IMG/VR virus record: IMGVR_UViG_3300034284_000150 | Span: 1-40,776 of that record | Reading direction: 5' to 3' (one strand) | Origin: a virus | Length of the DNA stretch: 40,776 nt | In this document: positions 1-40,776 of the stretch, piece by piece | Position numbering within the stretch: the first letter of the stretch is position 1 | How the letters are laid out: the number at the start of each line of letters is the position of its first letter | The notes under the pieces: generated by a model | What the model was told of the DNA's origin: nothing | The model's database searches: none | What the model saw: only the letters and a program-made list of their open reading frames with translations | Position numbers and translations under genes: made by a program

Positions 1-127
1 AGCCATTGGGGATTTATTTCAACCACTAACCAAAAAATGGTTGATGGAATTGCTTCGGTAAGAATTGTTAAGGCTTCAATAAATGAAGCCAGCAAAGATG
101 GAAAAGATTCCATCATCAAAGCAAGTC
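1..127. repeat. Terminal direct repeat, left copy (circular closure)
   Basis: These 127 bases are identical to the last 127 bases of the window (40650-40776). The reading frame crossing the join continues without interruption, so the contig is most simply a circular molecule of about 40,649 bases cut at an arbitrary point inside a gene. A length of exactly 127 matches a k-mer size often used by short-read assemblers, which favours an assembly overlap over a physical terminal repeat of the virion DNA. Confidence 0.95.
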
Positions 128-564
128 AGGTTGAAGGATTCGGCACCGCGTTAAAACTTAAAAACTTAATCGGTGCAGAAAAGCAGACCATCAGCAACAT
201 CTTAAAAGTATCCATGAGAGCGAAAAGAATTGATGGTGTAGATGGTGTCGATTCTCTGCTTGATGGGATAAAATCATGGCAAGGCTTTATTGACCGCCTA
301 GAAAATGCAGAAGCAGAAAAAGCGGAAGCATTGGAAGCGGAAGCAGAAGCCAAAGCAGAAGCAACCACAGAAGCAAAGAAAGAAGCAGACCTAAAGGGGA
401 TTACCCCTGACGCTTTCGCTGAATTGACCCTAAAGTATTTCGCCACGCTTAACATGGCAGAAGCCAAAGTTATCAACGCGAAATTGGTTAAAACTATCGT
501 ATCGGGTTGGATTACGATAGATAAAAACAGCACAGCGAAAATCACAGAAAAGGCTAAAGCCTAA
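1..564 (+). CDS. Unknown 223-residue A/E/K-rich protein, C-terminal part
   Basis: I do not recognise this protein. The window opens in frame inside it; its first residues are encoded at 40542-40776, giving 223 residues in all when the circle is closed. An internal ATG at 37 is not the real start. It has a lysine-rich N-terminus, a mixed central part, and at about residues 145-170 a nearly pure alanine/glutamate/lysine stretch that should form a charged helix or coiled coil. It is the only gene between two repeat-rich noncoding stretches (39835-40541 and 616-830), is preceded by a copy of the dispersed palindrome, and is followed by a strong terminator. It is therefore a self-contained transcription unit. 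A role in binding the flanking repeats, for example in replication initiation, is possible from position alone. Confidence 0.8.
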   Translation, partial: SHWGFISTTNQKMVDGIASVRIVKASINEASKDGKDSIIKASQVEGFGTALKLKNLIGAEKQTISNILKVSMRAKRIDGVDGVDSLLDGIKSWQGFIDRLENAEAEKAEALEAEAEAKAEATTEAKKEADLKGITPDAFAELTLKYFATLNMAEAKVINAKLVKTIVSGWITIDKNSTAKITEKAKA

Positions 565-583
565 ACCTAGCCCGACAGAATAG

Positions 584-615
584 CCTCACCCCTTAGGGGG
601 TGGGGTTATTTTTTT
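584..615 (+). terminator. Strong intrinsic terminator
   Basis: A nine-pair GC-rich stem (584-592 with 597-605, one G-U pair) closes a TTAG loop and is followed by a run of T broken by a single A (606-615). It lies 20 bases after the stop codon at 564 and ends that single-gene unit before the noncoding stretch that follows. Confidence 0.88.
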
Positions 616-620
616 AGCTA

Positions 621-647
621 GTCCGATATGTCCGAATTGCCCGATTT
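621..647. repeat. Three tandem 9-base repeats (GTCCGATNT type)
   Basis: Three consecutive 9-base units read GTCCGATAT, GTCCGAATT and GCCCGATTT. A longer, more degenerate array of the same unit lies at 40337-40396 on the other side of the 223-residue gene. The spacing is close to one helical turn, as for iterons, but no binding protein is identified. Confidence 0.6.
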
Positions 648-649
648 TC

Positions 650-759
650 AACACAAACCAACACAAACTATCATAGCCAACACAAACTATTAGAAGCGTG
701 TAAAAAGAAAAGTCAGCGACACGAAAAAAATCAGGAACACAAAAAAATCCAACACAAAC
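650..759. repeat. Dispersed AACACAAAC repeats
   Basis: Four exact copies of AACACAAAC start at 650, 660, 679 and 751, and a near copy starts at 736. Three are extended as CCAACACAAACTA. Another copy lies at 40278-40286 in the opposite noncoding stretch. Between 616 and 815 I see no gene; the stretch is purine-rich on this strand and holds these repeats and the 9-base repeats. The function is unknown. Confidence 0.5.
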
Positions 760-815
760 TAGAGGGGCGAGAGTCAGAAGGGGCACACATGGGAAAGTGA
801 GGGTACAAAAGTGAG

Positions 816-832
816 CGTCTGAAAATCAGACG
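816..832. promoter_or_regulatory. Dispersed palindrome, copy 1 (upstream of promoter)
   Basis: GTCTGA-AAA-TCAGAC, extended by a further C/G pair, ends 15 bases upstream of the -35 box at 848. Its centre is 94 bases from the centre of the next copy (910-926), about nine helical turns, so the two copies bracket the promoter on the same helix face. This arrangement would suit repression by looping, which is inference. Confidence 0.75.
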
Positions 833-847
833 ATATTAAAATTGAAT

Positions 848-876
848 TTGACATCAGGGCTGAATTATGCTATACT
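848..876 (+). promoter_or_regulatory. Sigma70-type promoter, early rightward unit 1
   Basis: TTGACA (848-853), a 17-base spacer and TATACT (871-876), with a TG extension one base before the -10 box. The start of transcription should fall near 883, and the first gene begins at 942. Palindromes lie on both sides (816-832 and 910-926). Confidence 0.85.
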
Positions 877-909
877 GAAGCCACTTAAGAAAAACCTATC
901 TTAAGTAAG

Positions 910-926
910 TGTCTGAAAATCAGACA
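910..926. promoter_or_regulatory. Dispersed palindrome, copy 2 (leader of first small gene)
   Basis: TGTCTGA-AAA-TCAGACA, a perfect palindrome around a three-base centre. The core starts 35 bases after the end of the -10 box, exactly as at the promoter at 3942-3970. It ends 15 bases before the ATG at 942, just upstream of the AAGGA ribosome-binding site. It could be a DNA operator or a hairpin in the leader RNA. Confidence 0.8.
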
Positions 927-941
927 GTAAGGATAATAAAC

Positions 942-1088
942 ATGCTAGACCAAAACGCAGAAAATGTGCTAATCCAATTAGCGCAAAAGATAGATACTAG
1001 TTATGAAGTAGAGCGCAATAAGTTAGAGCAAGCAAACCGCAATAAGCCTAACCCTGAATATCTTAGAGTAATGGGGTTAGCCTTATGA
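942..1088 (+). CDS. Small unknown early protein, 48 residues
   Basis: The ATG follows a clear AAGGA ribosome-binding site and the palindrome at 910-926. The 48-residue product is polar, probably helical, and rich in Asn, Glu and Gln. It has no recognisable domain and no membrane segment. Its stop overlaps the next start in an ATGA junction, so the two genes are translationally coupled. It is the first gene of the unit driven by the promoter at 848. Confidence 0.7.
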   Translation: MLDQNAENVLIQLAQKIDTSYEVERNKLEQANRNKPNPEYLRVMGLAL

Positions 1089-1228
1089 GTCCTGACGATA
1101 TTGCCTTCGACTTTATGACCGAGCAAGAGATAGCCGAGATTATTGCAACTGAAGATATTTTTCAGGTAGACTTGTCCGATATTGATAATTTACTTGAGGA
1201 TGTTGCTACGGACTCGGACTACGAATAG
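1085..1228 (+). CDS. Small acidic early protein, 47 residues
   Basis: This gene is coupled to the previous one by ATGA. The product is strikingly acidic (about 14 Asp/Glu and almost no basic residues in 47) and is predicted to be helical. Very acidic small early phage proteins are often inhibitors that mimic DNA or bind host enzymes, but nothing here shows a target. The family is not recognised. Confidence 0.65.
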   Translation: MSPDDIAFDFMTEQEIAEIIATEDIFQVDLSDIDNLLEDVATDSDYE

Positions 1229-1238
1229 CAACTGGACA

Positions 1239-1285
1239 GCCCACGCTGGTGCGTGTTATTATGGGTTCAATTCCCATAGTGGGCA
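1239..1285 (+). ncRNA. tRNA-like minihelix (acceptor plus T arm)
   Basis: A canonical T arm is present: stem ATGGG/CCCAT (1261-1265 with 1273-1277) with the 7-base loop TTCAATT, which fits the TTCRANY rule. It is followed directly by a 7-base acceptor 3' strand (1278-1284) and a discriminator A. The matching 5' acceptor strand GCCCACG (1239-1245) pairs at six of seven positions. Only 15 bases separate acceptor and T arm, so D and anticodon arms are missing. It may be a decayed tRNA, a functional minihelix, or chance. A weak promoter (TGGACA at 1233, TATTAT at 1257) overlaps it, and an alternative CACG/CGTG hairpin is possible. Confidence 0.35.
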
Positions 1286-1287
1286 CT

Positions 1288-1308
1288 AGTGTCTGAAATT
1301 CAGACACT
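1288..1308. promoter_or_regulatory. Dispersed palindrome, copy 3
   Basis: This is the longest copy, with nine-base arms around an AAT centre; the core GTCTGA-AAT-TCAGAC is at 1291-1305. It ends 18 bases before the ATG at 1327 and upstream of the GAAGGG ribosome-binding site. Confidence 0.8.
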
Positions 1309-1326
1309 TATGAACGAAGGGTAATC

Positions 1327-1455
1327 ATGTACATAGAAGTAACTGATGCAATAGCAATTACTATCGCATTAACTACCAGCATAACGCTGATAATCACTAC
1401 TGCTGTTAGAAACGCTAAACTAACTCGCTTAATCCGTGAGTCAAATGGAAAATAA
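1327..1455 (+). CDS. Small single-pass membrane protein, 42 residues
   Basis: The ATG follows GAAGGG at a good distance. After a short N-terminus, residues 8-27 (isoleucine, threonine and alanine-rich) form one membrane segment, followed by a basic tail, so the C-terminus is probably cytoplasmic. Its end overlaps the next gene by 11 bases in another frame. The family is not recognised; small early membrane proteins in phages often act in superinfection exclusion or host takeover, which here is inference only. Confidence 0.65.
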   Translation: MYIEVTDAIAITIALTTSITLIITTAVRNAKLTRLIRESNGK

Positions 1456-1591
1456 ATACAAGATAACTGCCGAGGTAGACCAAAAATGGTTTGAGATACT
1501 TTGGGAAATCACCAAAGGTAAAGTCGGTTTTACTTGGTTAGAAGTAGACGGCAACGCACCAATACCTAATAAGTGGGAGTTGAGTGAGTAA
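1445..1591 (+). CDS. Small unknown early protein, 48 residues
   Basis: It starts inside the end of the membrane-protein gene and ends in a TAATG junction with the next gene, so both neighbours are translationally linked to it. The 48 residues contain four tryptophans, with acidic and basic residues mixed. No domain is recognised. Confidence 0.6.
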   Translation: MENKYKITAEVDQKWFEILWEITKGKVGFTWLEVDGNAPIPNKWELSE

Positions 1592-1812
1592 TGTCTGCTA
1601 ACAATGTAGATTATGCCAACGATATTATCCTTGCACTTACTAGAGATGAACTAGAAACTGTCAGGGAGTCTTTACGGCAATTCTCTATTATCAATACCCG
1701 AAACGGCTTTGAGGCTCGCGCCAAAAATGCTGATAACTTGCGTGATAAAATCGTGAATATAATTCTCGATAGTGTACAGCGTAAGATTGACAAAGAGCAG
1801 GAGTTAGTGTAA
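1591..1812 (+). CDS. Small helical early protein, 73 residues
   Basis: This unknown protein is charged, mostly predicted helix, and has no cysteine cluster or membrane segment. The start at 1591 shares its A with the preceding TAA. The -35 and -10 boxes of the next promoter (1787-1815) lie over its last codons and stop, so the unit that follows is transcribed separately as well as by read-through. Confidence 0.7.
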   Translation: MSANNVDYANDIILALTRDELETVRESLRQFSIINTRNGFEARAKNADNLRDKIVNIILDSVQRKIDKEQELV

Positions 1813-1815
1813 ACT
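1787..1815 (+). promoter_or_regulatory. Sigma70-type promoter for the amidoligase unit
   Basis: A perfect TTGACA (1787-1792), a 17-base spacer and TAAACT (1810-1815, four of six matches). It lies at the end of the preceding gene. The palindrome at 1836-1850 follows, then the amidoligase gene at 1864. Confidence 0.6.
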
Positions 1816-1835
1816 AATACCACTCAACAACAACT

Positions 1836-1850
1836 GTCTGAAATTCAGAC
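1836..1850. promoter_or_regulatory. Dispersed palindrome, copy 4 (amidoligase leader)
   Basis: GTCTGA-AAT-TCAGAC ends 13 bases before the amidoligase ATG, with GGAAAGGA as ribosome-binding site in between. Its start is 21 bases after the -10 box, closer than the 35 bases seen at the other two strong promoters. Confidence 0.8.
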
Positions 1851-1863
1851 GGAAAGGATAGAT

Positions 1864-3099
1864 ATGGAAACTGTTGACGAGGTTGAGGTAGAATACAAAT
1901 GTATCGCCTGCGACCTCGAGTTAAATGAGGACGATAAGTTAACCACAGATAATGGTGAAACTATCTGCACCGATTGCGTTAGAATATGCGAGAAGTGTGA
2001 ACTTGTCGGCCAAGAAAATGATGACTGGAACCATATAGACAACATGGAAATATGGTGTGCTAATTGTACTAGTGCTTATGCTCATTGGTGTGATGACTGT
2101 GATAACTACTTCACAGGCTACACTTATGGTGCAGAGGATACAAGTATGACCTTCTGTGAGCGTTGCTTTGAACGCTCATGCTCTTACTGTGAGCCTTGCG
2201 ACGCTTACTACTATGATGGTTGTACTTATGCTCATGATGAAGATGATGAGGAAGATACTAGGCTGATACATGATTATTCGTATCGACCTGACCCTATCTT
2301 TCATAGTGGTGAGGATGAGCAGACACGACTATACTTTGGTATCGAGATTGAAGCCGAGGTTCGTGGTGGTAATTATCCTGAACGCACTGATGCAGCCGAG
2401 TATGCTCAGATACTTGAGGATAAGCGGTTGGCTTATCTAAAGTCTGACGGCTCACTTGAGTGTGGCTTTGAAATAGTCACGCACCCAATGTCTCACTATT
2501 ATTTCATGAACGAAAATGATTTAATGTGGGAAGTAATCTCTAAACTAAAACAAGATTACAATATGATTTCATGGGGTACTAAAACCTGTGGGCTTCATAT
2601 ACATATATCTCGTAATGGGTTTAGTGGTGGTTCACATCAGCATAGATTTTTACAGTTAGTATATGGCAACAAGGACTTTTATGAGGTACTTGCTGGCAGG
2701 TCATCTAGTCATTGGGCTAAGTTCAATGATATTATTGATGAGAATACTGGCAAGAAATCTTTCAAGCAAAAGTTCGAGAGGCATGGTTCCGATAGGTACT
2801 CTGCCGTTAATACCAATAATAGGAATACACTAGAGATGCGTATCTTTAGAGGTAGCCTAAATCCGAGGTTCATCAAGTCCGCTATTGACTTAGCACACGC
2901 CAGCGTTGAGTTCACTAGAGTGATGAGCGTCCAAGAAGTTAGAAATGGTGGGTTGTCCTGTCTGAATTTCAGACAGTACATTGAGAGCAAGGCTGACTTG
3001 TATCCATCATTAAATGCACGAATACAATTAAATTCAGAAACTATATCAAGGATAGAAAGGAAAGAGCATGTGTCTGCTAGTAGTAAGTTCCCCGAATAG
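1864..3099 (+). CDS. Zinc-ribbon amidoligase-family enzyme
   Basis: Predicted COOH-NH2 ligase of the glutamine-synthetase-like amidoligase family, which joins an amine or ammonia to a carboxyl group using ATP. Residues 13-120 carry many paired cysteines (13/16, 35/38, 42/45, 65/68, 76/79, 98/101, 106/109/112), which should form several zinc ribbons or knuckles. The catalytic fold follows: YFGIEIEAE (157-165), DGSLECGFEIVTHP (195-208), CGLHIHIS (242-249) and the basic/acidic stretch 311-333 with N-T-L-E-M-R. These resemble the family's metal- and nucleotide-binding strands. The substrate is unknown. It has its own promoter and palindrome and overlaps by 32 bases a class II glutamine amidotransferase, the expected ammonia source. 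Adjacent amidoligase and amidotransferase genes are a described association for this family. The zinc-rich N-terminus is unusual and may bind substrate, protein or nucleic acid. Confidence 0.75.
   Translation: METVDEVEVEYKCIACDLELNEDDKLTTDNGETICTDCVRICEKCELVGQENDDWNHIDNMEIWCANCTSAYAHWCDDCDNYFTGYTYGAEDTSMTFCERCFERSCSYCEPCDAYYYDGCTYAHDEDDEEDTRLIHDYSYRPDPIFHSGEDEQTRLYFGIEIEAEVRGGNYPERTDAAEYAQILEDKRLAYLKSDGSLECGFEIVTHPMSHYYFMNENDLMWEVISKLKQDYNMISWGTKTCGLHIHISRNGFSGGSHQHRFLQLVYGNKDFYEVLAGRSSSHWAKFNDIIDENTGKKSFKQKFERHGSDRYSAVNTNNRNTLEMRIFRGSLNPRFIKSAIDLAHASVEFTRVMSVQEVRNGGLSCLNFRQYIESKADLYPSLNARIQLNSETISRIERKEHVSASSKFPE
2958..2976. promoter_or_regulatory. Dispersed palindrome, copy 5 (inside amidoligase gene)
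   Basis: CTGTCTGA-ATT-TCAGACAG, with eight-base arms, lies inside the amidoligase coding sequence 92 bases before the amidotransferase start. It encodes a Leu-Asn-Phe-Arg stretch. A site kept inside a gene suggests control, or an RNA hairpin, ahead of the downstream gene. I found no good promoter beside it. Confidence 0.7.
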
Positions 3100-3895
3100 T
3101 ACGCCACGCAAGAAGGACTTAGATTGTGCTTCTTGTAATAATCCACATGGCTTTGGCTATGCGGTAATTGCCGGTGATAAGATTATTACTGGTAAGGGTA
3201 TGTCTGCTAAGAAAGTAATCAAGGAGTTCCTAGCGGTGCGTAAACAATACCCAAATAGTTATGCTATGTATCATGCTAGGTTTGCTACGCATGGTGTAAA
3301 GAATGAGGATAACTGCCATCCATTCAAGATAGGTGGTAGTGATTTATCATACTTAGCGCACAATGGTATATTGCCTGTGCATATCGAGCCTAATGATAAG
3401 CGTAGTGATACTCGTATATTTGCTGACGATATCCTGCCTTCTATGGGTGGTATTACTGCACTAGATAATCCTAACTTGTATGGCATGATAGAAGGGTGGG
3501 CTAGTGGCAGTAAGATTGCAGTATTCACACTAGACCCTGACGCACAATACGATTGCTACATCATCAATGAGGACTTAGGTCATTGGGATAATGCTGGCAA
3601 CTGGTGGTCTAATGACTCATACAAGCCTAGCAAGTGGGGTAATTTCTTTCAGAAATATGATGACTCCTTAGACTTAAGTGAGGGCTGGGCATCAGATGAT
3701 GGCATGTGCTACACCTGTGGTGATGTTATGTCAAACGAGAATAACCCGTATTACTGCGACTCATGCGGTGGATGCTATGATTGCAGTATGGTAAAAGATG
3801 ATGGGTGCATGTGCTGGACACCTGAGCGTGACGATTTCAGCCGACACAAACTAGAGATGGGAAAATACAATGGACAATATGACTTTGGCTTCTAG
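3068..3895 (+). CDS. Class II glutamine amidotransferase with zinc ribbon
   Basis: An N-terminal-nucleophile amidotransferase that hydrolyses glutamine and supplies ammonia to a partner synthase. The start is fixed by chemistry: Met-Cys, so that removing Met exposes Cys as nucleophile; GGAAAG lies just upstream. Family motifs follow in order: HGFGYAV (27-33), HARFATHG (69-76), NCHPF (82-86), AHNGIL (97-102) and SDTR (113-116). A C-terminal cysteine cluster (residues 214-249, with CYTC, CDSC, CYDC and CMC) makes a zinc ribbon of the same flavour as the one in the amidoligase, so both enzymes may dock through zinc domains or onto the same target. No glutamine-dependent synthase domain is fused, so the overlapping amidoligase is the likely partner. 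Possible targets are peptidoglycan carboxylates, a protein or a small metabolite. Confidence 0.85.
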   Translation: MCLLVVSSPNSTPRKKDLDCASCNNPHGFGYAVIAGDKIITGKGMSAKKVIKEFLAVRKQYPNSYAMYHARFATHGVKNEDNCHPFKIGGSDLSYLAHNGILPVHIEPNDKRSDTRIFADDILPSMGGITALDNPNLYGMIEGWASGSKIAVFTLDPDAQYDCYIINEDLGHWDNAGNWWSNDSYKPSKWGNFFQKYDDSLDLSEGWASDDGMCYTCGDVMSNENNPYYCDSCGGCYDCSMVKDDGCMCWTPERDDFSRHKLEMGKYNGQYDFGF

Positions 3896-4010
3896 AGAGG
3901 AAGTCAGAAAAGTAATTGTAGAGTTAATTTCTATTGCCAATTTGACAACAGAAAGTGATGATGCTATAATTGCTCGTGCAAGGTTAATACTACAACAACT
4001 AGGTGTCTGA
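3870..4010 (+). CDS. Small unknown early protein, 46 residues
   Basis: This frame starts inside the end of the amidotransferase gene and stops within the palindrome at 4003-4021. The product is amphipathic and probably helical. A perfect-consensus promoter lies inside it, which constrains its codons; whether it is made as a protein is uncertain. An alternative start is the ATG at 3879. Confidence 0.45.
   Translation: MDNMTLASREEVRKVIVELISIANLTTESDDAIIARARLILQQLGV
3942..3970 (+). promoter_or_regulatory. Perfect-consensus sigma70-type promoter
   Basis: TTGACA (3942-3947), exactly 17 bases, then TATAAT (3965-3970), with a TG extension one base before the -10 box. It should start transcription near 3977 and drives the block of small genes, WhiB and transglycosylase from 4036 onward. 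The palindrome core begins 35 bases after the -10 box, the same distance as at the promoter at 848-876. Confidence 0.88.
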
Positions 4011-4021
4011 AAATCAGACAC
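4003..4021. promoter_or_regulatory. Dispersed palindrome, copy 6
   Basis: GTGTCTGA-AAA-TCAGACAC has eight-base arms. It sits in the leader RNA 14 bases before the ATG at 4036, ahead of AAAAGGA. A GTG inside this palindrome could extend the next reading frame upstream, but the ATG at 4036 with its ribosome-binding site is the better start. Confidence 0.82.
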
Positions 4022-4035
4022 AGAAAAGGATAGAT

Positions 4036-4263
4036 ATGAAACTAAAAGTACACCACCCAAATGGTGATGTGATAGCAGAGGTATATGATTATGCTGCTGG
4101 CGCATTACTTATGAGCCTGTATGGAGATGGCTCTTATATCACTTACAAAGGTGCGTCAGTATGGGAGGAAGGCACAGATGGTGAAGGTGCTGAAAGTTAT
4201 GATACTGTAGGTATGGTAATAGATTCTAGGTTAATTAGCATGGGGGTACAAGTTGACGGGTGA
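4036..4263 (+). CDS. Small unknown early protein, 75 residues
   Basis: The start at 4036 is chosen because AAAAGGA precedes it at normal spacing and the upstream GTG falls within the palindrome. The product looks like a small beta-rich protein (HHPNGDVIAEVYDY near the start) with no cysteines, membrane segment or known motif. It is the first gene behind the perfect promoter at 3942, and its end overlaps the next gene by 11 bases. Confidence 0.75.
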   Translation: MKLKVHHPNGDVIAEVYDYAAGALLMSLYGDGSYITYKGASVWEEGTDGEGAESYDTVGMVIDSRLISMGVQVDG

Positions 4264-4495
4264 AGTTACTATTACTGAACTAATGGATAAGTATATGATA
4301 TCATCTGATGAAAAGATGAGTACTGGATTTGCTAAGTCTATCATACTAAATGATGGAACTAGTAAATATTCGGGTAGACTTCATTGGGATTCCTTTGATG
4401 GCTACTCTATGACATGGGATACTCAGCAACCACCTGAGGCAGACCGCCCTGAATTTGAATATGTACTTGATTGCATAACAGACTTGGAGAGATAA
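4253..4495 (+). CDS. Small unknown acidic early protein, 80 residues
   Basis: The start is TTG, preceded by GGGGG six bases upstream; an ATG at 4283 is an alternative. The product is acidic with several aromatic residues near the C-terminus and no known domain. It overlaps both neighbours by a few bases, as expected for a coupled early operon. Confidence 0.65.
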   Translation: MTGEVTITELMDKYMISSDEKMSTGFAKSIILNDGTSKYSGRLHWDSFDGYSMTWDTQQPPEADRPEFEYVLDCITDLER

Positions 4496-4644
4496 TGGAT
4501 ACATTAAAAGAAGGCGTAATATGGGAAGCACAGATTAGACGCAGTGATTTGGAGGGTAAGAGTGATGAGGAAATTAACCAAATGATTGTGGAATTAAACC
4601 TTGCGCTTCAAAGTATTTGCTGGGCGCATGGGCTACATAACTGA
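4495..4644 (+). CDS. Small unknown early protein, 49 residues
   Basis: It begins in a TAATG junction and ends in a TGATG junction, so it is fully embedded in the coupled operon. The 49 residues are mostly helical with alternating charges. No family is recognised. Confidence 0.6.
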   Translation: MDTLKEGVIWEAQIRRSDLEGKSDEEINQMIVELNLALQSICWAHGLHN

Positions 4645-5081
4645 TGAAAGAAAATAATCAATTACTAAACAATTATCGTAGTGTGTTCACATATCTAGAG
4701 GGTGATTTAGAATTAGATGTGAGTAATGGACTATGCACTACACATGATGACCCCGACCTGTGGTTTGCTGGTGAGGTAGAGCAGGTCGAGGGTGAGGTAT
4801 GGAGAAACACGAAAGACCAAAGGCGTAGGTATCAAGCAGAGGTGGACAAGGCTGTGTCTGCAATAGCGGTATGCAACAACTGTCCTGTAAAGAATGACTG
4901 CCTGCAACTAGGTTTACGTGGCTTTCCTCAGGTAATGTTTGGTATATATGGTGGTACAATGCCAGGAGAAAGAATGGCTATGCTGGGCAAAGTTAATAAG
5001 AATCCTTACAATAGGATGAAGGTTAGTTTTGCCAATAGAGTAAGAAAAACCATGAGGGAAAGGGGCTATATTGGAGGCTAA
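4644..5081 (+). CDS. WhiB-family iron-sulfur transcription regulator
   Basis: WhiB-like proteins bind a [4Fe-4S] cluster and, in characterised members, region 4 of the host principal sigma factor to redirect transcription. The four cluster cysteines are Cys31, then Cys77-x2-Cys80-x5-Cys86 in the typical CxxCPV context. The family's turn GIYGG (100-104) is followed by ER and a basic C-terminal DNA-binding region. The gap between Cys31 and Cys77 is longer than in most host members. The family is restricted to Actinobacteria and their phages, which identifies the host phylum. It lies in the early operon behind the perfect promoter, so a role in switching or repressing host transcription is likely, as shown for mycobacteriophage WhiB proteins. 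Confidence 0.9.
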   Translation: MKENNQLLNNYRSVFTYLEGDLELDVSNGLCTTHDDPDLWFAGEVEQVEGEVWRNTKDQRRRYQAEVDKAVSAIAVCNNCPVKNDCLQLGLRGFPQVMFGIYGGTMPGERMAMLGKVNKNPYNRMKVSFANRVRKTMRERGYIGG

Positions 5082-5253
5082 ACGCTATAGGGTAGAGATA
5101 AATACAAACGCTACTTTGGTTTATTATGTAGTAGAGTATGATATAGATAATGCTATTGAGTTAGCAATGAATGCACCCTACAAAGAATGGCATGTGTCTG
5201 AATTTCAGACGCCACCAAATGAAGAGATAATAGCGGAGGAAACGAGGCTGTAG
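5071..5253 (+). CDS. Small unknown early protein, 60 residues
   Basis: It probably starts at TTG 5071, preceded by AAAGGGG. A small alpha/beta protein seems likely: the first half has alternating hydrophobic residues of a beta strand pair, the second half is acidic. The gene contains palindrome copy 7 (5196-5210), which encodes Glu-Phe-Gln. Confidence 0.65.
   Translation: MEAKRYRVEINTNATLVYYVVEYDIDNAIELAMNAPYKEWHVSEFQTPPNEEIIAEETRL
5196..5210. promoter_or_regulatory. Dispersed palindrome, copy 7 (inside small gene)
   Basis: GTCTGA-ATT-TCAGAC within a coding sequence, 45 bases before the transglycosylase start. It has the same centre as copy 5, the other intragenic copy. No convincing promoter was found beside it. 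Confidence 0.7.
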
Positions 5254-5255
5254 TA

Positions 5256-5645
5256 ATGAAAAGGTTATTATTTTTATTGTTCATATTTTTATTTTCTCTA
5301 TTTGGAATTACAGAAGTAGAGACGTCAGTTAAACCTCACAAGTGGGGTATTGCTGATAGCAAAGCCTATGCTAGGGATTCACTACTTGCATGGCACCATA
5401 ATCAATGGTTATGCTTGGATAAACTATGGACAAAAGAGTCTAACTGGAGACATCAAGCGTATAATAAGCAACCAGTATATCAGAAGGGTGAGAAAATGCA
5501 CGCTGGCGGTATACCACAGATTCTTGGACTTTCGCCCGACACAAACCCAATCGAGCAAATTGACCGGGGATTGGATTATATATCATATCGCTATGGAACC
5601 CCATGTCAAGCATGGAAGTTTTGGCAGAAGAATAATTGGTACTAA
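5256..5645 (+). CDS. Secreted lytic transglycosylase-like protein
   Basis: Predicted peptidoglycan-cleaving enzyme of the small transglycosylase group related to aggregation-promoting-factor proteins. Residues 1-20 are a hydrophobic signal sequence or anchor after Lys-Arg. The catalytic motif is LWTKESNW with Glu61, followed by AGGIPQILG (83-91) and the family's C-terminal pattern of a helical segment, YRYGTPCQAW (111-120) and a terminal WY. At 129 residues it is a bare catalytic domain. It sits in the early operon, far from the late lysis genes at 13-14 kb, so it may act at the wall during early infection rather than in final lysis. Confidence 0.82.
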   Translation: MKRLLFLLFIFLFSLFGITEVETSVKPHKWGIADSKAYARDSLLAWHHNQWLCLDKLWTKESNWRHQAYNKQPVYQKGEKMHAGGIPQILGLSPDTNPIEQIDRGLDYISYRYGTPCQAWKFWQKNNWY

Positions 5646-5821
5646 TGGCTACATATGAATATAAGTGTGATACAGACTTTCGCACAGTATTAGTTGTCAG
5701 GGGAATGACTGAGGAAGAAGTAATTCCTATCTGCCAACTATGTGATGAAGAAATGGTTCGTATTTACAATGCAGCACCAGTCAAATTTAAGGGGACTGGA
5801 TTCTATTCGACAGGAGGTTAG
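5645..5821 (+). CDS. FmdB-like zinc-ribbon protein
   Basis: Starts in a TAATG junction after the transglycosylase gene. It begins with the FmdB-type pattern YEYKC, has a second knuckle CQLC, and ends with the family's FKGTGFYSTGG. The first knuckle keeps only one cysteine, so metal binding may be altered. FmdB-like proteins are small putative regulators of unclear action. The product has 58 residues. Confidence 0.75.
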   Translation: MATYEYKCDTDFRTVLVVRGMTEEEVIPICQLCDEEMVRIYNAAPVKFKGTGFYSTGG

Positions 5822-5822
5822 T

Positions 5823-5942
5823 ATGGCTTATGGTAGATGTTGGGTATGTGGTTGCGAGATGAGTGGCGACAGCCAAACAACAGAAAGCAAGGTGAAATGT
5901 GATAGATGCGGATGGAACTCAGGCAAAGATGGGAGTTGGTAA
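5823..5942 (+). CDS. Tiny zinc-ribbon protein, 39 residues
   Basis: The start at 5823 is supported by AGGAGG five bases upstream. Two cysteine pairs (CWVCGC and CDRC) form a single zinc ribbon that occupies most of the protein. It is coupled to the next gene by TAATG. The target is unknown; such stand-alone ribbons usually mediate protein or nucleic-acid contacts. Confidence 0.7.
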   Translation: MAYGRCWVCGCEMSGDSQTTESKVKCDRCGWNSGKDGSW

Positions 5943-6376
5943 TGAAAGATTCTAACTGGGATTTAGACTTACGTGATGGAGAGGCAGGAGAAAGTAAACT
6001 TGCTGACCTATTACGGATAGATACAATAGAAGTTAAGACAGATAGACGCTGGAAAGATACAGGCAACTTATTTATTGAGGAGTCTTGTTTCTATCAAGGT
6101 AGTGGACAATGGGAGCCATCAGGACTATCAGTAAGCAAGGCTACACATTGGGCATTTATCATCGAGGGTAATGTCATCATAGTTACTAGGGAGCATTTAA
6201 TGAACGTGGTTATGGATTATGGCAGACCTATTGAGAATAAACAACCACCTAATCAATCTAAGGGTCATCTTATTACCCCTGAACAATTAATAAATTATAC
6301 TAGAATGAGAAATGATAAGTTCGATAAGGCTGGAGAAGCATATAAGAATCGTGAGGAACAGGAGTATCCGGTCTGA
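5942..6376 (+). CDS. PD-(D/E)XK nuclease-like protein
   Basis: Start at 5942 in a TAATG junction; an upstream in-frame ATG at 5906 is rejected because it lies within the preceding gene. Candidate active-site residues are Glu17, Asp27 and Glu30-Val-Lys32, followed by TGNLFIE and a PSG turn, as in small phage endonucleases of this superfamily. The product is 144 residues. It is the last rightward gene and faces the leftward operon with only eight bases between stop codons; no terminator is visible there. Confidence 0.7.
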   Translation: MKDSNWDLDLRDGEAGESKLADLLRIDTIEVKTDRRWKDTGNLFIEESCFYQGSGQWEPSGLSVSKATHWAFIIEGNVIIVTREHLMNVVMDYGRPIENKQPPNQSKGHLITPEQLINYTRMRNDKFDKAGEAYKNREEQEYPV

Positions 6377-6384
6377 TAACTAGA

Positions 6385-7098
6385 TTACTCGTCTTCTCCA
6401 GGCCCATCTTCTTCCCCTTGTTCCTCATCTTGCTCTACCAATTCGGTCTTTGGAGTTTCATCGTCTTGAGTATTATTATCAAAATCCTTATCTAACCAAG
6501 GTCGGAATCCACCGATTCTAGTAATAAGTTTTTTGATTGCACGATTATGACGCATGCGTACAGCATCTTCGCTGCCGATATTCATCTCGGTGGCTATGTC
6601 GCCATAATCCATAGATTCGGCGTGTTTGTAAAACAATACGGTCCTATCCTCTGTATTGAGTTTACGATACGCCTTATCTATTTCTAGCATCATGACCATA
6701 AGATTACCGCCTTCTGCTGGAGCAGGTGGCTTGCTAGGTCCAGAAAGATTTAACTTGTGAGATATTCCGAACTCACCACGCAATACAGATGGCAACAAAG
6801 CCTCTACTATATCAGGCTCATAAAAGAATATATCTGATGGTTCATAGCCTAATGATTTGGCTTTCCATCTCTGACAATAATCCAATGCATCATTACGAAG
6901 TGAACGATAGATTAGATTCTTGGCATCTTTCTCGCCAATAGATTCCCACTCATTTAACTTATTTGGATGCTCTACAAACCATTCATAAAGTGATTGCTTG
7001 ATGTCCTCAAGTTCAACCATATCATATTTTTTATGATACTCAGCAGATACAGCGATGACAATGTAATCCCACTTTTTAATACGCTCCCACTCTACCAT
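6385..7098 (-). CDS. Sigma-factor-like transcription protein
   Basis: The centre and C-terminal half contain a sigma70 region-4-like helix-turn-helix: LNTEDRTVLFYKH, then YGDIATEMNI and the recognition helix ending in RHNRAIKKL. The N-terminal part (a helical stretch with EDIKQSLYEWFVEHP and a later RSLRNDALDYCQRWKAK) resembles a degenerate region 2. The last 35 residues are a very acidic tail. It may direct the phage's late promoters or bind host polymerase as a regulator. It is the last gene of the leftward replication operon, consistent with delayed expression before late genes. Its start overlaps the phosphoesterase stop. Confidence 0.7.
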   Translation of the reverse strand: MVEWERIKKWDYIVIAVSAEYHKKYDMVELEDIKQSLYEWFVEHPNKLNEWESIGEKDAKNLIYRSLRNDALDYCQRWKAKSLGYEPSDIFFYEPDIVEALLPSVLRGEFGISHKLNLSGPSKPPAPAEGGNLMVMMLEIDKAYRKLNTEDRTVLFYKHAESMDYGDIATEMNIGSEDAVRMRHNRAIKKLITRIGGFRPWLDKDFDNNTQDDETPKTELVEQDEEQGEEDGPGEDE

Positions 7099-7832
7099 TT
7101 CCAGGTTTTCCCTTCCACAGTAAATGACCTATTAACGATAGGCACTAATTGAGGTACGACAGTCTTGCCATCAACATGTAAGATACCAAAGCCTTGTTGC
7201 CATGTAAATAATCCAGCCTTAATATACTTAGCATTATTATAATTCATTAAGTTGCCCAGTTCCATGCCCCATACAGTCTTGGCTTTACCGCCACGATATG
7301 TTTGAGTATGATGTGTTAATCCCATACGATGAGTGTGTCCGCACACGACAGACATGCCTGAGCGTTTTGCTAGTCCAAGTGCAGTAGCACCAGCAGTAGG
7401 TTGCACGTTACCCTCGTCACCATGCATTAACAACCAACCAGGGGCTAGTTCATAAGGGTCTTTGTGATACTTAATCTCTAACTCGTCAAGCCCTAAGAAG
7501 TTTTCTAATTGCAGTTCAGGTAAGCCAAGTAATCCTGGCGCTCTCATTGCAACTGTATTAAATAATCTATCTGTGTGGTTACTGCGAACCATATGCTCAA
7601 CAGTTAAGTCATAAAGAACCTGTCTAGTAGTGTCTCTGTCACGTCCAATAGAACGCTCAAACTCTAACTCAGTTCCCTTACTCCACTTACTGATAGTCTG
7701 CATATCCATTTCATCTCCGCAAGATACTACGGTATCAGGTTGGTAATCTTTGATGAACTTAGCAATTGCTTTGACGGCTTCTGCATCGTGGTATGGGACT
7801 TGAAGGTCTGAAATACAAACGATAGTTTTCAT
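7092..7832 (-). CDS. Calcineurin-like metallophosphoesterase
   Basis: Motifs of the two-metal phosphoesterase fold appear in order: SDLQ (8-11), CGDE (38-41), SNHTD (84-88, in place of GNHD), MHGDE (136-140) and CGHTHR (164-169). Phage members are thought to act on nucleic acids or cyclic nucleotides, but the substrate cannot be read from sequence. It is coupled by overlaps to the methyltransferase upstream and the sigma-like gene downstream. Confidence 0.85.
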   Translation of the reverse strand: MKTIVCISDLQVPYHDAEAVKAIAKFIKDYQPDTVVSCGDEMDMQTISKWSKGTELEFERSIGRDRDTTRQVLYDLTVEHMVRSNHTDRLFNTVAMRAPGLLGLPELQLENFLGLDELEIKYHKDPYELAPGWLLMHGDEGNVQPTAGATALGLAKRSGMSVVCGHTHRMGLTHHTQTYRGGKAKTVWGMELGNLMNYNNAKYIKAGLFTWQQGFGILHVDGKTVVPQLVPIVNRSFTVEGKTWKW

Positions 7833-8335
7833 TGCGTTACCTCTTCCATTAGTTTGATTGCTTCTGACATACTATTACTGCCAGGAAACAAGTCATCTAA
7901 AGTGTCTCCCTTTTTATATTGTAATAAATTTAATATCCAAGTATTAAAATCTAATGGCTTGGCTCCATAGAAATTCTTTTTCATGGCTATTCTTCCTGAA
8001 TGCCAGTCTCTTATCATAGGTTTAACTGGTGTAATTTTACGCCCACCTCGCCAAATTACAGGCTCCCAAGCGTATTGTATGGCTACATTTACCCTTATTT
8101 GATGGAATGTTTTAGTCCAAATTGCAACTCTAACATCATCCGGACATGCAGATAAATACAATTTAAGTGATGGTGCAGATAAAGATACTGCCCACCCATC
8201 TGGGTACTCATCAACCAGTCTTTCGATTAGTTGTATGTGTGACTTAGGGTCGTCCCATATCTCCGCCTCTGTATGAAGTGAAGAATACTTTTTACCCATA
8301 CCCAAATATGGTGGGTCAGCGTATGCAAATTTCAT
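7829..8335 (-). CDS. DNA adenine methyltransferase-like protein
   Basis: The N-terminus carries the catalytic motif YADPPYLG (DPPY at 7-10). Near residue 150 is LFPGSNSM, matching the SAM-binding motif of permuted amino-methyltransferases (FxGSG-like). At 168 residues it is short and has no obvious separate target-recognition domain. No cognate restriction enzyme is beside it, but an HNH endonuclease gene lies directly upstream with overlapping ends. It probably methylates adenine in phage DNA to evade host restriction. Confidence 0.75.
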   Translation of the reverse strand: MKFAYADPPYLGMGKKYSSLHTEAEIWDDPKSHIQLIERLVDEYPDGWAVSLSAPSLKLYLSACPDDVRVAIWTKTFHQIRVNVAIQYAWEPVIWRGGRKITPVKPMIRDWHSGRIAMKKNFYGAKPLDFNTWILNLLQYKKGDTLDDLFPGSNSMSEAIKLMEEVTQ

Positions 8336-8613
8336 TTCTTTTTGGCACGTCTCTTATTCTCTAAACCTACATTTTTCTTTTTAGATAGAACCCTTAGGTT
8401 AGATAACTTATCATTACCTTTACGACCCTTGTTATCTATGTGGTCTACTTCTTGATTACGTTTTAACTTCTTGCCTGTGGCTTTTTTGTAGTCAAGTCTT
8501 GCTTTATTTGTAGACGTAGTTTCGGTAGTTCCATCTTTCTTTTTGCGTTTGATAACGTAAATTGGACGACCACCATTTTGCTTGCTTCCCTTGTAAGGTC
8601 CAAATATTTTCAC
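8332..8613 (-). CDS. HNH endonuclease
   Basis: The second half contains VDHIDNKGRKGNDKLSNLRVLS, the HNH motif in the form seen in phage HNH_3-type homing-like enzymes, followed by a very basic tail. The N-terminal half is also lysine-rich. It is free-standing, 93 residues, and overlaps the methyltransferase gene by four bases. It could be a homing nuclease or part of a modification-linked nicking pair. Confidence 0.82.
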   Translation of the reverse strand: MKIFGPYKGSKQNGGRPIYVIKRKKKDGTTETTSTNKARLDYKKATGKKLKRNQEVDHIDNKGRKGNDKLSNLRVLSKKKNVGLENKRRAKKK

Positions 8614-8691
8614 TTTATTCCTATCTCAATAGTGCTGCTATTAAAGCCAGCAGGCTTGTTAGTTGTAGTTGAAATGCAAATAATAATTCTA

Positions 8692-8985
8692 TCATCTATC
8701 CCATTGTCCTCTCAGTACAAGCAATCCAATGATTGCATAGTTTGCCATGTCCTTAAAAGAATCTTCGATAGATTCATGCTCAGGATTTTTACCGCTATCA
8801 ACTAGGTTATTGATACGTGCTAACTTGTCATGCATACGAACCCTTAATCCATTAATAGCACCACCTGGTGCATCAGAAATGTTTCTTGGTCCGTAATCTT
8901 TATGTTTAGACAACATTAAATCTAAGAGTTCTTGGAAGGTTTGACCAACCTCTAACTCAAAAGTAGTGTCTTTATTCTCTGTCAT
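8692..8985 (-). CDS. Nmad1/DUF1599-like nucleotide-metabolism protein
   Basis: The start at 8985 follows AGGGGA six bases upstream; a longer frame to 9000 is less likely. The sequence KHKDYGPRNIS, then RMHDKLARINNL and a conserved acidic DSFKDMANYAIIG resembles the domain called nucleotide modification associated domain 1, common in phages and related in pattern to MazG-like pyrophosphohydrolases. It may act on nucleotides or partner with modification enzymes; the exact reaction is unproven. About 80 bases without a gene separate it from the HNH gene. Confidence 0.65.
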   Translation of the reverse strand: MTENKDTTFELEVGQTFQELLDLMLSKHKDYGPRNISDAPGGAINGLRVRMHDKLARINNLVDSGKNPEHESIEDSFKDMANYAIIGLLVLRGQWDR

Positions 8986-9346
8986 TTTCTTCCCCTTCAT
9001 CCTCGATTTCCGCTAAAAAGTGCTGTAATTCACTGTCAAAATGACGCATTTCTTCCTTAATTACTACATCTTCTATGTATTTTTTCATCTTTTTAGGGCT
9101 AGATTCAGCGGCATATAAAGTTGCATAAACTGATTGAGTTATGAACTTTATATCTTTAGGATTATCTGCTGCAAAATATAAAGAACGAAGTAAAGAACCA
9201 ACCATTAGTTGATATCCTCCAGGAAGAATAAGTTTAGGGTCAAATGGTAGTCCATCTTCATCATCAATTAAGTGGTCAGTTGCATCAAATATATTATCAA
9301 AATGTTGACCACATATTTTGCATGGTGGAATATCTTTAGGATTCAT
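8972..9346 (-). CDS. Unknown protein with N-terminal zinc-finger-like motif
   Basis: Residues 9-25 (CKICGQHF...H) resemble a C2H2 finger. The rest is helical and ends in an acidic tail. It overlaps the primase C-terminal gene upstream and the Nmad1-like gene downstream, so it belongs to the replication operon. The function is not recognised. Confidence 0.65.
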   Translation of the reverse strand: MNPKDIPPCKICGQHFDNIFDATDHLIDDEDGLPFDPKLILPGGYQLMVGSLLRSLYFAADNPKDIKFITQSVYATLYAAESSPKKMKKYIEDVVIKEEMRHFDSELQHFLAEIEDEGEENDRE

Positions 9347-9962
9347 TTAATCCCATTCTTTCTCGAATATACTGGGAGCCGTATTTGACATAGACTGAAT
9401 TGACGTCTTCACCGTCCGGCATTTGCACGACTGTGACTGGCAACTCACGGGCGAGACTAGCAGCAAATTCTTTTCCTGGTTGGTCTCCATCTGCGAATAC
9501 AAATATTCTCTCAAAGTCTGCAAGTAATCTGGTGTAATGTTTTTTCCAAGAGTTCGCACCAGGAACGCCGACGCAAGGTATACCAATACAAGCAGACAAA
9601 GTAATAGTATCCAACTCACCTTCACAGATTCCAATCCAGTCCCCTGCTCTATCTATATCTAACACGTTGTACATTTTAGTTTCAACACCTGTCATTCCCA
9701 TGTACTTAGGTTCAACAGCAGGATTAAGAGAGCGAAAACGTAAGTCGACAACACCAGTCTTGGTAATATACGGTATTGATAATCGTCCTTGGAATTGTTC
9801 ATGTCCAGTTTCAGGCTCCTCTACTACGCCGAATCGAGCCAGACGTGCTGCTTCCCTTGTTATTCCCCTGCTTGCCAGGTAATCTTCTGCCTGATAAATG
9901 TTTGCTGCGTACTTGGTTGCCGCTAGACTGAGTAATTCCTTCTGCGAATTGCTTTGCTTCAC
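9336..9962 (-). CDS. DNA primase, TOPRIM catalytic subunit
   Basis: The catalytic half of a DnaG-type primase: ICEGELDTIT (Glu114 and Glu116) and VFADGDQPG (Asp158, Asp160) are the TOPRIM acidic motifs. The zinc-binding half is encoded by the preceding overlapping gene at 9811-10185 in another frame. The start is GTG at 9962 with AAGGAAGGAG upstream, so it can be translated separately. The 152-base overlap means the end of the upstream product is probably an out-of-frame tail unless a frameshift fuses them. It makes primers for phage DNA synthesis with the helicase encoded upstream. Confidence 0.82.
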   Translation of the reverse strand: MKQSNSQKELLSLAATKYAANIYQAEDYLASRGITREAARLARFGVVEEPETGHEQFQGRLSIPYITKTGVVDLRFRSLNPAVEPKYMGMTGVETKMYNVLDIDRAGDWIGICEGELDTITLSACIGIPCVGVPGANSWKKHYTRLLADFERIFVFADGDQPGKEFAASLARELPVTVVQMPDGEDVNSVYVKYGSQYIRERMGLNES

Positions 9963-10185
9963 GTATATCCACTCCTTCCTTTCTTGCTATAATCTGTAAA
10001 CTATTGCCTTGCATACCACACGCAAAACAATTAAATATATTTTCTCTAGTATTAAAACTTGATGACTTATGCGTGTCGTCATGGAATGGACATCTAATAT
10101 TTACTTGTCCACTAGTCCTGCTCATGTCAGCACCGTAGTGCCGTAGAACATCCACTATGCTTGGCATATCATCTGTCAAATACAT
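9811..10185 (-). CDS. DNA primase, zinc-binding subunit
   Basis: The N-terminal zinc ribbon of DnaG-like primases is clear: CPFHDD (Cys32, His35) and FNCFACG (Cys53, Cys56). After about residue 75 the sequence overlaps the catalytic-subunit gene in a different frame and becomes low-complexity (Ser, Gly, Arg-rich), unlike a folded domain. Separate zinc and TOPRIM genes occur in other actinophages. Either two subunits act in trans or a frameshift joins them; I cannot decide from sequence. Confidence 0.8.
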   Translation of the reverse strand: MYLTDDMPSIVDVLRHYGADMSRTSGQVNIRCPFHDDTHKSSSFNTRENIFNCFACGMQGNSLQIIARKEGVDIREAKQFAEGITQSSGNQVRSKHLSGRRLPGKQGNNKGSSTSGSIRRSRGA

Positions 10186-10537
10186 CGCCTAACCTTAATA
10201 CTAGATAAGAGTCCGCTATTCCTTTTCCTCGCGCTTTGATAACAACCGCAGGTAAGATGGATGTCTCTTCAAGGCCTCTTGCCTCTGAATAATTTCTTGC
10301 TTCAACTTGAGCCTCTTTGGTCCAACCAGATAGGTCAATGCGACCTGATTGACCCGGGGCTTTGGCTTCGATGATTCCGATGTGGCCGAGGAAGTCTTTG
10401 CGGACGACAATATCTCCTTCATCTTTAGAACCTCTTCGTGCAAGTCTTTCACTATCAAATCCAATTCGTCTAAAATAATCTCGTAAGTCGGTTTCAAAGT
10501 TTGCTCCTCTAGCCTTATGGCTTTTTCTAGTTGTCAT
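10169..10537 (-). CDS. Holliday-junction-resolvase-like PD-(D/E)XK protein
   Basis: Matches the archaeal Hjc-type pattern: GANFETDLRDYF (Glu15), SKDEGDIVV (Asp42) and GIIEAKA (Glu57, Lys59), followed by a charged helix. At 122 residues it is a single nuclease domain. It would resolve branched replication intermediates before packaging. Its ends overlap the helicase gene upstream and the primase gene downstream. Confidence 0.8.
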   Translation of the reverse strand: MTTRKSHKARGANFETDLRDYFRRIGFDSERLARRGSKDEGDIVVRKDFLGHIGIIEAKAPGQSGRIDLSGWTKEAQVEARNYSEARGLEETSILPAVVIKARGKGIADSYLVLRLGDVFDR

Positions 10538-11316
10538 GAATTCTCTGGTATGTCTTCTACATACATGTACTCAGGGTTAAACGCTAACCAAGTCATAAGC
10601 GTTCCGTTAGCATCCGCTCTACCGTAACGATTTTTGACTGCTGCCACGCCAAGCGATGTGCCCACCGTACCGAGTGTACATATGAGCGCAGGAAGTTGAG
10701 AGACCTTACCTTGGATTGCGCTTCTTGGCTGACAAGGATTCCCAGGAACTGCTTCAGAAGTGTGATGTAATACAACAATCGCAGCGTTAGTGGCTCTGGC
10801 AAGATACTTCAACTCCTTCATAATCGCTCTCATTGAGGCGAACTCTTCACCACCATCTGTGGCTACATCCATTAAGTTATCTAAAACTATAAGTGTTGGT
10901 GCACAACCCCACAATTCTTCAAAGGCTTGTACTTCCTCATCAATATCTTGCAGGGTTGGCGATGATTCAAACGACCAAACTATATGGCTTCCTTTTTGGA
11001 GGATTGCTTTAGTCCATCCAACATCAGTATTAAGTTTCTGTTCAACATCTGTTTGATTTTTACCAGATATCATTGACGCTAGGCGCATAGCCATAGTATG
11101 TGCATTGGTATCAGCGGAGATGTAAAGAGTTGGAACATTTGTTTTTAATGCAAGTGCTAGAGCAAGTGTTGATTTACCTGCACCTGGAGCACCTGCAAAC
11201 ATAGAAACTTCTGAACGCCTAATTATAATCTTGGACGCTTCAAATGATTTAAAACAACTAGGTAGAGGTTCCCCACCGATAGAGGCTCTACCTACAGACC
11301 TGACAAGTGTACGCAT
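10534..11316 (-). CDS. Replicative helicase-like RecA-fold ATPase
   Basis: DnaB/RecA-type P-loop ATPase. Walker A is GAPGAGKST (42-50), Walker B is LIVLDNL near residue 145, and a VVLHHTSE stretch gives the sensor histidine. At 260 residues it is a minimal motor domain without the DnaB N-terminal domain, like the AAA_25/RepA-type helicases of phages and plasmids. It lies just upstream of resolvase and primase genes, consistent with the replisome motor. Confidence 0.8.
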   Translation of the reverse strand: MRTLVRSVGRASIGGEPLPSCFKSFEASKIIIRRSEVSMFAGAPGAGKSTLALALALKTNVPTLYISADTNAHTMAMRLASMISGKNQTDVEQKLNTDVGWTKAILQKGSHIVWSFESSPTLQDIDEEVQAFEELWGCAPTLIVLDNLMDVATDGGEEFASMRAIMKELKYLARATNAAIVVLHHTSEAVPGNPCQPRSAIQGKVSQLPALICTLGTVGTSLGVAAVKNRYGRADANGTLMTWLAFNPEYMYVEDIPENS

Positions 11317-11358
11317 CTATCCCCCTACCTATTTGTTAAAATGGAAATTCTTGGTCTG

Positions 11359-11742
11359 TTAATTTACTGGCTTGCATTGGTCCGCGCCCTGAGGCATTGG
11401 ACATACCCACATTGCGTAAGGATTCCCCGTCTTGCTTGAGATTCCCGACTTGTACTTCCTCGCTCCATGCTGGCACGTTGGTGCTGATGTAGCGGATGGA
11501 GCCGATGCCTGGGGTGGTGTTGAGGATTGTGGAGGCTTTGTGCTTGTAGTGGTAGTCGGCGTCGATAAAGGGGCGGCATTACTCGCTCCCACCACCAACT
11601 TTCCTACGGCAGCAATTTGAGTTGAGTAATCCCCAATGCCCTCTAATAACACACTTAATTCATCAGCAGTGTTTGCTCTGATATTAATCATATCTCCATT
11701 AGGAGTTTTATATGATACTTGTAACTTCCATTCTTCTGCCAT
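11359..11742 (-). CDS. Zinc-ribbon protein with Pro/Ser/Thr linker
   Basis: Three parts are visible: an N-terminal region of about 55 residues with beta strands, a flexible Pro/Ser/Thr/Ala linker (about 55-85), and a C-terminal knuckle (CQHGARKY ... WVCPMP ... DQC) that should bind zinc. Proteins of this shape recur next to helicase and nuclease genes in actinophages, where a DNA-binding role is plausible. I cannot name the family. Confidence 0.65.
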   Translation of the reverse strand: MAEEWKLQVSYKTPNGDMINIRANTADELSVLLEGIGDYSTQIAAVGKLVVGASNAAPLSTPTTTTSTKPPQSSTPPQASAPSATSAPTCQHGARKYKSGISSKTGNPYAMWVCPMPQGADQCKPVN

Positions 11743-12351
11743 TTATCCTTCTTTCTTTGTAGAGAACTGACAATGAGCGGTTAATCCGCACATGTACTGA
11801 CAAGAGTTTGTGTTGGGCAAAAATATTCCTGCCTTCCTAGCCTTGTCAAAACCTTTAATCAGGAACTCCATCTTATCATATGTATATCCTGAAAGGTCAA
11901 CCATCTCTACAGTATTGCTACCTCGAGACATGTAGTAATTTCCCCAGTTCACTTCTATACCAAAAGTTTCTTCCAAACCAAGTTTATAAAAACCTAGTTG
12001 CAAAGTACTGGTGGGCGTGTTCTTTGATGTTTTGAGGTCAACAATTACTAGTTGCCCATTGACTTCAAAAACTCTGTCTATAACCATCTTGACTGGAACA
12101 TCAGCAACTACTGGTATTAGTTCCAATTCTATTGCTGGACGACCATCAGGTGCTGTCCATATTTTCCAATTGGTATTCTGCTTACGCCAAGCAATGTATT
12201 GCTCAACCCACATTGGTCCTGATGTTTGCCAAAAACTTATATCTTCTTTGTTTGGATTAATCTTAGTGGCTTTACCACCTACACGAGCATTGGTTAAGTC
12301 GATACCCTCAGATTCTTTTGCCCATGCTTTGTCCCATAAAGATTGGCTCAT
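11743..12351 (-). CDS. Cas4/RecB-like nuclease, catalytic part (split gene)
   Basis: C-terminal part of a PD-(D/E)XK exonuclease. Active-site candidates are Glu75/Glu77, Asp92 (IDRV) and Asp105-Leu-Lys107 (VDLKT), followed by the QLGFY motif at 118. Cys184-x3-Cys188-x5-Cys194 near the end matches the three C-terminal cysteines of the iron-sulfur cluster in Cas4/AddB-type nucleases. The fourth cysteine and the first family motif are encoded by the upstream gene (12348-12539), overlapping in an ATGA junction. The two products together match one ordinary enzyme. A role in recombination or DNA end processing is likely. Confidence 0.82.
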   Translation of the reverse strand: MSQSLWDKAWAKESEGIDLTNARVGGKATKINPNKEDISFWQTSGPMWVEQYIAWRKQNTNWKIWTAPDGRPAIELELIPVVADVPVKMVIDRVFEVNGQLVIVDLKTSKNTPTSTLQLGFYKLGLEETFGIEVNWGNYYMSRGSNTVEMVDLSGYTYDKMEFLIKGFDKARKAGIFLPNTNSCQYMCGLTAHCQFSTKKEG

Positions 12352-12539
12352 AGATTTTCCCTATCATACATTTCTGTAGCAAGGTGAAATGCTGAACCAC
12401 CAACAGACCATACAGATGGCTCTTCTTGTTTTTCTAATAATCTACCAAGATAGTATTGATATCCACAGGTCAGATAAGTGCTAAAAGCACTATAAGACAT
12501 ATGTTCTGGCAGTGTATATTCTTCGAGTTTTATTGTCAT
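12348..12539 (-). CDS. Cas4/RecB-like nuclease, N-terminal part (split gene)
   Basis: A 63-residue product with the typical N-terminus of RecB-family nucleases: MSYSAFSTYLTCGYQYYL (Cys25) and VGGSAFH (His52). Cys25 should supply the fourth ligand of the iron-sulfur cluster completed by the next gene. The start at 12539 is chosen over an in-frame ATG at 12608 because a TATAAT box lies seven bases before it and palindromes lie upstream, so transcript and coding sequence probably begin together. It is the first gene of the leftward replication operon. Confidence 0.72.
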   Translation of the reverse strand: MTIKLEEYTLPEHMSYSAFSTYLTCGYQYYLGRLLEKQEEPSVWSVGGSAFHLATEMYDRENL

Positions 12540-12545
12540 AGGATA

Positions 12546-12551
12546 ATTATA
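12546..12551 (-). promoter_or_regulatory. -10 box of leftward replication operon (leaderless start)
   Basis: TATAAT reads leftward and ends six bases before the ATG at 12539, which would put the transcription start on the A of the start codon. No -35 box is visible (the hexamer at the right distance reads CAACAC). Leaderless transcripts are common in Actinobacteria. A promoter lacking -35 and overlapped by palindromes may need an activator. Confidence 0.55.
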
Positions 12552-12558
12552 CCTTAGG

Positions 12559-12599
12559 TAAACGTTTAGTGTTGTATCGTTAAAATCATCGGTACAACA
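12559..12599. promoter_or_regulatory. Two operator-like palindromes upstream of replication operon
   Basis: TAAACGTTTA (12559-12568) is a perfect 10-base palindrome in the spacer region of the leftward promoter. Next to it, TGTTGTATCG (12570-12579) and CGGTACAACA (12590-12599) are inverted copies with one mismatch, spaced by 10 bases. Neither resembles the GTCTGA palindrome, so a second regulator may act here. Confidence 0.55.
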
Positions 12600-12646
12600 A
12601 AGACCCATTGGTATGTGTATAATTGATATTAATATAATATATAATA

Positions 12647-12663
12647 AGACCCCGAAGGGGTCT
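12647..12663. terminator. GC-rich hairpin between divergent genes
   Basis: AGACCCC-GAA-GGGGTCT, a perfect seven-pair stem with a three-base loop, is embedded in AT-rich sequence. There is no clean T run on either side, so termination is uncertain; it could also protect the leader of the gene at 12704. Confidence 0.45.
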
Positions 12664-12703
12664 ATAATATAATATATAATTAATTATATATCGAAGGAGT
12701 ACT

Positions 12704-12868
12704 ATGTCAGAAATCGTTAATAATACCTTTTGGGCAGTATTTTATGGGTCTACTTTAGGAACCTTAACTGTATACCTAATCACATCCCTATTGGACGAGT
12801 ACAGAAGCAATAAAAATCGCAAAGAAATTGAACTCTTAATGGAAGAGTGGGAAGACCTAGAAGACTAG
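12704..12868 (+). CDS. Small single-pass membrane protein, 54 residues
   Basis: ATG with GAAGGAG just upstream. Residues 8-30 (TFWAVFYGSTLGTLTVYLITSLL) form one membrane segment; the tail is charged and strongly acidic at the end. It is the only rightward gene in the 6.4-40.5 kb range, isolated between the leftward replication operon and the end of the late operon, with its own terminator. The function is unknown. The isolated position suggests independent expression, for example in exclusion or lysis timing, which is inference. Confidence 0.72.
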   Translation: MSEIVNNTFWAVFYGSTLGTLTVYLITSLLDEYRSNKNRKEIELLMEEWEDLED

Positions 12869-12894
12869 CAAAACACCAGAATAAACGACAAAAG

Positions 12895-12933
12895 ACCCCC
12901 CTTCCTAGTATCTCTACTGGGTCGGGGGGTTTT
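12895..12933. terminator. Strong bidirectional terminator
   Basis: A seven-pair outer stem (12895-12901 with 12924-12930) continues through a small internal loop into a second seven-pair stem with a TCTC loop. T runs follow on the right, and the left flank gives T-rich sequence on the other strand. It can stop both the rightward 54-residue gene and the leftward late operon, whose last stop codon is at 12973. Confidence 0.9.
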
Positions 12934-12972
12934 CGTGTCTAAAAACGGCCTTTAAAGGCTAATTAGGGGTAC

Positions 12973-13185
12973 TTATTCGGCTCCTATGCCATACTCTTTT
13001 TCGGTCTTATCAGCCCATTTAGCCAATGGTGCGGCTACTGAACCGATTAGGATTGCATATTCTGGCGTAAGGTCAGCAGCCAGTGCTAGTCCCATTGTTA
13101 CTGCCGATGCTAACACAGCACGGACATAAGACTTAAATGCAGCCTTAGTCTTCTTGCTCTTTAACTTAGCAATTAAATCTTTCAT
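12973..13185 (-). CDS. Putative holin
   Basis: The start at 13185 is set by AAGGAG with good spacing and by the ATGA overlap with the endolysin stop; an in-frame start at 13266 is rejected. The 70-residue product has a basic N-terminus (KSKKTKAAFKSYVR), two hydrophobic stretches (about 24-39 and 45-60) and a charged end, the layout of class II holins. The pattern KSYVRAVLA ... YGIG resembles putative holins next to M15 endolysins in actinophages. Confidence 0.7.
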   Translation of the reverse strand: MKDLIAKLKSKKTKAAFKSYVRAVLASAVTMGLALAADLTPEYAILIGSVAAPLAKWADKTEKEYGIGAE

Positions 13186-13631
13186 TTGTTCTCCTTCTTC
13201 GGTAAAGGCTTTGTTGCCGCTACCACTTTGTTTATTGTTGTTGCTTTTCCCATCCAAGGAAACCAAGGTGATGTATCATTACCACAGTTATCTTTGATGG
13301 AAATATGTAGATGTTTATTATGTTGATTTACTCCGGTATATCTGGCTTCACCATTTTTGGCTGACCAAATCTTACCTTGAAATATTAGATATTTAACTCT
13401 TGAATCTGACTGCAACTTATCATAGATTTCAAAGCAGTCAATACCATTTTTAGGGTCATGAGTTAAATCTACTGCATACCCTGTATTGTGGTCTGAGTTA
13501 GGACTCTGTTTCAGATGAGCAGCAGATGGTAGCAGACCATCGCTGGCTTTCTTGCGTTTCGGCCTTAACGCCGTCGCTTGACGGAGAACAGCAATTGCAG
13601 CAGGTGTGGCCCTCTTGGCAACAGTTGTCAT
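13182..13631 (-). CDS. Endolysin, M15-type (D-Ala-D-Ala carboxypeptidase-like)
   Basis: The zinc-peptidase motif SDHNTGYAVD (SxHxxGxAxD) lies near residue 67, and the second zinc histidine in HLHIS near residue 119. The order and spacing fit M15 peptidases that cut peptidoglycan stem peptides. There is no signal peptide, so it needs the holin encoded immediately downstream to reach the wall. Its stop overlaps the holin start in an ATGA junction. At 149 residues it is a single catalytic domain with a short basic tail and no separate wall-binding domain. Confidence 0.88.
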   Translation of the reverse strand: MTTVAKRATPAAIAVLRQATALRPKRKKASDGLLPSAAHLKQSPNSDHNTGYAVDLTHDPKNGIDCFEIYDKLQSDSRVKYLIFQGKIWSAKNGEARYTGVNQHNKHLHISIKDNCGNDTSPWFPWMGKATTINKVVAATKPLPKKENK

Positions 13632-14216
13632 TTACTTTTTCCTTATCCATACTTGCCATCCCATACGTAATATATCTATATCTGATTTATGTTTTAATAG
13701 CCAGGCATTTATTGCTGGCTTAGGATTCTTATCTGTACCATCTGGATGGTCCCACTCATAATCATCAAATGCCATAATACCACCAGGCTTTAATAAGTCC
13801 CAAGACAGGTTGGCATCTAAGGTAACTGATTCCGGTAGGTGGTCACCATCAATGTAGATAAAGTCATACTTAACATCTCTATGTTCTTTTAGCCAGTCAC
13901 CACTAAATGCTTTATGTGATGCTACCTTCTTAGCATAAGGCTTTATCTGTTCCTTATATGCTTCTTGTATATCATCCCAGTCATAGACTGACTCATGAGG
14001 TAGGTTACCACACCAAGGGTCTATATCTACAAGCAATGATGTTGGGTCTGTAAGAATATTTTCTAGTAACCAAACAGATGCGTTGCCAGTAAAGACACCT
14101 ATCTGTAAGAACTTAAGATTCTTTTTACCCTTAAACTCTGCTAGTCCTAGTTCAAAGTCTTGGACTGTGTTGTTATCGTAAAACCATTTAGGAAAGTTAT
14201 TTGCTTTCATCCCCAT
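13632..14216 (-). CDS. SAM-dependent methyltransferase (class I)
   Basis: Rossmann-type methyltransferase of the Methyltransf_24 group: SAM-binding LQIGVFTGNAS near residue 36, acidic strand end LLVDIDPW, then YDFIYIDGDH near 116 and GGIMAFDDYEWDH near 145. Such proteins methylate sugars or small molecules more often than DNA. It sits between the endolysin and a small membrane protein, so a surface-glycan or virion-sugar role together with the glycosyltransferase at 23.5 kb is possible. The start could be 14216 or 14210; neither has a good ribosome-binding site. Confidence 0.8.
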   Translation of the reverse strand: MGMKANNFPKWFYDNNTVQDFELGLAEFKGKKNLKFLQIGVFTGNASVWLLENILTDPTSLLVDIDPWCGNLPHESVYDWDDIQEAYKEQIKPYAKKVASHKAFSGDWLKEHRDVKYDFIYIDGDHLPESVTLDANLSWDLLKPGGIMAFDDYEWDHPDGTDKNPKPAINAWLLKHKSDIDILRMGWQVWIRKK

Positions 14217-14222
14217 TACTTT

Positions 14223-14417
14223 CTACTTTTGTATTAAGATTTCGTAGAGGGTATCTACCTTTTGTTCCAACCTATTGACCTGGTCTTTTACACTTGAGCC
14301 ACCATTAGGGCGAAGTTCAGATAGATAGTGTTTAACTAAGTGTCTAACTCCAACTGCTAACGCTCCGAGTAAAGTGGTTATGGCAACTGCCAGTGCAGCC
14401 CAGTCATCAGGTGTCAT
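14223..14417 (-). CDS. Small membrane protein, possible second holin
   Basis: 64 residues: one membrane segment (about 7-25, alanine and leucine-rich), a basic stretch, then a short coiled-coil (VNRLEQKVDTLYEIL). Its place next to the lysis genes suggests a holin or holin regulator. No ribosome-binding site is visible; a TATAAT box reading the same way ends four bases before the ATG, so a local promoter is conceivable. Confidence 0.6.
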   Translation of the reverse strand: MTPDDWAALAVAITTLLGALAVGVRHLVKHYLSELRPNGGSSVKDQVNRLEQKVDTLYEILIQK

Positions 14418-14422
14418 AAGTA

Positions 14423-16648
14423 TTATACCGTTCTAATAGTTATCTCGATTACGCCGCCGAATCCATCGAATCTTTTATCGGGTGGAGTCATACGCATAAA
14501 CGAGATTTGCTCAATAACTACCTGACGACTTTCGCCAGTAGTAAGGTCTTGCCAGGTAACAACGTCGCCATTTTCTTCAACACCTTCCAGTAGTTGTAGT
14601 CGTGCCAGTGCCTTACCTTCATATCCAGATACTACATTGTATCTATCTGTTTCTGTATCAAAACAATAAACAGGAAATCTCATAACTCTTTGACGAGGTG
14701 TAGCAATAGTAGCCTTTGCTTGATAGCCCTTAAATATTGGACCTTTGCTAGTAGTTGTAGTATCACGATTAAGGATAAACTTGTAGGCTACATACTCCTG
14801 TGCTGTATCAGGATTGTTAGTACCAACTTCAACTGCAGTTACTCCTGCTTCGTAGGTAATATGGTCATACTCAACACCATCTTTATCTAAAGTTTCAAGC
14901 ACTAATGAGCCATAGGTAAAGTCACCACGAGCAAGTAAACGCTTAAAGTTCTTAGGCTCTAATGTTCCATATCTAATGTAGCCTGTAGTTATATAGCCAG
15001 TAGACATTAATGTAGATGCTGCTTCTAGGTATGAATAGCCAGGCTTACCAACTAAACCAGTAGTTACTGCAGCAGATGCAATAGTTCCAGATGTGGCAGT
15101 TGTATAGGTAATTGTATTTGTAGTTACTGAGGTAATAGTAAAGTCACCATCTAGTGCGGCATCTACACCGATAACATATATCTTATCTCCAGCAACATAG
15201 CCGTGTGCATTAGATGTAATAGTTGCAGTGGTGCCAGTGCGTTCTTTGTTAGTTACAGATTTTTGGTCGACTGCTTCTGTACAGAATGCAAGTCTATTTG
15301 TCTCTCCTAAAAATGCACAGGATGTAGTGTCTACCCCTGACACACCTGAGTAATATAAATCATTTGCGTAAGCAAAGCGTAAAGTTTCTATTTCATTACC
15401 AAGGTCAATGCGAATAACTCCTGGCTCACCATCTACGCTAGTTGCACACCAGACAAATCTGTCTCGTGCAGCAAAGTCATAGCAAGGCTGAGTAGTTTCC
15501 ACAATTAGTGGACCATAGTTTATGGAGCCGTCTTGGTCTGAGACAACTGCTGCACGGATTCCCTTGTTTGTCCCTATCATCATATAACCTAGATAGTAAT
15601 AAATCTTATGTATTTTTTCACCAACTGGCATTTCTGCTGCAGTGATGGCTGTAGTAAGGGTTGGCATAACGCCAGATGTATTAAGGGTAAACTTAAATAT
15701 AAATGATTGGATACCACTATAGCCAGCAATATAAATAGCAGGACCTGATGCTGTAATGGAAGTAAAAATAATATCTGAATCAGAGTGTGTATATACAGCA
15801 GTAGGTAATGATGATGCTGATGTAGAAAACTCGTATATTTTATTATTAGCAGCCATAACAATACGGTCTTTAACGTATTCCATAGTTGCATTAGTCACTG
15901 TAATACCAGCAGCGGTGAACAATACTGTCTTAGATGTAGACGCATTACCAGTTAAAGGTTTTTTATTTACTTCTAATTTTCCAGATGGACCAGTATCATT
16001 AGTTACCCAATAGGCAGTAGTACCATCATCACAGATTGCATATACTTTGTCATCTGAACCAGCATTGTAATCAATAAAATGAGTTTCTGCGCCAGTAGAA
16101 TCAATCTTGTCTACATCATATCCATCGTGTAGTAGCACGCCATTATTACTGCCCCACTTGATAGAGCGTAGTTGTTGAAATCCACGACCATTAGATTCAA
16201 CTGGGTATGTAGTTACGTGGGCTGAACTAACATCTTTAAGTAGAGTTACCTCACCTTTAGTCCAAACATTAACACCCTTGCTATCTGTATATCTATGAGC
16301 AACTATCTCACCAGCAGATGGGTCATAGAACTTAATGCCTTCACCACCGTGAAATGATGACTGACTTCTAATCCACCAACCAGTAAGTGATTGCTCACCT
16401 GGCTCTGCTCCATTATCAAACTGGTCCTTCTTGTAAGGTGCAGTCTGTCTAATGTATGGACGTTGGTCATTTATGGCATAGAAAAATGGTTGCCCACCAA
16501 CTGCTACATCATATGAGTCAGATGTATTCTGCCAGTATTGAGATGTAGATACGATACCAACATCTGCAATACCACGAGCAATAGGTAAACCATCGCCTGC
16601 GAGTGCGTGTACATTATCATCACCTTCGGTTATATCACGACCAGCCAC
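14423..16648 (-). CDS. Minor tail protein, beta-propeller-like
   Basis: A 741-residue virion protein. The N-terminal 110 residues (PYIRQTAPYKKDQFDNGAEPGEQ, LTGWWIRSQSSFHGG) match a conserved actinophage minor-tail-protein pattern. The middle is made of repeated short beta segments, likely a propeller, and residues near 470-530 form an Ig-like stretch rich in Thr. It lies downstream of the fibre genes and upstream of the lysis genes, so it is probably the tail tip or an adhesin. Confidence 0.78.
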   Translation of the reverse strand: MAGRDITEGDDNVHALAGDGLPIARGIADVGIVSTSQYWQNTSDSYDVAVGGQPFFYAINDQRPYIRQTAPYKKDQFDNGAEPGEQSLTGWWIRSQSSFHGGEGIKFYDPSAGEIVAHRYTDSKGVNVWTKGEVTLLKDVSSAHVTTYPVESNGRGFQQLRSIKWGSNNGVLLHDGYDVDKIDSTGAETHFIDYNAGSDDKVYAICDDGTTAYWVTNDTGPSGKLEVNKKPLTGNASTSKTVLFTAAGITVTNATMEYVKDRIVMAANNKIYEFSTSASSLPTAVYTHSDSDIIFTSITASGPAIYIAGYSGIQSFIFKFTLNTSGVMPTLTTAITAAEMPVGEKIHKIYYYLGYMMIGTNKGIRAAVVSDQDGSINYGPLIVETTQPCYDFAARDRFVWCATSVDGEPGVIRIDLGNEIETLRFAYANDLYYSGVSGVDTTSCAFLGETNRLAFCTEAVDQKSVTNKERTGTTATITSNAHGYVAGDKIYVIGVDAALDGDFTITSVTTNTITYTTATSGTIASAAVTTGLVGKPGYSYLEAASTLMSTGYITTGYIRYGTLEPKNFKRLLARGDFTYGSLVLETLDKDGVEYDHITYEAGVTAVEVGTNNPDTAQEYVAYKFILNRDTTTTSKGPIFKGYQAKATIATPRQRVMRFPVYCFDTETDRYNVVSGYEGKALARLQLLEGVEENGDVVTWQDLTTGESRQVVIEQISFMRMTPPDKRFDGFGGVIEITIRTV

Positions 16649-16676
16649 AGTGCTCCTTAAAAGTTAGAAAGAATTA

Positions 16677-16901
16677 TTACTTAGATAGTGCTGCGATTTC
16701 GTCAGCAGTCAAACCTAGTGCTGCTAACTTTGATTGTGCGGATGCTTTTGCTGCCTCTGCTGCAGCCTTGGCTGTTTCTTTTGCGGCTTCTTGTGCTGCA
16801 AACTCAGCAGCCATAGCCTCACGCTCTGCAATTTCTTCTGCGGTTAGTTCAACCTCAGTAGTAATTCCAGTAGAGCAATCTACAATTATTTTAGTTGGCA
16901 T
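16677..16901 (-). CDS. Small alanine-rich coiled-coil tail-associated protein
   Basis: The start at 16901 follows AAAGGGA; a longer frame to 16970 overlaps the upstream gene and has no such site. The first 20 residues are beta-like (PTKIIVDCSTGITTEVELT), the rest an Ala/Glu helix. Small proteins like this accompany fibre genes and may be chaperones or assembly factors; that role is inferred from position. Confidence 0.65.
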   Translation of the reverse strand: MPTKIIVDCSTGITTEVELTAEEIAEREAMAAEFAAQEAAKETAKAAAEAAKASAQSKLAALGLTADEIAALSK

Positions 16902-16914
16902 TATTTCCCTTTCG

Positions 16915-17412
16915 TTATGCGTTAGATATTCCATATAGATAAGCGGTTGAATGTTGTTCAAAATTTCCACTCATAGGAGCCAATGATATAGATGTAATTG
17001 CTGATGTATTACTCCATAGTCCACCAGTTAAAGTCATATAAGCGGTTGCAACATTATCTTCAGAAAATCCATCTGCTGAGTAACTTTTATTATTTGAGCC
17101 AGCATAGTTAGGTATATAGATTTTAGTTAAACCAAAAGAGTTAGAAATTTCTGCTGCTCTAGTAACTAAACCAGCAAGTCTATTATAAGTGCCATAACTG
17201 GATGCATTGCTTCCATCACCCTGTATAGTAATGTTTGTATAATTAGAAGTATTACTATTAAAAGTAATATTAAGACCGTTTCCACTGCCACTTGTGCGAC
17301 CAGAAACTAGTATTTCTAAATCGGTATAGGTTGCAGGTATGCTAGTAAAGTCCATACTAGAAGCACCACCACTGCCAACGGAAACAGATGATATGAGTTT
17401 ATAGGTTGGCAT
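16915..17412 (-). CDS. Fibre-tip paralogue 3
   Basis: One of three adjacent genes with the same plan. The N-terminus is SSVSVGSGGASSMDFTSIPATYTDLEIL, the middle is a variable Asn/Ser/Thr-rich beta region, and the C-terminus is LWSNTSAITSISLAP ... STAYLYGISNA. The beta-rich single-domain composition suggests a surface or receptor-binding protein of the virion. Confidence 0.72.
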   Translation of the reverse strand: MPTYKLISSVSVGSGGASSMDFTSIPATYTDLEILVSGRTSGSGNGLNITFNSNTSNYTNITIQGDGSNASSYGTYNRLAGLVTRAAEISNSFGLTKIYIPNYAGSNNKSYSADGFSEDNVATAYMTLTGGLWSNTSAITSISLAPMSGNFEQHSTAYLYGISNA

Positions 17413-17414
17413 AT

Positions 17415-17918
17415 TTATTCCGCCTTAATTCCATAGAGCGTAAAGGTTGAACCTGTTGTAAAGTCAGAAAGAGTTTCCATTGTTAATGTAATAGATGTTA
17501 TTGCAGTAGTATTTCGCCATAACCCAAGGATAATATCAACACCATTTTGAGCATTACTGCCTCTACTTAAAACAGTTTTATTAATTGCTGTATTACTATA
17601 ATTGTTGATATTAACTATTGAGTTAGAGTTAAAATCAGAAGTGGTTGAGTAACCATAGTAATTATAATAAATTAACGTAGTGCTACTAGTTCTAAAGGTA
17701 CCTGCTGCCGAACCTGTTCCGTATAAACCAGTTTGTGAATAATTTGAACCAGTATCGGAGTTAAAGCGTAAAGCGGAAGAGCGATTGCTTGTTGCAGTTT
17801 GTTTTTCATTAGTAATCAAAACTAAATCTGTATAAGTACCAGGTATAGAACTAAAAGTAACTGTTGCTTGATTACTACCTAAAGTAGTTGTTGCTATCCT
17901 ATCGTATGTGGCTGTCAT
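17415..17918 (-). CDS. Fibre-tip paralogue 2
   Basis: Same fold plan as its neighbours: IATTTLGSNQATVTFSSIPGTYTDLVLI at the start and LWRNTTAITSITLTM ... STFTLYGIKAE at the end, with a diverged middle. It starts in a TAATG junction with the upstream paralogue, indicating tandem duplication inside one transcript. Confidence 0.75.
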   Translation of the reverse strand: MTATYDRIATTTLGSNQATVTFSSIPGTYTDLVLITNEKQTATSNRSSALRFNSDTGSNYSQTGLYGTGSAAGTFRTSSTTLIYYNYYGYSTTSDFNSNSIVNINNYSNTAINKTVLSRGSNAQNGVDIILGLWRNTTAITSITLTMETLSDFTTGSTFTLYGIKAE

Positions 17919-18484
17919 TATGAATCCTTAATTCCATATAAAGCGAATTGGCTGTTTTGTGCAAAGGAAGTTCCATCAGTAGTTATTTGGATTGATGAAA
18001 TTGCAGTCCCACTGTTCCTCCAAAGACCCGAAGTAGGAATTGCAATTCCCCCCCCATTGCTGTCAGAACCACTTAAGCCTCTTAGCGTTTTAAACTTAGA
18101 AGTGCTTGCGTAATCTAAAATATCTACAACGCCTGGACCAAATATGTTGGCAGCAGCGCTCTGTGCAGCCCCAACTGCAGCGTAAATAAAGGTTAGGCTT
18201 CCACTACCCCAAGCACCAGGACTACCACTTCCAGTTCCGTATATCTGGTGGCTTGTGTAGTTTGTAGAAGTATCGTTATTAAACCTTATTGTGGAATATG
18301 AATTGTTGTTAGTAGCCGTTGTTCTAGCGATTATCCTAATCTGCAAATGTTTATAGGTAGCAGGTATTGAAGTAAAATCAATAGTAGAACTTCCACCTGA
18401 ACCAACGGTTGTAGTAGCAATTGATTCATAAGAGTTAGGTACTGCTGTTAATCTTGATGATGCTACGGCTCCTAATATAGGCAT
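17918..18484 (-). CDS. Fibre-tip paralogue 1
   Basis: The start at 18484 is chosen because of the TAATG junction with the glycine-rich gene; three extra in-frame residues upstream are possible. It has an N-terminal extension (MPILGAVASS) missing from the other two copies, then IATTTVGSGGSSTIDFTSIPATYKHLQI and the C-terminal LWRNSGTAISSIQI ... FALYGIKDS. It is probably the oldest or attachment-proximal copy. Confidence 0.75.
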   Translation of the reverse strand: MPILGAVASSRLTAVPNSYESIATTTVGSGGSSTIDFTSIPATYKHLQIRIIARTTATNNNSYSTIRFNNDTSTNYTSHQIYGTGSGSPGAWGSGSLTFIYAAVGAAQSAAANIFGPGVVDILDYASTSKFKTLRGLSGSDSNGGGIAIPTSGLWRNSGTAISSIQITTDGTSFAQNSQFALYGIKDS

Positions 18485-19389
18485 TATGTCCAACTCACAT
18501 TTCCAGTACCAGCAGTAATTGTGGCTCGCTTGTAACCACCACTTGCAGAACTTTCTGTACCTGTTAAGCCTGCACCAATTGTAATTGTTCTAGTATCAGG
18601 GTATCTTAAGATAACAACTCCTGAACCACCGTTACCACCATTAGTAGTTCCTGGTCCACCGCCGCCTCCACCACCGCCAGTGTTCGTAGTTCCTGGGTTT
18701 CCATTACCACCTCCTGAGCCAACTCCACTACCACCGCCTCCTGCGCCACCTGATGAGCCAACTCCATTTGAACCACCACCGCCGCCACCTGCGTAAGTTA
18801 CAGATGAACCAGTTATAGATGTAGCAACTCCTGTGCCTCCATTTGTAGGTGAACTATTTTGTCCACCATCGCCACCAGTAGCACCAGCACCGCCACCACC
18901 ATTACCTGAAAAATCTCCTGCAAAAAAACCTGTACCAGCAACACCGTTGCCGCCTCTAAAGCCTTGACCAGTAGTTCCAGCACCACCATTTAATCCACCA
19001 CCTACGCCCCAAGTTGCACCGCCACCACCTGAACCACCACTATATGTTGAAGAAGCACTATAGCCACCACTACCGCCACCTCCACCAGTAGAAGTAATTG
19101 TTGAAAAAACTGAATCACTACCACGAGAACCTGGATTTCCATTTGTACCAGCATTACCACCAGCACCAATTGTTACTGTGTAATTTGTAGATGTGTTTAA
19201 AGATAAAGCGGTTTCTAAAGAAGCACCACCACCAGTTGCGGTAACAGTACATCTTAAACCACCAGCACCTCCACCACCACCACGACTTCCGCCACCGCCT
19301 CCACCGCCAGCAACAACAAGATAGTCAACAGTAAATGGTGCGGTAAGGTTTCCTGAAATTGCCGAAGCAAAGATTCCTGAAATTCGCAT
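18484..19389 (-). CDS. Glycine-rich tail fibre/adhesin
   Basis: A 301-residue protein. After a short N-terminal part (VDYLVVAGGGGGGG) come long runs of glycine separated by Ser, Asn and Thr, ending with a beta-rich GVVILRYPD strand and a small C-terminal domain. Polyglycine sandwich adhesins of this kind form receptor-binding tips in other phages. The start at 19389 follows the TAATG junction rather than the in-frame codon at 19416. The reverse strand of the glycine runs gives spurious reading frames. Confidence 0.8.
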   Translation of the reverse strand: MRISGIFASAISGNLTAPFTVDYLVVAGGGGGGGSRGGGGGAGGLRCTVTATGGGASLETALSLNTSTNYTVTIGAGGNAGTNGNPGSRGSDSVFSTITSTGGGGGSGGYSASSTYSGGSGGGGATWGVGGGLNGGAGTTGQGFRGGNGVAGTGFFAGDFSGNGGGGAGATGGDGGQNSSPTNGGTGVATSITGSSVTYAGGGGGGSNGVGSSGGAGGGGSGVGSGGGNGNPGTTNTGGGGGGGGPGTTNGGNGGSGVVILRYPDTRTITIGAGLTGTESSASGGYKRATITAGTGNVSWT

Positions 19390-20021
19390 TAAGCAATATC
19401 TCCTATTACATACCAAGTATCTGTTGCTGCTTTAACGCAAGTAGCCATACCATAACGAGCACGAATCTTAGGTGCTGCTGCAGTTGCGCCAGTAGATAAA
19501 ATAGTAGTAGTTCCACTTGTTACTGCTTGAATAGTTGTTTGACCTGCACCAATTTGCAATACGTTTATTTGAGTACCGACTGGAAAAGCAACCGAAGCAT
19601 TTGTGGGTATAGAAAAAGTATTTGCTGACGCATTATCCATTGTTACTACTTGGCTATTATTAGCAAGAACAGCCGTATAAGAAGCAGTTTCAGCATCAAA
19701 AGCAAGATTTATTTTTGCATCTGTTAATGTTTTATTAGTTAAAGTAGTCGTGCTTGAATCAGTTACTGTAATATCGCTGGTAAGAGCAAGTGTTCCAGTA
19801 GTTGTTGGTAGGGTCAAGGTTCCAGTATTAGATATACTAGAAATAACAGGACTTGTTAAAGTCTTATTAGTTAATGTTTGACTACCAGTTAAAGTTGCAA
19901 CAGTTGAGTCAATACTCAATGTAGCAGTACCACTTGAGGCTGTACCAGTTAAACCTGTACTGGCTGTTACCCCAGTAATGTCTGCTAAAGCGTTATCCGC
20001 ATTGGTTCTAGCACGGGTCAT
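19389..20021 (-). CDS. Tail fibre protein with repeated TLTNKTLT motif
   Basis: The first half is built of Thr/Ser-rich fibre repeats, twice carrying TLTNKTLT, typical of elongated trimeric fibres. The last about 100 residues form a domain (SYTAVLANNSQVVTMD ... VLQIGAGQTTIQAV ... WYVIGDIA) clearly related to the C-terminus of the next larger fibre gene. 210 residues. Confidence 0.78.
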   Translation of the reverse strand: MTRARTNADNALADITGVTASTGLTGTASSGTATLSIDSTVATLTGSQTLTNKTLTSPVISSISNTGTLTLPTTTGTLALTSDITVTDSSTTTLTNKTLTDAKINLAFDAETASYTAVLANNSQVVTMDNASANTFSIPTNASVAFPVGTQINVLQIGAGQTTIQAVTSGTTTILSTGATAAAPKIRARYGMATCVKAATDTWYVIGDIA

Positions 20022-22300
20022 TAGGATATATCTCCAATCACTGTAAAGTTATTACTGCTAGTACAGATTATAGTACAAGCCGAAAATTGCGCTCTTAGGT
20101 TAGGCGCTCCTGATGTAGCACCAGTTGAGGTTAATACGCTAGTTCCATTATTTCTAATTTGAACTGCGCCAGCACCAATGCGCTGTATGTTAATCATTTG
20201 TCCTGTAGTGAATATTCCACTAGGCACAGTCAGAGTTAAGGTTCCAGCATCACTCATAGTAATTAACTTATTGACATCACCAGCAACCAAAGTATAGTTG
20301 GCAGTTTTTGCATCTATAGTTACATCAAGAGTAGATACTGCATTTAGTGTTTCCCATTTAAGTCCAGAAGCAGTTGAAGAATCTGCAATTAAATATTGGT
20401 TATTAGTTCCAACTGCAAGTCTACCAACAGTGTCAGGTGCGGTACCTATAAGTATGTCACCCTTAGCATCTATTGTAGTTACTGTTAATGCGTTGGCTAC
20501 AGTAAATTGGGTAAAGGCTATTACCTCTACTATATCATTTGCCGTTAAAGCAGTAAGACCAGTAATACTTGAACCAGTAGAGGCTGTGTAATCTCCACCT
20601 CTTGATAACAATACACCATTAAGATATACTTGTTCATAACCTACTGTGTAGGCAAGAGTTACTGAGTTGTCATCTACACCATTGAGGGTAGTCTCACCAC
20701 CTGCTGCAGTTTTAATCCAACGAAGTGCGGTAACACTTGAGGTTAAATTACCCCAAGCAGAACCAGACCATACCTGCATAACAGAGGTTACGGTATTAAA
20801 GTAAAGAGCACCAGTAAGTAAAGCATTTCCATCATTGTCAACAGATGGAGCAGATGCTTTAGGTCCTAGGTATCTATCATCAAATGAATCATATGAGGCT
20901 GCAGCAGCGGTAGCCGCAGCAGAAGCAGTAGCAGCATCGGCTGCTACAGCAGTACCAATTGCGTCTGCATAAGCCTTTGTAGCAGCGTGTAAATTTTGAG
21001 TAGGAGCACCTGAAAGAGTTAAGGCTCCAGTCATTGTAGAGCCAGCCTTTAATACTACTGTATCTGAAAAATTGGCTGTGTCGTTTAACGCTTGAGCAAT
21101 TTCATCAAGAGTATCTAGTGTACTAGGGGCACCATTAATAAGATTAGCAATAGATGTATCTACATAAGCCTTGGTTGACGCATCTGTATTATCTGTAGGT
21201 GTAGCCAAAGATGTAATCTTCTGGCTGTTAAGAGATACTGAGCCAGTAGGTGCAGCCATTTGGTCAAGACGGTTAGTGCGAACCTGTGTATCAAAGTCTG
21301 AAATAGTTGATGCTGTCTGAGTGCCAGTATGATTAGCACGAGCAAATGGGTCGGCAGTTAACTTGGCTGCAGTAATAGTACCATCGGCAATATCAGCAGC
21401 AACGATAGTTCCATTTGCTATATCAGCAGAAGTAATAGTTCCTGCAAGGTTTAATTTGCTATATGAAATAGCAGCAGAAGCATTAATATCTGCGTTAACA
21501 ATAGCACCTGTACCAATAACAGTAGTTAGGCTTACATCTCCTGTACCATTAAAGGATACGGCAGACGCCTCAATATCTCCAGTTAGTTGGAAGTTACGGG
21601 CTGTCTGTAAAGCAGTTGCAGTAGCAGCGTTACCTGACACGCTACCTGCTGAACCAGATACGTTACCAGTTACGTTACCAGTTACGTCACCTGTTACATT
21701 ACCTGTAAGGTTAGCAGTTATAGTACCTGCAGAAAAGTTACCAGAAGAATCACGGGCTACAATAGCCGAGTTAGTATTGGCAGATGTAGCAGTTGTAGCA
21801 GAGTTAGATACTTTACCAGCAGTTGAGATAGTTCCCAACTTAGTGTCTGCGATAGCAGCACTTGCATTGATGTCAGCATTAACAATAGTGCCATCAAGAA
21901 TCATACCACTTGTTACTGTACCAGTAGAACCAGTTTGAACTATGTTAGCAAGGGTAATTCCGTGTGCAGTTGTAGTATTTTCAATGTGTTGATTAGCCTC
22001 ACGATAATCTCTACCAATTGCCATATGGCGCACTACAGCACCAGCAGAGTGGGCTACACCAGATGAACCATCAATACCACGAGTAATAGTAAGTGTGTTA
22101 GTTGAGACCGCCGTTACATCTACGATTTCTTCAAGTGCTGTATCTGGGTCAATCACCACCGTAAAGGTTTCGCCAGCAGATATTGTGGCACCACCTAGCA
22201 AAGAAGTTCCTGATACTACAGATGCTGAAGTACCAGAGTTAGTTAACGCTGAAGCAAGTGTTGTTTGCTGTGAGCGTGATGAGTATTTACGTGTTGTCAT
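20021..22300 (-). CDS. Large tail fibre
   Basis: A 759-residue fibre. The N-terminal about 150 residues (TFTVVIDPDTALEEIVDVTAV, RGIDGSSGVAHSAGAVVRHMAIGRDY) form the virion-attachment domain typical of actinophage fibres. The middle is low-complexity with VTGDVTGNVTGNVSG and repeated ADINASAAI units. A segment near 540-610 (GYEQVYLNGVLLSRGGDYT) is a common fibre module. The C-terminal about 90 residues are paralogous to the end of the downstream fibre. It is the main adhesion fibre candidate. Confidence 0.82.
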   Translation of the reverse strand: MTTRKYSSRSQQTTLASALTNSGTSASVVSGTSLLGGATISAGETFTVVIDPDTALEEIVDVTAVSTNTLTITRGIDGSSGVAHSAGAVVRHMAIGRDYREANQHIENTTTAHGITLANIVQTGSTGTVTSGMILDGTIVNADINASAAIADTKLGTISTAGKVSNSATTATSANTNSAIVARDSSGNFSAGTITANLTGNVTGDVTGNVTGNVSGSAGSVSGNAATATALQTARNFQLTGDIEASAVSFNGTGDVSLTTVIGTGAIVNADINASAAISYSKLNLAGTITSADIANGTIVAADIADGTITAAKLTADPFARANHTGTQTASTISDFDTQVRTNRLDQMAAPTGSVSLNSQKITSLATPTDNTDASTKAYVDTSIANLINGAPSTLDTLDEIAQALNDTANFSDTVVLKAGSTMTGALTLSGAPTQNLHAATKAYADAIGTAVAADAATASAAATAAAASYDSFDDRYLGPKASAPSVDNDGNALLTGALYFNTVTSVMQVWSGSAWGNLTSSVTALRWIKTAAGGETTLNGVDDNSVTLAYTVGYEQVYLNGVLLSRGGDYTASTGSSITGLTALTANDIVEVIAFTQFTVANALTVTTIDAKGDILIGTAPDTVGRLAVGTNNQYLIADSSTASGLKWETLNAVSTLDVTIDAKTANYTLVAGDVNKLITMSDAGTLTLTVPSGIFTTGQMINIQRIGAGAVQIRNNGTSVLTSTGATSGAPNLRAQFSACTIICTSSNNFTVIGDIS

Positions 22301-22308
22301 TTATCTAC

Positions 22309-23229
22309 CTATCGGCTGTAGTGGACTCGAATTGGATATGCAGTTTGCTGTCTTTGAGTTTCCTCGTTGAGGCGTTGTGTATAGAGAGCATATAGTTGTT
22401 TTGTTGCAGTTTGTGAAGCACCATAAGGACGTTTGCTATCTGTTTCGTCTGCCTGTGGGCTAACTTGAGCAGCACGTGCAGGGTCAAGGTAGGTAAGCAA
22501 ACGATAAGAAGCACCCAATACGATTACATCTTTGCAAGAGTTTGGTAGTCCAGTTTGTGTTGAGAAGTCTTGAGCATTAGTAGTAAATGGAACTGGGTCA
22601 GTTGAGTACACAACCTTAACAGTTCTACCAGGAGTAATATAATCTCCAATGGTTACTGTTTGAGATGTAGCACCAAATGCTGTAGCATCTGCTTTAGAAT
22701 CCCAAGACCAACGACGCACAGGAATCCATTCAAGAGATGGACCAACTGATTGCCACATAATTGAAAGAATGTTTTGGATATTTAATCCATCAAAATCATA
22801 GGTTGTTTGAGCAGCATTAAATGTGAAAGTAGTTACATTAACTGCAAATATAGTAGAACCAGCAGCATTGATAGTATCGTTAATAGCCTTCTTAATAACA
22901 TAACGTGGGAATGTAGGTGAGATAGTAACCTTGGTATCTACTGTGTGTGTAGCAGCAGTAGTACCTAGATAACCTCTACCATATGGAGATACAGTTGCTG
23001 TATTAGCAATACGGTCAAATGAATCTACCCATAATAATTCTTCATCAATCTCAACTACACCTTTACCTAGATTCTCAGTTGAGCCTAGAGATAAGATAGT
23101 AGGAGATGATGATGGAGATGTCAGGGTAGTAACAGCACTAGTTAAGTGAGTTGCTCTATCCTGTTGATAGGTATAACCAGCAAGGTTAATTTGAACCTCA
23201 TTGATTAAATCAGTTAATGTAGTTGTCAA
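22309..23229 (-). CDS. Putative head-tail connector or tail tubular protein
   Basis: 306 residues. The N-terminal helix (TTTLTDLINEVQINLAG), a central beta region with DEELLWVDSFDRIANT, and a helical end resemble tail-tubular/adaptor proteins that join portal and tail in short-tailed phages, but this rests on layout as much as on motif. The start is TTG at 23229, overlapping the previous stop, with AAGGAG upstream. It directly precedes the fibre genes, which fits. Confidence 0.6.
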   Translation of the reverse strand: MTTTLTDLINEVQINLAGYTYQQDRATHLTSAVTTLTSPSSSPTILSLGSTENLGKGVVEIDEELLWVDSFDRIANTATVSPYGRGYLGTTAATHTVDTKVTISPTFPRYVIKKAINDTINAAGSTIFAVNVTTFTFNAAQTTYDFDGLNIQNILSIMWQSVGPSLEWIPVRRWSWDSKADATAFGATSQTVTIGDYITPGRTVKVVYSTDPVPFTTNAQDFSTQTGLPNSCKDVIVLGASYRLLTYLDPARAAQVSPQADETDSKRPYGASQTATKQLYALYTQRLNEETQRQQTAYPIRVHYSR

Positions 23230-23501
23230 GAGGCTATGCTCCTTAATGCATCAATTGCCGATTTGCCAGTAGTTCCAGCAAGTTCATTACAGATACCATT
23301 TAAATCTTTATAAGCAGATGGTGCTCTACCAGCACTTGCCTTTTGATTCAAGGCTCCAATTATTCCAAGCCCTGATGTACTAGCCCATTTATTAGCAGCA
23401 CCTTGTTCATCAAGAAATGCTGTCCTTGCTGGGTAGTTACCACCATTGGCTAGGCGATTTAGTTCAGCACATAGAGTGCTACCTGCGGTACCTGTTGGCA
23501 T
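23226..23501 (-). CDS. Unknown small virion-module protein, 91 residues
   Basis: Ala, Gly and Asn-rich, with helical patches (TLCAELNRLANGG, LNGICNELAGTTG) and no membrane segment. It overlaps the start of the connector gene. Position suggests a structural or assembly role; the family is not recognised. Confidence 0.65.
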   Translation of the reverse strand: MPTGTAGSTLCAELNRLANGGNYPARTAFLDEQGAANKWASTSGLGIIGALNQKASAGRAPSAYKDLNGICNELAGTTGKSAIDALRSIAS

Positions 23502-23509
23502 TGTTTATC

Positions 23510-24250
23510 CTATCTAGGTGTAATGATTTTCTTATCAGGGGTGATAAGTTTTGACTTAGGCTCTTCCTTAGGTTTACCAAAGAATGCGTTATAATAATGT
23601 TCATCAAATGAGAACCGCTTCATATGTGGGGCTAATGCACCAGTATGAGCATATAGTGGAATCTCTGCTTTATCGCATAGGGCAAAGAAGAATATATCTT
23701 CACCTATAAATTTAGTTCCCCTACCCATTTCCATAAAAATTTGTCCGTCTTGGGATACTTCACGAACCTTTGGCACGACACTGCGGTGCATCAACACAAA
23801 CCCCATACCTGCAGCGTCTACCTTAATTAGTTGATTTACTGGCATTGGGTGAACTCTAGTTAATCCAAACCCACCCTCATCTCCAACTATAAAGTTAAAG
23901 ATTGTAGGCATTGGAATCATTAAAGGTTCTTCTGGATTATCTGTAGTAAAATATACTCCAGTAATAATTGGACGCTTTTCAACATCCTTGTTATCCCATA
24001 ATAATTTAAACTTTTCTGGACTAATTACTACATCTGAATCTACCCATAGTAGCCATTCATAATCAGTCTTATCATACCAGTAATCAATTACTGTTTGTCT
24101 TTGTCTAGCAATCTGGTTGCCCTGACTTCGCAATGATGTTGCAAACTCTACACCAGACTTTAACATTACATCTGTTACGCCTTGCATAAACTTGCCATCT
24201 ACCATTCCGTTGTCGCACCATACTAATGCTACAGAATCTTTTTTACTCAT
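23510..24250 (-). CDS. Family-2-like glycosyltransferase (GT-A)
   Basis: A 246-residue enzyme with YEWLLWVDSDVVISPEKF: Asp71-Ser-Asp73 is the metal-binding DxD of GT-A enzymes, with RQTVIDYW upstream and a later GEDIFFFALC stretch containing the probable catalytic acidic residue. It sits inside the structural block between the lysine-rich genes and the connector. Likely targets are a virion protein or a host surface sugar; the methyltransferase at 13.6 kb could act in the same modification. Confidence 0.82.
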   Translation of the reverse strand: MSKKDSVALVWCDNGMVDGKFMQGVTDVMLKSGVEFATSLRSQGNQIARQRQTVIDYWYDKTDYEWLLWVDSDVVISPEKFKLLWDNKDVEKRPIITGVYFTTDNPEEPLMIPMPTIFNFIVGDEGGFGLTRVHPMPVNQLIKVDAAGMGFVLMHRSVVPKVREVSQDGQIFMEMGRGTKFIGEDIFFFALCDKAEIPLYAHTGALAPHMKRFSFDEHYYNAFFGKPKEEPKSKLITPDKKIITPR

Positions 24251-24264
24251 AGTCCCCTGTGTCC

Positions 24265-24501
24265 CTATCTGTACTTTGCTGCTTTTTTGGCTATTGCTTT
24301 AGGTTGCTTTACAAACTGCTTACCCTTTTTATTACCTTTAGCCTTGGCTCTATTAGTAGCCGCTTTCTCTGCTGGACTTAATGCAGCCCATGCTGCTTCA
24401 GGTAAATATCTTTTCTTACCTTTAGATGGCTTACCGTCAGATGTTTTCCACTTCTGAGCAGTCCAATCTTTTAAAGACTTCTGAGATTTAGCAAGTGCCA
24501 T
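24265..24501 (-). CDS. Small lysine-rich protein, 78 residues
   Basis: Contains WTAQKWKTSDGKPSKGKKRYLPEAAWAALSPAEKAATNRAKAKG, a motif I recognise from actinophage structural blocks without known function. Lysine and alanine dominate; the protein is strongly basic. It belongs to a run of six small basic genes (24265-25467). Confidence 0.7.
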   Translation of the reverse strand: MALAKSQKSLKDWTAQKWKTSDGKPSKGKKRYLPEAAWAALSPAEKAATNRAKAKGNKKGKQFVKQPKAIAKKAAKYR

Positions 24502-24689
24502 TACTTGTAACCTCCGCCTGCTTTCTTATATTGCACAGCAAGTAGTTGTGCTTTACGGGCTGACCATTCTCCAGGGTCTCCACCTTTAGAACCAGCCTTA
24601 ATCTTTTTAAATAGTGTTGCTCTCATACCAGGTTTGGTATAGTTACCAGCAGCATTGACTTTAGACTTAGCCTTTTTCTTTGCTACCAT
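24501..24689 (-). CDS. Small lysine-rich protein, 62 residues
   Basis: Basic at both ends with a short motif GGDPGEWSARKAQLLAVQYKKAGGGYK at the end. No cysteines. Its stop meets the start of the following gene at 24501, so the pair is translationally coupled. Unknown function; virion DNA-binding is a possibility. Confidence 0.68.
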   Translation of the reverse strand: MVAKKKAKSKVNAAGNYTKPGMRATLFKKIKAGSKGGDPGEWSARKAQLLAVQYKKAGGGYK

Positions 24690-24964
24690 TTAACTTTATC
24701 CGCCCAATAGGCTGCAGACATCTTACCCTTAGCGATGTTTCTACCGTGTCTTGCTTTGAAAGACTTACGCTTCATTTTCATACGCTCTGACTCACCAGAT
24801 TTTGGTTTACCAGCAGTGCTTGCGCCTTGCTCACCAAATCGGATAGTCTTTACTTTGCTTCCCTCTTTAGCCACAACTACGTGTGACTTCTTAGGGTGAT
24901 TAGGAGTACGCTTTGGCTTGTTATAGCCAGATACACCAATTCTCTTTAATACTGAATCTTTCAT
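24683..24964 (-). CDS. Small basic protein, 93 residues
   Basis: Contains VRFGEQG-like TIRFGEQGAST and ends with KARHGRNIAKGKMSAAYWADKVKW, a pattern seen in many phage structural clusters (KSFKARHxxNI ... SxxYWxxxxxW). Strongly basic. It starts in an ATGA junction with the 47-residue gene upstream. Confidence 0.72.
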   Translation of the reverse strand: MKDSVLKRIGVSGYNKPKRTPNHPKKSHVVVAKEGSKVKTIRFGEQGASTAGKPKSGESERMKMKRKSFKARHGRNIAKGKMSAAYWADKVKW

Positions 24965-25104
24965 TTTTGTCCCTTAATTTCTTTTTTAGTCTTAGGGTCA
25001 AAGCGAGTTTTTTCTCTTCCGTCCTTACGGAGAATAACAATCATACCGTCCCTCATAATTGATTTATTAAACCCGTCATGACGCTTGCGTTGACCCGATG
25101 ACAT
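24961..25104 (-). CDS. Tiny basic protein, 47 residues
   Basis: ATG at 25104 in a TAATG junction and stop in an ATGA junction, so it fits tightly between its neighbours. The sequence is basic with a short beta hairpin (MIVILRKDGREKTRF) and a charged tail. Unknown function. Confidence 0.65.
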   Translation of the reverse strand: MSSGQRKRHDGFNKSIMRDGMIVILRKDGREKTRFDPKTKKEIKGQK

Positions 25105-25334
25105 TACTTAGATTTCTTTTTGACTACTCCAGGAGCAGTGCGAGTTTGAGGTATAAACATTCCTGGGTATTTTCTTTCGATTGCTCTGCGAGCCTCAGCC
25201 TCGGCTGCAGCCACACCTTGAGGAGATATCTCTTTTTGAAATGCTTTTTTTGCGGCTTCACCATAAGGTTTAACAAGTTCTTTTATTGTTTTTTCCCTGT
25301 TAAACTCTTTAGTAATTCTTTTAGAATTAGCCAT
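25104..25334 (-). CDS. Small basic helical protein, 76 residues
   Basis: The first 50 residues form a charged amphipathic helix (KELVKPYGEAAKKAFQKEI ... AEARRAIERKYPGMF), the end is a lysine tail. It belongs to the basic-protein run between capsid and glycosyltransferase. Confidence 0.68.
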   Translation of the reverse strand: MANSKRITKEFNREKTIKELVKPYGEAAKKAFQKEISPQGVAAAEAEARRAIERKYPGMFIPQTRTAPGVVKKKSK

Positions 25335-25335
25335 A

Positions 25336-25467
25336 TTACTTCTTCTTGCCCATTTTTTTCATGCCTTTTTTCATAACCATTTTCTTGCCTGACTTCTTGG
25401 CTGCTTTCTTAGCCATAGCCATTCCTTTTTTAGAGTATGAGTACTCTTTTCCATTTACCATTGGCAT
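25336..25467 (-). CDS. Very small lysine/methionine-rich protein, 43 residues
   Basis: About 40 percent of the residues are lysine, with methionine and glycine as spacers (MVMKKGMKKMGKKK at the end). It starts in an overlap with the gene upstream and ends one base before the next start. The composition resembles protamine-like or capsid-lining DNA-binding peptides, but this is inference. Confidence 0.65.
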   Translation of the reverse strand: MPMVNGKEYSYSKKGMAMAKKAAKKSGKKMVMKKGMKKMGKKK

Positions 25468-25775
25468 TATATTTGTCCTATCTCTTTCATTACGGCTGCG
25501 GCTTTTGGAGTTATATCTTTAGTCTTAGGCATAGTGTCCGCATCATACGCTTTACCTAATACTTCTGAAGCCCTATGCGCTTCCTGTACGTGACGCATAG
25601 TTGTTCCTGCTGGTTGTATCCCCTGTGCTCTAGCATCTCTATATGCCTGTAACTCAGAGTTCCATTTCTTATCTGGTATATCTCTCTTAGCATCTCCAGT
25701 ATTCATCTGAAGACTTAAACCTTTACATCCAAAACATCCTTCAATAGGAGTTGGATGATGTTCCCAGTGTTTCAT
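25467..25775 (-). CDS. Unknown protein with N-terminal His/Cys cluster, 102 residues
   Basis: Starts with a His-rich stretch and a CFGCKGLSLQMNTGDA motif that should bind zinc, then a polar helical region with AYRDARAQGIQPAGTT and MRHVQEAHRASEVLGKAYD. This pattern is familiar from actinophage structural blocks, function unknown. Confidence 0.7.
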   Translation of the reverse strand: MKHWEHHPTPIEGCFGCKGLSLQMNTGDAKRDIPDKKWNSELQAYRDARAQGIQPAGTTMRHVQEAHRASEVLGKAYDADTMPKTKDITPKAAAVMKEIGQI

Positions 25776-25783
25776 TTATCCCC

Positions 25784-26053
25784 TTATACTGCTGTAAAAT
25801 TTGCTTCTGTAACTCCTATACCACCAGCAATTAGTGCTGCTTTGGTAACGTCATCTACTATATGTTTATGCCCACCTATATAGAACTCTTGATATGTTTC
25901 TACGCTTGGGTCTAAAGGATAACGATTTATTCTATATGAACCATTCTGTTTTACTACAGAAGTGCCAACATTTCTTTTATAGAAGTAGAACAGACGGTGT
26001 TTACCCGAAGGTCCTTCTTGTACATTAGGTGTTGTAAATACGAAATCTGCCAT
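25784..26053 (-). CDS. Small beta-rich virion-module protein, 89 residues
   Basis: Good AAGGAG site before the ATG. Mostly short beta strands with many aromatic residues (HRLFYFYKRNVG, YQEFYIGGHKHIVDD). It directly follows the capsid gene in transcription order, a usual place for capsid decoration or head-completion proteins. Confidence 0.68.
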   Translation of the reverse strand: MADFVFTTPNVQEGPSGKHRLFYFYKRNVGTSVVKQNGSYRINRYPLDPSVETYQEFYIGGHKHIVDDVTKAALIAGGIGVTEANFTAV

Positions 26054-26080
26054 TGTTCTCCTTAATGAACTTACTCCGTA

Positions 26081-26102
26081 GCAGGAATATTTCTACTCCT
26101 GC
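26081..26102 (-). repeat. Hairpin between capsid gene and next gene
   Basis: GCAGGA (26081-26086) pairs with TCCTGC (26097-26102) across a 10-base loop. It lies just after the capsid stop codon in transcription order and lacks a T run. It could be a partial terminator or mRNA stabiliser that lets capsid be made in excess. Confidence 0.4.
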
Positions 26103-26117
26103 CACAGCGTCAATCAA

Positions 26118-27074
26118 CTAAGCGATTGATGAACCTGATTCGATTCTGTATAGTGCCTCTTCACGGTAGCGAGCAAATCCTAATACGCCGTACCAACCCA
26201 TTGGGCGGTGACGCATCAAGCGGTCAACTACTGGTCCGATAACTACATGTGGCTCTTCTGCTACGGCCTCGGCCAATGCTTGCTGTCCAGCGAGGATTGT
26301 ACGATAAACACGTGCAGATGAAGAACCGTCTGTAGCATTGTACAGACGTGGAGACTCTACGAAGTATGCACCTTCGTATGTTCCGATTTCTCCTGCCCAG
26401 ATACGGTCTTGTGCAGAGCCGTATTGGTTAGGAAGTAACCATCCTGCTGAACCTGTCTCAGCACGAAGGTCGTGTGAAACTTCTGGGTGGATACCACACC
26501 AGTATAGGCTACCCTTGCGAGCAACAGCCTTGTTAGCACGTAACTTGGCTACAGCCTTGCGTAGGTTTGCAGATGAAAGAGTTGCAGCAGCAGTAATTGT
26601 TGCTGTTGAGGTCGCTGTTGAACCTGAGTAGATTACGTTTGAACCGCCACGCAATGTTGTCATTGCTACGGAATCAATAGAATCTGCTAGGTTGTAAGCG
26701 ATAATGTTTGCGATTGCTGGGTCTACATCAGCAAGGCTGAATAGTTCCAACGCACGTGTTACCAACACTGAGTTACCGTACTCTGCAAGAGTAATGGTTA
26801 CTGAAGTTGGCGTTGACATTGCTACTGAATCGACATCGTCGTTTTCAGTTAAAGCAGTTGTCGCTGTTGATAGGTCAACATAGCGTTGTAAAACGACTGT
26901 TGAACCTGGAATTGCTTGACGTGCTGGACGCTTATCTGCGACAGAACGAATTAGGGGTTCTGAACGGAGAGCGAATTCAAGAAGACGGTCATACGCCTTC
27001 TGAACCAAACCAGCAGCACCAGCGGTACCTCCAAGAGAGGAACTACCTGTGGTAGTATAGTTTACTGTTGCCAT
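26118..27074 (-). CDS. Major capsid protein (N4-gp56-like, HK97 fold)
   Basis: 318 residues. VVLQRYVDLSTATTALTEND, then TITLAEYGNSVLVTRALELF and GIHPEVSHDLRAETG follow the order of the N4-gp56 capsid family. A strong ribosome-binding site (GGAGGTGA) precedes the ATG, as expected for the most abundant protein. The scaffold gene is immediately upstream and hairpins lie on both sides of the pair. Confidence 0.88.
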   Translation of the reverse strand: MATVNYTTTGSSSLGGTAGAAGLVQKAYDRLLEFALRSEPLIRSVADKRPARQAIPGSTVVLQRYVDLSTATTALTENDDVDSVAMSTPTSVTITLAEYGNSVLVTRALELFSLADVDPAIANIIAYNLADSIDSVAMTTLRGGSNVIYSGSTATSTATITAAATLSSANLRKAVAKLRANKAVARKGSLYWCGIHPEVSHDLRAETGSAGWLLPNQYGSAQDRIWAGEIGTYEGAYFVESPRLYNATDGSSSARVYRTILAGQQALAEAVAEEPHVVIGPVVDRLMRHRPMGWYGVLGFARYREEALYRIESGSSIA

Positions 27075-27106
27075 TGTTTGTCACCTCCAAGTGACTATGA
27101 ACGGAA

Positions 27107-27583
27107 TTATTGTGAGCGAAGTACATCTAGTAATGCATCCATTGAATCTGCATTATCGATGCGAAGATTTAAATCCTCTGCTCGGTCTGGGGTCATAGCG
27201 CCTTGTGTGAGTACATCTTGCTGCCTTAAGGCCGCTTTATCTGTTTCACTTACTTTAGACTCCTCATTAGCAACTGTAATTCCGAATAAATCAGCGTTAT
27301 CATCGAGCCAGTTATTTACTGTCTCTTCGTTAACCTCTTCTAAATCCTTAAGAACTAGTCTTGCTGCTTTAAGGTTGACACCCTTCTTTTCTAGGACTTC
27401 TTTGACTGTACGCTCACGCTGCACCTTGGATAATCCCTCAAGTTGCTCAGTGAGTTCTTTGATACGCTTCTCATCGTTGCGCTTGGCTTTCCGCAATTTT
27501 TTAAGTAAATCGCTTCCTTCCAATTGCACACCGTTGTCGGTATCTAGGTCGTCTTCGTCTTCATCCCAGTAGTTGTTGCTCAT
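27107..27583 (-). CDS. Scaffold protein
   Basis: Start at 27583 with AAGGGTGG upstream; 158 residues. An acidic N-terminus (DEDEDDLDTD), a long central coiled coil (LLKKLRKAKRNDEKRIKELTEQLEGLSKVQRER) and an acidic end, the composition of head scaffolding proteins. Its place directly upstream of the capsid gene supports this. Confidence 0.82.
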   Translation of the reverse strand: MSNNYWDEDEDDLDTDNGVQLEGSDLLKKLRKAKRNDEKRIKELTEQLEGLSKVQRERTVKEVLEKKGVNLKAARLVLKDLEEVNEETVNNWLDDNADLFGITVANEESKVSETDKAALRQQDVLTQGAMTPDRAEDLNLRIDNADSMDALLDVLRSQ

Positions 27584-27668
27584 AGCAACCCACCCTTCTA
27601 TTCGTTGTAGTCGCAAGCCTCAAGTCAATTCGGGGAAATTGGTTGGCTCTTGCTATCGGTCTTTTACG

Positions 27669-27695
27669 CTATGTGAGGCCGATGGATTCACATAG
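27669..27695. repeat. Perfect inverted repeat upstream of scaffold gene
   Basis: CTATGTGA (27669-27676) and TCACATAG (27688-27695), eight bases each with an 11-base loop, lie in the gap between the 440-residue gene and the scaffold gene. It has no T run. It may be an mRNA processing or stabilising hairpin ahead of scaffold and capsid, or an operator. Confidence 0.45.
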
Positions 27696-27699
27696 GATT

Positions 27700-29022
27700 C
27701 TATATTTGTCCTGCTGCTCTATCTCTAGATGCAAGTCTTCCGGCTCTACCACCGAATCTTGCTTGCTCTCTTTCACTTAAGTTTTGAATGTTTTGTAATG
27801 ATTGATAGTTTTGGTCAAATACTGCAGAAAATGCTTGTTCTTGAGTATATGCCTTTGCTGGTTCAATACCAGTTTCCATAGAAGTTAATTTCTGTGCAGT
27901 CGGAAGTATTGCTGCTGCTTGTCCAAATTTAGGTTTAGCAGATGCATAGCCTTGACCCTTAGCAAGAAACTCACCTGCTGCTGCTTCACCAACTGTTAAT
28001 CCTTGGCTTTGGGCTGCTGCCATAATTCCATATCTATTTACTTTTCTTTCCAAATCTGCAGCACCTTCAGCACCTAGTAATAGTGCTTTACCAAGGTCTG
28101 TTCTAGTAGCAAATGGCATCTTGGCTTTAACCATATCAGACCACTCTTTTGGAGCATTATCTATAGCATCAAATACATCAGCAATAATTCTAGTGCTTTC
28201 TAATACTGACTTTCCAGTACCCATAACTTCATTTAAGAATGTTTCATTTGCTAAGTCGCCTAAGTTAGATTTGCGTAAAACCTCAGAAATTGCTTCTTGG
28301 GACTTAACATACTCCGCTAATGTAGGAACATCAATAACTTCTCCTGCAGCACGTCTATCTGCTAATTTGAATATTCCACTAAATCTGTTGGTAAACTCTG
28401 GTATCAGTTTGTTTTCTTTAGCATCATAAAGTGCTAAGTTTATAGAATCAGGTATTGTTGAACCTGATTTATAATATTTTGATACAATGCTATATAATTG
28501 CTTTACATATGGTTTTGATGCTTCGGCAGCACCCATAAGTAATTTAAGTGTATTTATAAATGCTTCTTCTGATAAATTTTTAGTAATCTCTTCTTCATAT
28601 ACAGCACCAGGAACATCTACAAAAGTAACTCCTGCTGCTTCGGCTAAAGCATCTGTTCTTTCTTTACCGTATACTTTGGACAATTCAATTTGTTCAGGAG
28701 TTAGTCCACCATATTTATTTATTCCAGTTGCTGCTGCTTTTGCAGCATCTGCTTCTGATTTTAATTGAGCGGATGTTTTTACAACTCTGCCAGCAATTGG
28801 GTCGTATATTCCACCAGGATTACTTAGTGCAGCAATTTGTGCATTAACCGCAGCCGCTAATTTAGCGGTACCACTAATAGCCTGTGTAAGAATTGGCCTA
28901 CCTTTTTCAAGGGCAGCAGCAGCACGTGATTCAGCGGCAGCCTTTGTTTGAGCAGCAGCCGTGTTTTGGGCCTGAGCAGCAGCAATTGCACCTTGATTAA
29001 TAATCTTTTTGGGTGTAGCCAT
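27700..29022 (-). CDS. Putative internal virion protein, 440 residues
   Basis: Ala-rich, helical, beginning with a long Ala/Gln/Lys helix and ending with QNIQNLSEREQARFGGRAGRLASRD. No enzymatic motif seen. With the 288- and 1676-residue genes upstream it forms a block of large helical proteins between portal and capsid genes, the position of ejection proteins in several short-tailed phages. This is an inference from position and composition. Confidence 0.6.
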   Translation of the reverse strand: MATPKKIINQGAIAAAQAQNTAAAQTKAAAESRAAAALEKGRPILTQAISGTAKLAAAVNAQIAALSNPGGIYDPIAGRVVKTSAQLKSEADAAKAAATGINKYGGLTPEQIELSKVYGKERTDALAEAAGVTFVDVPGAVYEEEITKNLSEEAFINTLKLLMGAAEASKPYVKQLYSIVSKYYKSGSTIPDSINLALYDAKENKLIPEFTNRFSGIFKLADRRAAGEVIDVPTLAEYVKSQEAISEVLRKSNLGDLANETFLNEVMGTGKSVLESTRIIADVFDAIDNAPKEWSDMVKAKMPFATRTDLGKALLLGAEGAADLERKVNRYGIMAAAQSQGLTVGEAAAGEFLAKGQGYASAKPKFGQAAAILPTAQKLTSMETGIEPAKAYTQEQAFSAVFDQNYQSLQNIQNLSEREQARFGGRAGRLASRDRAAGQI

Positions 29023-29888
29023 TATATACCAAATCCCATCGCTCTTGCTAGTTGTGCGGCAGCATTCTTAGCATTACCAATTTGTCTTTGTGTGTTATCT
29101 GCCTTTGGGTGCATTAGTGCTTTCTGAGTAGCCTCACCGATAGTTGCTGATGGTGCTTTTCCTATTACTCCATCTGGACGAAGTAAACTATCAATAAATG
29201 GGTCATTCAAATCTAATGAATCGACATCCGTTTCCCAAGCATCTGCAATTGCTTTTAGAACTGGATTATATAAACTACGAACAGTTGCTCCAGGTGTGGA
29301 CTTAAATCTATCTGCAAGTTGAGGATATTCTGCAGCAGCCTTTGCTGCTAACTCTGTCTTATAATCTTCAGCAGTAATCTTACCTGTGGCAATCCTTTTA
29401 GCAGCATCTTGAATTTCAATATCAGATACAGTGCTTAAGTTGAATGCTTTAGCAATTTGACGAGCATTAGTTAACGAATCAAGAGCCTTGGCTCCAAGAG
29501 CCTTCTCATCAGCAAAATTAACCTTAGACCATAGATAATCTCTAGTAAAGTCTTTAGGTTGAAAAAATGATGGAGAGGTAGTCTTGATTATGTTCTTGAT
29601 ATCTTCGGGAGTATCACCAGGTTTAGTCTGGCTTCTTACTGTTTGTACTACTGTATCAAGTTGCTTGTTCGCAGCCTCATTATACTTTCTAGTAAAATCT
29701 GCTAAATCCTGCTTTGATAGTTTTCCAGTAAATTGGATATCCACCATAATTGCATCAAGGAGTTGTTTGGCAGCAATATCGGTAAGTTTTATAGCATCTT
29801 TAGATATAGTGGTGCTATTTGGGCTAGCCCCTCCACCGCTAATTCTTGCCAATACAGCATTAACTAACGCGTCTTGTTCTGGTGTCAT
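29022..29888 (-). CDS. Putative internal virion protein, 288 residues
   Basis: Helical and charged, with no recognised domain. It is in the same frame-touching chain as its neighbours (start at 29888, where the next gene ends). Likely a structural or ejection protein by context; otherwise unknown. Confidence 0.6.
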   Translation of the reverse strand: MTPEQDALVNAVLARISGGGASPNSTTISKDAIKLTDIAAKQLLDAIMVDIQFTGKLSKQDLADFTRKYNEAANKQLDTVVQTVRSQTKPGDTPEDIKNIIKTTSPSFFQPKDFTRDYLWSKVNFADEKALGAKALDSLTNARQIAKAFNLSTVSDIEIQDAAKRIATGKITAEDYKTELAAKAAAEYPQLADRFKSTPGATVRSLYNPVLKAIADAWETDVDSLDLNDPFIDSLLRPDGVIGKAPSATIGEATQKALMHPKADNTQRQIGNAKNAAAQLARAMGFGI

Positions 29889-32800
29889 TATTGAGCATCC
29901 TTTAACATATCTTCAGAGAAGTTTCTAATTAGTATTTCCTTTAATTTTGGGTGCCAAGTTTCTGATAATACTTCCAATATTTCAGCATAACCATCTTGAG
30001 TTTTTGCTTTTCTTGGGTCTCTTTCAGGCAAACCTTTATAGAAAGTAGTAAAAGTATTTCTTATGCTTACAAAATCTTTTACATCTGACCACAGTTTAGT
30101 ATTACCGTACTTTTCCATAAAGTCTTTATCAGAGACAATTTTATTCAGGCCATAAGCATACTTATAGGCTCTATCTCCACCCTTAGGGTTATTATACTCC
30201 ACCCACCAAGATTCGCTAATTTTTCTCAAATCGTTACTAGCGGCATCTTTAAGAAGAACTTTTAATTCTGGAACAGAACGTAAAGGCTTTTTATATATAT
30301 CTTGGGCCTTCTTTTCTAAAGCATCCACTAAAAGATTATAACCTTGCCAGGCACGGTTTTTTAATCTTCGACGTTCTTGCTCTTCAGGAGTAATCATATA
30401 ACTATTTAATGGACTACCATCTGGTAGTTTAGTTTTAGGATTCCTTAAAATGTTATATACGGTTAGATTAAAGTTATCTTTAGTATCTATATCTAAACTA
30501 AGCAATCCAATTAACTCTGGGTCAACTTTTGCTAAAGTAACTGCAAGGTCAGTATTGTCCTTAAATACTCTATTATAGGATTCAGCGTTAGGTTGGATAT
30601 ATGCTTCTGGACTAGAACCTTTGAATGTAATTCTATCTAAAGGAAAGTCGGCACCTAAACGTTCATTAAGTTCAGTACCAGCAAGTTTCTTGGCTTCTTT
30701 TTCGTCAATTCCTTTTTGCCTGTATTTATTAACCAACATACCATATAGGTCATCGTATATAGCCATAGGGTTTGTGTCGACCTTTGCTGGTACACCAAAT
30801 ATGTTAGCGAAAGACCAGGACGCTTTTACTCCAAATTGCTCTCTTGCAATCATGTTTATTTTCTCAGGACCAGGATACTTCTGTATTTTTAGGTCATCTA
30901 ATGTCATATAGTAATTATGAACATCTGTCCATGAATCAAGGAAGTCTCTTTTACCTTCTGGACCTGACAAGTAATTGATAGCATCATTTGCCCAACGAGG
31001 GATTAATGCTTCTTTTATTGACGGTTGAGGACCAAATGGAAATACCACATCATAATATGAACCTAAGTAGTTTTTAAGTACATCTTCTGCGTTTGGCATT
31101 CCACCATAAATCTTAGATACGGCTACGCTTCCGAATATGGATGGTGTTGGATAGTTAAGCAAGAATCCAATAGACCTAGCATTTAATCTAATACCTTTAC
31201 CATCAAAGAATCCCATTTCTTTACTTAGTGGGACCACTATGTGTGTTGCTAATAATGGGTCACTAGTTGGTGCGCCGTACTTATCTACACCGAAAGACCT
31301 GAATGTTGCTTGATAATTATATAAGAATTGAGCAACTCTCTCAGGATTATTTAGGGCAAACTTACCATACCTATAGAAAGCATTTAAGGATGCTGCTGGA
31401 AATGCTGTTGCTAAACGTGCAGCATATAAAGGCTTGCTTTGTCTGCGAATATTATAAAAGGTACTTTCGTTCTGCTGTAATGCTTCTCTAGAAGCAGCGG
31501 AACGTAGAACATTTATTTTATCTAAATCAACAGTTCCATCTTTTTTAACAAAACTAAAACCTTGCTCTTCAAGTTCTCTTGTCTTACGTTGTAGGTTTTG
31601 AACAAAGAACTTGTTTCCAGAAGCCCAACGAATTGGATTTTCTGGTGCAGTTAGTTTAGAAAATATTGCAGATGCTGCTCTATCAAGTTGTTTTTCTACC
31701 CATCCTAAATTCTTAACTCCAAATTCAGATGCATTATGTACATCAAAATCAAGTGGATGAATTGGACTTAGGTTTCTTAAATCTTTAGAAAGAATCTTTT
31801 GAAGTTGAACTGAATCTACTTCGCCAGCAAGTGCGGCAAGTCGGGCTTCTTTATCAGGTAAGAATCTGTTTACTAAGGCAACCTTATCTGCAATTATACT
31901 TGGTATGTCAGCCTGGCTAACTGGACCAAATTGCTCAAAGTATCCTAGATTCTTGTTGCCCCATGCAATTAATTCTTTTTCTGGAACATCAGCAAGAATC
32001 TGGTCTATCAACTTATCGCCTCTTAAAGAACGATTAGTGAAGTATGCCAACTCTTCAAAATATATTGGGTCATTAACATATGTTACAGTAGAAGAACCTC
32101 TTCTAGTAATCATTCCTTGACGGATACCTGTTGTTAACTCACCTAGATATGTAGCACTGGCAGTTCTAGCATTACCAAATTCTTGTTTCATAGCAAGACC
32201 AAATTGGTTAGCATTAAAAAGACTATCTACTGGCACATACTCATCATTTACAAAAATGTAATTTTTATCTGTGCCATAAAAACGTTCTTTGTACTTACTG
32301 CCTTTTTCGTATACTAAAGCCTGGTTATACTTTTGCTCGCCAAGGTCTTTAAGGATATTTTCAATTTTTTCATACTGTAAGGCAACCTCTTTATTTGTCT
32401 GAAGTATGTTTTTTGAATCAGGAGCCAGGGTTGCTAATGATGATTTAGACTTAGTTATAGCAGCCTTAGCAGCAAAAATCTCTCCAGAATACTTACCCTT
32501 TGTATCTACTTCTTTTTCTAGATACTTAATTCTTCGCTCTAAGTTTGCAACAGTAGGAACCTGGGCTGTAAGTTTTCCAAATGGGCGTATAGCATCTCTA
32601 AGTTCTAATTCTATATCATCAACCAACTTATCTGCTGCTTTGAGTTCGTTAACAACTCTTGCTTGGTTATCTCTAATTGCTTTTGGTGATGGCTTAATCT
32701 GGCCTACACCTAAGAATGTATCAAGTTCTGATGTTAGATTATTAAGATTAGTTACTGCTTTGTCTAACTGCTCTGTTAATCCCTCTACAGTTTTATTAAT

Positions 32801-34918
32801 AGCAGATATTTCTTTAGCATTATACTTAGCAGAAAGTTTTCCAAAAAGTCTATTTTTATTATTTTTAATAAAGTTCTTAGTCATGCTAGGAACTCCATCA
32901 AGAACGATTGATGTACCATGCGCCATAGTAGCACTAAGTGAAGGCTCAAAAAGGCTGTTCTTAGGAATGTAGTTTGGACGTGCCAATACATCAACAGACC
33001 AGTATTTATTTGTTACTTCAAATACTCGTTGAGCAATTTCGCTGGCTTCTACTGTTAACTTCTGTCCCTTTTTACCAATAGGACCTTTTTTCAATGTTGA
33101 TTTTTTAATTTCATTTTCAATCATATTCCAAGGTGCCACTCTGTAAGACTCTACTAACTGTCTTTGAGTTTGGGCATCTGTTAGGATACGCATACCCTGT
33201 GCGTCCATACCATAACCAGTTCTACCAATAGAATCCATCGTACCGAAAATATGGTTCTTGATTGTTTGCGTAAATTCTTTAATTTTTGCTACATCGTAAT
33301 AACCGTACTTAGCCCCTATAATGACTCCTAATTGGTCATCAAGAGCATCTAATACATTAACCCTAGATGCGTCGTCTTTAGCACTTACAAAGTCAGACAT
33401 AATCTTGTTACGAAAATCTGCAACACTTACAAACTTACCAGGTGCTGTTTCAACTTGGTTTGGAACACTCTTACCAAGTATGCCTGCAGTTTTAGTATAT
33501 CTTAATGCATCAATACTGTCAAATACCGCATTCAATTCTTTAACACCATCTAGCGGACGAACACCTGAAAAGGTCACATGTCCTAATGGTAATTGTGAGC
33601 CAGCAAAATTAACTACTCTGGTCAATGGACCATTAAGGCTATTGCCCAAGATACGTTGCCTGATAGTTCCTACTGATATAGCGGCTTTTTTACCTAAAGC
33701 AAATTTTGGCTCAATTGGGAAAAAATCTTTACCCATCTTAGGTGGGGTTCCAGTTTTAGGGTCAAGAAGAGCATCTTTAATTTGTCTATATTCTGGCACA
33801 CGATTAATTGCATCATCAAATGCTGCATTCATCCGTGACCAGGAAGTTTCATTAAATTCAGGTAATCTGCCAGTCTCAACTACACGATTTCTAATAATGG
33901 TATTAACGTCGCCAATTTCATACAAATCTGCTGGCGCATTTTTAGAAAGTCTATCTAATGCTGGTAAGTAACCTTTATCTGCAAGAATTAAATCTTTTAC
34001 GGTATCAGGATTGTTTGCTCTTAGTATCGGACCAATTAAATTTTCATTATTAGAAAATCTACCTAAAGTATTTGTTACATAATTAGCATCTGTGCTATTA
34101 GCAAGTTTTACTATTAGGTCGCCAGAGACTGTTTGTTTTCCGCCTTGAATACCAGTTTCGAAAGCCACACCATCATTGATGTCTTTTTCTAATTGACTTA
34201 CTGCAGTTCCTCTTGAACTTAATCCTGTTTTTCTGGCAGCAAATTTTCCACCTTTAGTTACAGCACCAAATGCTCCAGCAATAGCAACGTTAGATGCTAT
34301 AAAATCTGTAGTCCCTGTAAAATATTTACCAACTGTATTATCGACAAATGCTGCTTGAACATCATTATCATCCCATAAATCTATATTATCTAAATCTATT
34401 TGACCTAAGCCAAAAACAACATTAGCAACATCTTTAATGGGAGTTAAGTCTGACTTGGTTAACGCTTGTCCTAGACTTATTTTTTCTGAACGATTATAGG
34501 CACGTTTTAAATCTGATAGTTGAAATCCTTTTTCAAATTCTCCTGGTGAGTATAGTGCAGAATCAGAATCAGTTAGTAATGCCGCCGTCGAGATAGGTCT
34601 TGTTACGTATGGAGAAATTACCTCATCGTGAAGCATTACGCCAGCCTTTAAAACAATGTCATTGCTTGCTGCTTGAGACTTTGCAGAATACTTTAGATTA
34701 TCCTTGATTGCTTCTTGGGCAGATTTTTCTAGTCCAGCAATAGATAATTGTTTAGATGTTCCTATATCTACACCAGCAGGTATAACTACATTTGAAATTG
34801 CTTGAGCAGGACTTGAGATATTTCCAGTAAACCATCCAGCCCAGTCAGATACACCTTTGGCAAGTCCCTGACCTACTGGTTTAGCAATATTGTCAAGGAA
34901 GTCATTCCAAAGTGACAT
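29888..34918 (-). CDS. Very large putative internal virion protein, 1676 residues
   Basis: The largest gene, about an eighth of the genome. It begins with helical segments, a short hydrophobic stretch near residues 208-220 (FIASNVAIAGAFGAV), long charged helices and a coiled coil near 690-800. I see no nuclease, polymerase or transglycosylase motif. Its size, position before scaffold and capsid, and predicted helical character fit the large ejection proteins of T7- and N4-like phages better than a tape measure, because no tail-tube genes are present. Confidence 0.6.
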   Translation of the reverse strand: MSLWNDFLDNIAKPVGQGLAKGVSDWAGWFTGNISSPAQAISNVVIPAGVDIGTSKQLSIAGLEKSAQEAIKDNLKYSAKSQAASNDIVLKAGVMLHDEVISPYVTRPISTAALLTDSDSALYSPGEFEKGFQLSDLKRAYNRSEKISLGQALTKSDLTPIKDVANVVFGLGQIDLDNIDLWDDNDVQAAFVDNTVGKYFTGTTDFIASNVAIAGAFGAVTKGGKFAARKTGLSSRGTAVSQLEKDINDGVAFETGIQGGKQTVSGDLIVKLANSTDANYVTNTLGRFSNNENLIGPILRANNPDTVKDLILADKGYLPALDRLSKNAPADLYEIGDVNTIIRNRVVETGRLPEFNETSWSRMNAAFDDAINRVPEYRQIKDALLDPKTGTPPKMGKDFFPIEPKFALGKKAAISVGTIRQRILGNSLNGPLTRVVNFAGSQLPLGHVTFSGVRPLDGVKELNAVFDSIDALRYTKTAGILGKSVPNQVETAPGKFVSVADFRNKIMSDFVSAKDDASRVNVLDALDDQLGVIIGAKYGYYDVAKIKEFTQTIKNHIFGTMDSIGRTGYGMDAQGMRILTDAQTQRQLVESYRVAPWNMIENEIKKSTLKKGPIGKKGQKLTVEASEIAQRVFEVTNKYWSVDVLARPNYIPKNSLFEPSLSATMAHGTSIVLDGVPSMTKNFIKNNKNRLFGKLSAKYNAKEISAINKTVEGLTEQLDKAVTNLNNLTSELDTFLGVGQIKPSPKAIRDNQARVVNELKAADKLVDDIELELRDAIRPFGKLTAQVPTVANLERRIKYLEKEVDTKGKYSGEIFAAKAAITKSKSSLATLAPDSKNILQTNKEVALQYEKIENILKDLGEQKYNQALVYEKGSKYKERFYGTDKNYIFVNDEYVPVDSLFNANQFGLAMKQEFGNARTASATYLGELTTGIRQGMITRRGSSTVTYVNDPIYFEELAYFTNRSLRGDKLIDQILADVPEKELIAWGNKNLGYFEQFGPVSQADIPSIIADKVALVNRFLPDKEARLAALAGEVDSVQLQKILSKDLRNLSPIHPLDFDVHNASEFGVKNLGWVEKQLDRAASAIFSKLTAPENPIRWASGNKFFVQNLQRKTRELEEQGFSFVKKDGTVDLDKINVLRSAASREALQQNESTFYNIRRQSKPLYAARLATAFPAASLNAFYRYGKFALNNPERVAQFLYNYQATFRSFGVDKYGAPTSDPLLATHIVVPLSKEMGFFDGKGIRLNARSIGFLLNYPTPSIFGSVAVSKIYGGMPNAEDVLKNYLGSYYDVVFPFGPQPSIKEALIPRWANDAINYLSGPEGKRDFLDSWTDVHNYYMTLDDLKIQKYPGPEKINMIAREQFGVKASWSFANIFGVPAKVDTNPMAIYDDLYGMLVNKYRQKGIDEKEAKKLAGTELNERLGADFPLDRITFKGSSPEAYIQPNAESYNRVFKDNTDLAVTLAKVDPELIGLLSLDIDTKDNFNLTVYNILRNPKTKLPDGSPLNSYMITPEEQERRRLKNRAWQGYNLLVDALEKKAQDIYKKPLRSVPELKVLLKDAASNDLRKISESWWVEYNNPKGGDRAYKYAYGLNKIVSDKDFMEKYGNTKLWSDVKDFVSIRNTFTTFYKGLPERDPRKAKTQDGYAEILEVLSETWHPKLKEILIRNFSEDMLKDAQ

Positions 34919-34927
34919 TATTGCCTC

Positions 34928-35128
34928 CTAAAATTGTAAGTTATAGTTTGTAGAGTTTCCACCTTTAGGAATATCTCCAGTAATTGTTTCAATAAAAGCA
35001 TCTCTATCTTCTGTAGATTCCCAAGGAATCATACCTAAGGTAATCGCTATACCTGCATTTTGGTAACCAAGCGAAGAAGCAAACTTATCTATATTATCAT
35101 ATAGACTTCCAGATTGCCACTCAAACAT
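34928..35128 (-). CDS. Unknown small virion-module protein, 66 residues
   Basis: Mixed alpha/beta, no cysteines or membrane segment; starts FEWQSGSLYDNIDKFASSLG. It overlaps the previous gene by eight bases and precedes the 1676-residue gene. Unknown function. Confidence 0.65.
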   Translation of the reverse strand: MFEWQSGSLYDNIDKFASSLGYQNAGIAITLGMIPWESTEDRDAFIETITGDIPKGGNSTNYNLQF

Positions 35129-35603
35129 CTAGTTGACCAACTAAATAATTTACAAAACTTTTAAATGAATCTGGGGCATTTGGTGCCTTTGCAGCATTCG
35201 CAAATGATGGTAAATACTTTTTGACTATTGCTTGATTCTCAATAGGTCTTCTATCTGGATTTATATTCGCAGGAAGTACGTCGCTTCCTAATCCTCTACC
35301 AAAATCTACACCAGTACTTTGTGGTTCTAATGGATTTGCTGTATCATCTAGTAATGTTCTAAGTTTTGCCATAGAGGCTGATGGACGCATTGCGCCAATA
35401 TCAGGTGTTGTTTGAGGGTTACTCATCGGTGCTGCATTTTGTTGTGCCATTGTTTCGACTCCTGTAGAACCTAAGTTTTTCATACCTGGCATATACCTTT
35501 TAGGCTGTCCATTTTTTGAACCTGCCCCACCTGTTGCTGATACACCCATATTGTTTTGAGGTGCACTTGGGCGGTATCCACCGCTATTCTCGTTACCAGC
35601 CAC
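35121..35603 (-). CDS. Unknown disordered virion-module protein, 160 residues
   Basis: Rich in Gly, Asn, Pro, Ser and Ala for the first 100 residues, then a more ordered helical end (KKYLPSFANAAKAPNAPDSFKSFVNYLVGQL). It looks like a flexible linker or assembly protein. It follows the protease gene, so it could be one of its substrates. Confidence 0.65.
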   Translation of the reverse strand: MAGNENSGGYRPSAPQNNMGVSATGGAGSKNGQPKRYMPGMKNLGSTGVETMAQQNAAPMSNPQTTPDIGAMRPSASMAKLRTLLDDTANPLEPQSTGVDFGRGLGSDVLPANINPDRRPIENQAIVKKYLPSFANAAKAPNAPDSFKSFVNYLVGQLDV

Positions 35604-35611
35604 AGTTTCTC

Positions 35612-36154
35612 CTACTTAATTTTTCTAGGTTGTTCTTTTGATATATAAGGACCTGCAGTAAATGCAGTAAGTTTAGATGCAATTTCCATTGCCTCATATG
35701 CATCAGCGCCAGCATGTATAGCACCAAGTGCGTATGCTGCTCCTGAGCCTGCAGCGTATACTCCATCTGCAGATTTACTTATAGATAACTCTTGGTCAAC
35801 ATCAAATATCTCTCCACCAACAGCCATTATAAACTGAAAGCGAGTTTCCTTAGTATCTTCATCAAAGTTATAGCCATTATCTGACATACATTTACGCAGA
35901 GATGGCATTGCTTTTACTACCATAAAATGATATAAATCTTCTTTGTCTTGCTTTGTAGGAGTTGGTGGCTCCCAAACATGTTGTGCTATATCACAGGGTA
36001 GTGTCTCACCAGAACCAGCAATTAAGAACATACCATTTTCTGAAATTTTTCTTACTTCAGGATGTGTATAAATTCTACCATCAGCATCTGTAGTTCTACT
36101 ATCGGCAACTAAGAAACAACGGTCCTTATGTTCTATTCCTATAATTGTTGTCAT
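35612..36154 (-). CDS. Proteasome beta/HslV-like Ntn protease
   Basis: 180 residues matching the proteasome beta and HslV fold. After Met removal the chain would start Thr1-Thr2-Ile. Asp17 and Arg19 fall exactly at the canonical positions in VADSRTT, and the catalytic lysine aligns with Lys35 in VRKIS, two residues later than the usual Lys33. IAGSG and the YAAGSGAAYALGAIHAGADA helix start are also conserved. It is predicted to be a threonine protease that forms a ring. It lies between portal and the internal virion proteins, where head-maturation proteases are often encoded, so it may cleave scaffold or other head proteins. No ATPase partner is encoded, and no classical prohead protease was found. 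Confidence 0.8.
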   Translation of the reverse strand: MTTIIGIEHKDRCFLVADSRTTDADGRIYTHPEVRKISENGMFLIAGSGETLPCDIAQHVWEPPTPTKQDKEDLYHFMVVKAMPSLRKCMSDNGYNFDEDTKETRFQFIMAVGGEIFDVDQELSISKSADGVYAAGSGAAYALGAIHAGADAYEAMEIASKLTAFTAGPYISKEQPRKIK

Positions 36155-36168
36155 TGTCCCCTACCTAG

Positions 36169-37944
36169 TTAACTTCTTGTTACTACTCTTCCGCCTGCTT
36201 TTCCACTTGCTGTTAAACTTGAAAGAATTGTTTGAATGTCAGGTGATTCCTGTTGTGGTAATGATATTGGTTCTTCTTGAGGAGGACCTCCTACTGGAGC
36301 ACCAGAGGGAGCAGGGGACGTTTGCTCAACCATAGGATTAGAGGCGCCAGCAGGAGGAACCTGTTGTTGCGGTGCAAAGGTAGCCTCAATAGCATCTTCT
36401 AATGCTTGTCCCTTTTGGCGAGCCTTGATAACCGCAGCAATTTTATTTACCATATCTGATGGGTCTTGTCCCTGTGTTGCCATCGCTGGTATGGCCTGAG
36501 CCATTGCTGTAATACCACTGAGTAATGCTGTACGCATATCCTCAATTTCAATTTTCTCAAGTTCTTGTGTTACGTTAACAGTAAATGGCAACTCACGCAT
36601 AGCCATATCTTTAGATATTAACTTACCACCAAGTGCTTGAAGCATGAAGATAAGACCTTGGGCTGGATTAAGACCAGCAAGCATACCATAACGGACATCG
36701 GCTGAATAATCACCCTTGATGTCTTTGGTTGGCTTATAAGTAATTTCATATGGTGAGCCAGAATCTACACCACGAATTGTTTTCTCTTCTGGATATATTA
36801 ACTCATCAACTTCAAAACAGATACTGATTACATCACGAAGTCCAGCAGCAAAGATTGCTTGGGCTGATTTAACCTGTGTATCAAATGCTCCCATAAGAGC
36901 CTGTACACCTTGACCAGTAACGATAGATGCATCAATGTTACCAGTACGAGACTCTGGATAACGAGCACCAACTCTAAGTTCTTGATTAAGTAATGTTTGC
37001 TCTGTGAATGCGCCTTGTGGTAGAGTAAGTTCTACACGACGAACACCTGCTGGGTTTGCGGTGCGGATAACCGCATCTCCACCCAACTGTAGTTCTTGTA
37101 CATCTTGTGGGAGTACAATAGGTGCCTGTACTGATTTCTCCGCTGCTTCCATTGCCAGTAAGGCGAAACGGTTGCGGAGTAACTGAATTCCAAGTACATC
37201 GTCGAATTGTCCACGTAACTCATTGTCAATAGACGGTTTACGTGCTACAACTACCATCATTTTACCAAGAGGATTCCTGGCTTGTGATAAAATTAAATTA
37301 TCTTTTGCTGGTACATATACAACTGATTGGTCTTTGTCGTAGTAGCGGATAATTTCTACTTGACCATTTAGGTCTTGCTTATATCCCATTCCGCCAAGAA
37401 GTATGTTATCATACTCTGGGAATTGTGCTACTAACTCACCAAGGGTAAGTGTGTATCTTTTAGCAAATGCTATACAACGTCCATATCGGTCAAACTCTGG
37501 GTATGCACCAATTGGGTTCTCTACACGGATGCGAGGCAGTTTAGCCTCATCATCCAATTCTATAATAAACGGAACAAAGCCGTAGGTTATATACCAGTCT
37601 GCTCCTGAGTACATCTGGACCGATAGGTCAGAATGCGAAAAGTAATTGCTAGCAATACGAGTACGCTTATCGGCAAAAGTACGAGCACGGTCAGAGACTT
37701 GATTAGCGGCTGAGCAGTTAACCGCCGGAAGAGGTGCCATAACCTCAGAAAGGTCCCTGGCAACGATATCAATAAAATTTGCAACGACATTAGCATCTAC
37801 ACCATCTGGAAAAAAGTCTGGATAGACTTCAGCAATCTTTCCTTTACGAACAGCAAGAACGTCAAGATTACGGGCATCTCTTTCGCTGTTTCGATAACGT
37901 AACGATTGTACCCGTGCCGCTATCTGTTCAATTGTTAATGCCAT
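36169..37944 (-). CDS. Portal protein
   Basis: 591 residues. The N-terminus is helical, followed by RIASNYF and a typical portal core with WYITYGFVPFIIELD, GAYPEFDRYG, YYDKDQSVVY and a long helix region (VQALMGAFDTQVKSAQ); the end is a Pro/Gln-rich tail. It is immediately downstream of the terminase, the usual place, and its length suits a portal of a short-tailed phage. Confidence 0.85.
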   Translation of the reverse strand: MALTIEQIAARVQSLRYRNSERDARNLDVLAVRKGKIAEVYPDFFPDGVDANVVANFIDIVARDLSEVMAPLPAVNCSAANQVSDRARTFADKRTRIASNYFSHSDLSVQMYSGADWYITYGFVPFIIELDDEAKLPRIRVENPIGAYPEFDRYGRCIAFAKRYTLTLGELVAQFPEYDNILLGGMGYKQDLNGQVEIIRYYDKDQSVVYVPAKDNLILSQARNPLGKMMVVVARKPSIDNELRGQFDDVLGIQLLRNRFALLAMEAAEKSVQAPIVLPQDVQELQLGGDAVIRTANPAGVRRVELTLPQGAFTEQTLLNQELRVGARYPESRTGNIDASIVTGQGVQALMGAFDTQVKSAQAIFAAGLRDVISICFEVDELIYPEEKTIRGVDSGSPYEITYKPTKDIKGDYSADVRYGMLAGLNPAQGLIFMLQALGGKLISKDMAMRELPFTVNVTQELEKIEIEDMRTALLSGITAMAQAIPAMATQGQDPSDMVNKIAAVIKARQKGQALEDAIEATFAPQQQVPPAGASNPMVEQTSPAPSGAPVGGPPQEEPISLPQQESPDIQTILSSLTASGKAGGRVVTRS

Positions 37945-37950
37945 AGTTTC

Positions 37951-39819
37951 CTATCCATAAGTTTCTTGCCATTGCTCTGCAAAGGCTTCGTCTAAATTAA
38001 GTGAACCTCTACTAGCCATCTGTGCTCTAGTAGCCCATCTATTTGTCTGGTACTGCCCAACTTTACTTGAAGTCTGCATTAGTTCTCTACAACGGATAAC
38101 AGCAAACCATAATGCCATTACACAGTCGGTAGGGTTCTTAGTATCAGGCTTCCAAATTATAAGTTGCTGTACTAAAGACTTAAGTCCCTCAGAGCCTTCA
38201 TTAGAAGGTAACTCTATAAGGTTGTTATCTTGGAATCTACCATCTCTGGCTGAACCAAAAAGGCTAGCCATAGAGGCTACACCGAATCCTACATCCCATT
38301 TATTCTTACCAGTAAAGTGTGAGTTAAGTTGACATCCATAGGATGCTAGGTAATCACGTAACTCTGTATCCATAGCGTAGTACTTCTGGTGGGCGTTAAT
38401 TTCAACCCTAAACTCTTGTGGCTTAAATCTTTCTACCCACTCTTTGATAAGAGCATTCTCTTTCTGTGGAGTAGGGTCAACCATGTTGACGCAATCTAAA
38501 ACATATATACGACCATCAGAACGATTATAAGACACTGCTACGAAAGCAGACCTACCAGTTACCGCAGGGTCAAATCCTATAACTGTATAAACTGAATCTA
38601 CGTTCTTGGGATGCCCCGGTGTGTCTTTCTTAAGTGGTCCGCGCTTTCGCATACCGTTAACACATCCTGCGACAATTGTTGGCGAGAATATGGAATCGGA
38701 TTGGACGTCTTCTTGTTGGTAGACCATAGCCCAGACTGACGGAGCCACTTCAGACCGCCTTGTAAAAAGCGAAGGTCCATCCCATTTGGGATATAGTCCT
38801 TGCTCATTAGGTTCGTCCTTGTCTCCTTCTGCCCTGTCTGTCCAAGGCCAAAGTGTTTTCCAGTTCTTTGGGTCTTCATCAAATTCTAAAACTGATGGCA
38901 TAGCCATGTATGTAAATGGAGATTTGCCACCTGTCCACTGGTCGCCATCTCTAATCATTTTATATAAATCTATAGGTGCGACACGGGTTCCTACTATAAG
39001 CAGTTTGCCGTGCCGCCCCAAACGGGTGATGACTTCTTTTTGAAGCCATTCAATTTGCTTCTCCCACTCATGGGCGTTTGCATTCATCACCACATCGTCT
39101 AGGATAATCAGGTCGGCGCGAGCACCGTAAATCTGTGACCCGAATCCCAATGCTTGTACTGTTGGGTCTTTCTCTCCTGAGTCTCGTCCAGAACCCAGAT
39201 AAATCATATCCGCTGACCAGGTAGGTGAATCTGCTTTGTAGCCACCGTTAGGTCCAAAAGCCATTTGCATCTTGGTCCAGTTAGGATGACTTAATCTTGT
39301 CTTAATCGCAGATAGGAACTTACGTGCCATGCCTTGCGTCTTTGAGACAATGATAATTCTAATGTTAGGGTCTATAGCCAAACGGTAGGTAACATAGTTG
39401 ATTGTTAGTACAGTTGACTTAGCATGCTCTGGTGGTACGTTAATTAAAATACGATTGGTTGCTGCTTGCTCATAAGTCATACTAGGGTGGATGAACCTTG
39501 GTTCCTTACCCTCTACTAAATCAATCCAAGTCTTATGGTGGTCAAAAAGTTTAGTATCTAGGAATTGCTCTGAGAACTCTTCGAAGGAGATATCCTTAAG
39601 ATTGGATAAGTCCGCTTTGACACCTTTGCCTGCTAAACGTGCTTTGTCCGCTTTGTCCTTAAAGTCCGGGTTGGCCATTGACCATTGACGGAAGGTTACA
39701 TCGTTACGTCCTACAGCCTTCATGGCGTCTACTACGGTAGAGCCTTGGCTTAACAGTTCTAGTACCTGTAGTTGGGCGGCATCTTTAGGGATGTTTTGTA
39801 CCCCTGGTTTACGACCCAC
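37951..39819 (-). CDS. Terminase large subunit with N-terminal DNA-binding region
   Basis: 622 residues, start GTG at 39819 with AGGGGG upstream. Residues 15-60 (LQVLELLSQGSTVVDAMKAVGRNDVTFRQW) form a helix-turn-helix like that of small terminase subunits. The ATPase has Walker A-like PPEHAKST (129-136), Walker B LIILDD (237-242) and the coupling motif GTR (277-279). The nuclease has Asp417 (GFDPA), Glu473 (RVEIN) and Asp565 (DCVMALW). No separate small terminase gene was found, so the fused N-terminus may recognise the packaging site. It is the first gene of the late operon. Confidence 0.9.
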   Translation of the reverse strand: MGRKPGVQNIPKDAAQLQVLELLSQGSTVVDAMKAVGRNDVTFRQWSMANPDFKDKADKARLAGKGVKADLSNLKDISFEEFSEQFLDTKLFDHHKTWIDLVEGKEPRFIHPSMTYEQAATNRILINVPPEHAKSTVLTINYVTYRLAIDPNIRIIIVSKTQGMARKFLSAIKTRLSHPNWTKMQMAFGPNGGYKADSPTWSADMIYLGSGRDSGEKDPTVQALGFGSQIYGARADLIILDDVVMNANAHEWEKQIEWLQKEVITRLGRHGKLLIVGTRVAPIDLYKMIRDGDQWTGGKSPFTYMAMPSVLEFDEDPKNWKTLWPWTDRAEGDKDEPNEQGLYPKWDGPSLFTRRSEVAPSVWAMVYQQEDVQSDSIFSPTIVAGCVNGMRKRGPLKKDTPGHPKNVDSVYTVIGFDPAVTGRSAFVAVSYNRSDGRIYVLDCVNMVDPTPQKENALIKEWVERFKPQEFRVEINAHQKYYAMDTELRDYLASYGCQLNSHFTGKNKWDVGFGVASMASLFGSARDGRFQDNNLIELPSNEGSEGLKSLVQQLIIWKPDTKNPTDCVMALWFAVIRCRELMQTSSKVGQYQTNRWATRAQMASRGSLNLDEAFAEQWQETYG

Positions 39820-39910
39820 AATTGCCCCCTAAAACGGTGATTTAACGGTCCCTATAAACGGGCAGAATATCCCCATTATATATATTATTATAATACTATA
39901 ATAGGAGGAG

Positions 39911-39936
39911 CGGAGTTCCAAACGGAGCGAACTCCG
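39911..39936. repeat. Inverted repeat at predicted late start site
   Basis: CGGAGTTC (39911-39918) and GAACTCCG (39929-39936) are perfect eight-base arms with a 10-base loop. It would fall at the first bases of the leftward late transcript predicted from the boxes at 39942-39971, so it is a possible operator or 5' RNA hairpin. Confidence 0.55.
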
Positions 39937-39941
39937 TAATA

Positions 39942-39971
39942 TTTATATTACATATTAGATAACCTGTTCAA
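39942..39971 (-). promoter_or_regulatory. Candidate late leftward promoter
   Basis: Reading leftward: TTGAAC (39971-39966), 18 bases, TATAAA (39947-39942). The start would fall near 39935, about 115 bases before the terminase start codon. Other TATA-like sequences lie in this AT-rich region, so this is only the best-looking candidate; the phage sigma-like protein could use a different motif. Confidence 0.4.
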
Positions 39972-39989
39972 AGTACTAAAACCGAACAG
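39964..39989. repeat. Inverted repeat overlapping the late -35 region
   Basis: CTGTTC (39964-39969) and GAACAG (39984-39989), perfect six-base arms with a 14-base spacer. It overlaps the candidate -35 box and could be a binding site for an activator or repressor of the late genes. Confidence 0.4.
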
Positions 39990-40001
39990 ATAGGTAATAA
40001 T

Positions 40002-40020
40002 TACGCTCATTCTGAGCGTA
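40002..40020. repeat. Perfect hairpin TACGCTCA/TGAGCGTA
   Basis: Eight-base arms around a TTC loop in the AT-rich control region, with no T run. It could be an operator or structural element of the origin; it differs in sequence from the GTCTGA palindrome. Confidence 0.5.
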
Positions 40021-40116
40021 TAATATATATATCCCCCCTATATTATATAACAGAAATTTATTATGGGACTATATAATATAATATATGACGGCAATTAAAT
40101 AACCCTAGGGTCAAAT

Positions 40117-40156
40117 CAAACCCTCAACCTCTAGTAAAGGGTTAGAGTTTGCAACT
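40117..40156. repeat. Paired inverted repeats in the control region
   Basis: AACCCT (40117-40122) pairs with AGGGTT (40136-40141), and the next bases AGAGTT (40142-40147) pair with AACTCT (40151-40156) around TGC. An ACCCTAGGGT palindrome lies just before (40100-40109). Together they could fold into adjacent stem-loops. No role is evident. Confidence 0.4.
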
Positions 40157-40227
40157 CTTAACCTAATGTTCAGGATTAGACTATCCAATATAAACATTTT
40201 TAGCGGGGGGGAAATAATAATTATTCC

Positions 40228-40322
40228 CTGAGAACTAACTGAGAACTAACTGAGCAACGAGGTCGGGCGTGTCGCCCAACACAAACCCTGAGAGTTTCCT
40301 GAGCAACGCACTCGGGCGTGTC
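40228..40322. repeat. CTGAG iterons and 24-base direct repeat
   Basis: CTGAG begins at 40228, 40239, 40250, 40288 and 40299, an 11-base spacing broken by one 38-base gap. The first two units are identical 11-mers (CTGAGAACTAA). The last unit of each cluster extends to a 24-base direct repeat, 40250-40273 and 40299-40322, matching at 21 of 24 positions (CTGAGCAACG-nnn-TCGGGCGTGTC). One-turn spacing points to a multimeric DNA-binding protein, as at iteron origins or terminase sites. Confidence 0.65.
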
Positions 40323-40336
40323 TAGCTATCCCTTTT

Positions 40337-40399
40337 GTCCGATTTGCCCTATCTGCCCCGATATGATACACTTGTCCTATCTGCACCAGTTTGTCCATG
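40337..40399. repeat. Array of 9-10-base GTCC/GCCC repeats
   Basis: GTCC or GCCC-like units start at 40337, 40346, 40355, 40374, 40383 and 40393, so spacings are 9 or 10 bases with one unit missing. They match the three-unit array at 621-647 on the other side of the 223-residue gene. They give a repetitive open frame on the other strand that I do not accept as a gene. Confidence 0.5.
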
Positions 40400-40498
40400 T
40401 GATGTACTTCACAAAAGTTTTTCGGGAAATTGGCAAAATGAACTAGACAAAAAGCAGACTTAGGCACTACCTTTTACCTATTGGAGAAATCCAATTAA

Positions 40499-40517
40499 GT
40501 GTCTGGAAATCAGACAC
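40499..40517. promoter_or_regulatory. Dispersed palindrome, copy 8 (leader of 223-residue gene)
   Basis: GTGTCTG-GAAAT-CAGACAC, differing from consensus at one arm base (A to G). In RNA this change still pairs as G-U. It ends 24 bases before the ATG at 40542, with GAGAAAGGA between. I saw no strong promoter immediately upstream. Confidence 0.72.
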
Positions 40518-40541
40518 CTATCCGAGAAAGGAAAAAAGAAA

Positions 40542-40776
40542 ATGGCAACAAAAGAAAAAGCACCAAAGGCAGAAAAAGCACCAAAAGAAATAATCCTTGA
40601 TTCATCAATAGTTAAGGATTACCGCCAACTAGTTAAAAACTCGTTGGAAAGCCATTGGGGATTTATTTCAACCACTAACCAAAAAATGGTTGATGGAATT
40701 GCTTCGGTAAGAATTGTTAAGGCTTCAATAAATGAAGCCAGCAAAGATGGAAAAGATTCCATCATCAAAGCAAGTC
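40542..40776 (+). CDS. Unknown 223-residue A/E/K-rich protein, N-terminal part
   Basis: The real start of the gene that continues at base 1. ATG at 40542 follows GAGAAAGGA and palindrome copy 8. The first 78 codons lie here, opening with a Lys/Ala/Pro/Glu-rich segment (KEKAPKAEKAPKE) and then a more ordered part with YRQLVKNSLESHWGF. The frame continues exactly across the circular join, which supports both the start and the circular assembly. Function unknown; see the entry at 1-564. Confidence 0.82.
   Translation, partial: MATKEKAPKAEKAPKEIILDSSIVKDYRQLVKNSLESHWGFISTTNQKMVDGIASVRIVKASINEASKDGKDSIIKAS
40650..40776. repeat. Terminal direct repeat, right copy
   Basis: Identical to bases 1-127. 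Coordinates from 40650 onward duplicate the start of the window, so features here should be counted once. Confidence 0.95.

Follow-up and report, generated by a model that had tools for sequence, protein, structure and literature searches.

The window analyzed here, which is the whole 40,776-nucleotide stretch of the IMG/VR record IMGVR_UViG_3300034284_000150, contains two overlapping plus-strand genes (1864-3099 and 3068-3895) whose products likely form one two-component glutamine-dependent enzyme amidating a carboxylate, the expression of which is probably governed by a palindromic operator of the phage. Moreover, it is quite likely that the pair belongs to a phage-specific operator regulon under a new family of regulators, that regulator and palindrome specificity have switched repeatedly in concert, and that an operator lying inside a gene dictates protein residues and leaves eroded "fossils" behind. 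The proposed enzyme model rests on protein families, predicted folds, conserved catalytic and cysteine residues, strict linkage within the phage group and purifying selection.

Genome and probable host

The window carries a 127-bp direct end repeat (1-127 is identical to 40650-40776), which makes it probable that the record represents a complete genome, circular or circularly permuted, of about 40.6 kb. Its GC content is 40%. A gene for a WhiB-like regulator is found at 4644-5081. The WhiB, sigma factor, transglycosylase and terminase genes resemble those of LanE43-AprE7 and LanE43-AprF5 (L177 and L178 in our numbering), the cultured 'Ca. Planktophila' phages E7 and F5 (PMC10202952), with identities of 75% for the terminase and about 67% for the sigma factor. 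Because of this resemblance, the host is probably a freshwater actinobacterium of the 'Ca. Planktophila' order. When phages E7 and F5 were searched for the enzyme pair, the candidate regulator and the repeated palindrome described below, none of them was found. These cultured phages, which share the backbone of the window without the pair and the palindrome system, could thus serve as a laboratory background.

The amidoligase and amidotransferase genes

The gene coordinates given in the preliminary description were exact, and the two ORFs overlap by 32 bp. As had been proposed there, the product of the first one (1864-3099, 411 aa) is assigned to the amidoligases: it matches the Pfam family Amidoligase_2 (PF12224) with an E-value of 3e-8 and 34.1 bits, for a curated cut-off of 22, as well as PHROGs 16683 and 22302. 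Its AlphaFold2 model (pLDDT 86) was compared with known structures by Foldseek. The leading PDB matches (roughly ranks 1-33) all belong to the glutamine synthetase (GS) superfamily and include GmaS, GS, YbdK, PafA and Dop, with a best E-value of 2e-6 and TM-scores of only about 0.3. A sequence search of solved structures returned no amidoligase relative, just weak LIM matches.

Among 48 homologues, residues E161, E163, E165, E203, H245, H247, N316, N319, E324 and R326 are invariant, and the signatures FGIEIEAE, HIHIS and NTNNRxTLEMRIF are highly conserved. By analogy, E161/E163/E165, H245/H247 and E324/R326 would be active-site residues. The gene is under purifying selection (dN/dS 0.18-0.22). 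The protein is thus a predicted ATP-dependent carboxylate-amine ligase of the Amidoligase_2 family, with a GS-like catalytic domain at residues about 155-395, preceded by predicted LIM-like zinc modules at residues about 13-136.

The second ORF (3068-3895, 275 aa) had been described as a class II glutamine amidotransferase (GATase), and this assignment was borne out by its match to PHROG 25883 (8.5e-41) and by its active-site residues. The protein starts with Met-Cys, and the putative nucleophile C2 is invariant in 40/40 homologues, as are the glutamine-site residues R71, the oxyanion pair N99-G100 and D114. The signatures MC, HARFATHG, HNGI and RSDTR are highly conserved in the same set. The Pfam GATase_4/6 match is weak (18 bits for cut-offs of 23-27); this is a matter of profile coverage and no defining property. 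In its predicted model (pLDDT 73, poor in the tail), the fold was matched by Foldseek to the glutaminase domains of GlmS, GFAT and PurF, with an E-value of about 6e-7, and likewise to EgtC; for the two enzyme models together, TM-scores are low (0.3-0.4). With a dN/dS of 0.06-0.16, this gene is also under purifying selection. Family, active-site residues and predicted fold all point to a class II (Ntn) GATase of the GlmS/PurF type. Since both ORFs are conserved, with dN/dS values between 0.06 and 0.22, chance is excluded for them.

Cysteine clusters and predicted zinc modules

The extra cysteine clusters noticed in both proteins are real, their residues being invariant or nearly so across 48 amidoligase and 40 GATase homologues, down to about 45% and 57% identity, respectively. 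In the amidoligase, fourteen such cysteines (C13, C16, C35, C38, C42, C45, C65, C68, C76, C98, C101, C109, C112 and C120) all lie within the first 120 residues, and C79 is sometimes replaced by His. Together with H136, they fit four predicted zinc sites. Their spacing, C-x2-C-x18-C-x2-C-x3-C-x2-C-x19-C-x2-C, is LIM-like; the similarity to LIM structures is weak (E-values of 0.4-0.8 by sequence and 0.04 by fold), and the Pfam LIM profile does not match the protein, so the modules are termed LIM-like and not LIM. In the GATase, eight invariant cysteines (C214, C217, C230, C233, C236, C239, C247 and C249) form a predicted C-terminal double zinc module (residues 214-249) and fit two predicted zinc sites. 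Both proteins would thus bind zinc. This architecture is not unique to the present phage, because gp105 and gp106 of Mycobacterium phage Marvin carry corresponding clusters.

Linkage of the two genes

In IMG/VR, the GATase gene adjoins the amidoligase gene in 75/75 untruncated amidoligase loci, five further loci being truncated and not counted. Conversely, the amidoligase gene adjoins the GATase gene in all of 80 GATase loci except L007, where the contig begins just 28 bp upstream of the GATase gene. The two sets share many contigs and represent one phage group, and are therefore not independent. Within this group, the pairing is consistent. With a GS-like fold for the 1864-3099 product, a class II GATase fold for its partner and this consistent pairing, neither of the two observations that could weigh against the preliminary description, namely another fold for the amidoligase or homologues consistently lacking the amidotransferase, was made.

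Outside the group, the two genes stand side by side in Marvin, in the Methylophilales phages MEP401/402, in the podovirus ctgrD200 and in the faecal phage contig MT839723, and lie close together in Rhizobium phage N3_13. The pair thus recurs in phages of very different hosts. No GATase was recognised beside the amidoligase relatives of Clostridioides phage AR1086-1 and Microcoleus phage My-WqHQDG, nor an amidoligase neighbour in the Bifidobacterium phages having a GATase homologue. Contig scans of the GTDB species genomes with both alignments, a pattern-based search that reaches close relatives only, gave no homologue.

A repeated palindrome over the early-type genes

The amidoligase gene is preceded by a sigma-70-type promoter (TTGACA-17-TAAACT, 1787-1815, plus strand, 10/12 matches) and, between this promoter and the start codon, by the palindrome GTCTGAAATTCAGAC at 1836-1850. 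The preliminary description had attributed to the pair its own promoter and palindrome. The promoter stands, whereas the palindrome is not private to the pair: GTCTGA-N3-TCAGAC occurs in eight copies of 15 bp in the window, seven exact and one imperfect, and 18 strand matches were found compared with 0.19 expected. The other exact copies are located upstream of the promoter 848-876 (817-831), after that promoter and before the gene with its ATG at 941 (911-925), before a small ORF at 1327 (1291-1305), inside the amidoligase ORF (2960-2974, the span being given also as 2957-2976), after a perfect promoter at 3942-3970 and before the gene with its ATG at 4036 (4005-4019), and before the transglycosylase-like gene at 5256 (5196-5210). 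The imperfect copy, GTCTGGAAATCAGAC, lies at 40501-40515, in the leader of the candidate regulator gene. Furthermore, a palindrome copy is found 21-35 bp after each of the four best plus-strand promoter-like sites in the region 560-5300 (3942, 848, 1233 and 1787). The copies sit over early-type genes, the term "early" being deduced from gene order.

A short tRNA-like element, with an acceptor and a T-arm-like sequence, was observed at 1239-1286, where it overlaps a promoter-like site. ARAGORN made no call on it, and an Rfam match was sub-threshold and on the minus strand.

Related phages carry, at the same places, palindromes of other sequence that are mutually exclusive. About a dozen of these were distinguished among the relatives, by classes set by inspection, the AT-rich one (TATWATA) being loose. 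The matrix obtained by counting each palindrome in each phage was block-diagonal, a single stray copy in L025 being the exception; the main classes mostly had counts of 4-10, and some AT-rich ones lower counts. Palindromes of this kind could be read as RNA hairpins. In three of four classes, variant copies were changed on one side, without compensated changes, and a DNA site is therefore favoured. The hairpin reading is thus disfavoured, though not fully, given that compensated changes are present in the GTATGA class.

The copy inside the amidoligase gene, 108 bp before the GATase start, codes for C-L-N-F-R-Q within the peptide SCLNFRQ. In the GTCTGA-class phages of the clade, this site is intact and the peptide reads SCL[N/K]FRQ. 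At these codons, most GTATTA-class phages have TGTATTAATTTAATACA instead, translated as DCINLIQ; L031 and L032 lack it. In the AT-rich class, SCLNFRQ is kept in L020, L022 and L024, and DCINLIQ in L028, L029, L035 and L038, although synonymous changes have eroded the palindromes. The site exists in a third version in L053 and in a half-changed one in L042. Read most simply, the operator sequence would have dictated residues of the amidoligase, and remnants of the operator would outlast a switch of specificity. Another history of this site, such as recombination of the whole segment, is the alternative to this reading.

A candidate regulator that varies with the palindrome

An ORF running through the ends of the record (40542-40776 and 1-564, plus strand) encodes a protein of about 215 aa (about 200-220 aa in relatives) that matches nothing in Pfam, PHROGs or the PDB. 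When the 28 ORF families located within about 6 kb, antisense ORFs being among them, were compared across the clade of the window, this one alone separated the palindrome classes perfectly (AUC 1.0), the next family reaching 0.75, the amidoligase 0.51 and the GATase 0.55; 0/500 label shuffles attained the value of the regulator. The sampling of related contigs inflates these AUC and shuffle statistics, but the contrast with the neighbouring genes is internal. The median normalised similarity of the regulator was 0.56 within and 0.00 between palindrome classes. In addition, the predicted palindrome was present in 7/7 contigs outside the defining set, two of them near-duplicates, which had been fetched with regulator sequences of three classes. 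The family is highly divergent, and single members were used as search queries. From this covariation, we infer that the product of ORF 40542..564 is a candidate DNA-binding regulator.

Proposed activity and possible substrates

In the proposed mechanism, the Ntn-type GATase would hydrolyse glutamine by means of its N-terminal Cys2, and the ammonia produced would pass to the GS-fold amidoligase. The latter, with ATP, would activate the carboxylate of the substrate as an acyl phosphate, which would then be converted to a primary amide. Most likely, the zinc modules would hold the partners together, dock them on a macromolecular substrate, or do both. This division of labour would resemble that of MurT/GatD, where a ligase with a zinc ribbon works with a separate GATase, with unrelated folds. 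Expression of the pair would probably be under the phage-specific palindromic operator common to the neighbouring early-type genes, to which the product of ORF 40542..564 would bind.

No report demonstrating the substrate of such a pair was found in the literature, and nothing among the features of the window points one out. Our leading guess, a tentative one, is a wall peptide or cell-wall precursor from the actinobacterial host. The carboxylate of a host or phage protein is a doubtful candidate, a small metabolite a somewhat unlikely one and a nucleic-acid base a very unlikely one. The downstream transglycosylase-like gene (5256-5645), whose product has a hydrophobic N-terminus, is a weak hint at the wall; it may be a lysis gene.

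The activity itself may also be read otherwise. The GS-fold structural neighbours of the amidoligase include the Pup ligase PafA and the depupylase Dop, so that, like PafA acting on Pup, the enzyme might use the amine of an amino acid or peptide in place of ammonia and link it to a protein or peptide; the "GATase" would then be an Ntn amidase or peptidase trimming or reversing this bond. Ntn folds can indeed be amidases, and EgtC is among the matches of the GATase model. However, no part of the glutamine-binding signature (R71, N99-G100, D114) is missing from the GATase, whose closest resemblance is to true glutaminases. Nor was any small, conserved protein recognised as a tag, though the ORFs 1591-1812 and 4253-4495, which are both small and conserved, might encode one. 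We regard peptide tagging as distinctly unlikely. The production of a small diffusible amide, for instance an amino-acid amide, which would alter the nitrogen metabolism of the host or answer a defence signal, seems unlikely as well. A role in secondary-metabolite synthesis was suggested for the Marvin pair, as cited in PMC10580990; on the other hand, no accompanying biosynthetic genes were recognised, and zinc modules so large and conserved suggest that the enzyme docks on a macromolecule.

A modified base or nucleotide as the site of amide formation by the pair is highly improbable. The window contains methyltransferase-like and glycosyltransferase-like genes, and a DUF1599 protein ("nucleotide modification associated domain 1"; 8692-9000, minus strand) was present in 8/8 clade genomes tested. 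However, DUF1599 was absent from 9/9 other phage records tested, among which Marvin, MEP401/402 and ctgrD200 all possess the pair; it was thus rejected as a functional partner. As this gene does not travel with the pair, a role in base modification is disfavoured. Glutamine-dependent amidation of a carboxylate remains our preferred reading. With conserved zinc modules, a simple two-gene form and recognisable active sites, the pair is a good candidate for reconstitution.

Comparison with known systems

The preliminary description had named no defined function for a pair of this zinc-ribbon architecture in a phage. The pairing is already published for Marvin, for OM43 phages (PMC10580990, where phiEco32 and Marvin are explicitly referred to) and for LUZ24-like phages (PMC3890496; PMC5498523). 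The present enzyme pair is thus a fresh instance of an already published type, and its zinc architecture is elaborate. Adjacent genes for an amidoligase and a class II GATase are also found in Marvin (gp105-gp106) and further cluster S phages. CxxC clusters are found at the N-terminus of gp105, and gp106 has the same C-x2-C...C-x2-C-x2-C-x2-C...C-x-C tail. However, identity with the pair of the window is only about 29% for the amidoligase and 39% for the GATase, gp105 has fewer cysteine pairs, and the genes lie near the right end of a 65-kb genome.

The "peptidoglycan modification cassette" of phiEco32/LUZ24/PaP3-like phages similarly combines an Amidoligase_2 protein and a class II GATase near DNA-metabolism genes, and a protective effect against superinfection, through alteration of the wall, has been proposed for it (PMC5498523, PMC3890496, PMC10580990), a hypothesis which, for phiEco32-type phages, is given here as cited in PMC10580990. 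Unlike the pair, this cassette additionally includes genes for ATP-grasp, COOH-NH2 ligase and AIG2 proteins. A search for AIG2/GGACT genes detected none in the present genome, four relatives, Marvin or MEP402, but did detect one in the positive control, Rhizobium phage N3_13; the pair therefore does not depend on this cassette gene. Searches with PF14395 and PF14243 (ATP-grasp/COOH-NH2 ligase) gave no match, with positive controls that were weak or absent.

By analogy, MurT/GatD would be the best functional counterpart of the pair: there, a separate ATP-dependent ligase with a zinc ribbon, whose role on MurT is unclear, is combined with a separate ammonia-delivering GATase (PMC6113224). In that system, the MurT subunit belongs to the Mur ligases, and the GATase GatD has a catalytic Cys94/His189 arrangement, whereas here the predicted folds are GS-like and Ntn-like; the GS-like amidoligase model does not have a Mur-ligase fold.

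Judging from a brief literature search, the palindrome and its candidate regulator look like a specificity-switching operator/regulator system and are the more novel part of the window, compared with the enzyme pair. Cluster A mycobacteriophage stoperators are likewise short repressor sites repeated over the genome, with a group-specific sequence (PMC6550527); those sites are asymmetric, whereas the present ones are symmetric palindromes. The SAS/ESAS repeats of cluster K are also start-associated sites near non-structural genes, with an inverted-repeat consensus that differs between subclusters (PMC3203893). Unlike both systems, the one described here has a candidate regulator of no known family and one copy embedded in a coding sequence. 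The palindrome system may matter more than the enzyme pair, as it is a naturally occurring series in which regulator/operator pairs have switched specificity. Because this series includes in-gene operators and eroded remnants, its comparison can address how a regulator and its scattered sites change jointly.
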